A DNA stretch of 64,000 bases from Phycisphaerae bacterium (GTDB lineage: Bacteria; Chloroflexota; Anaerolineae; 4572-78; J111), in NCBI GenBank assembly GCA_028285035.1, contig JANQQF010000029.1:6277-70276 (forward strand). Reading direction: 5' to 3'. The position numbers and the translations under genes are program-made. The notes beneath the pieces are model-generated. The model worked only from the letters and a program-made list of their open reading frames with translations, made no database searches and was not told the origin of the DNA. Shown here piece after piece: positions 1-64,000 of the stretch (its first letter is position 1; each line of letters opens with the position of its first letter).

Positions 1-581
1 AACTCATCGGCAATCGTTGACTCTAAGGTTTGCCGGGATTGCGTCGGCTGTAACCCATATTGCTCCTCTAGTAATCGGTAAAGCGACTCGTTTTCTAAAT
101 TTGTGTTGACAAGATCTGGACACAACGTGGTGGGAATAAAAATTGTTTCCAGCCATAATGGAATACCACCTGCCAACCGTAAACGCAGAATTTTGGTCGT
201 TGTATCTAAAGGCTCCAGGGCGAGCGCTTTGGAAATTTGCCGAGGTGGAATGACAATTGTTTGGTCCAGGACACGAGATGCGGGCATTTCTCCTTGTCGC
301 ATCATGTTTTCTGTAAAACCGATGAGGTGCATCGCATCATAGGTTAATTTAGGCTGGGCCACAGATGTTCCTACGCCAGGCTTTACAATCAAAACCCCTT
401 CTTTGACCAAATAGCCGACAGCTTGACGCACAGTCATGCGACTTACTTGTAGTTGTTCGCTTAATTTTCGTTCAGATGGCAGCCGGGTGCCTGGCTGCCA
501 TTCACCCGTTTGGATATGCTCCTGAATCAGTTCAGCAATCTGATAATAAAGTGGATTAGAGCTAAGTTTGTTTATATTCAT
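1..581 (-). CDS. GntR/HutC-family transcriptional regulator (3'-truncated by window edge)
   Basis: Reading down from an ATG at 581 gives an open frame to the window edge (193 codons seen, no stop). It starts MNINKLSSNPLYYQIAEL and carries a winged-helix segment with PSERKLSEQLQVSRMTVRQ (about residues 35-55), the classic GntR helix-turn-helix. From about residue 85 a UTRA-like effector domain follows (THLIGFT-like start, then conserved LRLRLAGGIPLWLE). The HutC subfamily binds a small ligand, often a sugar phosphate, through UTRA and represses adjacent transport genes. It lies divergent from a CUT1 sugar transporter, and a GTCTATAC operator sits between its promoter and its start, so autoregulation and control of the transporter are likely. 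The C-terminal ~45 residues are outside the window. The ligand cannot be told from sequence. Confidence 0.93.
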   Translation of the reverse strand, partial: MNINKLSSNPLYYQIAELIQEHIQTGEWQPGTRLPSERKLSEQLQVSRMTVRQAVGYLVKEGVLIVKPGVGTSVAQPKLTYDAMHLIGFTENMMRQGEMPASRVLDQTIVIPPRQISKALALEPLDTTTKILRLRLAGGIPLWLETIFIPTTLCPDLVNTNLENESLYRLLEEQYGLQPTQSRQTLESTIADE

Positions 582-592
582 AAATTAAATTT

Positions 593-602
593 GGTCTATA
601 CC
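593..602. promoter_or_regulatory. GntR/HutC operator (regulator side)
   Basis: GGTCTATACC contains GTCTATAC, an exact fit to the HutC/GntR consensus GTMTAKAC. It lies about 7 bases downstream of the predicted start site of the regulator's own promoter (616-644), where a bound repressor would block initiation. Its inverted copy lies at 747-756. Confidence 0.7.
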
Positions 603-615
603 GCAAGATGCGCTA

Positions 616-644
616 TTTATACCCCATTGAGATATTATTGTCAA
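616..644 (-). promoter_or_regulatory. Sigma-70-type promoter of the GntR regulator
   Basis: On the minus strand TTGACA (644-639) and TATAAA (621-616) are separated by 17 bases. The predicted start is near 609, giving a leader of about 28 nt before the ATG at 581. Confidence 0.7.
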
Positions 645-708
645 AAGCACAAGCCAAGGGTGGCTGATACATGTGCCCTTACTCAGAAGACAAGATAAAA
701 AGGGTCGT

Positions 709-737
709 TTGTCAAATATAACAACTTGCTATATATT
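709..737 (+). promoter_or_regulatory. Sigma-70-type promoter of the sugar-transport operon
   Basis: TTGTCA (709-714) and TATATT (732-737) are separated by 17 bases, with a predicted start near 744. The second GntR operator (747-756) begins within a few bases of that start. The leader to the ATG at 823 is about 80 nt. Confidence 0.68.
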
Positions 738-746
738 AAGGTCTGT

Positions 747-756
747 GGTATAGACC
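747..756. promoter_or_regulatory. GntR/HutC operator (transporter side)
   Basis: GGTATAGACC is the exact reverse complement of the site at 593-602 and contains GTATAGAC, which also fits the GTMTAKAC consensus. It directly follows the predicted transcription start of the transport operon, so a bound regulator should repress it. An upstream GGTCT (740-744) forms a wider imperfect inverted repeat with it. Confidence 0.7.
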
Positions 757-822
757 GCAGCAAAGAAGTTAGGAGAACACCTGCTTCAGTTGATCATTTA
801 GTTTAAGAGAAAAGGAGATAGA

Positions 823-2202
823 ATGTCGAATAATGAATTAACCCATATAACGATTTCTCGTCGAGAGCTTCTTAAGATGATAGGTGCAACCTCGTTGCTG
901 CCTCTACTGGCAGCTTGTCAGGGTGCTATTGAGGACGACCCAGGTGCCTCTACAACGGATGAAGCAATACTCACTTGGTGGAACGAATATTCTTCTGAAA
1001 CCACACAAGAAATGGTTCCACTGATTGTTGCCGATTTTGAAGAACTATATCCCAACATCAAAGTGGAATTTGAATTAACTGGCGGCCCTCCAGGCGGTGG
1101 CGACTACACTGAAATCTTACTCTCACGTATAGCTGCTGGAAACCCACCCTCAGTAGCCACTCTATTTGCACCCCCCGTCCAATTTGCCGCAAGAGAGGCC
1201 CTCATTCCCATTGATGACATGATGCAAAACGCGCAGTGGGCCAAACCAGGCGCTTTTTTTGAAGGCGTTCTTAAATCATGTCAGTGGCAAGGTAAAACCT
1301 ATGGTTTACCCGCCTCTGCTGGTGCAACAAGCATTATCATCAACAAGGAGCTGTTTGCCGCCAAAGGAATATCGACAGCCCGGGCTGATTTTCCTACAGA
1401 CTGGCAAGGTCTAAAAGATTTAGCGGCCGAATTAACCGTATATGAAAATGGCGAACTCACCCAGGTTGGTTTTGTCCCCTGGGCAGCCACTTGGCTTGCG
1501 CCAGCCTGGATGGGGTCAAATGGTGGCTCTCTATTTGACTCTGATTCAGGTGAATACACTGTCAATAGCGACCAAAATATTGAATTACTCACCTACTGGC
1601 TTTCCTGGTTGGATGACATCTATCAAGGTGACCTAGAATCGCTCAATATATTTGGCTCTTTTGGTGATGCGTATGACCCAGGTTCCTTTGCGCTTGGTAA
1701 AGCCGCGATGGAGCAAGATGGTAGTTGGGCCATGACCGATGTGGGCATCAGCTTTGATATGGAATTACAGAAATACCCTATTGGACCGAGCGGCAGCCGC
1801 TCGCAAACCGCATATTGGCCTAACTGGTTTGTTATACCCAACGGAGCAGAAAATCCAGAAGCCTCCTTCTTGCTGGTAGAATATTTTGCAACCAAAGGGT
1901 GGGAAACATGGTACAAGTTTATTTTAGATACGCCCTCCTGGAAAGAGTTTCCTACCGACATTATTACAGAACGTCTGGTTGAGGTTCATGGGGATGAAAA
2001 GGCCCAAGATATTAATGACTTCTATGCTAATTATCTTGAAGATGCGGTAGAAATGTGGAACTCACCTGTTAATGACTTTGCCACTGATGCGTTTGCCTCT
2101 GCTGTTGATGAAACGCTCAATAAAGTCAAAACACCCAAAGAAGCTCTTGATGATGCGCAAAACAGTGTACAGGCACAATTTGAAGAGGTCATGGGCCAAT
2201 AA
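823..2202 (+). CDS. Extracellular sugar-binding lipoprotein of a CUT1 ABC transporter
   Basis: 459 residues. The N-terminus has a twin-arginine motif SRRELLKM (residues 13-20), a hydrophobic stretch and a lipobox LLAAC, so this is probably a Tat-exported lipoprotein anchored outside the membrane. The mature part has the family-1 solute-binding pattern (TWWNEY near the start, then FEELYPNIKVEFE and LLSRIAAGNPPSV), as in UgpB/MalE-like proteins that capture sugars or sugar derivatives. The length is typical. Translation starts at ATG 823 behind AAGGAG (812-817). It is the first gene of a three-gene operon with two permeases. The substrate is not predictable; a sugar is inferred from the family and the HutC regulator. 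Confidence 0.95.
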   Translation: MSNNELTHITISRRELLKMIGATSLLPLLAACQGAIEDDPGASTTDEAILTWWNEYSSETTQEMVPLIVADFEELYPNIKVEFELTGGPPGGGDYTEILLSRIAAGNPPSVATLFAPPVQFAAREALIPIDDMMQNAQWAKPGAFFEGVLKSCQWQGKTYGLPASAGATSIIINKELFAAKGISTARADFPTDWQGLKDLAAELTVYENGELTQVGFVPWAATWLAPAWMGSNGGSLFDSDSGEYTVNSDQNIELLTYWLSWLDDIYQGDLESLNIFGSFGDAYDPGSFALGKAAMEQDGSWAMTDVGISFDMELQKYPIGPSGSRSQTAYWPNWFVIPNGAENPEASFLLVEYFATKGWETWYKFILDTPSWKEFPTDIITERLVEVHGDEKAQDINDFYANYLEDAVEMWNSPVNDFATDAFASAVDETLNKVKTPKEALDDAQNSVQAQFEEVMGQ

Positions 2203-2219
2203 ATCATAATCAATAGCAA

Positions 2220-2251
2220 GCCTCTGGGAGGTTTTAACGCCTTCCAGAGGT
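2220..2251 (+). promoter_or_regulatory. Intercistronic hairpin between binding protein and permease genes
   Basis: CCTCTGG (2221-2227) pairs with CCAGAGG (2244-2250). The stem continues inward as GAGG with CCTT, for 11 pairs over an 8-nt loop. No U-run follows, so it is not a standard terminator. Hairpins here commonly stabilise the abundant binding-protein message and lower permease expression; that role is inferred. Confidence 0.55.
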
Positions 2252-2273
2252 GAGGTATAGTTAAGGATTGATT

Positions 2274-3200
2274 TTGAAACTCACACCAAAAGCTCGTCGT
2301 ACACTGACAGGTTATCTTTTTATTTCCCCTTGGCTGTTCTCACTCATTGTTTTTACAGCTTATCCGGTTTTGGCCTCCTTCTACTACTCTTTTACGGATT
2401 ACAATCTTTTATCTTCGCCAAGGTGGACTGGCTTAGATAATTACGAATCATTGTTGTATGAGGACCCCCTTTTCTGGAAGTCTGTCACCAATACGATTTT
2501 CTACGCTTTTATATCTGTACCCCTGGTTTTGCTGGTGGCATTGGGCTTGGCAATAGCATTAAATCAAAACCGGCGAGGGATTGGTATCTATCGCACCATC
2601 TACTACTTACCAGCCCTAATGCCTATTGTCGCCACAACATTGGTTTGGATTGTACTTTTTGAGCCACGTTTAGGTCTTATCAACCAATCATTAGATGTAA
2701 TTGGCCTTGAAAAGGTAGGCTGGTTTCGTAGTGCGACCTGGGCCAAACCAGCCCTCATTATTATTGCGGTTTGGAATGGAGCCGGACAGCCCATGCTTAT
2801 CCTTTTGGCCGCCCTAAAGGATGTTCCCCGCAGCTTATTGGAAGCAGCGATGCTTGACGGGGCATCCCGTTGGCAGCGGTTTCGCTATGTGGTTGTGCCA
2901 TTAATTACACCGGCCTTATTTTTCAATTTGATTATTGGGATGATTACAGCAACACAAGTTTTTGCTTCAGCTTTTGTTGCTGTTAATGTGTTAAATCCTG
3001 GTGGGCAACAGCCAGGAGGGCCGTTAAATTCAATGCTACTTTATGCCATTCATCTTTATCGAACGGCTTTTCGCTATTTCGATATGGGGCAAGCGTCGGC
3101 AATGGCAATTGTTTTATTTTTGTTTTTGCTGGTCATTACATTAATCCTAATTCGATCTTCCAGCTTATGGGTATTTTATCAGGCAGATGAGGGGCGATAG
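2274..3200 (+). CDS. CUT1 sugar ABC transporter permease (UgpA/MalF type)
   Basis: About 308 residues, mostly hydrophobic, with six predicted membrane helices. The cytoplasmic EAA loop, the ATPase docking site, reads LLEAAMLDGASRWQRFR. It is the first of the two membrane subunits of the importer. No ATG is present at the start: TTG at 2274 is preferred because AAGGA (2263-2267) lies 6 nt upstream. TTG at 2268, two codons earlier, leaves almost no spacing. It is followed after 5 nt by the second permease. As in many CUT1 systems no ATPase gene is adjacent, so a shared MsmX/UgpC-like ATPase elsewhere probably energises it. Confidence 0.93.
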   Translation: MKLTPKARRTLTGYLFISPWLFSLIVFTAYPVLASFYYSFTDYNLLSSPRWTGLDNYESLLYEDPLFWKSVTNTIFYAFISVPLVLLVALGLAIALNQNRRGIGIYRTIYYLPALMPIVATTLVWIVLFEPRLGLINQSLDVIGLEKVGWFRSATWAKPALIIIAVWNGAGQPMLILLAALKDVPRSLLEAAMLDGASRWQRFRYVVVPLITPALFFNLIIGMITATQVFASAFVAVNVLNPGGQQPGGPLNSMLLYAIHLYRTAFRYFDMGQASAMAIVLFLFLLVITLILIRSSSLWVFYQADEGR

Positions 3201-3205
3201 TCACT

Positions 3206-4042
3206 ATGATATTTCGTAAGATGGGATCATCAGTACTCAATCACAGTATGCTGCTGCTTATCTCCTTGTTATTTGTTATTCCGTTTGTATGGTTAGTATT
3301 GACTTCTCTTAAGCCGGAGGCGCAGGTATTTACGGATCCACTACAATGGATTCCACAGCCGTTTCAATGGTCGAACTATCGAGATGCCTTGACACATCCA
3401 TCCTTTCCATTTTTTCGGCTATTGAGTAACACCCTGTTTTATGCAGGAACCTCTACCATTGGCATCGTTTATTCTTCTGCTTTGGTTGCTTACGGGTTTT
3501 CTAGAATTAAATTCTGGGGCAGGGATATCCTCTTCTTAATTACAATCTCGACAATGCTTTTACCAGCAGCAGTGATGTTGATTCCTCGTTATGTGTTATT
3601 TTTTAATTTAGGCTGGGTCGGTAGTTATGCCCCTTTGATCGTACCTCACTTTTTGGGGAACGCCTTTAACATCTTTTTGCTACGCCAGTTTATGCTCAGT
3701 GTGCCCTGGGAGTTAAGTGATGCAGCACGCATTGATGGGGCCAATGAGTTTGTTATTTTTCAAAAAATTGTTTTACCATTGGTACGTCCAGCATTGATTG
3801 TAGTTGCCATTTTTCATTTTATGTTTACCTGGAATGATTTTTTTGAACCGTTGATTTATTTGAATGATCCTGAGCAATATACACTGGTGCTGGGATTGTA
3901 TGCGTTTCAGACGAATCGGGCACGCATTGTGTGGAGTTTGATGATGGCTGCAGCTGTTACAGTGACAATTCCTTTGATTGGATTATTTTTTGCAGCCCAA
4001 CGATATTTTGTGGAAGGTATTAGTTTGACTGGAAGTAAGTAA
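3206..4042 (+). CDS. CUT1 sugar ABC transporter permease (UgpE/MalG type)
   Basis: 278 residues with about six membrane helices. The EAA-type loop reads ELSDAARIDGANEFVIFQ, followed by IVLPLVRPAL, diagnostic of the second permease of carbohydrate CUT1 importers. The ATG at 3206 follows GAGGGG (3189-3194). It should pair with the 2274-3200 permease in the inner membrane and accept substrate from the 823-2202 lipoprotein. It ends convergently with the kinase gene; the 237-bp gap 4043-4279 holds only an AT-rich palindrome near 4127-4140 and no convincing terminator. Confidence 0.94.
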   Translation: MIFRKMGSSVLNHSMLLLISLLFVIPFVWLVLTSLKPEAQVFTDPLQWIPQPFQWSNYRDALTHPSFPFFRLLSNTLFYAGTSTIGIVYSSALVAYGFSRIKFWGRDILFLITISTMLLPAAVMLIPRYVLFFNLGWVGSYAPLIVPHFLGNAFNIFLLRQFMLSVPWELSDAARIDGANEFVIFQKIVLPLVRPALIVVAIFHFMFTWNDFFEPLIYLNDPEQYTLVLGLYAFQTNRARIVWSLMMAAAVTVTIPLIGLFFAAQRYFVEGISLTGSK

Positions 4043-4279
4043 CATCGACCCGTAAAGAATGACAAAACGACTATATTTTTGTGTTTACGCATTGACACCT
4101 TCAACAACAGGATTATTCGTAGCACCCTAAAATTTTTTAGATATGGCTATTTATAACAACCAAAAACTTTGTTGCGCGTTTATAAGTACCTGTCGTGTCG
4201 TGGGAGACGATTAGGGGGATATTGCTGATCTTGCGGCAATCTTAGACTTTGTAACTGAACTGGACTTGTTTTTTCCTAA

Positions 4280-6832
4280 TCACTCAATCAACTGGCGTAA
4301 GAGCCATTGACCTGAGGTCAAGGCTTTAAAATCCTCGGCCAGAGCGCCTGCTGTTTGATAACGTTCGTCGGGATTTTTGGCGAGGGCACGGGTAATGATC
4401 TGTTGGCTGGCGGTGGGGAGGTTGGCTCGGATTTGGCTGATGTCAGGGACAGGTTTGGTGAGATGGGCTAGGGCGGTGTCGCGTGGGGTGGCGGCTTGGA
4501 ACGGGGGGCGACCAGTGAGCATTTCAAATAACACCACGCCGAGGGCATAAATATCACTCCGGCCATCGAGGGCGGTTCTGTCCAGCTTTTTCATAATAAC
4601 CTGGACTTGTTCGGGACTCATATATTTTGGGGTACCGCCAATGGTGTTTTCCAGTGGCTCGTCAGTTCCACTTGTTTGTAACACGGCAATGCCAAAGTCA
4701 GCCAGGAAAGCCTCGCCTTTTGTGTTGAATAAGATGTTGCCAGGTTTGACATCGTTGTGAATGATGGAATCGGTGTGCGCCGCATCAAGCGCCTCGGCCA
4801 CCCGTTCAACAATTTTTATGATCTGACGAAGCTTCAAGGTCTGCTGTTGCAGTTTCTGGGCCAGTGTTCCCCCTGATAAATATCGCATGACAATAAAGAG
4901 CTGATTCTTGTGCTCCCCAAAATCATAAACATGGGCAATGTAATCGTGGTCAAGCCGAGCAATCAATTTGGCCTCATGCTGAAATTGTTGCTGAATATCA
5001 CCTGCTTGGGTGAGATGTCCTGATAGCACCTTGATAGCGACCTGCCGCTTTATATTTGGATCATACGCTAGGTAAACCAGACCCATCCCACCGCGCCCCA
5101 ATTCCCGCTTAAGTTGATAACGATCAAATGGTTGGTTTAATGGTGTCACTTCAGCCAATAGATCAGGCTCAAACTGATCAACCTGCCGTGCTGGTGGAGG
5201 TGGCTTGAGCGTGGAGACATCAATGATGTCGGATATACGGCTCATATGCCATCGCCCTGATTGCAACTCTTGCATCTTCACAGCTAACATTTTGGCCCAG
5301 GCATAACGCTCATCAGGATTTTTGGCCAACGCTCGGGTGATCAGACGTTGGTATTGCGATGGCAAACTTGGGTTGATTGCTTGTAGCGAGGGAACAGGCT
5401 CTTCTAAATGGGCGAGTGCCGTTTGGTAGGGGGTCTCAGCTAGAAAAGGCACTTCTCCGGTCAGGGCCTCAAAAATGATAATCCCCAAGGCATAAATATC
5501 ACTCCGAGCATTAAGCTGGGCCGATTCTCCCGCAATGAGGGCCTGCACCTGTTCGGGACTCATATATTTTGACGCACAGGCGGCATTCGTCTGATTGTCC
5601 ATGCTTGTCCAGGTTTCGGACATGCCTTCAATCGCAAAATCGGAGATGTAGGCCTGACCACGCTCATCAAATAGAATGTTGCTGGGCATAAGCTGACCGT
5701 GAACAATATCATGGCTATGGGCTTCGGACAGTGCCGCTGCAATACGCTCAATCATCGGCGTTAACTCCGATAGTGATAGCGCCCCATCTTTTTGGAGGCG
5801 GGTCTCCAGCGTTCCCCCATCCAAATAGGGCATCACCACATAGGGCCGCCCCTCATACTCGCCAAAATCATACACTTTGACGATACAGCGATGCTCTAAT
5901 GTGGCAATCAACTCAATCTCTTCCCTGAACTTATCCCGGAATGCTTGACTGATGGTTCCCTCGGTAGCCATCAGCTTGATAGCAACCGGGCGATCCAGCG
6001 TTTCATCATACGCCCGATACACAATCAAATTATCACGCCAGCCAAGTTCGGCTTCGATTTTATAACGGCCAATCGCAAAAAGGTTCGTTTGGGGGTGAGT
6101 CGTGTTGGTATCATCTGATTGACTCTCGATGGCTTGCTGAAAGGCCTCGGCCAAGGCTTGGGCTGTGGGATAACGTTGGTTTGGATTTTTGGCCAAGGCT
6201 TTGAGAATCACGGTCTGAATGGTTGGTAGGAGATGCGAGAGTGATTGTGTTATGTGGGAGGCTGCTTCATTGGGGGGGTGTCCCGTCAGCCACTCGTAGA
6301 GGATGCTGCCAAGAGCGTATAAATCGCTCATCCGGTTAGTTGAGCCATCTGCGAAAAAGCCGAAATCGGTCAAGATCGGTTCATCCACATCGGTTAACAT
6401 GATTTGGTACGGTGTGAGATGTCCGTGGACGACGCCTTGACTATGAGCATAATCTAGGGCGTCGGCGATGATCGCGAATTGGTGGGCCGTTGTGGTGAGA
6501 TCATCCGATGATGGCGAGGTATTTCGAGTGCGTCGTGGGTCGAACTCATCGGCCAACGTTCGATCATCCTCGGGTGCTTCCATAATTACAAGGGGGCGGT
6601 CATCAAGGGTATCAACATTGTAGATACGAGCGATGTAAGGATGATTCAGACTCAAGCTTTGGCGCAGTCTCGCCAAGAGTTCGCGTCCACTCGGTGAGGT
6701 GGCAGACTGTAAGAACTGTTTGATGATAACGGGTCGTTGTGCCTCTGTATCAAAGGCTTGATAGACGTTAAACTGTGGTGTGGCCTGAATTTGTTTATTA
6801 ACGACATATTTGCCAAATGAGTGTAAATCCAC
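4280..6832 (-). CDS. Ser/Thr protein kinase with three kinase domains, two degenerate
   Basis: 850 residues from GTG 6832; a frame extension to GTG 6886 (868 aa) is possible but contains the promoter. Three Hanks-type domains lie in tandem (about 5-250, 260-540, 575-850). Domain 1 has VHGHLTPYQIML where active kinases have HRDxKPxN, so the catalytic Asp is His (residue 138). Domain 2 has HGQ (Gln at 380), DFA instead of DFG, and a broken glycine loop. Domain 3 has LGRGGMG, VAIK, HNDVKPGN (Asp 694) and DFG, so it should be active. All three keep RSDIYALG-type C-lobe motifs. No transmembrane segment or PASTA domain is evident, so it is probably cytoplasmic. It is divergent from the FHA-thioesterase gene, a likely partner or substrate. 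Confidence 0.93.
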   Translation of the reverse strand: MDLHSFGKYVVNKQIQATPQFNVYQAFDTEAQRPVIIKQFLQSATSPSGRELLARLRQSLSLNHPYIARIYNVDTLDDRPLVIMEAPEDDRTLADEFDPRRTRNTSPSSDDLTTTAHQFAIIADALDYAHSQGVVHGHLTPYQIMLTDVDEPILTDFGFFADGSTNRMSDLYALGSILYEWLTGHPPNEAASHITQSLSHLLPTIQTVILKALAKNPNQRYPTAQALAEAFQQAIESQSDDTNTTHPQTNLFAIGRYKIEAELGWRDNLIVYRAYDETLDRPVAIKLMATEGTISQAFRDKFREEIELIATLEHRCIVKVYDFGEYEGRPYVVMPYLDGGTLETRLQKDGALSLSELTPMIERIAAALSEAHSHDIVHGQLMPSNILFDERGQAYISDFAIEGMSETWTSMDNQTNAACASKYMSPEQVQALIAGESAQLNARSDIYALGIIIFEALTGEVPFLAETPYQTALAHLEEPVPSLQAINPSLPSQYQRLITRALAKNPDERYAWAKMLAVKMQELQSGRWHMSRISDIIDVSTLKPPPPARQVDQFEPDLLAEVTPLNQPFDRYQLKRELGRGGMGLVYLAYDPNIKRQVAIKVLSGHLTQAGDIQQQFQHEAKLIARLDHDYIAHVYDFGEHKNQLFIVMRYLSGGTLAQKLQQQTLKLRQIIKIVERVAEALDAAHTDSIIHNDVKPGNILFNTKGEAFLADFGIAVLQTSGTDEPLENTIGGTPKYMSPEQVQVIMKKLDRTALDGRSDIYALGVVLFEMLTGRPPFQAATPRDTALAHLTKPVPDISQIRANLPTASQQIITRALAKNPDERYQTAGALAEDFKALTSGQWLLRQLIE

Positions 6833-6838
6833 GCCGTG

Positions 6839-6866
6839 ATTATACCCCAATTTAAAGGTGAGACAA
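6839..6866 (-). promoter_or_regulatory. Promoter of the kinase gene, implying a leaderless GTG start
   Basis: On the minus strand TTGTCT (6866-6861) and TATAAT (6844-6839) are 16 bases apart. The expected +1 is at 6832, the first base of an in-frame GTG, so the mRNA may lack a leader. There is no Shine-Dalgarno sequence before either possible start. Confidence 0.55.
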
Positions 6867-6892
6867 TCCCCACCCCTCCAATACACAATTGC

Positions 6893-6921
6893 TTGGCATC
6901 CCTATACGCCTGAAGTATAAT
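6893..6921 (+). promoter_or_regulatory. Promoter of the FHA/thioesterase gene
   Basis: TTGGCA (6893-6898) and TATAAT (6916-6921) are separated by exactly 17 bases, a near-consensus sigma-70 promoter with start near 6928. Its -35 lies only about 27 bp from the -35 of the divergent kinase promoter. The leader to ATG 7057 is about 129 nt and is highly structured. Confidence 0.7.
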
Positions 6922-6933
6922 ATCTGCCGCAAC

Positions 6934-7014
6934 ACTAAGGAGTGGAAAAGAAATAACTTAGCATTGAGAACCTACATATAGCCTTAGAAATGCGGAAGTT
7001 ATTTAATCCTTAGT
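6934..7014 (+). promoter_or_regulatory. Long hairpin in the 5' leader of the FHA/thioesterase gene
   Basis: Three nested inverted repeats: ACTAAGGA (6934-6941) with TCCTTAGT (7007-7014), AAATAACTT (6951-6959) with AAGTTATTT (6996-7004), and GCATT (6961-6965) with AATGC (6989-6993). All are perfect matches. It may be an RNA regulatory leader or a small inserted palindromic element. I do not recognise a known riboswitch. Confidence 0.5.
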
Positions 7015-7056
7015 CCTAAACTCATCTTAGCCGTTCAATATTCGGAGCAATCAGTT

Positions 7057-8262
7057 ATGACAGAAGAATTTGGTAAATTGACGATTAATATTTCGGGCCA
7101 GCTAGGGCGCGAATTCGTTTTGTCTCAGCCCACGACCACGGTAGGTAGTGCTGAGACAAATGATGTGGTCCTGAAGCAAGCCAAAGTATCTCGGGCTCAC
7201 GCACGTATTGAGTGTTCAGAGACAGGCTGCACAGTTTTTGATCTCGACTCAGCGAAGGGAACGTACGTCAACAACCAACGGGTCCAGCAGGCCAATCTGG
7301 CCTCGGCCGACATCATTAAAATGGGCGAAGCCGAAGTTCGTTTTGATTCATTACTGGCCGACACCTCGTCAGATGCGACGCTTGTGGATGAGGCGATTTT
7401 TGTAGAAGAGACCCCCGCTTCGAATGGCAATGGGGCTTCAGGTCAAGCCGATGCAACGGATGCGCTGGTTGCCATTCAGGCTGATGGCGATCAGTTACCC
7501 TTTTTCTGCATTGTCGCTCGTCATAGCGACATCGCCCTGTTTGGTAATTTGGCTCAGGCATTGGGCGATGATCAACCCTTTTACGCCCTCCAGCCCCCCA
7601 AGTCGGCCGAGGCGGAGGCAGCTCGGACCAATCTGACTGCATTGGTCGATCATTACTTGGAGCAGGTGACCCAAGTGCAGAAGAATGGGCCGTATCGCCT
7701 TGGCGGCTTCAACATCGGTGGTTTGGTGGCTTTGGCAATGGCCCATCGTTTACAGGAACTGGGTCACGAGGTCGCTCTGCTGGCGTTGATTGACACGCCC
7801 TATCTGGCAAAAAATCCTTTGCCCTATTTGAGCTTTCGCTCGGTCAAAGCGGTCGACACCTTGTTCCAACCGCTGCAAAGTTTTATGCAATCGACCTTTG
7901 GCGAACAGATTGAGAAATCTGGGCAAGCTATTCGCGATGCTGTGTACAATCAATTTCCGCAGGTTGTTGATCGGGTTGAGGAGGATATCGAAACGTTCCA
8001 GGAGTCGATCATCGATGATGGTTACGAAGTCACCTTGCACGTGCTCAAAACCTATCAACCCCAACCCTTTTTGGGCAAGGCCAGCCTGTTTTTGGCCGAT
8101 GAGTCGCTGGTGAAATATTCTGGGGCCTTGTGGCACTGGCATCGTCTCATTCCCGATGGCTTGAGCGTTCACACCATCTCTGGTAGCTACATCGGCATCC
8201 TCAAAGAACCCGCCATCCATAAGTTAGCCAGTCAGTTGCAAAGTAGTTTAGCAGAGGCGTGA
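7057..8262 (+). CDS. FHA domain fused to a catalytically degenerate thioesterase
   Basis: 401 residues. Residues ~5-98 are an FHA phosphothreonine-reading fold (TTVGSAETNDVVL, VSRAHARIE, SAKGTYVNN). The usual GR is GS and the usual NGT is KGT, so ligand binding may be altered, although SRxH is kept. Residues ~145-400 align with the PKS/NRPS thioesterase family, most visibly with the TE ending the 16088-23674 synthase. Where that TE has GGWSLGG this protein has GGFNIGG (Ser to Asn219), and the catalytic-His motif PGEHMTLL is SGSYIGIL (His to Tyr378). It should therefore be non-hydrolytic: an acyl-chain binder, scaffold or regulator is inferred. ATG 7057 follows GGAG (7044-7047). It has its own strong promoter, divergent from the kinase. 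Confidence 0.88.
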   Translation: MTEEFGKLTINISGQLGREFVLSQPTTTVGSAETNDVVLKQAKVSRAHARIECSETGCTVFDLDSAKGTYVNNQRVQQANLASADIIKMGEAEVRFDSLLADTSSDATLVDEAIFVEETPASNGNGASGQADATDALVAIQADGDQLPFFCIVARHSDIALFGNLAQALGDDQPFYALQPPKSAEAEAARTNLTALVDHYLEQVTQVQKNGPYRLGGFNIGGLVALAMAHRLQELGHEVALLALIDTPYLAKNPLPYLSFRSVKAVDTLFQPLQSFMQSTFGEQIEKSGQAIRDAVYNQFPQVVDRVEEDIETFQESIIDDGYEVTLHVLKTYQPQPFLGKASLFLADESLVKYSGALWHWHRLIPDGLSVHTISGSYIGILKEPAIHKLASQLQSSLAEA

Positions 8263-8279
8263 GAATTTTATGGAAGGCC

Positions 8280-8340
8280 GGAAGGATGCAAGGCTGGAAG
8301 TGTGGGTATACATTTCAACCTTCCAATCTTCCATCCTTCC
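8280..8340. repeat. Imperfect 21-bp inverted repeat rich in GGAAGG/CCTTCC
   Basis: The arms 8280-8300 and 8320-8340 match at 18 of 21 positions around a 19-nt loop. There is no T-run on either side, so it is not a classical terminator. It looks like a repetitive extragenic palindrome and lies between the FHA-thioesterase gene and the type II thioesterase gene. Confidence 0.5.
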
Positions 8341-8399
8341 AAAACTGTGATTTGTATGCGTTAATTTCACTCTAAATCAAAGTAGTCCACGAACATCTT

Positions 8400-9146
8400 A
8401 TGATAACCCTACCCAAAAACTGGATCTTCTGCCCCAAACCCAAACCCCAAGCCCGTCTCCGCCTCATCTGCTTCGCCTACGCGGGCGGCAGCGCGGCGGT
8501 CTTTCGGACCTGGCCGAACGATTTACCCGACGACATCGAAATGTGGGCCATTCGTCTGCCGGGGCGCGAGAGCCAATTGGCCGTGCCCCCGTTCACCCAA
8601 ATACCTGCCTTAATCAACGCCCTCGCTGAACACGTGGCTCCGCATCTTGATCAACCCTTCGCCTTCTTCGGTCATAGCCTCGGTGCCATCCTGGCCTTCG
8701 AGTTTATCCGCAAGCTGCGCCAAACGGGACGACCTCAACCCCGCCATCTCTTTGTCTCCGCCCACAATGCCCCCCAAGTACGGCGTCCCAACTCACCACT
8801 CCATCATCTGCCCGATGCCCAATTTATCACCGCCGTGCAAAATGGCTACAATGGCATCCCCCAAGCCGTGCTCAACGAGCCAGAGCTGATGCGAATGCTC
8901 CTCCCCGCCCTTCGTGCCGACTTCCAAATGGTCGAAACTTACACCTATCAGCCCCAACCCCCACTCACCTGCCCCATCTCCGCCTTCTACGGCCAAGCCG
9001 ACCCCGAAACCACCATCCCCCACATCGACGCTTGGCGTATCCAAACGACAGCCCAATTTAAGGTACGCGATTATCCCGGTGGACACTTTTTCTTGCAGCC
9101 GTGTCAGTCGGAAATCGTACAGGCGATTGTGGAGGATTTGGGGTAG
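8400..9146 (+). CDS. Type II thioesterase (PKS/NRPS editing hydrolase)
   Basis: 248 residues, the usual length for discrete type II thioesterases. These alpha/beta hydrolases remove misprimed or stalled acyl groups from carrier-protein phosphopantetheine arms. The triad is intact: GHSLGA (Ser93), the QADPET segment (Asp201) and GGHFFL (His229). Family markers FAYAGGSA and RLPGRE near residues 28-58 are also present. The ATG at 8400 has no obvious Shine-Dalgarno sequence. It follows the degenerate FHA-thioesterase gene on the same strand after 137 bp and ends 5 bp before the stop of the convergent ABC permease gene. It most likely serves the PKS/NRPS operon 7 kb away. Confidence 0.93.
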   Translation: MITLPKNWIFCPKPKPQARLRLICFAYAGGSAAVFRTWPNDLPDDIEMWAIRLPGRESQLAVPPFTQIPALINALAEHVAPHLDQPFAFFGHSLGAILAFEFIRKLRQTGRPQPRHLFVSAHNAPQVRRPNSPLHHLPDAQFITAVQNGYNGIPQAVLNEPELMRMLLPALRADFQMVETYTYQPQPPLTCPISAFYGQADPETTIPHIDAWRIQTTAQFKVRDYPGGHFFLQPCQSEIVQAIVEDLG

Positions 9147-9151
9147 GTTAT

Positions 9152-11563
9152 CTACTCATACGTCAGCGACTCACGCACACTGATCTGCGAGGCGCGTTGA
9201 GCGGGCAAGAGGCTGGCGAAGAGGGAGAGGATAATGACGATGATCAGCCACCAGAGGACACCGGAGAAGGAGTAGGTGTAGGTCAGGGGCTGGCGCAGGA
9301 AGATCCAGCCGATGTTGTCGCTGAGGGCGATGCTCAGCGGGATGGCGAGGATGAGGCCGAACAGCCAACTAAAAATACCGATGGAAATCCCCTCGACGAT
9401 CACAATCTGACGGATATCGCTGTGCTCCCCCCCGATGACGCGGACGATGCCAATTTCGGTGGTCCGCTCCAGCACATTGAGGCTCATCATATTGGTCAAA
9501 CCGATTCCCCCCACCACGGCAAAGAAGACGGTCATCAACAATAAAACATTGGTTAAAACGCCGAATAGGCTGCCCAAGGCCTGTTGTCGCTCAGCGTTGG
9601 TAATCGCGGAGGTGACGGACACGCCGATGTTTTGAAAGTGATTTTCCAACACCTGGCGACTTTGCAACTGAAAGTCGGGGCTATCATCAGTGGTGCTGAC
9701 CAAGGTTCGATTGGCGCGACCAGTGTCGCGGGTCAACTTAGCTAACGGATCATAATTGACATAGCCAACAGGAGCCAGTAGACGAGCGGTGCCCACCACC
9801 TGAACCCCGACGACCCCGACTACCTTCCAGACAGTTTCTCGCCCCTCAATTTTGAGCACAACTTCATCCCCCACCTTAACATCTGGTTCCTCGGCGGCAA
9901 AGCTGATGTCAAGCACAATACTATTTTCATCGTCGGGAGTCAGCCAGCGCCCCTCTTGTACGGTGGGTTCTAAATATTGGCTGGGCAGCTTCACCCCAAA
10001 AAGCTCAATGGTTTGATCCGACTCACTCCCGTCTGGCTTGACCCGAAAGCTCAAAACCGACAGCCGCTCTTCCACATCAGTGATGTCAGGCAACTCGGCT
10101 AAAATTTGTTCGATTTTGACGGTGCGTTGGCTGGTCGGAAAACGGATCGAAACATCTTCCTGCCAATAGGCAGACACCTCAGCGACGGTCGAGTCGAGCG
10201 AACTTTGCACGCTAATCACCGCAATAAAAATGGCGCCCGCCAAGGTTAAGGTAATCATCACCAGCAGCAGCCGAATTTTGTTGCGAAACATATTTCGTAA
10301 TGAGTAGCGAATTGGTCCGGGCAATCGCCCCAAACGTCGTAGTAGCTTCTCAACCGTGCCTGTGCCAAAATTGCTACTGCTACCTGCGCGTCCCATTGCC
10401 TCGCGGACGGTAATGCGGGTGCTCGATAAAATCGGGTACATCGCCGCGAGCAAGGGCATCACCAAACAAGCAAAAATATCCAGCAGATAAATCCACAGTG
10501 GATAGTCAACCTGCCCCACATCAAAATTTAACAACGTGGCGATGAAGACAGCCACCGCCCGCCCCACGAATGAGCCAAAGGGGACAGCGATCAGTAAGGC
10601 CACCAACCCGAACAGGAAAATGGCAAAGGCATACATGACAATGATGTGACCTGTTTCAGCCCCAACTGCCTTCAACGTGCCAATCTGTTGTACTTGCTGA
10701 GATAGAAGCGCGGAAATCGTGTTGATCACGAGGAGCATACTGAGCAACAGAGCCAAAACGCTCAAAGCCCACAAAATCAGCGAGGCAGCTCGGATGACCC
10801 CATCTAGCGGTGGCCGACCTGGCTCGGGGATAAATTTGTCGGTGACAAACAAGCCGCTATCTTCCAACTTTTCAGAAACTAGCTCGGTCACTCTGGTGAT
10901 GTGCTCTTTATCGAATCGGTTTTCCGCGACGACAAATTCTAACTCATTATAGAGCTGATCGCCTGTTAACTGTTGGTAGGTGTCGGGGGTGACATACCCA
11001 AACGAAAGCAAGGACATGACCGATGGTGATTGGTGCAGATGATGTACGATCCCGCTGATCGTCAAAGCTCTGGTTTTACCCTGTACAGTTTGAACCATCA
11101 GGGTATCACCTACTTCAGCATCAATCAGATTGATTGCCGATCGTTCCAACAAAATTGAACGGTTGGGGGGTGGCCAAGTCCCCTCCTCGATACGGAGTTG
11201 GTTGATGGCATTGTCATCAAAATCGGGTAGGGCCACCAAAACCAGCGACCCCCACGTCTCTTCATCCTCCTGCACCCGCATCCGAACCTCGCGTAACCCT
11301 TCAGCCTCAGCAATCTCGGGCATATTGCGAATCGTATCAACGACGTTGTCATCAAATGTTTGATTGGTCGTAAAAATTAAGGCACTGGCCGGATTGATCG
11401 CTAGATAACTGGCTTCCAGTTCTTGTGATAAGATAAACCAGCCCCGGGAGATGGTCGCTACCGCCATCGCCCCGATGGCAATGGTTAAGATGACCAGCAA
11501 GGTGCGTGGTTTGTTACCCCACAGATCACGGATGATTTTTCGCAATCGTAAATTAAGTGTCAT
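9152..11563 (-). CDS. ABC transporter permease with two FtsX domains (MacB/SalY-like)
   Basis: 803 residues. An N-terminal membrane helix ([18 protein letters not shown]) is followed by a large extracytoplasmic domain, a three-helix FtsX block (about 255-385), a second helix plus extracytoplasmic domain, and a final FtsX block (about 675-795) containing [12 protein letters not shown]. This duplicated layout is typical of type VII (MacB/Lol-like) systems that move lipids, lipoproteins or antibiotics. ATG 11563 is chosen because GAGGG lies just upstream and it overlaps the ATPase gene by 11 nt; an upstream in-frame start (11590) adds only nine unlikely residues. Its partner is the ATPase 11553-13205. 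Export of a lipidic or polyketide product is a reasonable inference. Confidence 0.92.
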
Positions 11564-13205
11564 CAGAGCCCTCACCGAACAGCTCATCAATCACTGGATT
11601 AATCTTTCGTTTTCTGCGGCGTAACTCAGGCATATATTCATCCAAAGCCGAGCTAAGCTGGCGGCGGGAGAGCAGTCGAGTCAGTTCGGTGGTTGACAAG
11701 TCATGTTCATCCATCAGTTGTTTGAAGGTCTCTCGATCAATGATCGCAACTTCAACCTGTTGATCTTGGCTCGCCCGCACCGTCTCCATCCGTTTGGCCC
11801 GGCGGATTAACCCTACCTCACCAAAAAATTGACCTTCACCCAACTGGTTGACAACATCCTCTCGTCCATCAGGCCGATGGTTGATCACGTCAACGACCCC
11901 GCTGATAATAATGTAAAATTCTTTGGCTGGGTCACCAAATTTTGTGATAATCTCACCGGGAGCGTAGGTCCGGCGGGCTTCAGGATTATCGGTCAGCGTA
12001 CCCAGTTCATCGGGACTAAAGAGGGATAGTGTTTGGGAAATGTGGGTGTTGGTCACTCGCTCCCGCATCAATCGTAAAATTTCATCTTTACTTTTGTCCG
12101 AATTGTCAACCAAATTCATAAAGGTTTCACGATCGAGCTGCATCACGATCGTTTCCGCCTCTTGGGAGGCCTTAACCGTTGCCGTACGGGTTCCCCCCTC
12201 AATCAGCCCAATTTCGCCAAAGTATTGTCCTTTGCGCAGATGGTCAATCGCTAATGTGCCTTTTTCCTGATGATCAATAAAGACTTCAGCCTCTCCCTTG
12301 ACGATAATGTACAGGCTATCCGCTTGATCACCCTGCTGAATGATGGTCTCGCCGGGGGCGTATTTGACCGGTTCGAGCTTGGCCGACATTTGAGCCAATT
12401 CCTGTTTATTCAGCGTCGGTAAGGCTTCGGCCACATATTGGTCGGCGATCTCACCGTCAGTGATGAAGACAATCCGGGGAATCCGGCCCGCCAATTCACG
12501 GTCGTGTGTCACCATCAATAGCGTTTTTCCCTGGCTAACAAAATCCTCGAACAGCTGAAAAATCTCATCCGCCGTTTTGGAGTCTAAACTTCCGGTCGGC
12601 TCATCCGCCACAATCACATCGGGGTCATTGGCCAGTGAGCGAGCAATCGCCACCCGCTGCTGCTGCCCGCCCGAGATGGCCGAGGGGAACTTGTCAGCTT
12701 GTGGGGCCAACCCCACCAACTCCAATAAGTGCATCGCCCATTCTTCCCGCTCTGTGTTCGAGCCAAAGGTATGGGCCAACTCCATGGGTAGAACGATGTT
12801 TTCCAAAACGGTCAGGGTTGGCAAGAGTTGGAAGAATTGGAAGATCACGCCCAGATTTCGCTTACGCCAGCGGGCCATCTGATTTTCGTTGAGGTCATGA
12901 ATCGGCACATTGTTGATGATCACCTCACCCGCTGTCGGACGGTCGATGCCTGTAATCATATTGATCAGCGTTGATTTCCCACTGCCTGATTTGCCGATGA
13001 CCGCCACAAACTCACCCGCCCGAACCTGAAGATCAACCCCTTTGAGGGCGGTAAAGGTGCCAGCTGGTGTTTTGTACGCCTTGACGACCTGTCGCAAATC
13101 AATCAAGGTGTTTGGCTCACCATTTGTCACAGATGGCAAGGGCTGGTCTGTAACTATTGCCTGGTTACGGCGAAATCGTGATAGGATGTTTAGAAATTGG
13201 CTCAT
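11553..13205 (-). CDS. ABC ATPase (LolD/MacB type) fused to two cyclic-nucleotide-binding domains
   Basis: 550 residues. Residues ~35-255 are an ABC ATPase with Walker [10 protein letters not shown], signature [14 protein letters not shown], Walker [13 protein letters not shown] and a switch His (MVTHDREL). Two cNMP-binding (CAP_ED) domains follow, about 280-395 and 405-525. The first has [10 protein letters not shown] and an R-T-A triad as in cAMP/cGMP binders; the second has [10 protein letters not shown] with R-M-E, so it may be degenerate. Most LolD-type ATPases are only ~230 aa, so the fusion suggests transport gated by a cyclic nucleotide or used as a localisation module. Third gene of the operon that starts at 15781; its stop overlaps the permease start. 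Confidence 0.93.
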
Positions 13206-13223
13206 TATGATTTATCCCGAAGG

Positions 13224-14009
13224 CTATGCCTCAAAACTCAACTGGGCGTGACCAATTTGGAGCGTATCGCCGTTGGTGAGCGTATGGCTTTGAATACGTT
13301 GGGTGGCTAACCAGGTGCCATTTGCACTACCCAAATCGCGCAAGATAAATCTGTCGTCTTGGCGTTCGATCTGGGCATGATGCCGCGATACTTTTTGGTG
13401 GTTAATGACAATGTCATTGTCGTTGGCCCGGCCAATGCGCCACTGATTCTGATATTCAAGATCGATCTTCCAGCTTTTTTCTGGTGTCTGGATCGTGAGC
13501 CTTGGGGCAAAGGTGGTGATGGTGGCATCGGGAGTGAGTTCAGTTTCGGTGGTAGCGGGTGTTTGCGATGAGGCGATTTTTTCGGCAATGCCCTTAAGTG
13601 TTTTCAGTTGTTCATCAACCCGTTTCGCCAACGTGGCCTCGATTTTTGCCATCATCGTACGGACCAGCCAGTTACTTTTGATGATCTGATTTTGGTATGA
13701 CAATCGGGTGCCTGCGTCTGTTTCGCTTAAACGATAATCGACCTGCATCGAAAACTGCTTGTTTTCCAATAGAATGCCAAAGTGATACGGCTTATCGTAG
13801 GCGATGACTATCCCCTCATACTCAATCACCTGACCACCCTCACTGAGTTTGCGCTTGAACTTGGCCCCCCGACGATGATTTGGATCAAACGCTGACGTGT
13901 AATCCCCCGCTTCCAAGCTCATCCACGCTTTCAACTTATCGTGATCTTCCAAATACGGAAAAATGACATCAGCCGGAGCATCGATGTCAATGGTGTAGGT
14001 TAGCTTCAT
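13224..14009 (-). CDS. SRPBCC-fold protein with C-terminal FHA domain
   Basis: 261 residues. Residues 1-150 start MKLTYTIDIDAPADVIFPYL and have the SRPBCC/START-like pattern (a hydrophobic-ligand-binding cup, as in polyketide cyclase/CoxG families). Residues ~180-261 are a canonical FHA domain with WRIGRANDNDIVI, VSRHHAQIE and LGSANGT; all pThr-contact positions are conserved. The FHA closely resembles the second FHA of the next upstream gene, implying recent domain duplication. ATG 14009 is preceded by GAGAGG. It is 18 bp from the ABC ATPase gene. It may bind a lipid or metabolite in complex with a phosphorylated partner; enzymatic cyclase activity is not supported. Confidence 0.9.
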   Translation of the reverse strand: MKLTYTIDIDAPADVIFPYLEDHDKLKAWMSLEAGDYTSAFDPNHRRGAKFKRKLSEGGQVIEYEGIVIAYDKPYHFGILLENKQFSMQVDYRLSETDAGTRLSYQNQIIKSNWLVRTMMAKIEATLAKRVDEQLKTLKGIAEKIASSQTPATTETELTPDATITTFAPRLTIQTPEKSWKIDLEYQNQWRIGRANDNDIVINHQKVSRHHAQIERQDDRFILRDLGSANGTWLATQRIQSHTLTNGDTLQIGHAQLSFEA

Positions 14010-14056
14010 AAGCCCTCTCTGCGACCTTGCTACCGTGCAACCCTGCTACCTTGACT

Positions 14057-15781
14057 TCAACTCGTTAACTCATACTTCAAACGCATCAAAACATCTTCAT
14101 CCACGTAAAGTTGGTTGTGATCTTGCTGAACAGGATGAATTTCTGCCCCTTCCAAAACCGCGCTGCTGGCTGGAATCATCCCGTCACCATCTTTTGAGGT
14201 CGACACCTCCATCGATTGCCACTGCCCCGTCGAATCACGGGTAATGTTGATGCGAACGGGCGTGGTGATGCCATAGCCAAAAATGCAGATGGTTGATACG
14301 GTTGCCCGTTTGTTCAGCGCTTGGTGAAGCTCACGGCCAGCGTCCAGATAACGGTGACTTTCTGCCGTGGGTAACCAACTATTATCTTCGTAAAGATTAA
14401 TCGGATTGTTGTGTTGATCAAAAACGTCTTGTGAGACGGGTAGCATTTGATAGGCGTAGGGAAACGTCATAAACATTCGGATGATTTTTTCACCAAACAT
14501 CCCCCCCAGCGCGCCCATCGGCGTACGCAGATGGCCCAGCCGATCCGGAAGTAAGTTTGGTAAAACTTGAGGACTACCATAATTGGGGCCACCCATCAAA
14601 ATCAAGCGCCCCACGTGACGGTCACCACCCAGACAATCGATATAGTAACGAGCCACCAAGCACCCCAGACTATGAGCGATGAGGGTGATCGGCTGATCAA
14701 CAGACCAACGGTCAACCATCTCCGCCAATGATTGGGCGGCTTCACGCACATCGCCTCGCCAGTCGTAAGCAAATTCAAGCAAATCTTGCCCCCGATGGTA
14801 ATGTAGCGATTTTTCCAGATAGTCACCAATTCGATGATAGGCTTCAATTTCGATTAGTTTTGGCACAACGACAACATTATCCAGAATACCTCGGGCCTTG
14901 ACCTGATCGTTGTCCGTATAATACAGTTTTTCGGGGGTACGCAACATGGTTTGGATGTTTGGCCACACCTGCTCGGAACCACGCCACAGGACAGAGCCAA
15001 AGACACCCGGCACCACGATCACTGGCGCCCGCTCTGATTTTGGCTTGACCGCTGCAATCTGCTCAAGCTGACCAACATCTTTGAACATGAGTTGGGCGTG
15101 ACCAATATTCAGGGTATCGGTATGTTGGAGGGGGTGCCGCTCGATTTGCTTCGTGCCGAGGCGGGTGCCGTTGGCGCTCCCCAAATCATGAATGACAAAA
15201 TGATCGTCTTGCCGTTCGATTTTGGCGTGATGACGCGACACCTTTTGATGGTCGATGACAATATCATTGTCCGCACTACGCCCGATGCGCCAGCTTTCCT
15301 GCCCCATCAGCTTCACCTCCCAGGTTTTCCCTGGGGTCGTGATTACCAGTCGAGGAATGTGTAACAATTTATCACGGAGTGGTGTCGTCGACTCCGCTGG
15401 TTCTTTGTTCGAGGCCAAGTCGTCCAAAAATTGGCCGATGAGTTGATGACCTGGTGTGGTAGATTTAGCCTGTCGGCGGGCTGAGGGAGTGTGGCTAAAT
15501 CGCAACAGACTATTGCCGATTTTGATGACATTGCCAGAGTGAAGCGTAGTTTGCTCGACCCGTTGATCATCAACAAACACCCCATTGGCCGACCCCGCAT
15601 CGTAGACCACCCATGCATTTTCAACATACTCCAATCGAGCGTGGAGTCGCGACACTTTCTGATCATCTAGGACAATATCGTTGGTAACGTCACGCCCCAA
15701 TGTTAATTGCGTCCCTCGCAAAGGAAATTCTTGATTCGGTTGTGTCGATGACTCTAAAATTAACTTGGCTTTATGCGCCAT
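14057..15781 (-). CDS. Two FHA domains fused to an LCAT-like lipase/acyltransferase
   Basis: 574 residues. FHA1 (about 15-105) has TLGRDVTNDIVL, VSRLHARLE and GSANGV; FHA2 (about 150-235) has WRIGRSADNDIVI, VSRHHAKIE and GSANGT. Residues ~250-574 are an alpha/beta hydrolase of the lecithin-cholesterol acyltransferase type: VIVVPGVFGSVLW near the start, nucleophile elbow AHSLG (Ser371), GDGMIP (Asp533) and QDHNQLY (His555). The triad is intact, so esterase or acyltransferase activity is likely; the substrate is unknown. No signal peptide is seen, consistent with cytoplasmic FHA domains. It is the first gene of the operon running to 9152. The upstream Shine-Dalgarno is weak. Confidence 0.92.
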   Translation of the reverse strand: MAHKAKLILESSTQPNQEFPLRGTQLTLGRDVTNDIVLDDQKVSRLHARLEYVENAWVVYDAGSANGVFVDDQRVEQTTLHSGNVIKIGNSLLRFSHTPSARRQAKSTTPGHQLIGQFLDDLASNKEPAESTTPLRDKLLHIPRLVITTPGKTWEVKLMGQESWRIGRSADNDIVIDHQKVSRHHAKIERQDDHFVIHDLGSANGTRLGTKQIERHPLQHTDTLNIGHAQLMFKDVGQLEQIAAVKPKSERAPVIVVPGVFGSVLWRGSEQVWPNIQTMLRTPEKLYYTDNDQVKARGILDNVVVVPKLIEIEAYHRIGDYLEKSLHYHRGQDLLEFAYDWRGDVREAAQSLAEMVDRWSVDQPITLIAHSLGCLVARYYIDCLGGDRHVGRLILMGGPNYGSPQVLPNLLPDRLGHLRTPMGALGGMFGEKIIRMFMTFPYAYQMLPVSQDVFDQHNNPINLYEDNSWLPTAESHRYLDAGRELHQALNKRATVSTICIFGYGITTPVRINITRDSTGQWQSMEVSTSKDGDGMIPASSAVLEGAEIHPVQQDHNQLYVDEDVLMRLKYELTS

Positions 15782-15843
15782 AATGTCTTAATGCTTTCAT
15801 TTCTTTGCCCAATAGCTTGGGGTTAGAAATTGGTCTCCTGATA

Positions 15844-16012
15844 TGTCATTCGATGAGGAACGAGGAGAAATCCCTTGAATGTAGTAATTAAAGTCGAATT
15901 TTGTAGGACCACCTGGGAAATTCACCGTTTTGCCTGTGAAAAATCAGGTAAAAGTGGCATCTCAGGGATTTCTCTCTGCGCTCCACTGCGTTCCGCTCCG
16001 TTCGAAATGACA
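15844..16012. repeat. Dispersed palindromic repeat element (MITE-like)
   Basis: A 169-bp element in the 306-bp space 15782-16087. Its ends are inverted copies: TGTCATT (15844-15850) with AATGACA (16006-16012), and GAGAAATCCC (15865-15874) with GGGATTTCTC (15965-15974). Between the right-hand motifs lies a G/C-rich run of short GGAGCG-like units. Elements of the type TGTCATTTCGA...GAGAAATC are commonly dispersed in bacterial genomes. It encodes nothing. The rest of the gap has no clear terminator; a TATAAT (minus strand, about 16035) lacks a good -35. Confidence 0.6.
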
Positions 16013-16087
16013 TTGATCTAACGTCGAACTCGGATTATACTTTCATCCTTAGGCCTCATCATAACACTTTTCTTCGATAACGAAACT

Positions 16088-19000
16088 TTACTTCTGAATG
16101 TCTTCTGCTCTAGCGCGTGCTAAGGCTAACTGCTCTTTCAATATCGCTGCCACGCTCGAGACGTGTGGATCGCGCAAGAGGGTCATGTGCTCGCCAGGGA
16201 TGTCGATGGTCGTCATTGAGGATTGAAGCAATCGGCCCCATCCCAAATCTTGTCCGTGTTGCTTGGCTTGTTCGGTCGTCCGGAATATCGTGAGTGGACC
16301 TGAGTAGGTTAGGGGGCTGTAGGCTAAACTGGCCCGAATATGTTGCAGCAAGACTCGACTAACTTGACCAACGATAGCACGGGTCGATTTTGGCGCTTGA
16401 TCGTCGATTTTTTCCTCCAACGCTCGATAATCGCGAACATACGGCCATACGTCACGAATTGCATTGTTGGCCAATCTGATCGAAGGGGGCACTTGCTCAA
16501 AGATGGACATTTTTCTGAAAGGCACCGACTGGTCGATGATGCCAAGGAAGGCAACCTGTTGCCCTTTCGCTTCCAAGCGGCAGGCCATTGCATAGGCAAT
16601 CCACCCCCCCAGTGACCAGCCCCCAAGATAATATGGCCCCGTCGGTTGTACTTTTTGAATAGCCTCAATATAACAATCAGCCATCTTTTCAAATGACGCT
16701 AGCGGTTGCTGCCCCATTTCAACGCCCATTGCTTGTAGGCCAAAGACAGGCTGATCAGAGCCTAAGGCATGCGCCAATTTGAAGTAGGGGAAGACGACCC
16801 CAACTAAGGGGTGAACGCAGAAAAGCGGCGGTTGGCTACCATTGGTTCGCATGGGCACCAACGGCGACCATCCATCTGACTCCTTGATTGCTAGGTCAGG
16901 TGCGGTTCCGTTGACTGGGGTGATGGATTGGGCTGGTGTAGGAACGAGGTCTGGCTGAGCAGGGTCAGGCGTAACGTCTTCGGTTGGCACCTCATCTAAT
17001 GGGTCTTCATCTACCAATGGTATCTCATTTGATGGAGTGGATGTTTCCGTGTCAACTGACTGGATGGGTATCATCTCCTCAGTCGTTTCTGGAGCATCGT
17101 CTTCGTTAAATAGTGTATTATATAAATATTCCACCAACGCCTCGATGCTGGGGTTGTTTAAGACGACGGTCGGGGTCAGCGATATGCCCAATTCAGCCTG
17201 GAGTCGATTACGCAGCTCGACCCCCATCAATGAGTCCATCCCCAGATCCATAAATTCTAGCTGTGGGTTGGGCGGCTCAGATAGACCTAACACCCGAGTC
17301 ACTTCCGTCTGCATAAAGCTGAGCAAAATCTCGCGCCGTTCCTCATCTGAGGCCGCCTCTAGTTGAGGTCGTAAGTTGGACTGCGCCACCCCAACGGACA
17401 CAGGCTTGATGAAGGCTGCATAGAAACTGCTGGGTTCATCCCCGCCCAGTTGTTTCGATAGGGTTTGCCAATGGATGGGCAAGATAGTGATGTGGCCCAA
17501 GGGTAGATTATACAACCGACTAAACATTAGGCGCCCTTGTTCTGGAGAGATGGCGTGGAGGCCGCGGGCTCGGTACTGCTCCTCCAACGGAGCGGCCATT
17601 CCCACTTGGGCCCAATTGCCCCAAATGATGCTTAGTCCTGGCAAATCCTGCTGGCGACGGTGTTGGATTAGGGTATCCATAAAGGCGTTGGCCGCCGAAT
17701 AGTTGCTTTGCCCCGGCGAGCCTAAAAGGGCGGTAATCGAGGAGAAGGTGATAAAGAAATCCAAGGGGATGTCTTGGCTGTATTGATGCAAGTGCCACGC
17801 GCCAGCGACCTTTGGGGCGAACACCTTTTCATATCGGGCTAAGGATTGCTGGGCCATAATGCCGTCATCGAGCACCCCAGCCGCGTGGATTATCCCCCGC
17901 AACGGAGCGACCTGTTGCGCCGTCTCAATCATTCGCGCTACGTCATCAGACTTGGTGACATCGGCCTGCACCACCTCGATGTGCACCCCTTCTGCTTCAA
18001 GTTGATCCAACCGTTCTTGGGTGGCTTCATCTTGCACGCCACGTCGTCCGGTCAAGACCAAATGCCGCGCCCCATCAGCCACCATTTGCTCGACAATTTC
18101 CAATCCCAATGCCCCCAAACCACCTGTAATCAAGTAGCACCCTGTCTCTTGCAACTCAGGCTGTTCGGGGGGAGTGAAAGAGATGACGACCTTCCCAATA
18201 TGTTTGGCGTGTTGCATGAAGCGGAATGCCGCACTAATGTCTTGAACGGGGAACACTGTGTGGGGCAGCGGATGAATTTCCTTGGTTTCAAAGGCCGTCA
18301 CCATATCGCGCCAGATTTGGGTCAATCGATCCGGATCTTTGACAATTTCTTCACGAATATCAAAGGGGATATAACGAGCATCAGGTCGTTTTTCGGCGAC
18401 TTGTTCCTCACTCCAGATGCCCAGCTTGCCCAATTCAATAAATCGCCCACCTTGCTGAAGCACGTCAAAACTTCGATCAACAAAATCATTGCTCAAACTA
18501 TTGAGGACAACAGCCACGCCCTTGTTCTCGGTCAGTTGCATTACTTCGTCAGCAAAGTCAAGCGTCCGGGAATTCATAATATGCTTGATCCCCTGCCCCT
18601 CTAAAAATGCCCGTTTTCCTTCACTGGCCGTGGCAAAGACCTCACCACCGATGGCGTTTACAATCTGTATGGCCGCTTGACCGACTCCGCCTGCTGCCGC
18701 GTGGACCAAAACCCTCTCGCCCGGCTGCAGATCAGCCAATGTTTTTAAGCCGTACCACGTTGTTAAATAGGTCAGGGGGATGGTGGCCGCTTCCTCAAAA
18801 CTGACCCCCTGAGGGATGGGGGCCAATCCCTCGGCGGGTACGGTGAGGTAGCTGGCCAGACTGCCTTCCATCAAGCCCATCACTGTATCACCAACCTCGA
18901 ATTCGTGAACTTCATCCCCCACAGCCACGACTGTCCCGGCAAACTCAAAGCCCAAGGGTAGATCGCTGGCCTGATGGATGTTGAGGTGTTCGGCATAATA

Positions 19001-22000
19001 CTCGGCTAACAAACCAAGCGCATTGAGCACATCACGGAAGTTCAACCCAGCCGCTTTGACTTCGACCTCGATCTCTTTTGGCTGCGGGACCCGTCGTTGC
19101 AGTGGTAAAATTCGTAATTGATCGACCGTGCCATATTCAGCCAACCGCACTTGGATTGATTCACCTGGTTGCCTTGTCATCTCTGGCTTCCAGCGACTGA
19201 GGCGAGCTGCATAGCGCGTGCCATCTCGATAGGCCACTTGTTGCTCTTTGTCATTTGCCATCATCTCAACGACTAGTCCTGCCACAGTATCATCAGCCTC
19301 TACTAGATGATCGACATCGATACAGGTGCAATTGAACTGGGGATATTCGATTGTAATGGTGCGAGCCAAGCCCCATAAAGCACCCTGTGCGGCCGCACCT
19401 TGAGCCGCAGCACCTTGCCCAATACCCTCAGACGAAATGGGCGAGGCTTGCACTTGCAGACCATCGGGCACTTGTAGCTGCGGCATCGAGTCAGCGATAT
19501 CTTGACTGCCCGCTGTCACCAACCACAGCCGAGGGGCCAGAACCAACTCGCCTAGCGCTTGGACTAAATGCAAAACACCACCGCACAACTGTAGGGTATG
19601 GGTTGGCAGATCAAGATTGTTTTTATAATCAGTGCCCCAGGCGTAGATAACATCATCAAACGTCAGGCCAAAATCGTTGGTTAAAGAGGTCAGTAGCTGC
19701 TGAAAATGACTGGGTTGGGTGGGATCAAGGCTGACTTGATTTAAAGGTGTCTCGTCGATGGTTGACAAATCCGGTGGTGTCGTTCCGGCAGTAGCGAGGA
19801 TAACGTGATGCCCCTGAGCCTGCAGTTGATTGCGTAGGTGCCCGCCCAAACCATCATCTGCTCCAAAAATCAACATGTTTTTGGGCTTGGCTGGGCTAGT
19901 GATTTCTGTCTCATCGTCTGATGACGTTGATGTGGCGGCAAGGGCTTGCGCTTGCCAGTCAATTGTGTAGAGCCAATCACGTCGCCATTGCTGAGCCTGT
20001 AAAGCACTGCGTGAGATGGTGCGGGTCTCAAAGCCATCAATTTCGACCACAACCTCCCCACGATTGTTGAGCAAATACATTTGCCAGCGTTTGTCCTCTA
20101 GGGGATAAGCATAAGCCCACCACTCAGTGCCCGTGATTGGTTGGTGAATGTGTAATGACTCAATCGCAAAGGGCAATTGTAGATCATTGGATACCGATCT
20201 GTCACGGGCGGCCCCTGCTGGCTGAAAACAAGCGTCGAGCAACCCAGGGTGAATAACGTACCCTTCTATCGAAGCGACCGCCTCTGGGAGCGTGAGTTTG
20301 CCCAAAATTTCTACTTCATAATCAGCCTTTTCCTTCTCATCAGGTCTATACAACCAGCCCTCAGTCCCCCAACGAAAACTTGGCCCAAATATCAAATCCT
20401 CTTCCGCGTCATAGACCGCTTCGATATCAATCACCTCAACAATCCGGCTACGCAATTCTGATAGAGGCAAGGCCTCAGGTTGCTTGACCTCACTCACCAC
20501 GACGCGTCCCGTGGCATGAATGCTGTGCTGAAGTTCAGCCTGCTCTGGATCGAAACTGATCAATTGAAAATTAACCGTCGTCTGATGCTCACTCATCTGT
20601 TGAGGTGTGAAGATGATCTGGGCCTGTCGCGATTGATCTTCCGGTAAAATCAGTGGCTCCAGGAAGACAACATCAGCCAGATAGCAGGCACGATTTTCAA
20701 AAGCCAACTCTGCCGCACTAAGCACCATTGATAGATGGCTAGCTGCCGGTGAAACGACAATATCTTGCAGACGATGGTCGTTGAGAAAGGGAAGGTTTGT
20801 AACACTCACCTCGGTCTCAAAGAGCGTTTCGTTGACGAGTGGGGAGCGGATCATGGTGTCGATGAGCGGTCTGAGGCTTTGCCCACCTTGTTTTTTCGGG
20901 GTCATATTGGGCCAGAAGAATTCGCGTTGGAATGGATAGGTCGGAAGAACAATACGGCGTGGCTTCGATGTATCGGTATCATCTTCGTAGAATTTGGCCC
21001 AATCCACCGTGGCCCCCTGCGCGTACAGCTGCCCCAAGCTGGTCAACAATTGCTGCCGATCGTCCCGATTGGGCCGGAGGCTGGGGAGCCAAGCAAGCTC
21101 GGCCTGAGTGTCAGCTAAACATTGTTGACCCATACTGACCAAGGTGGGTTTTGGGCCAATTTCGACAAATGCGGTGACGCCCTGCGCTTGGAGAGCAGTG
21201 ATACCATCCATAAACCGGACCGCTTGCCGCACGTGTTGCACCCAATAATCGGGCTTGGTCACCTCATCGCTGACCAACTGCCCGGTCACGTTGGAAACCA
21301 AGGCAATTTTGGGTGGGGCGTAGCTGATCTGACGAGCTGTTTCGGCAAAGTCGGCTAACATTGGCTCCATCAGCGGCGAATGGAAGGCGTGCGACACCAC
21401 AAGTTGATGCGTTCTGATGTCATCCTCAGCCAAGGTAGCCACAATACTTTGAACAGCTTCCCGTTCCCCCGAAATGACGACACTCTGTGGACCATTAATG
21501 GCTGCGATTGAGACCGTGTCCGAATGTTCAGCGAGGGCAGCTTTCACCCGCGATTCATCCGTCATCACCGCCACCATATCGCCGTCTTGGGGCAGGGCCT
21601 GCATCAAACGCCCTCGCTCAGCGGCGAGCCTTAGACCATCTTCTAAAGTGAATACCCCAGCCACGCAGGCCGCGACCAATTCGCCGATGCTGTGACCGAG
21701 TACAATGTCGGGGGTGATGCCCCACGACAGCCACACTTGGGCCAGGGCGTACTCCACAGCAAATAAAGCGGGCTGGGTGTATTGCGTTTGTGAAATCGGC
21801 GCATTGGCAGGATCGGAGTTGCTATCAGTATTGGGATAAACAACATCAAGTAGAGATTGACCAAGCAGCGGTTGTAAAATTTCATCACATTGCTGAAGGA
21901 TTTGACGGAACAGCGGTTGACTTTCGAAGAGGGTTCGCCCCATCTGCTCATATTGAGCGCCCTGGCCAGTAAAAAGAAAGGCAATGCGTGGCCCAGCTTG

Positions 22001-23674
22001 ATAACTGGGGGAGTAACCTATTTGCACCGAGGGCTTAGTCGTGCCCTTGGCAAAGTCGAGCAAATCGGCTTGCATCGCAGCGCGGCTGGGCACAATCAGA
22101 CTCAAGCGGTGGGCAAAGTGACTACGCCCCACCGCAGCAGTGTAACAAATATCATTCAATGGGGTGTCGGGATGATTGGTCAGAAATTCACCGTATCGTT
22201 GCGCTAACTCGGGTAAAGCCTCTGCCGCTTTTGCGCTCAACACCAGCAAATGTGTTCCATCCTCGTTTGCCAATTCGTGTATTTCATCTGTCGATGCCCC
22301 CTCGATGATGACGTGGGCGTTGGTGCCACTCATACCAAACGCACTGATCCCGGCAATCGAGGGAATATTGCTGGGCCAGGGCGTCAGTTCGGTGGGGATT
22401 TGCACGGGGGCAGTCTCCCAATCGACATAAGGGTTGGGCGTTTCAAAATGGAGATGTGGTGGAATTTCACCGTGTTGGAGGAGCAACACCGTTTTAATCA
22501 ACCCAGCGATACCTGAGGCGCCTTCCAAATGGCCCATATTGGTTTTGACTGAGCCGACCCACAGCGGATTCTGAAGCCGTTCAGCAAACACCTCGCTCAA
22601 GGCCCCGATCTCAATGGGGTCGCCCAAAATCGTGCCTGTCCCGTGGGCCTCGATATAGCCAATATCCTTGGGTGTCAGATTGGCCCGTTTGAGGGCATGA
22701 CGAATGACGGCCTGCTGGGCCGGACCACTTGGTGCGGTCAAGCCACTGCTGCGCCCATCGTGGTTAATCATCGAGCCGCGAACGATCCCCAAAATGTTAT
22801 CGCCATCGGCCTTGGCTTCGGAGAGCCGCTTGAGCACCACAAAACCGCAACCTTCTCCCCGCGCAAAACCATCTGCCTTGGCATCAAATGTTTTGCAGCG
22901 GGCATCCGGGGCTAAAATCGTGAGTTCATCCGCAGCATTATGGACTTCGTGGTTCAAAATCAGGTTGACCCCGCCCGCTAAGGCCAGATCACACTCGCGA
23001 CTTCGTAAACTTTGGCAGGCCTGATGGACAGTGACGAGAGATGATGAACAGGCGGTATCGATGACCTCACATGGCCCGTTTAAGCCTAAGGTAAAAGAGA
23101 TGCGCCCGGCGGCAATGCTTAACATGACCCCGGTCATAAAGTAAAATGTTTCTTGCTCAAAAATGATTTCGTTGCTGTGTAGAACAGCTTCAAAATCGCT
23201 GCCATCCATTCCGACAAAAACACCAGTCAGACTGTCAAGCAACGACTGTGGCACAATGGCCGCAGACTCCAGGGCTTCCCAAGCCACTTCAAGCAACAGC
23301 CGTTGGTGCGGGTCAAGGGCTTTGGCTTCGCGGGGCGAAATACCGAAAAATTGGGCATCAAAAAAGCCCGCATTGTTGACAAACCCACCCCGAAATGGCG
23401 TTTCATTACCGTGTTCATCAACCATCGTATCGTAATGGGTTTTTAGGCCAGCTCGATCCTCCGGCACGGTCGTGATTAAATCGGTCCCGGCCTGAAGCAG
23501 TTCCCAATATTTTTCGGGCGTATCGGCCCCATTAGGAAAACGACAGCCCATTCCGATAATAGCAATTGGCTCAACTTGTTTGCCTTCCGCCACTGCCAGC
23601 TTGGCTTTCAATGTTTTGATTTGTAATAATGCATCTTTAATCAGCGCCGTGTTATTATCGTTGTTATTAGCCAT
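16088..23674 (-). CDS. Type I PKS, terminal fully reducing module: KS-AT-DH-ER-KR-ACP-TE
   Basis: 2528 residues. A helical N-terminal docking segment (1-35) precedes the KS (active Cys ~209 in [19 protein letters not shown]). The AT (GHSIGE ~662, HAFHSP ~763) has the malonyl-type motif. DH follows (His ~963, Asp ~1147 in [10 protein letters not shown]), then ER ([13 protein letters not shown] ~1662), KR (GGLGALG ~1852; Ser-Tyr-Asn all present, Tyr ~1992) and ACP (LGMDSLM ~2143). The TE has GGWSLGG (Ser2354) and PGEHMTLL (His2496), both intact, so this synthase completes and releases the chain, with a saturated C2 unit added here. ATG 23674 follows AAAGGA. It is the last gene of the operon. 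A QGAAA tandem repeat sits in the DH-ER region. Confidence 0.96.
19380..19417 (-). repeat. In-frame 15-bp tandem repeat encoding QGAAA units
   Basis: Two 15-bp units (19388-19402 and 19403-19417) plus a partial third encode [13 protein letters not shown] just before LWGLARTI. Sister synthases have only a short SQAPLWG-type linker here. It looks like replication slippage in a flexible linker. Confidence 0.6.
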
Positions 23675-23739
23675 AAGCTATCCTTTGATATTTGGTATTG
23701 ACCATGTAAGTGTTTGCTACTTGTTATAATCTCTAACCT

Positions 23740-26700
23740 CTACTCATCCATCCCCTTCAAACTCTCCAACTCCTCCGCCAACATTTTCGCCAACTCATCC
23801 GGCGATAAATCATCCAGCTCACTTTCATCCATCAAGCTCAGTTCTGATGGTTCCGGCTCATCGGCTTTGATGGTGGGTGCCTCAAACAGGCGTGCCAAAA
23901 TAAATTTATTCAACGCAGCCAAGGTTGGGTAGTCAAATAGAGCGGTGGGGGATAGTTTGAGGCCGGTAGTGTTGACGAGATAGTTTCGCATTTCGATCGC
24001 CATCAGCGAGTCTAGTCCCATATCCATCAGGCCCTGATGGGGATCGATGGTGTTACCATCAGGCAGACCTAACACGCGAGCCAGCGTGTCACGGAGGTGC
24101 TGTAGCAAGACCTCAGCCCGTTCATCAGGTGGAAGTGCCTCAAGCTCCTGCCGAATACTGCCTTGTGGCTCGGCGGGTGGTTGGATTGAGGCCTTGAGCC
24201 GCTGTTGGTAGATGGACAAGAACTGGGAGGTGAGATTCCCCTCGGCCGCATTGGCTAGAAATTTTGACCACTCGATGGGCATTACACTAACATAAGCCGT
24301 ATCTTGCTGGAGGAGATGGGCAAAAGCCTCGATACCACGATCAGGCGAAATCGAGCCAATCCCACTTGCCGCCATTTGCTGTTGGGTCCGTTCCACCTGC
24401 TCTGCCGCCGAGCCAATAGTAGACCAGGCCCCCCAGCCAATGCTCAACGCAGGCAGCCCTAGCCCTCGGCGATAAGCGACAAAGCTGTCCAAAAAGGCAT
24501 TGGCTGCCGCGTGGTTGGCTTGGCCGTGATTCCCCATCAGACCGACGGCTGAGGAGAACAGAACGAAGAAATCCAGGGGCGTTTCTTGGCTCAATTGGTG
24601 TAAATTCCAGGCCCCAACCATCTTGGGGTTGAGAACCTTGATGAAGCGCTCCCAGGTTTGTTGGGGTAATTGGGCATCGTCCAATACTCCGACCGAGTGA
24701 ACGATCCCCCGAAGCGGATGAGCCTCATCAATTCGGGCCAAAACGCCTTCCATTTGAGCTAAGTTTGTCACATCAGCTTGAGCGACTGTCACTTGTGCCC
24801 CCAACTCGGCGAGTTCGGCCAATTGAGTTTGAGCGTCAGTTTTAGGCTGACTGCGTCCTACCAACACCAAATGTTGGGCACCCTGTTCCACTAACCATCG
24901 AGCGACCAACAGTCCCAAGCCCGACAGCCCCCCCGTAATCAAATATGAGGCCTCGGCTTGGATCTCAATTTGTCGTTCTTCCGGCTGAGTTAAGACAATC
25001 TTGCCGATATGTTTGGCTTGTTGCATAAAGCGGAAAGCTTGGACAGCCTCCTGGATTGGGAAGGGGGTATGCGGGACGGGCTGAAGTGTTTTTGCAGTAA
25101 ATTGAGCCATCAACGTTTCAAACATGGGCCGCATGACGCTCGGCTCCAACGACATAACAATTCGATGATATGCCACGTCAGGTCGAAATGCCTTCACCTG
25201 CGCCTCCTCCCACACATTTATCCCGGCGATTTCCAGAAAACGGCCTTGGGGGGCGAGGATGGAGAGTCCTTTCTCGACAAAGCCGTCGCTAGTAAGCGAG
25301 TTGAGGACGATATCGACCCCTTGCCCATCAGTATCAGCCATAATTTGATCGGCAAAGTCCAAGGTACGTGAATTGTAAATATGTTTGATGCCTAAATCCC
25401 GCAACGCTTGCCACTTGCCAGGACTGGCCGTGGCAAATATTTCGGCCCCGACTTGTTGGGCCACACGAACCGCCGCCATCCCGGTGCCCCCAGCCGCAGC
25501 GTGAATCAAAACCCGGTCGTTGGCCGAAATATGACCGAATTTGTGCAGGGCCTCATAAGCGGTCAAAAAATTGGCCGGAATGGTGGCCGCCTCGGCAAAG
25601 CTGAGATGGTCAGGAATAGGTAATACGAAGGGGGCTGGGGTGGTCGCGTATTTGCTAAAACAGGTGGGGGCCAGCGCCACAACTCGATCACCAATATTCA
25701 GTCCGGTTACATCTGCGCCCATCGCGACCACTTCACCCGCGCACTCACCGCCCAGTCCACCGATTCGCTCGTATGGCATCATTCCCAGCGCGTCAAGGAT
25801 ATCGATAAAATTTAGCCCGGTAGCGTACACCTTTATCTCAACCTCATCCGTCTTGAGGGTACGACGTGGTACGGGATAAAGCTTGAGATTATCAATTGTG
25901 TTTGTCCCGCGAACTTCCAGTTGGAATGACTCGTTGGTGTCAGCTATCGTGTCAAGAGTCTCAAAATCAGCAAGGCGAGCCACATAACGGCTCTGACCTC
26001 GAATGGCAATCTGGTCTTCTTGGAATTGCGGGGACGGTTGTGTCATCAATTCAGCGCAGAGTAGGTTAGCTTGCTGTTTGAGGCTGTCTGCTGATTTGTC
26101 CAAATCCAGGCAGATAAAGGGTAGGTGTGGTTGTTCCAGCCGAAGTACCCGTCCCAAGCCCCACAGCGATGAATACCCAAAGCCAGTTACCGAGTCCGCC
26201 CCATGTACAGCTTGCGCCTCAATGGTGACCAGCCACAACCCGGTTTCCAGGCGAGCGTCAAGCATCGCTTGAGCTAGATACAAGGCCGACTGCGTGCCTT
26301 GGACCATACTTGTTTTCAGATCGGTCTTGGTGTTAATGATCTCTGGACACAAGCTCCACATATGAACAATACCGCGCATCATGGGGATTTCTTGGAATAG
26401 TCGTTGATAATCTGTGGGTTCGGCTGGGTTAAGACAGAAGATGTGGTCGCTTTCACGGTTAAATGCATCACCTGGCTGGACCCAGATTACTTGTTCGCTC
26501 CGGGCTGAAAGTTCATCAGCGAGGGTTTGAGCGAGACCTGTTTCACCGGCAAAAATCAGCCACGGTTGGCTCTGCGGGGATATTGCTTGATCTCGCTGTG
26601 CAATAAAGACGGTCTGAGCCAGATCAATTGCCTCGTCTTCGACAGTCGAAACAGTGACAAACCCATTGTCGAGCAACAACTGCTGCCAATCGGTGACTGG

Positions 26701-29700
26701 CAACAACGGGTGATCGGTACGCATATCGGCAAATCGCCACCAACCATCTGTCAAGCCAAAGGTGATGTCGATACCATAACTGGGTCTGATTGCTTCGAGA
26801 AAAATTAATAGCCCACTTGGAGCCAGAACCTGATGAATATGGGCTAGCGTTTCGGTTAAATCTTTTGTGGCGTGCAAGACGTTGGAGGCCACGACGATGT
26901 CATACTGATTTTGCCTAAAATCTTGTGCCAGTGGCGACTCCTCCAAATTAAATGTGGTGTAATGAATGAAGTCATAGGCCGTAAACTGCTCGCGAGCCGC
27001 CGGAAAAAAGGCCGCACTAATGTCGGTGAACACATAATCGGTCTGTTCTGCTGGCAGATGGGGTAAAAGCCATTTGGTAGCGCTACCTGTACCTGCCCCC
27101 ACTTCCAATATGCGGACACCTCGCTCCGGTGGCAGGGTCTTGACCGCCGCGAGAACCGCTTGTTGTATCTGACGACTCATCACCTGAATGCCAGGTGACT
27201 TTTGGTTTTCTTCGCGAGACTCAGCTGTTTCGTCCTCTGGGAAGAGTAGGAGGAGCGGGTTTTGTTGACCATTCAACACTTGGCCCAACTTTTCCCCGCA
27301 ACTTCTCAAGAGGCGCAAATCCCAGCCAGCAATATCGCCGTATTCAGCCAACAATGCCTCTATCTGTTGGCTGGGTTGAGTTAGTGTGGGTTCGGAAATG
27401 GCCTGCCAGCCGGCATCATCACCCTGCAATAGGCCCACTTCGACCAGAATAGACAGCATTCGTTTCAACAAACGTTGATAACTCGACACGAGACCGAGGT
27501 GGTCTGCAATCTGCTCAATACGCCACGGCTTGTCAAACGTAATGCCTGCCTGAGCAAAGGCTTGCCAAATGTAGGCCACGCTCACTGTGTCAGACTCTTT
27601 CATCACAGTCTGATAGCGAATCACATCATCTGATGAAGGATACTCAGCGGGCGTGGGGGGGGATGTATCTGGCTGATTGGTAATGAGGGTTTGAATTTGG
27701 CTGGGGGCAGCCAGAAAATCTGGTGTCAGCCCAAAAATCGGCTTAAGCGACCATTTCACTTCATACAACCAATCCCGCCATGACTCCCGGCCCAATAGCA
27801 TCTCTGGGGCGGCGCGCACTTGCAAGCCATTAACGGCTGCCACCAGTTTCCCCTGCGTATCGAAGAGCTGAATGTTCCAGCTTGGTGGCGTGTCATCCAA
27901 CGATGTTGAATCGTCCGGCGATATCACATCGCTCTGTTGGGCATAACACCACCACTCGGTGCCGTGAATGGGCTGGTAAAGCTGGATGGAGTCTACAGCG
28001 AAGGGGAGCCACAACTTGGTGTCGGTCTCATTATCATCCGTGAGTGACGGATCGCCCAGACCTGATACCTGGAAGCAGGCATCCAGTAGACCGGGGTGGA
28101 TAGCATACCCGGCCTGATCCTGAACGACGGCAGGACGGCTCAATTTTGCTAACGCTGTCGGTGTTTTGTCCTCAAGTGTGCCCTGCCAAGCTTCCGTAAC
28201 CCAACGGAAATTAGGGCCGAAGAATACATCGTTCTGGACTGATAGATCGTACAATGCTTCAACATCGAGCTCAATAGAGCTATGTTCGCGGAGTAATCTC
28301 AGGTCTACACTCTCGGAGATGACTTTGGATATGGTGCTTAGTTGCCCCAGGGCGTGAGGCGTGGGTTCCGTGATTGAGTCATCTGGAGCAAAACTGAGTA
28401 ACTGGAATTCATAGCGATTGGCGCTTGCCTGTAGTTCAGTCGCTGATAATCGCGTTTGAACCGTACGTACGGCTTCCTGATGGATCATCAGCGGTCTGGG
28501 CAGAACGACATCCGAAATTTGGCAGGCAATAGAACCATAGACTTCCTGGGCTGCACTGAGTACCATTGCAAGTTGAGCAGCGGCGGGTGACACGATGTTG
28601 TTATAAAGTAGATGATCTGCGAGGAACGGTAATCTGGGCTTACTAAATTCAGTTTCAAAAATAACTTGTTGTTGATCTGGCAGATGTAACATTTTGTCCA
28701 ATAGCGGCCCTAGATGTTGAGGTTTGGGTTGACTGGTCGACACGGTGAGCCAGTGGCTTTGTCGCTGGAAAGGATAGGTTGGCAACGGTATTTTGCTCGC
28801 TGCTGTTGATTGATTGAACCCAGCCCAATCGATTTTGTATCCCAATTGGTAGAGGGTGCTCAAACTGTCTAGCATCTGCTGCCGATCACTCACAGCTTGA
28901 CGCAAACTAGATAGCCAATACCCCTCAAGTTGTGGAAGACATTGCTGCCCTAAACTAACCAGGGCTGGTTTTGGGCCAAGTTCGACAAACGTATTGAGAT
29001 CAAGCTGGTCGAGCGTGGTCATACTGTCGGTAAAGCGAACAGGCTGGCGAATGTGCTTGAGCCAATAAGCGGGGGTGGCCAGCTCATCACTTGCCAGTTG
29101 TCCAGTCAAATTAGAAATGAGCTTGATTTTTGGTTTCTTGAAGTTGATCTCAGCCAACACAGCCTCAAACTCGGCTAGCATTGCTTCCATCAACGGTGAG
29201 TGGAAGGCGTGGGAGACAGTGAGGGGTCGGGTTGTCACCCCCTTCGCCTCAAAATTGGCGACCACTGTTTGGATGGTCTCTCGACGGCCAGAGATCACCA
29301 CATTTTGCGGGCCATTAATGGCAGCAATGCTGACCTCGGTTGGGTGCGAAGCAACAGCCGATTCGACCGTGCCCAAGTCCGCGTTGATGACGGCCATTGC
29401 TCCGTTTTGGGGGAGAGCCGCCATCAAGCGACCCCGGGCTGCAACCAGCTTCAGCCCATCTTCCAGGGAAAATACTCCCGCCACACAAGCTGCCACGATT
29501 TCCCCGACGCTGTGACCCAGCACTACCTCAGGAATAATGCCCCAGGCTTGCCACAATTGCGCTAAGGCATATTCCAGCGCGAAAAGGGCAGGTTGGGTGT
29601 ACGCGGTTTGATGGATGGTGGATGTCTCAGTTGCTTCTGGCTTGGTTGGATAGAGAATGCTCAAGAGTGGTTGATCGAGATGCGAGTCCAAAATTTGAGC

Positions 29701-31446
29701 ACACGCATCAATCGCTTGGCGAAAAATTGGCTCACTATTGTACAATTCTTGCCCCATCCCTGCGTATTGGGCACCTTGCCCTGTGAATAAAAAGGCTAGG
29801 CCTGAACCAGAAGACGATGATGTAGGGCGGTTGACAAATTCAGCTAACTTGGCTTGGGCGTCGCTCAACGACTCAGCGGTTACGGCCAAGCGACGCTCAA
29901 AGTGCGTTCGTCCAATCTGGGCTGTGTAGCAGACATCGGCTAAATCAACGGTGGGGTGACTGGCTAAATAGTCGACATAATTCTGGGCTAAATCACGTAG
30001 CGCTTGGTCAGTTTTGGCTGAGAGCGGTAGGATGCAGGGCGGGACGGCATCGACCTCAGACTCTGATCGGGTTGCTGGGGCCTCGGCTAGGACGACATGA
30101 GCATTGGTGCCACTAAAGCCGAAGGAACTAACGCCAGCAATGCGTCGTTCCATCGCTTGCGGCCAAGGCGTCAACTCAGTGCACACCTGGAGAGGTGATG
30201 CCTGCCAATCGATGTAGGAATTGGGGTGATTGAAGTGCAAGTTGGGCGGAATTTCTGCGTGCGAGATCGCTAAAATTGCCTTGATTAAGCCCGCGATGCC
30301 CGCTGCGCCTTCTAAATGCCCCATATTGGTTTTGATCGAACCGACCAATAATGGCTTTGTGCGCTTGCGGAAAACAGCGGTTAGCGCCTCGATTTCGATG
30401 GGATCACCAATGGAAGTACCTGTGCCGTGAGCTTCGATGTAGCCGACATGGTCGGGATCAATGCCGCTGGTCTTGAGTGCCTGCTGAATGACCTGTTGCT
30501 GGGCGAGACCATTTGGCGCGGTCATCCCGTTGGTGCGGCCATCCTGATTAAGCATCGACCCTTCAATGGTGGCCAGAATATTGTCCCCATCTGCCAGCGC
30601 ATCAGACAGCCGTTTCAAAACAACCACGCCACAACCTTCACCCCGTCCAAAGCTGTTGGCGGCGGTATCAAAAGTTTTGCAACGTCCGTCTGGGGAAAAC
30701 ACCTGTCCCGCAAAATGTTTGGCCAGCGAGTCGATCCGTAACATCAAACTAACCCCACCCGCCAAAGCCAAGTCACACTCACCCTGCCGCAAACTTTGGC
30801 AGGCTTGATGCACTGTCACCAAGGATGAGGAGCAAGAGGTGTCCGTTACCACGGCTGGGCCGGTCAGCCCTAAGGTGTAAGAGATGCGTCCAGCTACCGC
30901 GCTCAAGGAATTGCCCGTGATCAGATAAACCCCATCTTCGGTATTGCTTTCAAGCATCTGACTAAATAGATATTGATAATCGCTGGCTGTAATTCCCATA
31001 AAAACGCCTGTAGCTGTGCCAAATAGCGAGTCAGGGGCAATGGCAGCCCGTTCCAACGCTTCCCAACAGATTTCCAGCAGCAGCCGTTGTTGTGGGTCCA
31101 GACTGTTGGCCTCGCGGGGCGAGACGCCAAAAAATTGGGCATCAAATTGATCTACATTTGAAATGAACCCACCCAATAGTTGCGGCAAATCATCGGGATG
31201 TTCAACGCCAATGAGATCCCATCGTTTGCGTGGTGGTTCAGCGACAGTATCAATGCCTTGTTGTAGTAGCTGCCACAGTTGGGTTGGTGTATTGGCCTCG
31301 CCAGGGAAACGGCAACCTAGCCCAATCACGGCAATCGGTTCGGATTGCGCTTGCTTTAGCGTGTCAACCTCAGCCTGCAAATCGGCTATTTTTTGCGAAG
31401 CGTGCTCTAAAAGTTTAGCGTATCGTTGTTCAATCTCAGGATTCAT
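23740..31446 (-). CDS. Type I PKS module: KS-AT-DH-cMT-ER-KR-ACP (KR catalytic Tyr replaced by His)
   Basis: 2568 residues. A coiled-coil docking segment (1-35) precedes the KS (TSCSSS, Cys ~206). AT has GHSVGE ~645 and HAFHSP ~747, malonyl type. DH (His ~944), C-methyltransferase (ILEVGAGTGS ~1449), ER (LIHAAAGGTGMAA ~1989), KR (GGLSGLG ~2172) and ACP (MGLDSLM ~2479) follow. The KR active site reads GNHGQANHAAAN: the catalytic Tyr is His2312, so ketoreduction may be impaired, which would leave DH and ER without substrate. The acidic C-tail (LSPDELAKMLAEELESL) is a docking element. ATG 31446 follows GGGAG and overlaps the upstream gene by 11 nt. Confidence 0.96.
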   Translation of the reverse strand: MNPEIEQRYAKLLEHASQKIADLQAEVDTLKQAQSEPIAVIGLGCRFPGEANTPTQLWQLLQQGIDTVAEPPRKRWDLIGVEHPDDLPQLLGGFISNVDQFDAQFFGVSPREANSLDPQQRLLLEICWEALERAAIAPDSLFGTATGVFMGITASDYQYLFSQMLESNTEDGVYLITGNSLSAVAGRISYTLGLTGPAVVTDTSCSSSLVTVHQACQSLRQGECDLALAGGVSLMLRIDSLAKHFAGQVFSPDGRCKTFDTAANSFGRGEGCGVVVLKRLSDALADGDNILATIEGSMLNQDGRTNGMTAPNGLAQQQVIQQALKTSGIDPDHVGYIEAHGTGTSIGDPIEIEALTAVFRKRTKPLLVGSIKTNMGHLEGAAGIAGLIKAILAISHAEIPPNLHFNHPNSYIDWQASPLQVCTELTPWPQAMERRIAGVSSFGFSGTNAHVVLAEAPATRSESEVDAVPPCILPLSAKTDQALRDLAQNYVDYLASHPTVDLADVCYTAQIGRTHFERRLAVTAESLSDAQAKLAEFVNRPTSSSSGSGLAFLFTGQGAQYAGMGQELYNSEPIFRQAIDACAQILDSHLDQPLLSILYPTKPEATETSTIHQTAYTQPALFALEYALAQLWQAWGIIPEVVLGHSVGEIVAACVAGVFSLEDGLKLVAARGRLMAALPQNGAMAVINADLGTVESAVASHPTEVSIAAINGPQNVVISGRRETIQTVVANFEAKGVTTRPLTVSHAFHSPLMEAMLAEFEAVLAEINFKKPKIKLISNLTGQLASDELATPAYWLKHIRQPVRFTDSMTTLDQLDLNTFVELGPKPALVSLGQQCLPQLEGYWLSSLRQAVSDRQQMLDSLSTLYQLGYKIDWAGFNQSTAASKIPLPTYPFQRQSHWLTVSTSQPKPQHLGPLLDKMLHLPDQQQVIFETEFSKPRLPFLADHLLYNNIVSPAAAQLAMVLSAAQEVYGSIACQISDVVLPRPLMIHQEAVRTVQTRLSATELQASANRYEFQLLSFAPDDSITEPTPHALGQLSTISKVISESVDLRLLREHSSIELDVEALYDLSVQNDVFFGPNFRWVTEAWQGTLEDKTPTALAKLSRPAVVQDQAGYAIHPGLLDACFQVSGLGDPSLTDDNETDTKLWLPFAVDSIQLYQPIHGTEWWCYAQQSDVISPDDSTSLDDTPPSWNIQLFDTQGKLVAAVNGLQVRAAPEMLLGRESWRDWLYEVKWSLKPIFGLTPDFLAAPSQIQTLITNQPDTSPPTPAEYPSSDDVIRYQTVMKESDTVSVAYIWQAFAQAGITFDKPWRIEQIADHLGLVSSYQRLLKRMLSILVEVGLLQGDDAGWQAISEPTLTQPSQQIEALLAEYGDIAGWDLRLLRSCGEKLGQVLNGQQNPLLLLFPEDETAESREENQKSPGIQVMSRQIQQAVLAAVKTLPPERGVRILEVGAGTGSATKWLLPHLPAEQTDYVFTDISAAFFPAAREQFTAYDFIHYTTFNLEESPLAQDFRQNQYDIVVASNVLHATKDLTETLAHIHQVLAPSGLLIFLEAIRPSYGIDITFGLTDGWWRFADMRTDHPLLPVTDWQQLLLDNGFVTVSTVEDEAIDLAQTVFIAQRDQAISPQSQPWLIFAGETGLAQTLADELSARSEQVIWVQPGDAFNRESDHIFCLNPAEPTDYQRLFQEIPMMRGIVHMWSLCPEIINTKTDLKTSMVQGTQSALYLAQAMLDARLETGLWLVTIEAQAVHGADSVTGFGYSSLWGLGRVLRLEQPHLPFICLDLDKSADSLKQQANLLCAELMTQPSPQFQEDQIAIRGQSRYVARLADFETLDTIADTNESFQLEVRGTNTIDNLKLYPVPRRTLKTDEVEIKVYATGLNFIDILDALGMMPYERIGGLGGECAGEVVAMGADVTGLNIGDRVVALAPTCFSKYATTPAPFVLPIPDHLSFAEAATIPANFLTAYEALHKFGHISANDRVLIHAAAGGTGMAAVRVAQQVGAEIFATASPGKWQALRDLGIKHIYNSRTLDFADQIMADTDGQGVDIVLNSLTSDGFVEKGLSILAPQGRFLEIAGINVWEEAQVKAFRPDVAYHRIVMSLEPSVMRPMFETLMAQFTAKTLQPVPHTPFPIQEAVQAFRFMQQAKHIGKIVLTQPEERQIEIQAEASYLITGGLSGLGLLVARWLVEQGAQHLVLVGRSQPKTDAQTQLAELAELGAQVTVAQADVTNLAQMEGVLARIDEAHPLRGIVHSVGVLDDAQLPQQTWERFIKVLNPKMVGAWNLHQLSQETPLDFFVLFSSAVGLMGNHGQANHAAANAFLDSFVAYRRGLGLPALSIGWGAWSTIGSAAEQVERTQQQMAASGIGSISPDRGIEAFAHLLQQDTAYVSVMPIEWSKFLANAAEGNLTSQFLSIYQQRLKASIQPPAEPQGSIRQELEALPPDERAEVLLQHLRDTLARVLGLPDGNTIDPHQGLMDMGLDSLMAIEMRNYLVNTTGLKLSPTALFDYPTLAALNKFILARLFEAPTIKADEPEPSELSLMDESELDDLSPDELAKMLAEELESLKGMDE

Positions 31447-34400
31447 TCAGATTCTCCCAATCAAGGCCCAATTGTTTGGCCAACTGTTTGGCGATGGTTT
31501 CGGTCGAGGCTGGAGCCGTCCCATTTATTTCTTCAGCTTCTGTTGTAATCATTTTCGGTGTGGCTTTAGTTCGATCATCTGTATCAGTGTCATCCACTTT
31601 ATCTGCTTCGAACAACTCATCAAGCAGATAATCGACCAGGGACTCAATGGTTGGATGCCCAAAAAGAAGCATCGCGGGCAAGGAATGCCCCAGACTATTT
31701 TGTAGATCATTGCGAAGTTCAATCGCCATTAGCGAGTCCAGCCCCATCTCCATCACCGATTGATCTGGTGCCAGGTCATCTGGCGAGGGCAGGCCCATAA
31801 TCTGGGCAGCAATCTGTTGAATGTGCTGGGTAAGGAGTGCGCCACGTTCGTCAGGGTCAACCTGGGCCAACTGCTGCCGGAATTCGGCAAGCGGCGTGAT
31901 GGACTGACGGTTGGTCGATGACCTCGCCTCGATAAATTCGGCAAAGAGCGGTAGCAGTGGTTCTTGCTGAGCGATAAAGGTTTGCCAATCGATGGCCAAA
32001 GCAGCGGCTGAACCACCGATGTTGTGCCCCAATAAATATTCAAGAATGGGTAGCCCCTGTATGGGGGTAATGGCGCCACGACCCAGTGCCTGCATTGCCT
32101 GTTGTTGCTGTTCTACCACCTCGGCCATCGCCCCCACCTCTGACCACGTATCCCAGTTGATGCTCAAGCCCGGTAGCCCCTGTGCCTGGCGATGGCGGGC
32201 CAGTGCGTCCAAAAAGGTGTTGGCTGCCGTGTAGTTGGCCTGTCCTCGATTGCCAAAAAGTCCGGCCACGGAAGAGAACAAGACGAAGAAATCCAGCGCC
32301 AAGTCTTGGGTTAATTGGTGTAGATGCCACGCTCCAAAAGCTTTTGGGGCCAAAACGGTCTCGAAGCGGGACCAATTCTGTTGCAGAATCGCCCCATCAT
32401 CGAGCGTGCCTGCGGTGTGAATCACCCCGCACAAAGGACTGGCTTCAGGAATGACCTCTATCGTGGCGGCCATCTGCGCAAAGTCAGTGACATCGGCTTG
32501 GCGGGTGACGATGTTGACTCCTTGTGCCATTAAATCAGCCAGTTGGGTCTGAACCTCTGCGCTAGGCTGGCTTCGACCGACCAGTACCAGATGTCGTGCC
32601 CCTTTATTAACCAACCATTGGGCCATCAATAGGCCCAGACCACCCAAACCGCCTGTAATCAAATAGCTTCCCTCTGCCCTAATTTGAGGGACAATGAGCG
32701 ACCGTTTGGGGTGTCGCGTCAGACGAGGCACGTAGCGGGTGGACTTGCTTTGCTCCAGTCGTAACGCCACCTCATTTTCCCGAGGATTGTACGGGATTTG
32801 GCCGATGATCTCAGTAAAGATGGCCTCGGCTTGTTGTTCAGGCGTCGCTGCGTTATCGATGTCAACGATGGTGCAGGGGAGTTCAGGATGCTCCATTATC
32901 AACGTTTTGACCAATCCCCACAAAGGCGCTTGGCTCAGTCCCGCTAGGCTCTCTTCCTCATTCAAGCTCTGTGCGGCTTGCGTGATAAACCACAATTGTG
33001 GTGGCTTTAGATAATGCTTTAGCACGGCTTGGGTCAGCCACAAGGCCGTCCCACAACTCTGCTGAATGGCCTGGGGCAGTTGCGTTTCAGCCGTGCCATT
33101 CGGTATTTCTGCATCCAAGCTCGCGAGATGAATAATGCCCTGCAAATTATTCACATCAGTAAATAATTTTGCGTAATCATCTACTTCAGTTGGTGTATTA
33201 ACCAAAATTGGAGAATGCCCACGTTGGCGCAGCTGGTCGGCCACACCTTCGGCGATGGGTGTGGATGTTTCGCCGCGTAATAAGAGCCACGTTGGTTTTG
33301 ACTCAACCTTGATTTCATCAGCCTGGGCCAAAAATAGGGTGTAGGGCGAGCCTGTGTTTACGGCTGTTGCCTTAAAACCTGTCTTAGCGAACAATTGTTC
33401 CAAAGCCTCAGTTGATTTTGCCTCGAAATGCTGCCACTGTTCTACCAAACCCAAACTGATCTCGAGATGAGTTTGGGGTGTGGTTGCTTCGATCAGCCAG
33501 AGTAAACCATCGGGGGCCAGACCTTGGCGTAGATGTTGTAACGTTGCCTGTACATCTTTGCGGCCCGCCAGCGCATTCACACCCACAATCAGATCGAATT
33601 GACCTTCTGGTGGTGTCTCAGCAATATCGAGAACCGCGTAATTCACGAAATCATAAGCCGCGAGATGCGCTTGTAGTTGGGCCAGTGCCTCGGCTTGCGG
33701 GTCAGTGCAACTGTAGCTGATCTGCCCCTCAGGTAATCCAGCCAAGAGGGCTGCGGTGCTGCTACCCGTACCCGCGCCGATTTCCAGAATGCGTAGCCCG
33801 CGGTCGGCTGGTAGCCACTGGCTGGTCGCTTCGAGAGCCTGACTAACGATTTGATTGAGGAGCCGGTGGGCGGGTGCGGCTTCATAAAATTGGGCCACGA
33901 CATCAACCTCATCAACAACTCGCAGGGCTTGCGGCGCTTGGATGCCGCGCCCAATCTCCAGTAACTTTTCCCCGTAGCGTTGCAGTAGCTCAACTTCGGC
34001 TTTGTGGTCTGGGGGGAGCGTGGTGAGATCAGGCTGAGGCCAATTGGGTACAGCTTGATTGACCTGCCACTGCTCGGTTTTAGGTTGATAATGCAGAACA
34101 TTTGCTTCGGTCAGCAGCTCGAGCCAGCGACGTAGTACGTGACGATACTTTGGAATGATCCGCATCTGCTGATTAAGCTCGTCCAACGTCCACGGCTGAG
34201 TGATGGTCATGTCAAAGCCCGCTTTATTGAGGGCGGATAAAATGTAGGCGAGGCTGGCCTGTTTCAGCGCTGCCTCTACTTCGGGGGCGCGTGATTGCGG
34301 GATATCATTTTGCAACGTGGGTAGAAATCTGGCGAGCTGTTGCTGTAGTTGAGGCGGTGTCAGCAAATAGGGGGCTGACTGCCCATAAATGGGACACGAC

Positions 34401-37400
34401 TGCCATTCAACCTGATACAGCCATTGCTGCCAAACGTTGGCCCCTTGCAACACAGCGGTCGAAACGGCCCGCATCTCAAAGCCCGTGACCACCGCCAACA
34501 GGCGACCGTCGATGTCCAGCAGTTGGATATCCCATTTATAGGTGTCCACTTGGCGAGCAAGACACCACCACTCATTCCCCTGAACGGCCTGATGTAGTTC
34601 TAGCTGCTCAACGGCGAACGGAGCCAACAACTCCTTGATTTCGACCAGCGTCGTGCCCGCTACCTGGAAACAGGCGTCGAGTAGGCCGGGTGGTAACTGA
34701 TAGCTATCAATACCCCCTTGATTGATTATATCGATCGGCATTTTTAGCTTGCCAATCGCGATGGCCTGCTCATCTGTCGTGTCTCGGTGAATATCCACCA
34801 ACCACTGGAAATTGGGGCCGAGCCAGACCTTGCGTTGGGTTGCGGCCTCATAAATAGCCGGAATGGAAACTAGTTCTTGGCATTGCTGCTGGAGTGCCGT
34901 TAGATCGATGGTTGGGAGAGCTTGCAGTGACTGTAAAACAACCGATCCCGTCGCCTGGACGATGGGTTGCTTGGTTGCTGAGTCCACACTGATAAGCTGA
35001 AACTCGAAGCGTGATGTGCTTTCTTCTTCGGACAGTGGTGTGAAAACGAGTTGAACTTTTTGGTCGCCATCCTCAGGAATGACCAATGCCTGCGGGAAAA
35101 CAACATTTTCGATTTGACCAGATTGTTCCGGGAAGGCCCTGGCCATCGCATTGAGAACCATCGTCAGGTAACACACCCCCGGCACCACCACCTGATTCAT
35201 CACGCGGTGATCATTGAGGAATGGGTAACGCTCGACGCTGAGGCTGGTTTCAAAAATTGTCTCCTTGATGAGGGGGGATTGCACCATCGTGTCGAGAAAT
35301 GGTCCGATTTGGTCGATACGTTGGCGAGCGTTGGACGAGGGCAGTGGCGATGGTCGCAGGTCTTCAAGCCAGTAGCGTTGTCGCTGGAAGGGATAGGTGG
35401 GTAACACCACCTTGCAGCGATTTGTATTTCCAGTCAGGTCCGTATTCATCGCTGTCCAATTGACATTAACCCCTAATACATACAACTCAGCCACACACTC
35501 TAATAATTGTTGCCAGTTGTTGCGGCCTCGACGCAGGCTGGGGAGTAGGGCGGGCATGGTGGCGTCGGCCTGTTGTTTGGCGTGATGGTCGTAACATTGG
35601 CGAGCCAAGGCCAGTAAATCAGGCTTGGGACCGACTTCAATAAAGATGTCGAGGGAACGCCCGTTGAGTCCTTGTCCCAACAGCATCAACATCCCATCCG
35701 CAAAACGCACCGGGCTGCGCAAATGTTGTCGCCAATAGGCTGGCTCAGTGAGTTCGTCATCGGCCAGTTGGCCGGTGATGCTGGAGACAAATGGGACTTG
35801 GGGTCGTTGTAGGGAAATGGTGCGGACGATTTGCTCAAAGTCAGCCAGAATAGGTTCGAGTAAGGGAGAATGTGAAGCTCCCGGCGTTTGGCCGATTTGG
35901 ATACGAATATTTTGCTCGCGCAAGCTCTCGGCCAAGGCTTCAACGGCTGAGCGAGGCCCTGAGACCAAGACCACGTTGGGCGCATTGATGGCCGAGATTG
36001 AGATGTCTGGATAGCCCTCCAGCCAGGTCACGATGTCGGTTTCAGAGGCGATAACTGCAGCCGTAGCAGCCTGAGCCATCGGTAGGCTCTCCATCAACTT
36101 GGCCCGACTGACCACCAATTTTAGCCCGTCTGCCACCGAGAATACCCCGGCGTAACAGGCGGCCACATATTCTCCCAAGCTGTGACCCATCACCACCTGC
36201 GGCGTAATGCCCCACGACTGCCACAACTGGGTCAGCCCGTATTCGACGGCAAAAAGGGCGGCCTGAGCCAGTGGTGCCTGGAGGTTGATAGTTTTTGCTG
36301 GAGCGGTGTACAAATATTCGATGAGGGAAGGCTGACCAAGTGATTGTAAGATTTTGTCACACTGATCGATTGTTTGTTTGAAGGTGGGCTGCGTTTCATA
36401 CAAGTCACGACCCATTTCAGGATACTGCGTGCCCTGTCCTGTGAATAGGAAGGCGGTTTTGGGGGCCACTCGATACTTTGGCACTTTACCCTGTTTTATC
36501 CCCGGATGTGCCTGCTGGCGTTGGAAATCGGCCAGCAGTTGTTGCATTTCGGTGGCGGTAGGGGCGGTCAGGCTGAGTCGATATTCAAAATGACTGCGCC
36601 CGGCTTGCGCTGTGTAGCAAACATCGGCCAGATCAACATCGGGATGATCGTTAAAATAGGTCTGGTATCGCGCCGCTAAATCAGACAAGGCCTGTTTGGT
36701 TTTTGCTGAAAGGGTTAAGAGGTGCCAGGGCTGCTCGCTACTGGACATTGGCTCTGGCTCTGGCGCCTCCTCAACTATAATGTGAGCATTGGTGCCGCTG
36801 GCCCCAAAGGAGTTAACACCGGCTCGTTTTGTGCCCTCCGGCCACGTGGTGTGTTCTGTTGGGATCGTAACAGGAATATTTTGCCAATCGATGTGCGGAT
36901 TGGGTGTTTGGAAATGGAGGTTGGGGGGAATGGCATCGTGTTGAAGGGCAAGCACTGCTTTGAGCACCCCTGCCACCCCTGCGGCAGCTTCAGTGTGGCC
37001 AATGTTGGTTTTGCCCGAGCCAACGATGAGCGGATGGTGGCGTTGGGTGTCGTCAAACACGGATGACAGGGCCCGGATTTCGATGGGATCACCCAAAGGT
37101 GTGCCCACGCCGTGGGCCTCAATGTAGCTGATGTGGTGGGGCTGTAATTTGCCGCTTTGTAGGGCCTGTTGGATGACGGCTTCTTGAGCCGCTTTGTTCG
37201 GCACGCTCAACCCGCTGCTAGGGCCATCGTGATTGATGGCATTGCCACGTACGACGGCCAGAATGTTGTCATGGTCCCGCATGGCATCCGAAAGCCGTTT
37301 GAGGACCAACACCCCACACCCTTCACCACGCGAGGTGCCATCAGCCCGCTCATCAAATGTTTTGCTGCGGCCATCGGGTGAAAATCCCTGCACCTGAGAA

Positions 37401-38122
37401 CCACTGATCGAAAAGTCGGGAGCCAGAATGATGTTGACCCCACCCGCTAAAGCTAAATCACACTCCTGGTTACGTAGGCTTTGGCAAGCTAAATGGGTGG
37501 CTACCAATGAAGAGGAACAGGCGGTGTCGATGCTGAAGGCGGGACCTTGTAGCCCTAAAATGTAAGATAGACGACCTGGGGCGAAACAGGTGCCAGAGCC
37601 GCTCATCGTGTAAGGCTGGATTTTGTCAGGCTCTCGCTGCAACAGCCGATAATCCGAGCCGGAGATGCCAACAAAGACCCCAGTTTGACTGTTTAACAAC
37701 TGGTCTGAGGCTTGGGCCGCTCGCTCCAAAGCCTCCCAGGTCACTTCCAGCAGTAGTCGCTGTTGGGGATCGACATACGGAGCCTCTTTGGTGGAGATGC
37801 CAAAAAAATAGGGATCGAATTGTTCGATGTCTTCCAGGAATCCGGCGTAACGGGTGTACATCTTGCCCGCTGTGCCGGGGGTGGCATCGTAGTAATCGTC
37901 GAGGTCCCAGCGCTGCGGTGGCACCTCGGTGATGATGTCGAGTTTGTTGGCGAGGAGTTGCCAGAAGGCCTCCGGACTATCGGCCTGCGGAAAACGGCAG
38001 GACATTCCGATGATGGCAATGGGCTCGTTGTAGCTGGCTAATTCTGTTTTTAGCTGTTGAATGACGTGGGCCGATTGACGTAGGGCTTCAACCAGCGCGT
38101 CATTGGGTTGAGCATTGCTCAT
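31436..38122 (-). CDS. Type I PKS module: KS-AT-DH-cMT-KR-ACP with atypical AT motif
   Basis: 2228 residues. N-terminal helical docking segment, then KS (DTACSSS, Cys ~202; HGVGT in place of HGTGT). AT has GHSLGE ~647, but the selectivity motif is GASH (~749), neither malonyl HAFH nor methylmalonyl YASH, so the extender is uncertain. DH has [10 protein letters not shown] ~976 and LLDACFQ ~1147. The cMT ([10 protein letters not shown] ~1449), KR (GGLGGLG ~1821, Tyr ~1961 in GQANYTAAN) and ACP (MGLDSLM ~2128) look complete; there is no ER. Expected output is an alpha-methylated, unsaturated unit. ATG 38122 follows AGGAG. It is preceded by the FAAL, ACP and MDR genes, so it could accept a fatty-acid starter. 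Confidence 0.96.
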
Positions 38123-38138
38123 AGCAAGACTCCTGATC

Positions 38139-39284
38139 TCACACCGGATTAATTTGAAACACGGGAAAGAAGGTATCTAACTTGCCTTCCCCATAAGCTT
38201 GGGCTAAGGCGGGGATCTCATCCCAACCGTAAACGTGATCCTCAATGGGAGGAAGCCAACCTTTTTCTTCGGCAAACTCAACCCCGGCGATGGAACGGCG
38301 CGCGCCGTGCGTGTGCACGTGAATGTGGCGCTCGATGCATTCGGTGCCACGCATCATCGACACCGCCATCCCCTTCTTCCAACCCACCGTCGTGATGACT
38401 CCCTGTCGCCCCAAGGCTTTCAGGGTGGCGCGATAGACAGGACCACCGACATTGTCGATGAAGATGGATACACCTGCCCCGTTGGTGTGTGTTTTGACCT
38501 GCTTCAAGAATTCGATTTCGGCTCGCATATACTGTTTCCTATAGGCAAAATCATTATCAAAGCGAGCTGGATCGTAATTGAGATCGGGAAATTGACGGCG
38601 ATCAATGGGGGTGATGCCAAGATTCTCAACCTGTTCGAGTCGCTTGTCCCTTGAGGTGATCATCGCGGTTTGGCAGCCAAAGTGTTGGGCCAGCAGCAGT
38701 TGACCCAACGCCACCCCACCGCTCCACCCCCATACATAGGGCGAGGGACAATCCACTTCATCCATCTGTAGACGCCAAGCCCCAAAAGCCACTTGCCAAT
38801 TGTCCCAAGCGGTAGCGTAGCGAATGGGGTAGGCGGCCCACTGTTGTAGCGAGTGTTTGGTATCCTTAGGTAGCAAGATGAGCGTGTCTTGATGGAGCTT
38901 GATCTGTTTGGCTAAAACCCCCATCGTGCCAGGGGCATCGTAGCCCAAAATTTTGACGGGATAGCCCGCCTCATCCCAAATGGCTACGCTACAGAGCATA
39001 CATAAATCACCTTCCTTGAACGCGGTGACCGCCTCTCCCGTTTTCAAGACCCGCACGACACCAGAATTGCCGATGACCACCTTCTCTTCTTTGCGGAAGC
39101 GGCAGATGTCAATCGGATCACGCTCGACGGCGTGGGTCATGTTGCCTTCCCAACTGCCAAAAAGTGGTTCAGCCAAGACTTCGTCTTCGCGAATGTCGGG
39201 GAAGGAGAAGGACTCCAAGCGTAGTTCGCCCGGCCCAGGTACGGGCGGCCCTTGATGGAGCACCCAGGCTTCGGTGGTAATCAT
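38139..39284 (-). CDS. MDR-superfamily (zinc-type alcohol dehydrogenase/CCR-like) oxidoreductase
   Basis: 381 residues of the medium-chain dehydrogenase/reductase fold. An N-terminal GroES-like part (WVLHQGPPVPGPGEL; later VIGNSGVVRVL) precedes a Rossmann nucleotide-binding part (VWGWSGGVALGQLLLAQHFG, about 195-215; IFIDNVGGPVY about 285). Relatives include crotonyl-CoA reductase/carboxylases and trans-acting enoyl reductases, but I cannot assign a substrate. Structural Zn cysteines are not obvious. Its ATG overlaps the ACP stop as ATGA, so the two are translationally coupled, suggesting it works on the acyl chain carried by that ACP or supplies an unusual extender for the atypical AT next door. 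Confidence 0.88.
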   Translation of the reverse strand: MITTEAWVLHQGPPVPGPGELRLESFSFPDIREDEVLAEPLFGSWEGNMTHAVERDPIDICRFRKEEKVVIGNSGVVRVLKTGEAVTAFKEGDLCMLCSVAIWDEAGYPVKILGYDAPGTMGVLAKQIKLHQDTLILLPKDTKHSLQQWAAYPIRYATAWDNWQVAFGAWRLQMDEVDCPSPYVWGWSGGVALGQLLLAQHFGCQTAMITSRDKRLEQVENLGITPIDRRQFPDLNYDPARFDNDFAYRKQYMRAEIEFLKQVKTHTNGAGVSIFIDNVGGPVYRATLKALGRQGVITTVGWKKGMAVSMMRGTECIERHIHVHTHGARRSIAGVEFAEEKGWLPPIEDHVYGWDEIPALAQAYGEGKLDTFFPVFQINPV

Positions 39285-39565
39285 GCGGCATCCTTATTGA
39301 GTTCTTTAGCGACAAAATCGGCCACGGCGGCGATGGTGGGGTAATCCCATAGCACATCAAAGCCGATATCCTGTCCACACCACTCGGAGAGCTGCCCCAC
39401 GATATTCATCGCATCCAGCGAGTCTAGCCCGTAGGTGGCGACATCCTCGTTAATATCGATTTGATCGGGCGTAGTGCGGAGGGCTGACGCCAATCTTTCC
39501 ACTAAGAAGGCTTGAATTTCTTCGGCGGTTTTAGGCGTTGCTTGATTTTTCTGGGATGGGTTCAT
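39281..39565 (-). CDS. Discrete acyl carrier protein paired with the FAAL
   Basis: About 94 residues. The phosphopantetheine Ser is in YGLDSLDAMNI, followed by helix-3 residues typical of ACPs (DYPTIAAVADF). ATG 39565 is favoured because GGAG lies 9 nt upstream; ATG 39580 would add five residues and lacks a site. It overlaps the FAAL gene end, and its own stop overlaps the next gene as ATGA. It should receive an activated fatty acid from the FAAL and pass it to a KS, probably that of the 31436-38122 PKS. Confidence 0.92.
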   Translation of the reverse strand: MNPSQKNQATPKTAEEIQAFLVERLASALRTTPDQIDINEDVATYGLDSLDAMNIVGQLSEWCGQDIGFDVLWDYPTIAAVADFVAKELNKDAA

Positions 39566-41267
39566 GTCGAGAATCTCCATGTTGATTGTTGGCTTGCACG
39601 GCTCGTAACTGCAACTGACCTTGTAAAAATTGATCGCGGCAGAGATAACGTTGTATTTTACCGCTGGATGTAGTGGGCAAGGTCAGTGGTTTGAGGAGCA
39701 AGATCGAATGCAGTTTGAGCTGATGGTGTTGGGAGACCGCCCGCCGGATGGCATCTGTTGTCTCTTTTAAGTCAACTTGGCGCAAGTGGTTGCGGTTTAT
39801 TTCGTGAACGGCTACAAGAACCTCTTCGCTTTCGTGTTCAATGGAAAAGACAGCCCCGCCGTTTGACCGCAAGGCAGGGTGGCTTTGCTCAATGCTTAGC
39901 TCAATGTCTTGGGGGTAAATGTTGCGGCCTCGGATGATGATCAAATCCTTGATCCGGCCTGTGACGTAAAGTTGCCCCGCTTTGAGGTGCCCCAAATCAC
40001 CCGTGCGTAAAAAGGGGCGATCATCATCGCCCGCGAGATGAGCCTGAAAAACGTCTGCCGTTTCTGCTGATTTATTCCAGTAGCCCTGTGCTGTGCTGGG
40101 ACCCGCCAGCCAGATTTCGCCCTCCTCACCTTCGGCGCAGGGCTGTAACGTCACCGGATCAACAATGACGATTTCCTGATCCAGCCAAGTCTGACCACAG
40201 CTAACGTGTGATTTGCTGGGCGTTTGGTCAATATCCGGTGGGACCAATTTTGGCGTGGCCGTGACAAAGAGGGTGGACTCGGCTAGACCATAACAGGTGT
40301 GAAAGGCTTCGTAACGAAATCCATACGGACCGAACTTCTCAGCAAAGCGGCTTAGCGTATCAGCCCGAATGGGTTCGGCCCCGTTAAAGGCGGTCTCCCA
40401 CCGAGAGAGGTCGAGGTCCGGAATCGACTCAGGCTGAATGCGGTCGATGCAAAGCTCGTAGCTAAAGTTTGGTCCGCCGCTGGTTGTTGCCCGATATTTT
40501 GACATCGCCTGCAGCCAGCGTGATGGCTTTTGAATGAAGGCCGCTGGACTCATCAGAATGCAGTGGGCACCTAGAGAAATGGTATAAAGTAGAGCCCCAA
40601 TCAGGCCCATATCGTGATAGAACGGTAACCAGCTAACCCCACACTCGTAATCATTTTGGTCAAACGAAGCAATAATCATTTCCTGATTATGAAGCAAATT
40701 TTGGTGACTGATCATGACCCCTTTTGGCGAACCTGTCGAGCCGGAGGTGTACTGCAGGAAGGCCAATGTTTCGGTGGAGATGTCGGGTGGCTGCCAGATC
40801 GAGGCTAAATTATTGCCCTCTGTCGATATTGCATCGGTATTGAGCCACATTACATTTTGGAGCCGAGATGAATTAGCCGAAATTCGATCTCGGAAGGCCA
40901 GGACGTCTGTTTTTGTTAGCACAACCGAGACCGCTGCATCTTCTGCAATGGTTTCGAGTCGCTTGTCTGCCCGCTTGATATGCGGTACAGGTACGGCCAA
41001 AACACCTGCGTACAGACAGCCAAAAAACGCAGCGATATACTCCAAACCAGAAGGGTATAGGAGCAGGGCTTGTCGGCCAGTCAAGCCACGTTGTTGTAGT
41101 TCGGTGGCAATGGCTCTGGCTTGGTAATCAAGGGCTTGATAGGTTAGGGGGACTTCGTTGTTTTCCCCATCGACTAAAAAAGTATAGGCGACTTTGTCGC
41201 TATTGTGTTGAGCGCGCCACTGCAAAAGATCTACCAACGTCTCTACCTTTGGCCAGGGTATTGACAT
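39531..41267 (-). CDS. Fatty acyl-AMP ligase (FAAL)
   Basis: 578 residues, typical FAAL length. These enzymes adenylate a free fatty acid and transfer it to a carrier protein rather than to CoA. Core motifs are YTSGSTGSPKGVM (about 180), SWLPFYHDMGLIG (about 225) and FNGAEPI (about 300), the FAAL-specific signatures, followed by TGDLG and an IKDLIIIRGRN hinge. It overlaps the downstream ACP gene, its probable acceptor. Preceded by AAAGGA before ATG 41267. It supplies a lipid starter, so the cluster may make a lipopeptide or lipid-primed polyketide. Confidence 0.95.
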   Translation of the reverse strand: MSIPWPKVETLVDLLQWRAQHNSDKVAYTFLVDGENNEVPLTYQALDYQARAIATELQQRGLTGRQALLLYPSGLEYIAAFFGCLYAGVLAVPVPHIKRADKRLETIAEDAAVSVVLTKTDVLAFRDRISANSSRLQNVMWLNTDAISTEGNNLASIWQPPDISTETLAFLQYTSGSTGSPKGVMISHQNLLHNQEMIIASFDQNDYECGVSWLPFYHDMGLIGALLYTISLGAHCILMSPAAFIQKPSRWLQAMSKYRATTSGGPNFSYELCIDRIQPESIPDLDLSRWETAFNGAEPIRADTLSRFAEKFGPYGFRYEAFHTCYGLAESTLFVTATPKLVPPDIDQTPSKSHVSCGQTWLDQEIVIVDPVTLQPCAEGEEGEIWLAGPSTAQGYWNKSAETADVFQAHLAGDDDRPFLRTGDLGHLKAGQLYVTGRIKDLIIIRGRNIYPQDIELSIEQSHPALRSNGGAVFSIEHESEEVLVAVHEINRNHLRQVDLKETTDAIRRAVSQHHQLKLHSILLLKPLTLPTTSSGKIQRYLCRDQFLQGQLQLRAVQANNQHGDSRHEPIPEKSSNA

Positions 41268-41321
41268 GAAAAAATCCTTTTACTTGAATTTTGTCACAAA
41301 TCTTTCTTTGAATTATTTGGC

Positions 41322-42182
41322 TCAAACGACCTTACGGGCCTTAAGGCACACATAATCCAAGGGATACGAAAAGTAGATTTTTAAGCCCAATGTTCCTAAT
41401 AAATTGTAGCCAGGAAAAGGTGGGGGTGCGTGATGCCGTATCCATTGGGTGAAGGGTGGGATAATGTCTTGATACATTGAATAGGTTTCAATGATCTCAA
41501 ACCCAGCTGCCTTTAACTTGGCTAGGTAGGTGATTTTATCATAAATGTTTTCTTTCGGAAATTGAAATAAATGTCGGAATCCACTCAATAAAACTTGTTG
41601 TGGCAAGTTAGCCGCTGGTGGAATGATAAAATCGGCCAAGGTCAATATTCCTCCTGGTCGTAAAGCTTCATGGGCTTTGTGAAAGAAATCCTCTCTGGTT
41701 CTAAAATGGGAGGCTGCTTCGATGCACAAAATTTTGTCAATGGATGAAGGTGTAAAAGGCATTGTTAGGGCACTACATTTCATCAGGGTTACTTGATTTG
41801 ACAATTGAGCCTCGTCGACCAGGTTTTGTCCCACATTGATTTGTGCTTGGGATAGATTCAGGCCAATGATTTTTTGTGGGGCAAAGTGTTGCATACAATA
41901 AATTGCATTAGTGCCATAGCCGCAGCCTGCATCGACGACGATATCTTGCTCGGAGATCTCGGCGGTGCGAGAAATTAAGCTGAAAAAGGCATCTGTGGCT
42001 AGATCAAGGGCATGTGGTTGCATGGGATCGATGCCTTTCCAGTAGCCCATATTCGCCCGTGGTGCCTGTCGCGTTGAGGGAAAGACTCCCCTTGAGCCAA
42101 ATCTGTCGTAATATGCCGCGATATTGGTTTCATTGATAAAGTTCTCTGATGAAATGTTAAATTGTTCAAAAAAACTAAGCAT
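41322..42182 (-). CDS. SAM-dependent methyltransferase (probably tailoring O-methyltransferase)
   Basis: 286 residues. Motif I is VVDAGCGYGTNA (about 99-110), followed by IIGLNLSQAQI and the post-II motif KILCIEAASHF, the layout of small-molecule class I methyltransferases acting on natural-product hydroxyls or sugars. No substrate can be read. ATG 42182 follows AGGAGA at good spacing. It sits inside the biosynthetic operon between the NRPS-PKS and FAAL genes, so product tailoring is the likely role. C-methylation is already covered by domains in the synthases, which favours O-methylation here. Confidence 0.9.
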   Translation of the reverse strand: MLSFFEQFNISSENFINETNIAAYYDRFGSRGVFPSTRQAPRANMGYWKGIDPMQPHALDLATDAFFSLISRTAEISEQDIVVDAGCGYGTNAIYCMQHFAPQKIIGLNLSQAQINVGQNLVDEAQLSNQVTLMKCSALTMPFTPSSIDKILCIEAASHFRTREDFFHKAHEALRPGGILTLADFIIPPAANLPQQVLLSGFRHLFQFPKENIYDKITYLAKLKAAGFEIIETYSMYQDIIPPFTQWIRHHAPPPFPGYNLLGTLGLKIYFSYPLDYVCLKARKVV

Positions 42183-42274
42183 TAGGGTCTCCTGTTGAAA
42201 TTAACGGTGTGGTTGATGAAGCTTCGATTTATTGCAACCGTTCAGACACCCCTTAAATGTAACTAAATGTGCGA

Positions 42275-42310
42275 TCATTGGGAATAGTAGATAGTAATTA
42301 ATTCCAATGA
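42275..42310 (-). promoter_or_regulatory. Intra-operon hairpin before the methyltransferase gene
   Basis: TCATTGG (42275-42281) and CCAATGA (42304-42310) pair, and GAAT/ATTC extends the stem past one bulged base. It lies in the 137-bp space between the second NRPS-PKS gene and the methyltransferase gene. There is no U-run after it, so it is an attenuator or RNA-processing site at most. Confidence 0.4.
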
Positions 42311-42319
42311 CCCATTACG

Positions 42320-45300
42320 CTATTTGTGCTCATCATATTCTTTTGAAATTAGGTCAATTAAGTCTTCCACTGACATTTGGTCTATATCGGTAGTCTCATC
42401 AGTATCTTTTGGATCAGACTTTGGTATTTTTGTGAATTCTTTTTTATCGGATTTATCTTTTGGAGGTGTGTCTGATGATTCGAGGGCATCGATGAGAAAG
42501 TCGGTGAGCGTGCTAATGTTGGGATATTCAAAGAGTAGGGTAGCGGGGAGCGATACATTCAACCCTGTTTCAAGTCGACTTTTTAAGCTGAGGGCCATCA
42601 GCGAGTCCAGCCCCAACTCAACAAATCCCTGCTCCATATCTGGCACCTGGTCCATCAGTAGGGCCTGCTGCACTTCATTTTGCAGATAAACCATCACTTG
42701 TTCGCGCCGCTCCTGCATAGGCAGTGATTGCCAAGTTTGGGTCGGCGACGATGTTACCTGAGGCTGGGCGGTTTGTGGTTGTCTCTTTGACCTGCTCTCT
42801 AAATTCTGCAAGAAGGCTGGTGGCTCGGCAAACGTTCCCAAATATTTGGCCCAATCGATCATCATTACCCCAACTTGATTGACACTATCATCCGTCAGAG
42901 TTTGGGCCAATAATCGCCCCAACATCTCGGCGCCCTGATCCGGCGTAATCGTCGTGTGTCCGCTAGCTTGTAGCTGTGTTTGCTCTCGCTCGGCAAATTC
43001 GGCGGCCATCCCAACCGAGGACCACGTGCCCCAGTCGATACTAAGGGCAGGCAAGCCCCGCCCCCGCCGATGATAGGCGAAGGCATCCATAAACACATTG
43101 GCTGCCACATAGTTGGCTTGGCCGGGATTACCCAACAACCCCGACCCTGAGGCAAACATCACAAAAAAGTCGAGCGGCTGCCCTTCACTCAATCGGTCCA
43201 AATGCCACGTGCCCTGCAATTTTGGAGCCAACACCTGCTCAAACCGGGGCCAACTCTGCCGAAAAATCGCACCGTCATCAAGTATTCCGGCGGCGTGGAT
43301 GATGCCCCGTAGTGGGTAGGCCGAATCAAGAGTGGCAAACACCTCGGCTAGTTTCTCCCCATCCGTCACATCCGCTGGAGCCACAGTAAGCCTGGCTCCA
43401 GACTCGGTGATGACCTCCAATTGAGCTTGTACCTCAGGCGTTGGCCCATGTCGCCCGAGCAAGATTATCTGACCGGCCCCTTGGCGAGCGAGCCATTGCG
43501 CCACGGTTAAACCCAAACCACCTAAACCGCCCGTAATCAAATAAGCCCCGTCATCACGGATGACTTGCGATGAGGCTGTGGGGTTCGGTTTGAAACGGGC
43601 TAGTCGGGCCACATATCGTTGGCCTTGCCGCAGTGCAATCTGCGGCTCAATTGGTGTTGTCATCAGGTTGAGTTCGATGGCGAGATCGGACATTTTGCTT
43701 GTCTCATCTAAATCGAGACAGACACAGCGTAATTCAGGATGCTCTTGGCTCAAGACCTTGCCCATTCCCCAAAGCGGGGCCTGCGCAATACCTGCCAGTC
43801 GATCCGTTTGTAAAACCGCTTGCGTGTTACGCGTAACCAACCAGAGGCGAGGTGAAGTCCAAGCCTGTTGGTACAAGGCCTGCACCAAATGAAGCATTGT
43901 GCCACAGCCTCGTTGAGCATCAGTCAAGGCGGTACTGGCTGCAGTCTCGCCCTGCGCCTCACTGATATCCAAACTCCACAGATGAACGATCCCGTTCACT
44001 GGCTCGACTTCAGTGAGCAACCGTTCGTAGTCATCTGCTTCATTCGGCCTGATGTGGTAAATCGGTATGGCTAGGCTCGATTTTGCTTCATACGCTTCCC
44101 CCGTATAAACCAAAACAGGCGCTTGACCGTGCCTGGCCAAAATTTGGGCCAATGCTTCGCCTTGCCCCGCCTCGTCGGCGAAAATCAGCCAGCGGTTTGC
44201 CGTTTCATCTTGGTGGTGATTGCGCGAGGGAGGTTGAGGCTCCCAATCGATCTCGTACAGCCATTGCTGCCAGTCCTGGTCAGCTTTGGTGATCCGTTTC
44301 TCAGCGGCCGCTCGCCGTTGAAAGCCAACCAACTCCACCAGACATTGACCTACCTCGTCCAGCAATTGCAAGTTCCACTTTTGCTCACCAACCCGTTGCA
44401 CTGTGCACCACCATTCTCGACCGACGGGTACCTGATGTAACCGAAGCGACTCCACCGCAAAGGGCAACATCAACTGGTCTGTTTCATCACTGAAGACCAA
44501 ACCAGCGGTCTGAAAACAGGCATCAAGCAAACCCGGATGGAGCTGATATCCCTGCATCGTGGCGACTGCCGCCGGCAAGTGGAGCTTCGCCAGGGCTGTA
44601 TCTGCATACTCTGCCTCGCCTCGCCATAGTTGCTGCACCCACCGAAAATTTGGGCCGTGCAACACTCGGCCTGCCGTTTGCTCATACAGCCGATCAACAT
44701 CCAATGCTTGTTGACATTGTTTTTGACATTCGGCCAATGAAATTTTTGCGGGGGTGAGATCGGTCACCATTGTCACGTAGCCGGTCACGTGCAGAGTCGG
44801 TGTGTCTGCGGAAACGGTTTCGACCACGCTGGTCAACCGAAACTGATGACGATGAGGCGGGGTGGGCGTCAACACTAATTGAGCTAAACGTGCTCCGTCC
44901 TCAGGAATAACCAAGGCTTCGGGGAAAATGATGTCATCCAACTGGATTTGGGGTTGCTCAAAGGACAAATCGATGGCGTTCAAGACCAAGGCCAGATGGT
45001 ATGCGCCGGGAGAAACGACTCGGTCATACAATTTGTGTTCAGCCAAGGTTGGCAGGGTAGCCAAGCTAAACTCGGTCTCAAAAATGAGTTGCTCCTGCTG
45101 CTGAAGATGAATCATACGATCAACCAGTGGGCGTAAGCGCGGCTCACTGGCCTGTGATTGAGGTTTTGCCTGAGGTGGCTCAATCCAATAGCGTTTCGGC
45201 TGGAATGGATAGGGTGGCAGGGTGACAAATCGGGACTGGAACGGAGCCGCAAAGCCAGCCCAATTAATTTTCGCCCCTTGCATGTATAGCTGAGCCAAGC

Positions 45301-48300
45301 TATCGAGCATCTGTTGTGTGTCATTCTGGCGGCGACGAAGGCTCGGCAACCACAGCCGAGGCCCTTGCGCTTCCCCAATGACCTGTTGGGCCATACTTAG
45401 CAAGGTCGGTTTGGGGCCAACCTCAAGGGCGATATTACATCCAGTCTGAGTAAGCGTTTCAATGCTATCGGCAAAGCGAACGGGTTGACGAATGTGTTGT
45501 AGCCAATATTCCGGGGTTGCAATTGCCTCTGTGGCGAGTTTGCCAGTTACATTGGAGATTAGTGGGATGTTGGGCGGGCGAAACTGGATGCCGTTGAGTA
45601 CCTCCTCAAATTCAGCCAACATCGGCTCCATCAACGGCGAGTGGAAGGCGTGGGATACATCCAGCGAATGGGTTTGAATATCTTGGGTCGTCAAGCTGGT
45701 GATGATATCATCAATAGCTTCCTGCTGCCCGGAAATGACGACGTTACGGGGGCCATTCAAGGCGGCGATTGAAACATCTTTCGGGTATTCAGCAATGGCC
45801 TGTTTTACGATGGCTTCGGAGGCCAAGACGACGGCCATTGATCCATTTTGTGGCCGTGCCTGCATCAACCGCCCTCGTGCCGCAATCAACTTCAAACCAT
45901 CAGCCAGACTAAAGACGCCCGCCACACAGGCCGCCACAATTTCACCAACGCTGTGGCCTAACACGACGTTCAGGGTCACACCCCACGCCTGCCAAAGTTG
46001 GGCCAACGCATATTCCACAGCGAACAAGGCGGGCTGTGTAAATTGCGTTTGGGTAATGAGCTCTGTTGAAGTTTCATCGGCGGTTGTCGGGTACAAAATG
46101 TCGAGGAGCGATTGCCCCAAATGAGGCTGCAATATTGCGTCACACTGTTCAATCGCCTCGCGAAAAACAGGCTGGGTTTCGAACAGACCCCGTCCCATAG
46201 TGATATATTGTGAGCCTTGTCCGGTGAATAGGAAGGCGATGGCTGGCTCGTTATTAAGGAGTCCAAACTGCAGTTTGGACTCTTTAGCGTTAAATTGTGC
46301 TAACTTTTCCTGCACCTCATCAATCGAGCTGGCAACAATGGCGAGCCGATGTTTGAAATGACTGCGGCCAAGCTGAGTGGTATGGCAGACATCGGGCAAC
46401 GATAGATCTGGCTGCTCGGCTAAATGCGCGTGATAACGGGCTGCAAGTTCGGTTAGGGCTTTGGGTGTTTTGGCGCTGAGGGTGAGGATGTTTTGCTTCG
46501 ATGCGGGAAGACCCTCACCCCCCAGCCCCCTCTCCCGACGAGCGAAGGACGGGGGTGAGGGCGAATTCGCTTCCTCCAAAATTATGTGAGCATTCGTCCC
46601 GCCAATGCCAAAGGAACTCACCCCAGCTCGCCGAACGCCTGCCTCAATGTCCCATCGCTTGAGTTCGGTGTTGATGGTAAACGGGCTGTCGGTGAGCTTG
46701 AGTTCGGGATTAGGTGTGGTAAAGTGGAGGGTGGGGGGGATGACGTTGTGTTTTAGAGCCATCACTGCCTTAATCAGCCCAGCCATCCCAGCGGCAGTGT
46801 CCAGATGACCGATGTTGGATTTGACCGCTCCCAACACACAGACGTTTTGTTTGCTGGTGTGGGCCTGAAAAGCTTCCATCAGGGCCATCACTTCAATCGG
46901 ATCACCGAGTTTGGTGCCAGTCCCATGGCTTTCGATGTAGCCAATGGTTTCCGGTGAAATCCCGGCGTTGTGCAACGCTTGCGAAATGACCTCGATTTGC
47001 CCCTCAACGCTCGGTGCGGTGTAGCCCACCTTCATTGCCCCATCGTTGTTGATGGCGGAGCCTTTAATCACCGCGTGAATGACATCGCCTTCGGCCATGG
47101 CATCGCTGAAACGTTTCAGGGCGACGACACCGACGCCGCTGCCAGTGACGGTGCCCGCCGCATTAGCAGCAAAGGGCCGACAATGCCCATCGGGGGACAA
47201 AATCATCCCAGGTTGATGCAAGTACCCTCTTTTGTGTGGCACCTGTATCGCGGCTGCTCCAACCAAAGCGACATCGCATTCACCTCGTTGCAGGGCTTGG
47301 GCGGCTAGATGGACGGCCACCAACGAAGTTGAGCAGGCCGTCTGCACGCTGACACTGGGGCCATTGAGATTGAGCTTGTAGGAGAGACGGGTCGCCAGAA
47401 AATCTTTGTCGTTGGAGATCATCGCCTGATAGGTGGCGGCGGGATCGGTGCTTTCCAGATGGGGGGTCAGGTGATGATGCAAATAGCCATTCATCCCTGC
47501 CCCCGCGTACACTCCAATTTTGCCCGAAAAATGAGCCGGAATGCAGTTGGCCTGCTCCAACGCTTCCCAAGCACAGGTCATGAAGAGTCGGAGTTGGGGG
47601 TCCAACAGTTGGGCTTCACGGGCGGAGAAGCCGAAGAAGTCGGCATCAAACTGTTCGATGTCCTTGAGAATGCCCGCAGCTTTCACGTAATTGGGGTGAC
47701 TGAGCAAGGCTAGCTCAACTCCCGCTGCTTGCAACTCTGCATCGGTGAAAAAGGTGATCGACTCTTTGCCATCGCACAAATTTTGCCAGAACGCATCAAC
47801 CGACTCGGCCCCTGGGAAGCGGCCAGCCAGACCGATGATAGCAATGGCATCATCTTTGGTGGGGGGCGCTTGTGGAGAGAGGAGGGCTGGGGTGTCGCTA
47901 GGTATGGTCAGATATTGGGCCAAGCTTTGGATAGTTGGATAGCGCAATAGGTCGATGAGTGTGACAGGTTGTTGTAGTGATAAATCGTCAATCAAGTTTA
48001 GTAACTGGCTATGGATCGTGACAAGCAGCAATGAGTGTCCACCCAGCTCGAAAAAATTGTCCTGAATGCCAACGCGTTCCACCCCTAAAACTGTTTGCCA
48101 GATTGTCGCAAGTCGCCTTTCCAATTCGCTCTGCGGGGAGTGGTAGGTCGCCAGTATTTCGGGTCGGGCGGTGGGTTCGGGAAGGGCTTTTCGATCAATC
48201 TTGCCGTTTGGGGTTAAAGGTAGGCGATCCAGTGTCACAAAGCTGGCCGGAATCATATAAGCAGGTAGTGTCGATTGCAGGGCTTGGCGGAGGGTGGTCG

Positions 48301-51300
48301 GTGATAACGAATCATCGCTTTTAGGCATTTCTGCATCAGCCACGATATAAGCCACCAGCCGATTTTCGCCGGATTGGTCGGGGCGAGCGATGACAACGGC
48401 TTGGGCTACATGTGGTTGTTTGGTTAGGGCTGCCTCAATTTCACCCAACTCGATACGGAAGCCGCGCACCTTGACCTGATAATCAATCCGCCCCAGAAAC
48501 TCGACTGTGCCATCGGGTCGATAACGGGCCAAATCACCGGTGCGATAGACTATCGGTGACGCGGTGGTGTCTGTCGTTGAAGCGGCGAATGGATTTGGGA
48601 TGAATTTTTCGGCAGCCAAACTCGGGCGATTGAGATAGCCGTGCCCGACCCCTGTCCCACCGATGAGCAACTCGCCCTGTACGCCAATTGGCACGGGCTG
48701 CTGTTGTTTATCCACAATATAAAGTTGGGTGTTGGCAATGGGCCGACCGATTGCCACATCGCCCGTTCCTTCAATTTCTGCTTGCGTTACCTGTTGCACT
48801 GCTGACCAGATTGTCGTTTCAGTTGGACCGTACATATTCCACAGCGAGTCACCACAGTCTAACAACCGTTCAGCAAGCTCACGGGGCAGGGCTTCGCCTC
48901 CGCACAGCATTTTGAGGCCGGGTGTACCTTGCCAGCCGCTTGTCAATAGGAGTCGCCACATTGCCGGTGTGGCTTGCATCACCGTCACCTGATGGCGGGT
49001 CAACAAGTGTTGCAATTGTTGACCATCTGCTGTTACTTGTGTCGAAGTTAGAATAATTCGCCCTCCGACCATCAAGGGGAGATACAGTTCCAGAGCGGCG
49101 ATGTCGAACGAAAGGGTGGTTACGGCCAACAATATATCATCGCCAGTGAGGCCCGGTTCGTGTTGCATACTACTCAAGAAATTGACCACGGCCCGATGTG
49201 GGATTTGGACACCTTTGGGCTGTCCGGTGGAGCCGGAAGTGTAGATAACGTAGGCCAAATCTTCTGGCTGAGTGATCGGGGTAAGGTTGGTCTCGGGCTG
49301 GCTGGTGATGCTGTCATCGTTAGCATCGACGCAAATGACGTGGGCGGTGTGATTGGGCAACGCCTCCAATAATTTGGCTTGAGTTAGGAGCACTACTGCT
49401 TGGCAATCGGCCAACATAAAGGCGATTCGCTCAACGGGAAAAGTGGGATCCAACGGAACGTAAGCCCCGCCCGCCTTTAAGACCGCCAACACACTGACCA
49501 ACATCTCTGGCGATCGTTCAATATAGAGGCCAACCAACACACCGGGACCAACACCCTGGCTTTGTAGAAGGTGAGCCAATTGATTAGCTTGGGCGTTGAG
49601 TTCTGCGTATGACAGGCTAGCTTCGCCTGCCGTCGGATCCACAAAAATCAGGGCAGTGGCTTCAGGCGTGCGGGCGACTTGTGCCTCGATGCGTTGATGC
49701 AGGGCTTGATCTTGGGGAAAATTTGTCTGGGTGTCATTCCAGGTCACAAGTATCTGCTGCCGCTCCGCCTCGGTCAGTAGGGATAAATCGGCAATAGGTT
49801 GGCTGGCATCGCGCAAAATATCGCGGAGTAGTATTTCGTAGTGGGTAGCGAGCCGTTTTATTGTCCCCTCACTAAACAAGGTGCTGTTATATTTGAAAGA
49901 CCCGGCCAGAAAATCATCATTTTCAAGTAACTCAAGTTGGATCTCGTACATCCCCTCTAAGGTACCGATTGGGAGCGGTGAGACCGAAAAGGGACCCCAA
50001 TCGACGATATGATCCGGCGAGGGGTGGGGGCTGAATAGATCAGCCCGATGCAGCTTTTGCAGGGCAAAGGCGGCTTGGGTTAAACGAGGCCGAGAGACGT
50101 CTCGCTCGGGCTGGAGGCGTTCGACCAGTTGTGCGAATGGGTAGGCTTGATGGGCCAAAGCCTCAGTTGTGGTTTGGCGGATTTGTTGTAAGAATGCCTT
50201 GAAGGTGAGCTGATCGGTAAACCGAGCGGGTAGCACTACGGGGGAAACAAAGTAACCGACAACAGGTTCGTCCTCGATGCCCGTTCGCCCCGCCATCGGT
50301 GAGGCAACCCAAATGTCCGTTTGGTTGCTGTAGCGATGCAAAAGCACCTGGTAGGCCGCCAAGAGCAACATGTACAACGTGACGTTCTCTTGGCGAGCGA
50401 GGTCCCGTAGTTGCTGGGTCAACTCTGATGACAGTGTGACGGGATGAGATTGGCCAACTGGAGTCCAGGTGACTGGGCGCGTGTAGTCGGTCGGTAAATT
50501 CAGGGTGGGAAGATCATCACCTTCAAAATGAAGCTTTCGCTCCCAAAAGGCCCACAATCGCTCGGCCTCGGAAGCTAGCTGATTAGCCTGTTTGGTTAAA
50601 CATTTAGCGTAGGACAGATGTGCAAACGGTAGGTTGAGTGGGGTTGGATTGGGCGCTTGTAAAAATTCATAAAGCTGAACCAACTCATCGACGATGACTC
50701 CCAAAGAAACGCCATCGCACACCAGATGATGGGCTGAGAAGAGCAAGACGTGGCGGTCGTCCGCTTCGGTAAACAGGGTGGCTCGGCAAATTGGACCGTG
50801 GCTCAAATCGAACAGTTGTTGATGGCTCTGTTTTACTTGTATTTGTAATTCATCCTGCGACCAGCCTTTGGCCTCAACTTGCCTGAATGCGGCGGGCTGG
50901 TAGAGGTGAATCTGTTGGACCGGCACATCGTCGATGAGGATAAATGTGGTGCGCAGGGCTGGGTGACGATTGACCAACAACTGAAAGGCCCGCCGTAAGG
51001 TATTTGCCTGTACTGGTGAATAAATCTGCACAGCAAATGATACGTGATAGGCTGCGCTTTCGGGCATTAGCTGGTGTTCAAACCATAAAGCTTGCTGTCC
51101 AGATGAAAGAGGGACAGTTTCGACATCGGTCTCCAGCATATTGATGATGTTCGCTTTGTTGGACTTGATTGTTGCCAACACCGTTGGTGTGAGCACGCTC
51201 TGGGGTCCCTTGAGGGTTAATTGACCCGCGTGCGGGCGTAACTCTACCCCGGCGGCTAAAAGATCGTTGAGTAAGGCTCGAATGTTTGCACTATCTGTCA

Positions 51301-51301
51301 T
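42320..51301 (-). CDS. Hybrid NRPS-PKS: TubC docking-C-A(Gly-like)-PCP-KS-AT-DH-KR-ACP
   Basis: 2993 residues. Residues 1-60 are a TubC-type docking domain. C has HHLVCDG (~190). The A domain (YTSGSTGQPKG ~689) gives a ten-residue code I read as D-I-L-Q-L-G-M-I-W-K, close to known glycine codes. PCP (GGHSLLL ~1087), KS (TACSTS, Cys ~1323), malonyl-type AT (GHSVGE ~1784, HAFHSP ~1884), DH (EHKLYD ~2092), KR (GGLGGLG ~2592; Ser-Tyr-Asn intact) and ACP (LGLDSLM ~2899) follow. An in-frame palindromic repeat interrupts the KS-AT linker (~1580-1600). The C-tail (MSVEDLIDLISKEYDE) looks like a docking element. Its ATG overlaps the upstream stop as TAATG, with GAGGT upstream. Confidence 0.96.
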   Translation of the reverse strand: MTDSANIRALLNDLLAAGVELRPHAGQLTLKGPQSVLTPTVLATIKSNKANIINMLETDVETVPLSSGQQALWFEHQLMPESAAYHVSFAVQIYSPVQANTLRRAFQLLVNRHPALRTTFILIDDVPVQQIHLYQPAAFRQVEAKGWSQDELQIQVKQSHQQLFDLSHGPICRATLFTEADDRHVLLFSAHHLVCDGVSLGVIVDELVQLYEFLQAPNPTPLNLPFAHLSYAKCLTKQANQLASEAERLWAFWERKLHFEGDDLPTLNLPTDYTRPVTWTPVGQSHPVTLSSELTQQLRDLARQENVTLYMLLLAAYQVLLHRYSNQTDIWVASPMAGRTGIEDEPVVGYFVSPVVLPARFTDQLTFKAFLQQIRQTTTEALAHQAYPFAQLVERLQPERDVSRPRLTQAAFALQKLHRADLFSPHPSPDHIVDWGPFSVSPLPIGTLEGMYEIQLELLENDDFLAGSFKYNSTLFSEGTIKRLATHYEILLRDILRDASQPIADLSLLTEAERQQILVTWNDTQTNFPQDQALHQRIEAQVARTPEATALIFVDPTAGEASLSYAELNAQANQLAHLLQSQGVGPGVLVGLYIERSPEMLVSVLAVLKAGGAYVPLDPTFPVERIAFMLADCQAVVLLTQAKLLEALPNHTAHVICVDANDDSITSQPETNLTPITQPEDLAYVIYTSGSTGQPKGVQIPHRAVVNFLSSMQHEPGLTGDDILLAVTTLSFDIAALELYLPLMVGGRIILTSTQVTADGQQLQHLLTRHQVTVMQATPAMWRLLLTSGWQGTPGLKMLCGGEALPRELAERLLDCGDSLWNMYGPTETTIWSAVQQVTQAEIEGTGDVAIGRPIANTQLYIVDKQQQPVPIGVQGELLIGGTGVGHGYLNRPSLAAEKFIPNPFAASTTDTTASPIVYRTGDLARYRPDGTVEFLGRIDYQVKVRGFRIELGEIEAALTKQPHVAQAVVIARPDQSGENRLVAYIVADAEMPKSDDSLSPTTLRQALQSTLPAYMIPASFVTLDRLPLTPNGKIDRKALPEPTARPEILATYHSPQSELERRLATIWQTVLGVERVGIQDNFFELGGHSLLLVTIHSQLLNLIDDLSLQQPVTLIDLLRYPTIQSLAQYLTIPSDTPALLSPQAPPTKDDAIAIIGLAGRFPGAESVDAFWQNLCDGKESITFFTDAELQAAGVELALLSHPNYVKAAGILKDIEQFDADFFGFSAREAQLLDPQLRLFMTCAWEALEQANCIPAHFSGKIGVYAGAGMNGYLHHHLTPHLESTDPAATYQAMISNDKDFLATRLSYKLNLNGPSVSVQTACSTSLVAVHLAAQALQRGECDVALVGAAAIQVPHKRGYLHQPGMILSPDGHCRPFAANAAGTVTGSGVGVVALKRFSDAMAEGDVIHAVIKGSAINNDGAMKVGYTAPSVEGQIEVISQALHNAGISPETIGYIESHGTGTKLGDPIEVMALMEAFQAHTSKQNVCVLGAVKSNIGHLDTAAGMAGLIKAVMALKHNVIPPTLHFTTPNPELKLTDSPFTINTELKRWDIEAGVRRAGVSSFGIGGTNAHIILEEANSPSPPSFARRERGLGGEGLPASKQNILTLSAKTPKALTELAARYHAHLAEQPDLSLPDVCHTTQLGRSHFKHRLAIVASSIDEVQEKLAQFNAKESKLQFGLLNNEPAIAFLFTGQGSQYITMGRGLFETQPVFREAIEQCDAILQPHLGQSLLDILYPTTADETSTELITQTQFTQPALFAVEYALAQLWQAWGVTLNVVLGHSVGEIVAACVAGVFSLADGLKLIAARGRLMQARPQNGSMAVVLASEAIVKQAIAEYPKDVSIAALNGPRNVVISGQQEAIDDIITSLTTQDIQTHSLDVSHAFHSPLMEPMLAEFEEVLNGIQFRPPNIPLISNVTGKLATEAIATPEYWLQHIRQPVRFADSIETLTQTGCNIALEVGPKPTLLSMAQQVIGEAQGPRLWLPSLRRRQNDTQQMLDSLAQLYMQGAKINWAGFAAPFQSRFVTLPPYPFQPKRYWIEPPQAKPQSQASEPRLRPLVDRMIHLQQQEQLIFETEFSLATLPTLAEHKLYDRVVSPGAYHLALVLNAIDLSFEQPQIQLDDIIFPEALVIPEDGARLAQLVLTPTPPHRHQFRLTSVVETVSADTPTLHVTGYVTMVTDLTPAKISLAECQKQCQQALDVDRLYEQTAGRVLHGPNFRWVQQLWRGEAEYADTALAKLHLPAAVATMQGYQLHPGLLDACFQTAGLVFSDETDQLMLPFAVESLRLHQVPVGREWWCTVQRVGEQKWNLQLLDEVGQCLVELVGFQRRAAAEKRITKADQDWQQWLYEIDWEPQPPSRNHHQDETANRWLIFADEAGQGEALAQILARHGQAPVLVYTGEAYEAKSSLAIPIYHIRPNEADDYERLLTEVEPVNGIVHLWSLDISEAQGETAASTALTDAQRGCGTMLHLVQALYQQAWTSPRLWLVTRNTQAVLQTDRLAGIAQAPLWGMGKVLSQEHPELRCVCLDLDETSKMSDLAIELNLMTTPIEPQIALRQGQRYVARLARFKPNPTASSQVIRDDGAYLITGGLGGLGLTVAQWLARQGAGQIILLGRHGPTPEVQAQLEVITESGARLTVAPADVTDGEKLAEVFATLDSAYPLRGIIHAAGILDDGAIFRQSWPRFEQVLAPKLQGTWHLDRLSEGQPLDFFVMFASGSGLLGNPGQANYVAANVFMDAFAYHRRGRGLPALSIDWGTWSSVGMAAEFAEREQTQLQASGHTTITPDQGAEMLGRLLAQTLTDDSVNQVGVMMIDWAKYLGTFAEPPAFLQNLESRSKRQPQTAQPQVTSSPTQTWQSLPMQERREQVMVYLQNEVQQALLMDQVPDMEQGFVELGLDSLMALSLKSRLETGLNVSLPATLLFEYPNISTLTDFLIDALESSDTPPKDKSDKKEFTKIPKSDPKDTDETTDIDQMSVEDLIDLISKEYDEHK
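46512..46561. repeat. Palindromic repeat inserted in frame in the NRPS-PKS gene
   Basis: A perfect 11-bp inverted repeat, CCCTCACCCCC (46512-46522) and GGGGGTGAGGG (46551-46561), encloses a 28-bp C-rich spacer. It encodes a Pro/Arg/Gly-rich stretch (SPSPPSFARRERGLGGEG) in the KS-AT linker, absent from the sister synthases. It resembles the 'CCCTCACCCCC' dispersed palindromes of many bacterial genomes. Confidence 0.7.
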
Positions 51302-54300
51302 TATATCGTGACCTCAATCCACCCAGCTGGGACAGGGTCATCGACCTGAGCCTTTTCTTCAGATTGGGGGGGCAGGGGCATCGCTGCCATCACCTCAGGG
51401 TGTGTATTCTCAATAAATGTGGTCAATGCAGCCACACTGCTGTGTTTTAACAACGTCTCAAGCGGTAAATCAATTCCTAGCTTATTTCGTAGCTGGTTTC
51501 TCAATTCAATGGTCATCAATGAGTCCAGACCTAGCTCAAAAAAGCCTTGGGTAGGACTCGGTGGTTGGGGTAGTTGTAACAAAGTGGTGATTTCCTGTTG
51601 TAAGCGTGTGGTGATGTTTTCAATATCAGCTACGGGTTTTTCGGAGAGTGGTGATGTGTCCTTGGTTTGATCGATGTCATGGCCAAGCTCTGTCAACAAC
51701 GCTCGTGCCCCCCGCCATTCGTAAATCGGTTTGAAGGTCGCCCAATCCATATTTGCTACCACAGCTTGAGCTACGCTATTTACCAATAGGTAGCCTGTGG
51801 CCCGACACGCATCGACCACGGGCATATCGTGCATCCCGATTTTTGTAAGCCATTGGAAATAGGGGGTGTGGGCCAAGCGTTCCCCAGCGACCAACCCCCA
51901 GTTGATGGTCAGAGCAGGCAGACCGAGATTGCGGCGGTGCTGGGCCAAGGCCCCCGGAAAATAACTTGCAGCGTCGTAGTGGGCCTGTCCCTCGGCTCCC
52001 CAGATGGCCCCAGCTGAGGAAAAACAGATAAAGTGGTCTAGCGATAAATCCTGAGTCAACTGGTGAAGGTGCCACGTACCGTGCACTTTCGCTTGAAATA
52101 CATCTGCTAGCTCGTTCGAGGTAATCTGGTCGATTTTTTGGTTGACCACGATGCCTGCTGCGTGGATGACGCCCCGTAGCGGGGCTAACTCGTGGCACTG
52201 GGTCAAGACCCCAGCCAACTGTTCGGCATCAGCTACATCAGCCTGAACCACACGTAGTTCACCACCTGTCTTATCAACTGTGTCACGTAAGCGTTTGAGC
52301 TTGATTTCTGTCTCGCTTGAGAGGGTGCTACGGCTCATCAACATCAAATGGGTGACGCCCTGTTCAATAAGCCACTCGGCAAAGGCCAAACCCAAATAGC
52401 CCAATCCACCCGTAATCAGATAGGTCGACTGTGCAGGAAATTTCGGCCCAGTAATGTGTTGAGTACTCTGCTGCGCAATCCCCCGATCTCCAATCTCTAA
52501 TCTCTCCATCTCTCGTAACCGCGCCACATAACGCTGGCCATTCCGAAAGACCAAATGATCCTCAATGGGGTGTGATGTGCGTGAGGCTTGGCCTGCGATT
52601 TCATCCCAAACGCTTTTAGCCTCCTCCTCGGATATGGTCTTGATATCAATGAGTCCGCCCCATAGCTCTGAATGCTCTAGGGCGACGACCTTGCCTAGTC
52701 CCCACAGCGGCGACTGCGCCAATCCTGCCGGGTCAATTTCACCCTCACCACCAGCAACTGCCCCTTTAGTGACAAGCCACAATTTGGGCCAGTCAGCGGC
52801 TTGTTTGGCTGATAAAGATTGGGTGATTGTTTGGACAAGTGAGAGAACATGCTGGCTCTGGGCTTGGGCAACGTCGGGTAAGTGCGTGGTTGTTAGCGCT
52901 AATTTAGTGTCCAAGGCCCATAAATAGATGACGGAGTTGACGGGTGGAATGTTGGCGAAGAGGGTTTGATAATCCTCGGTCGCCTCAGGGCGAATTTCAT
53001 AGATATTTGTGTCGATGTTGCGATATGTGTCGGCGGCATGAACAAAAATAGCTGATTGACCCTCGGCTTTTAACTGGTCAGCCAGCCTTGTGCCGAAGTC
53101 ACTTTTATCCGTGAAAATCAAGGTTGGTGCCTCATCTGTGGCGGGAGATGAAGGCGCTTGAGCGACCAAAATTGTCTGGCTCAAGGCTACATCGTCAGGC
53201 TGAGAGACGATGGCTTCAAAGCCGGCCTCAAGGAGTAAAATCTGCCATTGGGCTACATCAAGTAGCGGATGAGTTTTCCGTTGATCGGTAAAGTGCCACC
53301 AGCCTGGGGTTAAGCCAAAAGTCAGATCAGCCCAGCGAAGTGGCGTTGTATCTTCTAGTAATATTAGCCAGCCATTGGGGGCTAACAACTCCTGCACCTG
53401 AGTCAGCGCTTGGGGTAAATCCTTGGCAGCGTGCAACACATTGGCCGCAATGATAATGTCGGCCTGGTGTGGCTGATATTCCTGCTTCAGTGGCGACTGC
53501 TCAATATCAAGCGTGCTGTATTGAACAAAGTCAAAATGACTAAACGTTTGGCGGGCTTTGGCCACGAAGTAGGGACCGATGTCTGTGAACAGGTATTCGG
53601 TCTGGTCAGCAGGCAAATGGGGGAGCAAGGCTGTTGTTACACTGCCCGTGCCACCCCCGATTTCCAGAATACGTAAGCCTCGGTTTGGCGGTAAATTTTG
53701 CTGGGCCGCATCTACAACTTGGCGTATTTGTTCCACCAAAGCTTTGGTCTGCGGCTCCACATAGAGTTGCTGCACCAGATTAGTTTCTCCATCGGGGAAC
53801 AGGAGTTCCAACGGATTTTGCTCCCCGCTGAGAACGTCGGCGAGCTGTTCGCCACAGCGGGTCAGTAAACTTATTTCTGCACCGGCTATGTTTTCAAAAC
53901 GAGACTGTAGGGTGGCTATTATTGGCCCGGACTCTGTAGTCTCTGGTGTTTTTTCAACGCACCAGCTTTGTCCAGAGCGTGATAAAATACCGTCCTCGAC
54001 CAAAATCTGTAAGAGGCGGACGAGTAGCCGTTGATATTGAGGCTGTACCCCCAATTGCTCGATAATCTGGCCTGTGCTCCACTGCTGTCCGGCTTCCAAA
54101 CTTAAGCCCTTGCTGGCAAAGGCATTCAAAATGTAGCTAACGCTGAGGTGCTCCAATTCTTGAATTGCCGCCTGATGGTGTTGTACATCAGATTGGCTTA
54201 GATGCAATTTCAGGGATTCGCTTGCCAATGACTTAAGTGGTGGGAGATAGTCGGGCGTGACCCCGAATTGTGGCTGATGCTCCCACTCAACGGTGTACAG

Positions 54301-57300
54301 CCAATCCTGCCACGTATCAGTCTCGGTCGGTTGGAGCTTGAGCTGGATGTCACCTTGTGGTGGATCAACCCAATACCGTTGGCGTTGGAAGGGGTAGGTG
54401 GGGAGTTCTACTTTTTGTAGGTGAGTATCGTCTGGGTACAGCCCAGTCCAATCGATGGTATCGCCTTGAGCATATCGCCTCGCAATGTTTGAGGCCGCCC
54501 CATCCTTAGTATCTGGGGCAATAAAAATATCTTGTACTCCATCACCCTCGACAAAATCAAGCAACTGTTGACGTATGTCTACGTGTGTTGTTGCAACAAT
54601 TGCGGCTCGATAATCAAAATGACTGCGACCAAACTGGGCTGTGTAGCAAATGTTGGCGAGCGGTAGGTGGTGGGGGCTAAGAAAATCAACATATCGTTTC
54701 GCCAAATCCAACAAAGCCTCGGGTGTTTTAGCGCTGAGGGGAAGTACATACGGCCCCTCAGGCAACCTCATGTTTGATGCAGTGTATTCTTCAGCCTCTT
54801 CGAGGACGACGTGGGCGTTGGTGCCACCAATACCAAAGGAGCTAACCCCAGCCCGTCGTGGTGTCTCACTTGTAGACCACGGCTGTAATTTAGTATTGAT
54901 GTAAAATGGACTTTCTTCCAGCTTTAGCCGTGGGTTTGGTGTGTGATAACCTGGTGTGAGGGGGATTGTTTTGTGTTTGAGGGCTAAAACGGCTTTGATC
55001 AGACCTGCCGTCCCTGCTGCAATGTCCAGATGCCCGATGTTATTTTTGACCGCACCGAGGGCGCAGAACTCGGTTTTGTTAGTGCTGGCACGGAAGGCTT
55101 CGGTCAGGGCGGATACTTCAATCGGGTCACCAAGCGGGGTGCCTGTGCCGTGGGTTTCGACAAAGGTGATGCTCTCGGGAGAGACTCTGGCGCTGGCTTG
55201 GGCTTTACGAATGACCCGCACTTGCCCCTCGACGCCCGGCGCGGTGTAGCCCACCTTACCCGCCCCGTCATTGTTGATGGCCGAGCCTTTAAGTATAGCG
55301 TGAATCACATCGCCATCGGTCACCGCATCGGCCAGCCGCTTAAGGGCGATCACCCCGACCCCGTTGCCGAGCACCATCCCTTGGGCCTCAGCATCAAAGG
55401 CACGACAGTGGCCATCGGGCGAAAAAACCATCCCTTCTTCATACAGATATCCGGCCTGATGAGGTACGCGAATAGCAACACCGCCTGCCAAGGCCATATC
55501 ACAATCACCACTGAGCAGGGCTTGTCGCGCCATGTGCACCGCGACCAAGCCCGTGGAGCAAGCAGTTTGAACCGTGACGCTGGGTCCTGTCAGATTGAGT
55601 TTGTAGGAGACGCGGGTGGCGAGAAAATCTTTGTCATTGGCGAGCATGGCTTGATAGGCCCGCACCGAGTTTGTGAAATTGGTGGCGTCAATCAGTTTGT
55701 CACTCTGATCGCCTAGCCGCGAGAGGTAGGTGTTCAATCCAGCTCCAGCATATACTCCAATCTCGCCAGTGAAGGTGTCTGGATTGCAGCCAGCATTTTC
55801 CAAAGCTTCCCAAGCGCACTCCATAAAAAGGCGAATTTGGGGATCGAGGACGGTCGCTTCCTGAGCGGATAGACCAAAGAAGTCAGCATCGAACCCTTCG
55901 ATATTGCTGAGAACACCACCGGCCTTGACGTAGTTAGGCTGGTTTATTAGTTCGGGATCAACCCCCGCCGCGATCATTTCATCATCGCTGAAAAAGGAGA
56001 TCGACTGCCGTCCTTCGCATAGATTTTGCCAAAAAGTCTCCACATTGGGGGCACCGGGAAATCGCCCGGCTAATCCAACAATGGCAAGCTCGGTGTCAGT
56101 CGTCATAGTTGGTCGGATGGGGCTATCTTGTGTGGTCGGCTCAAGACTGGTCGTGCCATCCAAATAGTTGGCCAAGCTCCGAATCGTAGGGTAGCGAAAT
56201 AGATCGACCACGGTGAGATTATGGCCTAGTTCACTATCTGCTAACTGGCGCTGTATGTTGACCAGTAACAGTGAATGGCCGCCTAGCTCGAAAAAATTGT
56301 CATCAATACCGACCTGATCAAGCTGCAATTCCTCCTGCCAAATCGCGGCCAATGCTTTCTGGGTATCAGATTGAGGGGCGGCCTGATGAGTCACTCTGGT
56401 AATCTGGCGTGGTGGTTCTGGTAGCGCCTGTCGATTAACTTTGCCATTGGGGGTGAGCGGTAGTTGGTCTAGCGGGACAAAAATGGCCGGGATCATATGA
56501 TCGGGCAATCTCTGCTGTAAATATTGGCGTAATGTGTGCAGGAATTGTTGAGATTTCTGGGGTAAATCCGTTGCTACGAAATAGGCGACCAATCGCTTGC
56601 CGCCCATTGCCGTTTCCTGCGCTATAACTACAGCCTCGTGGATGTTGGGATGCTGATTTAGAGCTGCCTCGATGTCACCCAACTCGACCCGAAAGCCTCG
56701 AATTTTAACTTGATGGTCGATTCGCCCCAAAAATTCGATGGTGCCATCGGGCTGATAACGGGCCAAATCGCCAGTTTTGTAGAGCCTAACCTGAACGACT
56801 GGGTCAGCCGTGAATGAAGGAGACCGAAACTTTTGCTCTGTCATTTCAGGGTCGTTGATGTAGCCCATCCCAACCCCGGCCCCGGCAATGCATAACTCGC
56901 CCACCGCACCGATGGGGACCAGCTGTAACTGTTGATCCAGAATGTAAAGCTGAATGTTGTCAATGGGGCGACCTAGCGGCACCGGATGGTTTATGAAGCG
57001 GGATGGCTCCTCGACAACATAAAAGGTGCAAATATCAGTGCATTCGGTCGGGCCATAGGTGTTGACGATTTTTGCTTCAATCTCTGGCTGTTCCAACCAG
57101 TCGATGAGACGCGGCATCGTAATCGGCTCACCACCCAAGACCACGTAACGCAATGAGATCAATGAAGTTGAGGTGCTATCGACCACAGCATAGAAGGTGC
57201 TGGGGGTGCAGTTTACCCAAGAGATGTCGTAACGCTCAATCGCCCGCCCGATTTGGTGCGGGTCAAAAATCGGCATCTCAACCAGATGTAGGGTGCCGCC

Positions 57301-59667
57301 ACAGAGGAGTGGGGCGTAGATATTTTTTTGGGTAAGGTCGAAGCTGAGTGAGGAGATCAGCAAGACTGAATCCTGGGCAGTTAGCTCCAAGTCACTGATA
57401 AACCACTGCACCAAATTGGTAAAACTACGATGATACACGCCCGCCCCTTTTGGCCTGCCTGTTGACCCGGAGGTGAAGAGGACGTAAATGAGATCGTCAG
57501 CGGTGGGTAACTTAACTGTTATGGATGGGTTTTCGATAGGTTGCGCCTTGAGCAAATCGGTGGCTTGATCTACAGCGATGAATTGGGTTTTGTTGGGTAG
57601 CCGTGTTTGGAGATGGGATTGGGTAAGCACGAGCAACGGCTGGGCATCTGAGATCATGGTTGACAAACGTTCGGCGGGGTAATTGGGGTCGAGCGGGGTG
57701 TAAGCGCTACCCGCTTTGAGTATGCCCAACAGCCCCACAATCATCTCGATGGAATATTCCATACAGATGCCGATGATCGTGCCTGGTTCGGCACCCTGAG
57801 TTCGCAAATAGTGGGCCAACTGGTTCGCCCTTGCATTGAGCTGGTGATAGGTTAAGCTCTGACCCTCAAAAATCAGGGCGACCGCATCAGGCGTACGCTC
57901 GACCTGAGCTTCGATGAGGTGATGGATGCAGTGGTGCCGGTCGTCTGATGTCGCCGTGTCATTCCATTCGACCAAGAGTCTGTGCTGTTCCGGGGTATGT
58001 ACGAGTGAATATTCGTGTAGTAAAAAATCGGGATGAGCAATGATTTGTTGGAGTAGGTGTGAGATATGGGCAATGATGCGCTCAATGGTGATGGTATCAA
58101 AGTGGGCCGATTGATAACGGAAGCTAATTTCGGTGGTGGTTGTGGTGGGAATGAATAACGAGAATGCAGTGGTTTCTACAGGTAGATGATCAAGGGAGTT
58201 GACCAAGCTCACCGTGATGGGAAGGAGATCAGATGTAGACCCTGCTTTGGGCAGGTCGGCGAGGTGTGGATAGCGAGCAAGAACATCGCGGCTGAAGGTT
58301 TGGTGTTGTTGAATGGTGCTGAGTTCGACCTCAATTTTTTGTAGATGGCTGGTAAAGGGTAGCTGTAAATCAAGCTCGATTCGGTAGGGGTGACAGGTGG
58401 CGAAAAGTGTGTCGTTCACCTCCTGTAGTCCCAAATCAAACCATTGCATCTCGGCATCGCCGACATGGGGATGTGCGCTCTGATGTAGACGGGCTAGGTA
58501 AAGGGCAAAGACAGCCAGGATAAGTTCCGCTGGATTTGTCGAAAGACGGTCTGCTGTTTCTGCCAGTTTAGGCAATTGAACCCGAACGGTTTTTGTTTCC
58601 GGCTCAGTGGTCAGTCCAATTGGAGCGTAAGGTAAGCGTATTGGCTGAAGTGTGGCTAGGCGATCAACCCAGAATTGTTCCGCCTGAGCAAGTGAGGCCG
58701 TTTTAGTCTCAAGATCACGGGCTGCATCAGATGGTAACTCCGGCAATGGTGCGCCTACCGTCAAATCGAACGTGGTGATAATGTCAGCCGGGGCTAAGGG
58801 GTGTCCCGTTAAAGTCGCCAAGCCGCTCAAGGCAACATCTGGACCATTTGTTGCTACAATCAGCGCTGACTCATTTGCGTCCAGTAAGGTGCCCGCCGAT
58901 TTTGGCGAGGTTTGCGATAAAACTTGGATCTGCTGCACGATTACATAATCTGGATCAAGAAAGAGCTTAGCTGTACCCAATGGGTTTGGATAGGCCCCAA
59001 AATCGAGGGCACGGACCAATGCGGCAATGGCTTCAGGTGTTTGGTTCCAATCGATAACTCCGGCTTGGGGAAGGACCTTACTCAGACCAAAATAGGTTCG
59101 TTCATCTAAATTTTGTGAGTGTAAGACCTCCTGTTTGGTGACCAATTCAGCAAGCAACTCGGCGAACGCGAAGCTGGCCGCCTCAAAACATTTGGCGTTG
59201 AGAGTCAGCGCCGTGTCATCTGGGGCAATTTCGACTTGACGTTGCTTGAGAATATCCCCGGCATCAACGTGCATTGTCATCACGTGCCAAGTGACGCCGT
59301 GTTGTTTCTCCTGATTTAGCAAGGCCCAACTGGTCGCGTTTAGACCCGCATACTTGGGGAGTGGGCCATCGTGATAGTTGATGGCATAGCGTCGAGGGAG
59401 TGTGAGGATATCATCAGGGATGATGGTGTTATTGATGATGCTGAATAGATAATCAAACGATGTTTGGTGAAGATGATCAAAAAAAGTTTCGGTTGGATGA
59501 TAGGTTTTGATGTTTTGATCGTTGGCCCAAGTCACGACCCGCGCATCAGCCGAAATGATGCCCAAAATTTGAATGTGTTGCTTGATGAGATGTTCGGCGC
59601 ATTGCACCAAAAGAGAGGTTTCGCCGATTAAAAAGCAACTAGGTTGTTGTGCTTTTGTTTTCGTCAT
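51301..59667 (-). CDS. Loading NRPS-PKS: formyltransferase-C(truncated)-A-PCP-KS-(no AT)-cMT-KR-ACP
   Basis: 2788 residues. Residues 1-~310 resemble methionyl-tRNA formyltransferase, with catalytic Asn-His (INYHDGPLP ~95) and Asp (VDAGDIL), as in loading modules that N-formylate the first residue. Residues ~330-560 resemble only the second half of a C domain, without HHxxxDG. A has FTSGSTGRPKG (~732), with a code I read as D-L-K-N-V-G-T-D-I-K; I match no substrate. PCP (~1127), KS (TACSTG, Cys ~1368), cMT (ILEIGGGTGS ~2000), KR (GGLGYLG ~2414; AAS where AAN is usual) and ACP (LGLDSLM ~2716) follow. The AT is missing: the sequence runs from the LPLSAKT linker directly to RRYAQGDTIDWTGLY. Confidence 0.96.
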   Translation of the reverse strand: MTKTKAQQPSCFLIGETSLLVQCAEHLIKQHIQILGIISADARVVTWANDQNIKTYHPTETFFDHLHQTSFDYLFSIINNTIIPDDILTLPRRYAINYHDGPLPKYAGLNATSWALLNQEKQHGVTWHVMTMHVDAGDILKQRQVEIAPDDTALTLNAKCFEAASFAFAELLAELVTKQEVLHSQNLDERTYFGLSKVLPQAGVIDWNQTPEAIAALVRALDFGAYPNPLGTAKLFLDPDYVIVQQIQVLSQTSPKSAGTLLDANESALIVATNGPDVALSGLATLTGHPLAPADIITTFDLTVGAPLPELPSDAARDLETKTASLAQAEQFWVDRLATLQPIRLPYAPIGLTTEPETKTVRVQLPKLAETADRLSTNPAELILAVFALYLARLHQSAHPHVGDAEMQWFDLGLQEVNDTLFATCHPYRIELDLQLPFTSHLQKIEVELSTIQQHQTFSRDVLARYPHLADLPKAGSTSDLLPITVSLVNSLDHLPVETTAFSLFIPTTTTTEISFRYQSAHFDTITIERIIAHISHLLQQIIAHPDFLLHEYSLVHTPEQHRLLVEWNDTATSDDRHHCIHHLIEAQVERTPDAVALIFEGQSLTYHQLNARANQLAHYLRTQGAEPGTIIGICMEYSIEMIVGLLGILKAGSAYTPLDPNYPAERLSTMISDAQPLLVLTQSHLQTRLPNKTQFIAVDQATDLLKAQPIENPSITVKLPTADDLIYVLFTSGSTGRPKGAGVYHRSFTNLVQWFISDLELTAQDSVLLISSLSFDLTQKNIYAPLLCGGTLHLVEMPIFDPHQIGRAIERYDISWVNCTPSTFYAVVDSTSTSLISLRYVVLGGEPITMPRLIDWLEQPEIEAKIVNTYGPTECTDICTFYVVEEPSRFINHPVPLGRPIDNIQLYILDQQLQLVPIGAVGELCIAGAGVGMGYINDPEMTEQKFRSPSFTADPVVQVRLYKTGDLARYQPDGTIEFLGRIDHQVKIRGFRVELGDIEAALNQHPNIHEAVVIAQETAMGGKRLVAYFVATDLPQKSQQFLHTLRQYLQQRLPDHMIPAIFVPLDQLPLTPNGKVNRQALPEPPRQITRVTHQAAPQSDTQKALAAIWQEELQLDQVGIDDNFFELGGHSLLLVNIQRQLADSELGHNLTVVDLFRYPTIRSLANYLDGTTSLEPTTQDSPIRPTMTTDTELAIVGLAGRFPGAPNVETFWQNLCEGRQSISFFSDDEMIAAGVDPELINQPNYVKAGGVLSNIEGFDADFFGLSAQEATVLDPQIRLFMECAWEALENAGCNPDTFTGEIGVYAGAGLNTYLSRLGDQSDKLIDATNFTNSVRAYQAMLANDKDFLATRVSYKLNLTGPSVTVQTACSTGLVAVHMARQALLSGDCDMALAGGVAIRVPHQAGYLYEEGMVFSPDGHCRAFDAEAQGMVLGNGVGVIALKRLADAVTDGDVIHAILKGSAINNDGAGKVGYTAPGVEGQVRVIRKAQASARVSPESITFVETHGTGTPLGDPIEVSALTEAFRASTNKTEFCALGAVKNNIGHLDIAAGTAGLIKAVLALKHKTIPLTPGYHTPNPRLKLEESPFYINTKLQPWSTSETPRRAGVSSFGIGGTNAHVVLEEAEEYTASNMRLPEGPYVLPLSAKTPEALLDLAKRYVDFLSPHHLPLANICYTAQFGRSHFDYRAAIVATTHVDIRQQLLDFVEGDGVQDIFIAPDTKDGAASNIARRYAQGDTIDWTGLYPDDTHLQKVELPTYPFQRQRYWVDPPQGDIQLKLQPTETDTWQDWLYTVEWEHQPQFGVTPDYLPPLKSLASESLKLHLSQSDVQHHQAAIQELEHLSVSYILNAFASKGLSLEAGQQWSTGQIIEQLGVQPQYQRLLVRLLQILVEDGILSRSGQSWCVEKTPETTESGPIIATLQSRFENIAGAEISLLTRCGEQLADVLSGEQNPLELLFPDGETNLVQQLYVEPQTKALVEQIRQVVDAAQQNLPPNRGLRILEIGGGTGSVTTALLPHLPADQTEYLFTDIGPYFVAKARQTFSHFDFVQYSTLDIEQSPLKQEYQPHQADIIIAANVLHAAKDLPQALTQVQELLAPNGWLILLEDTTPLRWADLTFGLTPGWWHFTDQRKTHPLLDVAQWQILLLEAGFEAIVSQPDDVALSQTILVAQAPSSPATDEAPTLIFTDKSDFGTRLADQLKAEGQSAIFVHAADTYRNIDTNIYEIRPEATEDYQTLFANIPPVNSVIYLWALDTKLALTTTHLPDVAQAQSQHVLSLVQTITQSLSAKQAADWPKLWLVTKGAVAGGEGEIDPAGLAQSPLWGLGKVVALEHSELWGGLIDIKTISEEEAKSVWDEIAGQASRTSHPIEDHLVFRNGQRYVARLREMERLEIGDRGIAQQSTQHITGPKFPAQSTYLITGGLGYLGLAFAEWLIEQGVTHLMLMSRSTLSSETEIKLKRLRDTVDKTGGELRVVQADVADAEQLAGVLTQCHELAPLRGVIHAAGIVVNQKIDQITSNELADVFQAKVHGTWHLHQLTQDLSLDHFICFSSAGAIWGAEGQAHYDAASYFPGALAQHRRNLGLPALTINWGLVAGERLAHTPYFQWLTKIGMHDMPVVDACRATGYLLVNSVAQAVVANMDWATFKPIYEWRGARALLTELGHDIDQTKDTSPLSEKPVADIENITTRLQQEITTLLQLPQPPSPTQGFFELGLDSLMTIELRNQLRNKLGIDLPLETLLKHSSVAALTTFIENTHPEVMAAMPLPPQSEEKAQVDDPVPAGWIEVTI

Positions 59668-59688
59668 TTAAACCCTGTACTGGTTTAA
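59668..59688 (-). promoter_or_regulatory. Perfect hairpin/palindrome just before the loading NRPS start codon
   Basis: TTAAACC (59668-59674) and GGTTTAA (59682-59688) flank a 7-nt loop and abut the ATG at 59667. The AGGG that serves as Shine-Dalgarno sits at the loop/arm boundary, so the structure could limit translation. It could instead be an operator. Confidence 0.45.
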
Positions 59689-59734
59689 GATTTCAGGTGA
59701 ATGGACAGATACAATCGTAAATCGCAAAAATCAC

Positions 59735-61489
59735 TTATTTTTCAAGTACATAATCTTCGATCACTAAAGCATCGAGACCCGTGGTGTAGAAAACGCTGAT
59801 GGCATCTTCTACCGAGTGGACAATCGGTTTACCCATAACATTGAAGCTGGTGTTTAATAAAATTGGGATGCCCGTGATATCATAAAAGGCCTTGATTAAT
59901 TTGTAATAATGCTCCGACCATTCTTGCTTTACGGTTTGTAGTCGCCCCGAATGATTGTTGTGAACCACGCCGGGAACCTTTTCCCAAACCTCGGGCTTGA
60001 ATTTGAGCGTGCGTTCCATATAGGGGGCTTCTTGATAATGCTCAAAGTACTCATCGCCAAACTCGTGCAAAATTGAGGGAGCGAAGGGGCGAAATGCTTC
60101 GCGGAACTTGACCCGCGCATTGATTTTGTTGGGCATATCAGCATCACGTGGGTCGGCCAAAATCGAGCGGTTACCCAAAGCCCGTGGCCCAAACTCGGCG
60201 CGGCCCTGCATCCAGCCCACGATTTTGCCCTGTGCCAAAAGATTGGCGGTGTGAGTGTAAATTTCATCACCAAGACAGCGGGCGTTGGGAATTTGGCTAA
60301 ACCTTTTCAGGTTGTCAAACCGTTCTGTGGAAATGCCTGTTCCCAAATAGGCCGGAGTAATCTTTGGTGTGGGTTTTTGTCGGGGGTGATCTTTGTAGTA
60401 AGCCAAGAGCGCAGCCCCAATAGCATTACCATCATCAGCCGGGGCACTCGGGATGTAAACCTGCTTGAAGCCGGTGCGTTCCGTGATTTTGCCGTTCCAG
60501 GTCGAATTTAAGGCCGATCCTCCCCCGAGCATCAAGTTGTTGGATATATTTCGGCGATACAGATTCGTGAGTAGGGCTTCCATCACCTCTTCAAAGACGA
60601 GTTGTCCGGTGTGGGCTAAATCGACGACATCAAAAGGTGAGGTGCCAGCTTTACGACGATGGGCCTGGAGTTTTTCTAAATTGGCTCGGAAGGTGTTGAA
60701 ATTGACTTGTAAACCTAGCCCCTTGACTTGAAGCATCGGGCGCAAGAGCTTGTAGAACGTTTCATCTCGCTGCCCGTAGGCCGCCAAGCCCATCACCTTC
60801 CACTCTTCTCCTTTGAAGGGGTCAAACCCACAGACATCACAGACAATTTCGTAGAAAAGTCCGAGGCTAGCGATACCTGAGTCGTTGTTTAGGCGATTCC
60901 GCAAGCTTGTGATTTTGCCATTTTTATACCGAAAAAAATCACAGGAACGCCACTCGCCATAGCCATCAACGATGGCGCAGACCCCTTCTGAAAAAGGGCT
61001 GGTGTAGCAGGCGTTGGCGGCGTGGGTAAGGTGATGGTCAAAGTATTTCAGGGAAACTTTTTTCTGGGTAAGGTCTTTGCTTCCGATAATATTGTGCCCC
61101 GCCTGAGCTAGGGTATTCACTCCCCCCGCCCATTTGTTGCGCATGCGGGGGCCCGGCCAAAATGGCTCTAGACTCCAGCTATCCCATAAATTTTGGACCG
61201 GCTGGGCTTGCATTACAAAATTCGAGGTGCCAACCATCATCCTCAAGGTTGATAGCCAAGTCTTACTCCAGGAGAGGGCCACCACTAGCTCGGCATCTGG
61301 CTCGCAATATTCTTTGATCAAAGCGGGGGCGCGTAGAAAATGATCGGGTGGACAATTGAGGGCGCGTTTATCCTGCATATAACGTTCCGTGGCTTCAGCG
61401 AACACAACTTCGCCCTCTGGATTGACAATCGCCATTGCTGGATCGTGAAAAGTGGCGGCCAGTCCAATGTAATACTTTTTTTTGCTCAT
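59735..61489 (-). CDS. O-carbamoyltransferase, NodU/CmcH family
   Basis: 584 residues, the usual family length. These enzymes use carbamoyl phosphate and ATP to carbamoylate a hydroxyl of a metabolite. The N-terminal Kae1-like part shows FHDPAMAI (about 15), FDHHLTHAANACY (metal/nucleotide His residues, about 150) and DGYGEW. The C-terminal part has MQGRAEFGPRALGNRSIL and LNTSFNVMGKPIV, both strongly conserved. ATG 61489 follows AGGGA. It lies third in the operon after a KS and ACP, suggesting a carbamate group on the final product, though it could act on a carrier-bound intermediate. Confidence 0.95.
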   Translation of the reverse strand: MSKKKYYIGLAATFHDPAMAIVNPEGEVVFAEATERYMQDKRALNCPPDHFLRAPALIKEYCEPDAELVVALSWSKTWLSTLRMMVGTSNFVMQAQPVQNLWDSWSLEPFWPGPRMRNKWAGGVNTLAQAGHNIIGSKDLTQKKVSLKYFDHHLTHAANACYTSPFSEGVCAIVDGYGEWRSCDFFRYKNGKITSLRNRLNNDSGIASLGLFYEIVCDVCGFDPFKGEEWKVMGLAAYGQRDETFYKLLRPMLQVKGLGLQVNFNTFRANLEKLQAHRRKAGTSPFDVVDLAHTGQLVFEEVMEALLTNLYRRNISNNLMLGGGSALNSTWNGKITERTGFKQVYIPSAPADDGNAIGAALLAYYKDHPRQKPTPKITPAYLGTGISTERFDNLKRFSQIPNARCLGDEIYTHTANLLAQGKIVGWMQGRAEFGPRALGNRSILADPRDADMPNKINARVKFREAFRPFAPSILHEFGDEYFEHYQEAPYMERTLKFKPEVWEKVPGVVHNNHSGRLQTVKQEWSEHYYKLIKAFYDITGIPILLNTSFNVMGKPIVHSVEDAISVFYTTGLDALVIEDYVLEK

Positions 61490-61527
61490 TTACGATTGTT
61501 CCCTGATCCTTGTTGCCACAGAACGAT

Positions 61528-61770
61528 CTACCTTGTCTGAGTCATCTTGCTTACCAATGTGACGACCTCATCGAATGAACGAAGCTCTGGAATTTGCTCA
61601 TCATCAATTTCTAAATCGAAGCCTTCCTCGATTTCATATACAATTTCCAGCAGCGTTAGCGAGTCGATTAAGTTCTCGAAGGAATTGGCCTCAATGAATT
61701 CAGCTTCCTCTAGCTTGGCTTGCTCTTTTATAATGTCAATCAATTTCTGGCGAACTTCTTTTTCGGTCAT
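61528..61770 (-). CDS. Discrete acyl carrier protein
   Basis: 80 residues, strongly acidic (EEGFDLEIDDEQIPE), with the phosphopantetheine Ser in NLIDSLTLLEIVYEIEE. Its ATG overlaps the stop of the upstream KS gene as ATGA, so the two products are made together, behind GAGG. It probably carries the acyl chain processed by that KS. Distinct in sequence from the FAAL-linked ACP at 39281-39565. Confidence 0.93.
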   Translation of the reverse strand: MTEKEVRQKLIDIIKEQAKLEEAEFIEANSFENLIDSLTLLEIVYEIEEGFDLEIDDEQIPELRSFDEVVTLVSKMTQTR

Positions 61771-63014
61771 TGAACTGTGCCTCGTAAATTTGAAATAACC
61801 AAAGAGACGTTGATCCCGCCAAAGGCAAATGTATTGATTAAGATGTGGTCTACTGGCTCGACAATTTCACCAGTGGTTGTTATGCGTAAATCCATTCCCG
61901 CCTCCATTTCTTTCAAATTTGGGATAGGGTAGAAATAACCAGACTGTAGGGTACCTAAGGCGGCGACTAAGGCCATTGGGCCAGAGGCTCCCAGGGTATG
62001 TCCCAACATTGATTTTAAGCCACAAAGTGGAATGTTTTTTAGGTCATCGCCAAAGACTGTATGCATACTTTTGTATTCGACTGTATCATTCAACCGGGTC
62101 CCAGTGGCGTGGGCGTAAATCATTCCAATATCATTAGGCGAGATATCAGCTTGGTCAAGGGTCTGTTCCATACATCGGATTTCCCCGTAAGTATCAGGCT
62201 TGACCAGATCAAGGCTGTCCGAATTTTGAAACATGCCTGTAATTTCGGCCAAAATTGGGGCTTGACGTGCTATAGCGTGATCGTACGACTCGATCACAAA
62301 AAAGGCGGCCCCATCACCTAAAACCACTCCTTGACGATTTTGGTCGAACGGCTGACAGGCTAACGATGGATCTTTCTTTTCGCGGGTTAGAATTCGCATT
62401 CGTTCCCAAACAGCAATAATTGACTCGCACATGACCAGGTCGCTACCCCCGACAATCATGATATCCTGTCGACCATCTTGAATGAGTTGCACCCCCTCAA
62501 GCATCGCCGTGAAACCAGATGAGCAAGCGGTACTAACCCCTTTAACAATACCCTTGAGTCCATAAGTCATCGCAATGCGGCTGGCCGGAGCATTACCCAT
62601 ATTGAGTGGTACGATGGTCGGAGCTAGACGTTCGTGGAGTTGATAATACTTCTTGTAGGACTCCTCCAAATCGTATGAATTTTGCATCCCGCTGCCCATA
62701 ATCACGCCGACCATATCCGGGTCTTCTTGTGAAAAATCAAGCTGTGACTGACTTACAGCTTGTTCGGCGCAAAACGCAGATAGTAATGACAGCTGTGAAC
62801 TCATCTTTTCTTCGAGTGGCGTTAGATTGTTGGGCGTCGGAATTGAAGTGATACAGGCCCCAAGCTTGGTGGTATGGTTGCTGGGATCAAACGTAGTAAT
62901 AGAGCCGATGGCGTATTGTCCCTGATGCAAATTGTAGCAGTAGGTATCTACATCGTTTCCGATTGGCGAAGCTACCCCACTGCCAGTAATGACAATCCTT
63001 GGTTTATGTGTCAT
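61767..63014 (-). CDS. Discrete beta-ketoacyl-ACP synthase (FabF/KAS II type)
   Basis: 415 residues, standard FabF length. The triad is intact: STACSSG (Cys164), YAHATGTRLND (His) and LKSMLGHTLGASG (Lys/His), so it should be a condensing enzyme rather than a decarboxylating KSQ or the Ser-variant KS of HMG-type branching cassettes, which are also absent here. It opens the operon and is translationally coupled to an ACP gene. It could make a starter acyl chain or a branch. No strong Shine-Dalgarno precedes ATG 63014. Confidence 0.94.
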   Translation of the reverse strand: MTHKPRIVITGSGVASPIGNDVDTYCYNLHQGQYAIGSITTFDPSNHTTKLGACITSIPTPNNLTPLEEKMSSQLSLLSAFCAEQAVSQSQLDFSQEDPDMVGVIMGSGMQNSYDLEESYKKYYQLHERLAPTIVPLNMGNAPASRIAMTYGLKGIVKGVSTACSSGFTAMLEGVQLIQDGRQDIMIVGGSDLVMCESIIAVWERMRILTREKKDPSLACQPFDQNRQGVVLGDGAAFFVIESYDHAIARQAPILAEITGMFQNSDSLDLVKPDTYGEIRCMEQTLDQADISPNDIGMIYAHATGTRLNDTVEYKSMHTVFGDDLKNIPLCGLKSMLGHTLGASGPMALVAALGTLQSGYFYPIPNLKEMEAGMDLRITTTGEIVEPVDHILINTFAFGGINVSLVISNLRGTVQ

Positions 63015-63117
63015 AATTTTACGGTTTTATACTTGTCGTTGTTTTGGGATTATTAAAGATTTATGTGTTGCCGCCCAAATATTTGAAGCTATTGTATCAT
63101 CAATATTAAGGGTGGTC

Positions 63118-63145
63118 TGTCATAAAATTAAATCAGTTTTGTCAT
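63118..63145. promoter_or_regulatory. Direct TGTCAT repeats in the leader of the biosynthetic operon
   Basis: TGTCAT occurs at 63118-63123 and 63140-63145, spaced 22 bp (about two helical turns), between the predicted start site (~63194) and the KS gene. A regulator site is possible; no family is recognised. Confidence 0.25.
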
Positions 63146-63200
63146 GAGATTAGGGCTAAATTTGTGTCTGGGGTATTACAAACTTAACAATTGGATTTTT

Positions 63201-63229
63201 ATTATAATAATATCAATCACCATGTACAA
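63201..63229 (-). promoter_or_regulatory. Predicted promoter of the NRPS/PKS operon
   Basis: On the minus strand TTGTAC (63229-63224) and TATAAT (63206-63201) are 17 bases apart, with a start near 63194 and a ~180-nt leader to ATG 63014. The rest of the 397-bp space 63015-63411 is AT-rich and holds no gene, apart from the terminator at 63352-63390. Confidence 0.6.
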
Positions 63230-63351
63230 ATATCCTCTAACCCCCTAAGCATGAACAGGAGACACCTATAAGCATTGCTAACACTGCCTCTCTCAATGCA
63301 ATATTATTCATAGTATCCCAAAATGTTGATATGTACTGATAAAGATCGAAC

Positions 63352-63390
63352 AAAAAAAGGCCGTGGCAATTCTCCGCCACGGCCTTTTTT
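63352..63390 (-). terminator. Rho-independent terminator of the HtrA gene (bidirectional form)
   Basis: GGCCGTGGC (63359-63367) pairs perfectly with GCCACGGCC (63376-63384) over an 8-nt loop. It is flanked by seven A on the left, which is a U-run for the minus-strand transcript, and six T on the right. It lies 22 nt beyond the stop at 63412 and separates the protease from the biosynthetic operon. Confidence 0.92.
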
Positions 63391-63411
63391 GTAGGTAAAT
63401 TAGAGCAAGTT

Positions 63412-64000
63412 TTAAGCCCGCTCACCCAACGTCAGCGACGTCTGCATTACCTGTCCACCTCGCAAAATCTGGACGGTAATCGTCTCACCTGCCACGTGTT
63501 CAAGCAACAAGCTCACCAATGGATTGCGATCATCAATAGCCTTGCCGTCGATGGCGGTGATAATGTCACCCGCTTGCAAGCCAGCCCGCGCAGCAGGACT
63601 GTTGGAAACGATCTCTTCCAACATCGCACCTTGATTGATGCTCAAGCCTTCTTCCATCACCAACTGCGGATTAAGAGGCTGGTATTGGATGCCGATGAAG
63701 GCGGGTTTGGCCTCGCCGGTTTCGATCAACTGCTGAGCCACGGTGCGGGCGATGTTGCTGGGGATGGCAAAGCCAAGACCCTCAGCGTCGCTGGCGAAAC
63801 CACCACGCACGACCATCGTATTGATGCCGATGATCTGGCCACCGAGGTTGATCAGTGGCCCACCGCTGTTACCGCTGTTGATGGCTGCATCAGTCTGCAA
63901 TAGCCCACGCAGACCACCCAACTCGCGGTTGAAGCCGCTCAAGATGCCCGCCGTGACGGTGTTTTGATAGCGACCCAAGGCTGAACCGATGGCAATCACG
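63412..64000 (-). CDS. HtrA/DegP-type serine protease with PDZ domain (5' end outside window)
   Basis: The frame is open to the window edge; 196 codons are seen. It holds the C-terminal half of the trypsin-like domain with the catalytic Ser in INSGNSGGPL, then a PDZ domain (about the last 100 residues) with GLQAGDIITAIDGK. HtrA proteases degrade misfolded proteins outside the membrane. The catalytic His and Asp and any signal peptide lie beyond the window. It is upstream of the biosynthetic operon but separated by a strong terminator, so probably unrelated housekeeping. Confidence 0.94.
   Translation of the reverse strand, partial: VIAIGSALGRYQNTVTAGILSGFNRELGGLRGLLQTDAAINSGNSGGPLINLGGQIIGINTMVVRGGFASDAEGLGFAIPSNIARTVAQQLIETGEAKPAFIGIQYQPLNPQLVMEEGLSINQGAMLEEIVSNSPAARAGLQAGDIITAIDGKAIDDRNPLVSLLLEHVAGETITVQILRGGQVMQTSLTLGERA

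Follow-up and report, generated by a model that had tools for sequence, protein, structure and literature searches.

What does a thioesterase (TE) do in a polyketide gene cluster once both its nucleophile and its catalytic histidine have been exchanged? The question is raised by a gene at positions 7057 to 8262 of the window, the stretch of 64,000 nucleotides analysed here. The original prediction described it as an FHA domain fused to a thioesterase that has lost Ser and His, and proposed that the protein is a pseudo-thioesterase coupled to a phospho-signal. Fusions of this kind are carried by some Chloroflexota bacteria. It could equally be asked whether the gene is simply a decaying copy, or whether the protein remains a catalyst of another kind.

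Sequence and predicted structure of the FHA-thioesterase

The frame at 7057-8262 is intact and encodes 401 aa, as had been claimed. Its parts are as follows.

7057..8262, + strand: gene for the predicted FHA-pseudo-thioesterase (FHA-TE), 401 aa (open reading frame, Pfam, 15 homologues)
7057..7350, + strand: FHA domain, residues about 1-98 (Pfam, model, alignment)
7147-7149, + strand: codon of Ser31, in place of the Arg of the GR motif (15/15 FHA-bearing members)
7372..7401, + strand: conserved linker motif, residues 106-115 (alignment)
7378-7380, + strand: codon of Thr108 in the linker motif
7459..8259, + strand: thioesterase-fold domain, residues 135-401
7711..7713, + strand: codon AAC of Asn219, nucleophile position (codon reading, profile alignment)
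7792..7794, + strand: codon GAC of Asp246, kept acid of the former triad (codon reading, alignment)
8188..8190, + strand: codon TAC of Tyr378, catalytic His position (codon reading, profile alignment)

Both halves of the fusion score above their Pfam cut-offs, the FHA domain (PF00498) over residues 27-90 with 60.8 bits against a cut-off of 20.7, and the thioesterase domain (PF00975) over residues 160-251 with 74.7 bits against 26.4. A profile alignment of the family places the nucleophile Ser of NocB at residue 219 and the His of NocB at residue 378. In line with this, the codons, the alignment and the structure model agree that Asn219 and Tyr378 stand in place of Ser and His, and the TE of the PKS in the window carries the intact motifs GGWSLGG and PGEHMTLL with which the protein had been compared. 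Roles are assigned to individual residues here as in canonical thioesterases and FHA domains.

The thioesterase alpha/beta-hydrolase fold is present in the predicted structure. Residue 219 lies between strand 213-218 and helix 221-234, which form the nucleophile elbow, D246 follows strand 239-245 in the acid loop, and Y378 follows strand 369-374 in the His loop. Mean pLDDT is 73.6 for this model and 68.9 for that of the homologue P0008, with values of 24-32 and 24-29, respectively, in the linker blocks. Whole-protein TM-scores in Foldseek are low (0.39-0.46 by query), because the matches are to single domains and an insert near residues 256-290 is poorly predicted. FHA folds are absent among the Foldseek rows listed, which does not count against the FHA assignment. 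A shifted alternative nucleophile or His, named beforehand as an observation that would speak against a pseudoenzyme, was looked for in the family alignment and in the predicted model and was not found in either.

One claim about the gene did not stand. The strong promoter attributed to it does match at 11/12 positions; the scanned stretch holds 2 promoter-like sites against a mean of 2.1 in shuffled sequence, which is chance level, and the promoter argument was dropped.

The catalytic pair across the family

Protein searches recovered 15 homologues of FHA-TE at 37-57% identity. Scoring was limited to the candidates with the most shared words, 7998 in the first search and 7997 in the second, so the homologues number at least 15; the second, which used the alignment of homologues, added none among its 7997 candidates. 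Together with the window protein the family comprises 16 sequences, all of which have an FHA domain except P0015 (278 aa). In the tree, the family is set apart as one clade by a branch supported at 99/96.

The column of the nucleophile (219) reads Asn in 10, Ser in 4 (P0002 and P0009 among them), Tyr in 1 and Gly in 1 of the 16 sequences, and that of the His (378) reads Tyr in 14, Phe in 1 and His in 1. The catalytic Ser is thus absent in 12/16 members, Cys in all 16, and the catalytic His in 15/16, the one retaining it being P0016, the most diverged member. A nucleophile paired with His, whether Ser+His or Cys+His, occurs in 0/16; homologues with an intact triad, which might have marked the window copy as a decaying one, were looked for among these sequences and not found. 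No His is conserved in at least 90% of the family anywhere in the TE part of the alignment, and Asp246 is kept by every member. On the tree, column 219 must have changed five times and column 378 twice. Because Ser persists in 4/16 members and P0016 keeps its His, Asn219 itself is not what matters; the column varies. The His is lost in 15/16, and the nucleophile position drifts, as is permitted in the absence of catalysis.

For comparison, 71 fetched proteins and the type II TE of the window were examined, and TE rows were obtained for 49 proteins that do not belong to the family. As these were fetched by similarity to the FHA-TE family, the set is biased towards it; P0024, which has two TE domains, is counted twice, and the type II TE of the window is omitted from the column counts. 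In these relatives, every domain row long enough to cover the His column has His (39/39), and the 50 domain rows show Ser (42), Cys (7) or Ala (1) as nucleophile. Nucleophile and His are seen together in 38/49 proteins, the other 11 stopping short of the His column. P0024 is a tandem thioesterase whose first domain has the Ala nucleophile and keeps its His, and whose second domain is intact.

The relatives have 32 conserved positions, and at 29 of these the family shares their usual residue, the departures being 209, 219 and 378. Several other residues are invariant in the family and have no assigned role. The loop after strand 149-152, which we take to be the oxyanion-hole loop (near residues 153-157), has been replaced. 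Across columns 153-157, the relatives read His (30/44), Gly/Pro (37/44), variable, Gly (23/41) and Gly (32/41), and the 16 family members Thr/Val (13), Ala (12), R155 (14), Y156 (15) and Ser (10). Column 156 is His in the window protein, though Tyr in 15/16 of the family. Directly after the replaced loop, D158 is found in 15/16.

The one relative for which codons were compared lies in a genome referred to here as G202. It is 49.8% identical to the window protein over 400 codons, with pN 0.31 and a saturated pS of 0.77; differences at the three codon positions number 140/100/260. By these comparisons, the catalytic loss is local, the fold is kept and FHA-TE is under purifying selection. That it is a constrained pseudoenzyme is very probable.

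The FHA half has moved away from canonical function as well. Five conserved residues, Gly, Arg, Ser, His and Asn, are given for FHA domains in PMC4238996. In the 15 FHA-bearing members, the corresponding counts are Gly 15/15, Arg 0/15, Ser 12/15, His 15/15 and Asn 0/15. The predicted GS for GR and KGT for NGT are both present in the window protein, and the Asn of NGT is missing from every FHA domain of the family. With Arg and Asn each absent from 15/15, canonical phospho-Thr reading by this domain is unlikely, and the view that both halves of the protein have shifted from their textbook roles proved right.

Between the two halves, the linker is variable and disordered except for the motif DAT-x-x-D-x-x-x-F at residues 106-115, where Thr108, Asp111 and Phe115 are each conserved in 15/15. 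The motif has a mean modal fraction of 0.82, the linker on its two sides 0.33 and 0.45. The other stop-to-stop frames of at least 150 residues, both in the window and in the G202 contig, were scanned for the strict pattern, and none contains it. Some FHA domains favour Thr followed by Asp at +3 (pTXXD). On its conservation, Thr108 and its motif are the best candidate phosphorylation site. The linker may also act as a switch in cis; its low pLDDT leaves the structure model neutral on this.

A probable kinase partner and two biosynthetic neighbourhoods

FHA-TE lies beside a kinase gene and at one side of a PKS/NRPS gene cluster, the relevant features of which are the following.

4280..6886, - strand: three-kinase gene, divergent neighbour of FHA-TE (open reading frame, Pfam)
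8400..9146, + strand: type II thioesterase with GHSLG and PGGH motifs, next gene after FHA-TE (open reading frame, Pfam)
11553-13205: ABC ATPase with two cyclic-nucleotide-binding stretches, beside a MacB/FtsX-type permease
13224..14009, - strand: START/polyketide-cyclase-like domain with a canonical FHA domain (GR, NGT) (open reading frame, Pfam)
14057..15781, - strand: FHA-FHA-alpha/beta hydrolase, GR canonical, serine motif intact; immediately follows the terminal PKS gene
16088..23674, - strand: terminal PKS module with intact C-terminal thioesterase
51301-59667: first NRPS/PKS protein, with a formyltransferase domain at its start

The protein encoded at 4280-6886 contains three Hanks-type kinase domains (Pfam), and an alignment of orthologues suggests that it probably starts at a GTG at 6832, 54 bases inside the listed start. 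In 13 orthologues (the window protein and 12 from elsewhere), the catalytic Asp is missing from domains one and two in 13/13, and the third has invariant H710, D712, K714 and N717 (HxDxKPxN) and D730-F-G in 13/13. The best 120 of 213 matches of this search were listed, and further members may exist.

Kinase orthologues and FHA-TE homologues come from contigs of equal length in four cases, of 5772, 10939, 12061 and 37192 bases. This pairing by equal size, in which each size is that of the longest contig per sequence cluster, covers 4/15 FHA-TE homologues and 4/12 kinase orthologues among the matches listed. FHA-TE contigs with no kinase counterpart include those of 8639, 5997 and 5825 bases, and kinase contigs with no FHA-TE counterpart those of 36514, 14233 and 14161 bases. 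These contigs are long enough to hold the partner, so it may be absent from them. The contig of 37192 bases belongs to G202, where the FHA-TE gene is followed by the kinase gene on the same strand, with a gap of 26 bases by the start of P0075 or an overlap by the longest frame. The pair is thus divergent in the window and oriented alike in G202.

The system is rare. Full-length FHA-TE, with both domains matched, was found in 1/396 genomes of the class; matches to TE or FHA at E 1e-30 occurred in 30/396. At E 1e-60, FHA-TE occurred in 1/25 genomes of the order and 1/400 of the phylum. The genome was G202 each time; a second one was not found in the class, order and phylum samples, which overlap, the class and phylum searches scoring at most four candidates per genome. 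The three-domain kinase, at E 1e-150 or better, was likewise found in 1/396 class genomes, again G202, with two candidates per genome scored; G202 also yielded a second match, of two domains, to the kinase profile. On this record, FHA-TE and the three-kinase protein are probably partners. The idea that the pseudo-thioesterase is coupled to a phospho-signal gains from the linked kinase gene and the conserved linker Thr; the part of it that would have the FHA domain read phospho-Thr is doubtful, as the FHA Arg is lost family-wide.

In the window, the neighbours of the pair are the type II thioesterase, the ABC exporter, the two further FHA fusions and a PKS/NRPS line of the cis-AT type, with acyltransferase domains in four of its five megaproteins. 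The exception is the protein at 51301-59667, in which none was found at E 1e-5; the other four PKS proteins have one each. The line further contains an acyl-AMP ligase, a carbamoyltransferase and the formyltransferase domain.

The G202 pair is embedded in a trans-AT PKS cluster. A HetI-like phosphopantetheinyl transferase, FHA-TE and the three-kinase gene follow each other on one strand, and an FMN-dependent dehydrogenase comes after the kinase. The cluster also encodes a stand-alone AT, an AT fused to a PfaD-type domain, a KS, an HMG-CoA synthase-like protein and two enoyl-CoA hydratases, and its PKS has AprA-like domains, three KS and, in the part read, no AT. At the cluster edge are a hybrid sensor kinase with a propeller (L061 11516-16360) and a LuxR-type response regulator (10531-11592). 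That one pair accompanies assembly lines of two different kinds speaks for a general role towards such lines, although two loci make a small sample. Elsewhere in this genome, a two-domain kinase of the same family, with a pseudokinase and a kinase domain, is encoded at G202:C450 (L067 4545-6518); in the 14 kb read there, no PKS was apparent among the listed frames.

Three G202 proteins (L075 11888-13624, L076 4911-6665, L077 3332-5218) are related to the FHA-FHA-hydrolase of the window, with 55-59% identity. Two of these stand directly after NRPS/PKS genes that end in an intact thioesterase, and one precedes a type II thioesterase that is 53% identical to that of the window. In all four FHA-FHA-hydrolases the serine motif is retained, as is GR in each of the two FHA domains. 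The START-FHA protein has three G202 matches at E 1e-20, all over the FHA part. FHA-tagged hydrolases thus recur in these clusters, FHA-TE being the one that has apparently given up its active site.

Possible roles of FHA-TE

Comparison with described systems yields partial likenesses. Unlike the type I thioesterases of PKS and NRPS (Pks13, NocB, EntF; PF00975), FHA-TE lacks the nucleophile-His pair, has a replaced oxyanion loop, and is a stand-alone protein with an N-terminal FHA domain where they have an upstream carrier protein. Nor could it edit by Ser-His hydrolysis as type II thioesterases do, one of which, with intact motifs, is encoded next door (8400-9146). The GarA/OdhI switch of Actinobacteria (PMC12321487) resembles it in its single FHA domain, in a disordered tail that bears a candidate acceptor Thr, and in having a Ser/Thr kinase at hand. 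In GarA/OdhI, however, the acceptor motif is ETTS and precedes the FHA domain; FHA-TE has no such motif there, its different DAT-x-x-D motif follows the FHA domain, and it lacks the FHA Arg and the Asn of NGT and is fused to a TE fold. In Mycobacterium ulcerans, the kinase PknQ and the FHA protein MupFHA are encoded near each other and interact directly; unlike FHA-TE, MupFHA has all five of the conserved residues, and it needs Arg41 for binding, an Arg-to-Ala change lowering kinase binding, with no TE fusion mentioned in the sections of PMC4238996 at hand. The myxobacterial miuraenamide cluster has an FHA gene, orf12, beside miuE among PKS/NRPS genes, and a thioesterase gene; in contrast to FHA-TE, these are separate proteins, and the available portion of PMC10051162 gives the FHA protein no role. 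The FHA-specificity literature, as far as the excerpts of PMC4238996 and PMC6509490 go, contains no description of an FHA-TE/kinase system. A literature search mostly outside subscription journals turned up neither an FHA-thioesterase fusion nor a pseudo-thioesterase, and no paper on Chloroflexi with FHA and PKS.

Our favoured reading, which we hold tentatively and at somewhat less than an even chance, is that PKS and PKS/NRPS clusters carry a regulator coupled to a kinase, in which the conserved pseudo-thioesterase is the half that senses or docks. Here, the TE fold would bind what thioesterases normally meet, a chain tethered to a carrier protein or a released product, and would not cleave it. 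The FHA domain and the Thr-bearing linker would connect the bound state to the partner three-kinase protein, whose intact third domain would be expected to phosphorylate Thr108 or a nearby site. Phosphorylation would then create or abolish contacts between the kinase or the synthase and the linker, the FHA domain or the TE, such that linker, FHA domain and kinase would convert binding into a phospho-signal, or receive one. We infer the ligand, the phosphorylation and the direction of control; that carrier-protein or product binding goes together with a phospho-switch is possible, at the same slightly less than even strength as the reading as a whole. The PKS context rests on two loci, and both loci read have it.

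The main rival, which we consider unlikely on balance, is that the pocket binds a free small molecule, such as a product, an acyl-CoA or a fatty acid, and that the protein serves the kinase as a feedback sensor and does not dock to carriers. The pocket loop has been rebuilt with conserved Arg, Tyr and Asp and not eroded, Asp246 and the fold are kept, and the kinase linkage would suit such a sensor. Two unlike PKS types would call for different ligands. Against this rival, the phosphopantetheinyl transferase beside the G202 gene, together with the TE ancestry, favours carrier proteins at least equally. It is improbable that the protein is still a catalyst by a new mechanism, for instance as an acyltransferase relying on Asp246, Tyr378 or some other residue. 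The retention of Asp246 (16/16), Tyr378 (14/16) and Ser (4/16) and the invariant residues with no assigned role would fit this, but the absence of a Ser+His or Cys+His pair from all 16 members, the replaced oxyanion-hole loop and the lack of a well-conserved His in the TE part speak against it.

A further proposal, no more probable than a new catalytic mechanism, is that FHA-TE and the three-kinase protein are a general signalling pair that merely lies near PKS genes. Just two loci were read, their orientations differ, and the two-domain kinase of the same family in G202 has no PKS noticed among the listed frames nearby; yet the G202 pair is part of a same-strand biosynthetic run from the phosphopantetheinyl transferase to the FMN-dependent dehydrogenase, upstream of the PKS, and a frequency of 1/396 in each search is unlike that of a housekeeping system. 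That FHA-TE is a decaying thioesterase on its way to loss is highly improbable. Ser and His are indeed both lost in the window copy, but the pair is missing throughout a clade whose members are 37-57% identical to it, pN is well below pS, and the fold residues are kept. We rejected decay on the homologues, the tree and the codon comparison, and the original reading as a pseudo-thioesterase, with no intact pair in the family and no shifted nucleophile or His, holds up.

Returning to the kinase-coupled regulator, a more specific and more speculative form of it, to which we give rather less weight, is a portable, phospho-regulated checkpoint that would serve cis-AT and trans-AT PKS alike. In this form, a dead TE would inspect product or carrier-bound chains. 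By way of a non-canonical FHA domain and a Thr-x-x-Asp linker, it would control or obey a kinase with two pseudokinase domains.

To our knowledge, post-translational control of modular PKS/NRPS lines has been little described. If the proposal is true, an enzyme fold and a phospho-reader fold would both have been kept in this family while the textbook residues of both were exchanged. A kinase-paired pseudoenzyme in two unlike PKS clusters would then be a testable regulator of chain growth or release, and would offer a handle for silent clusters.
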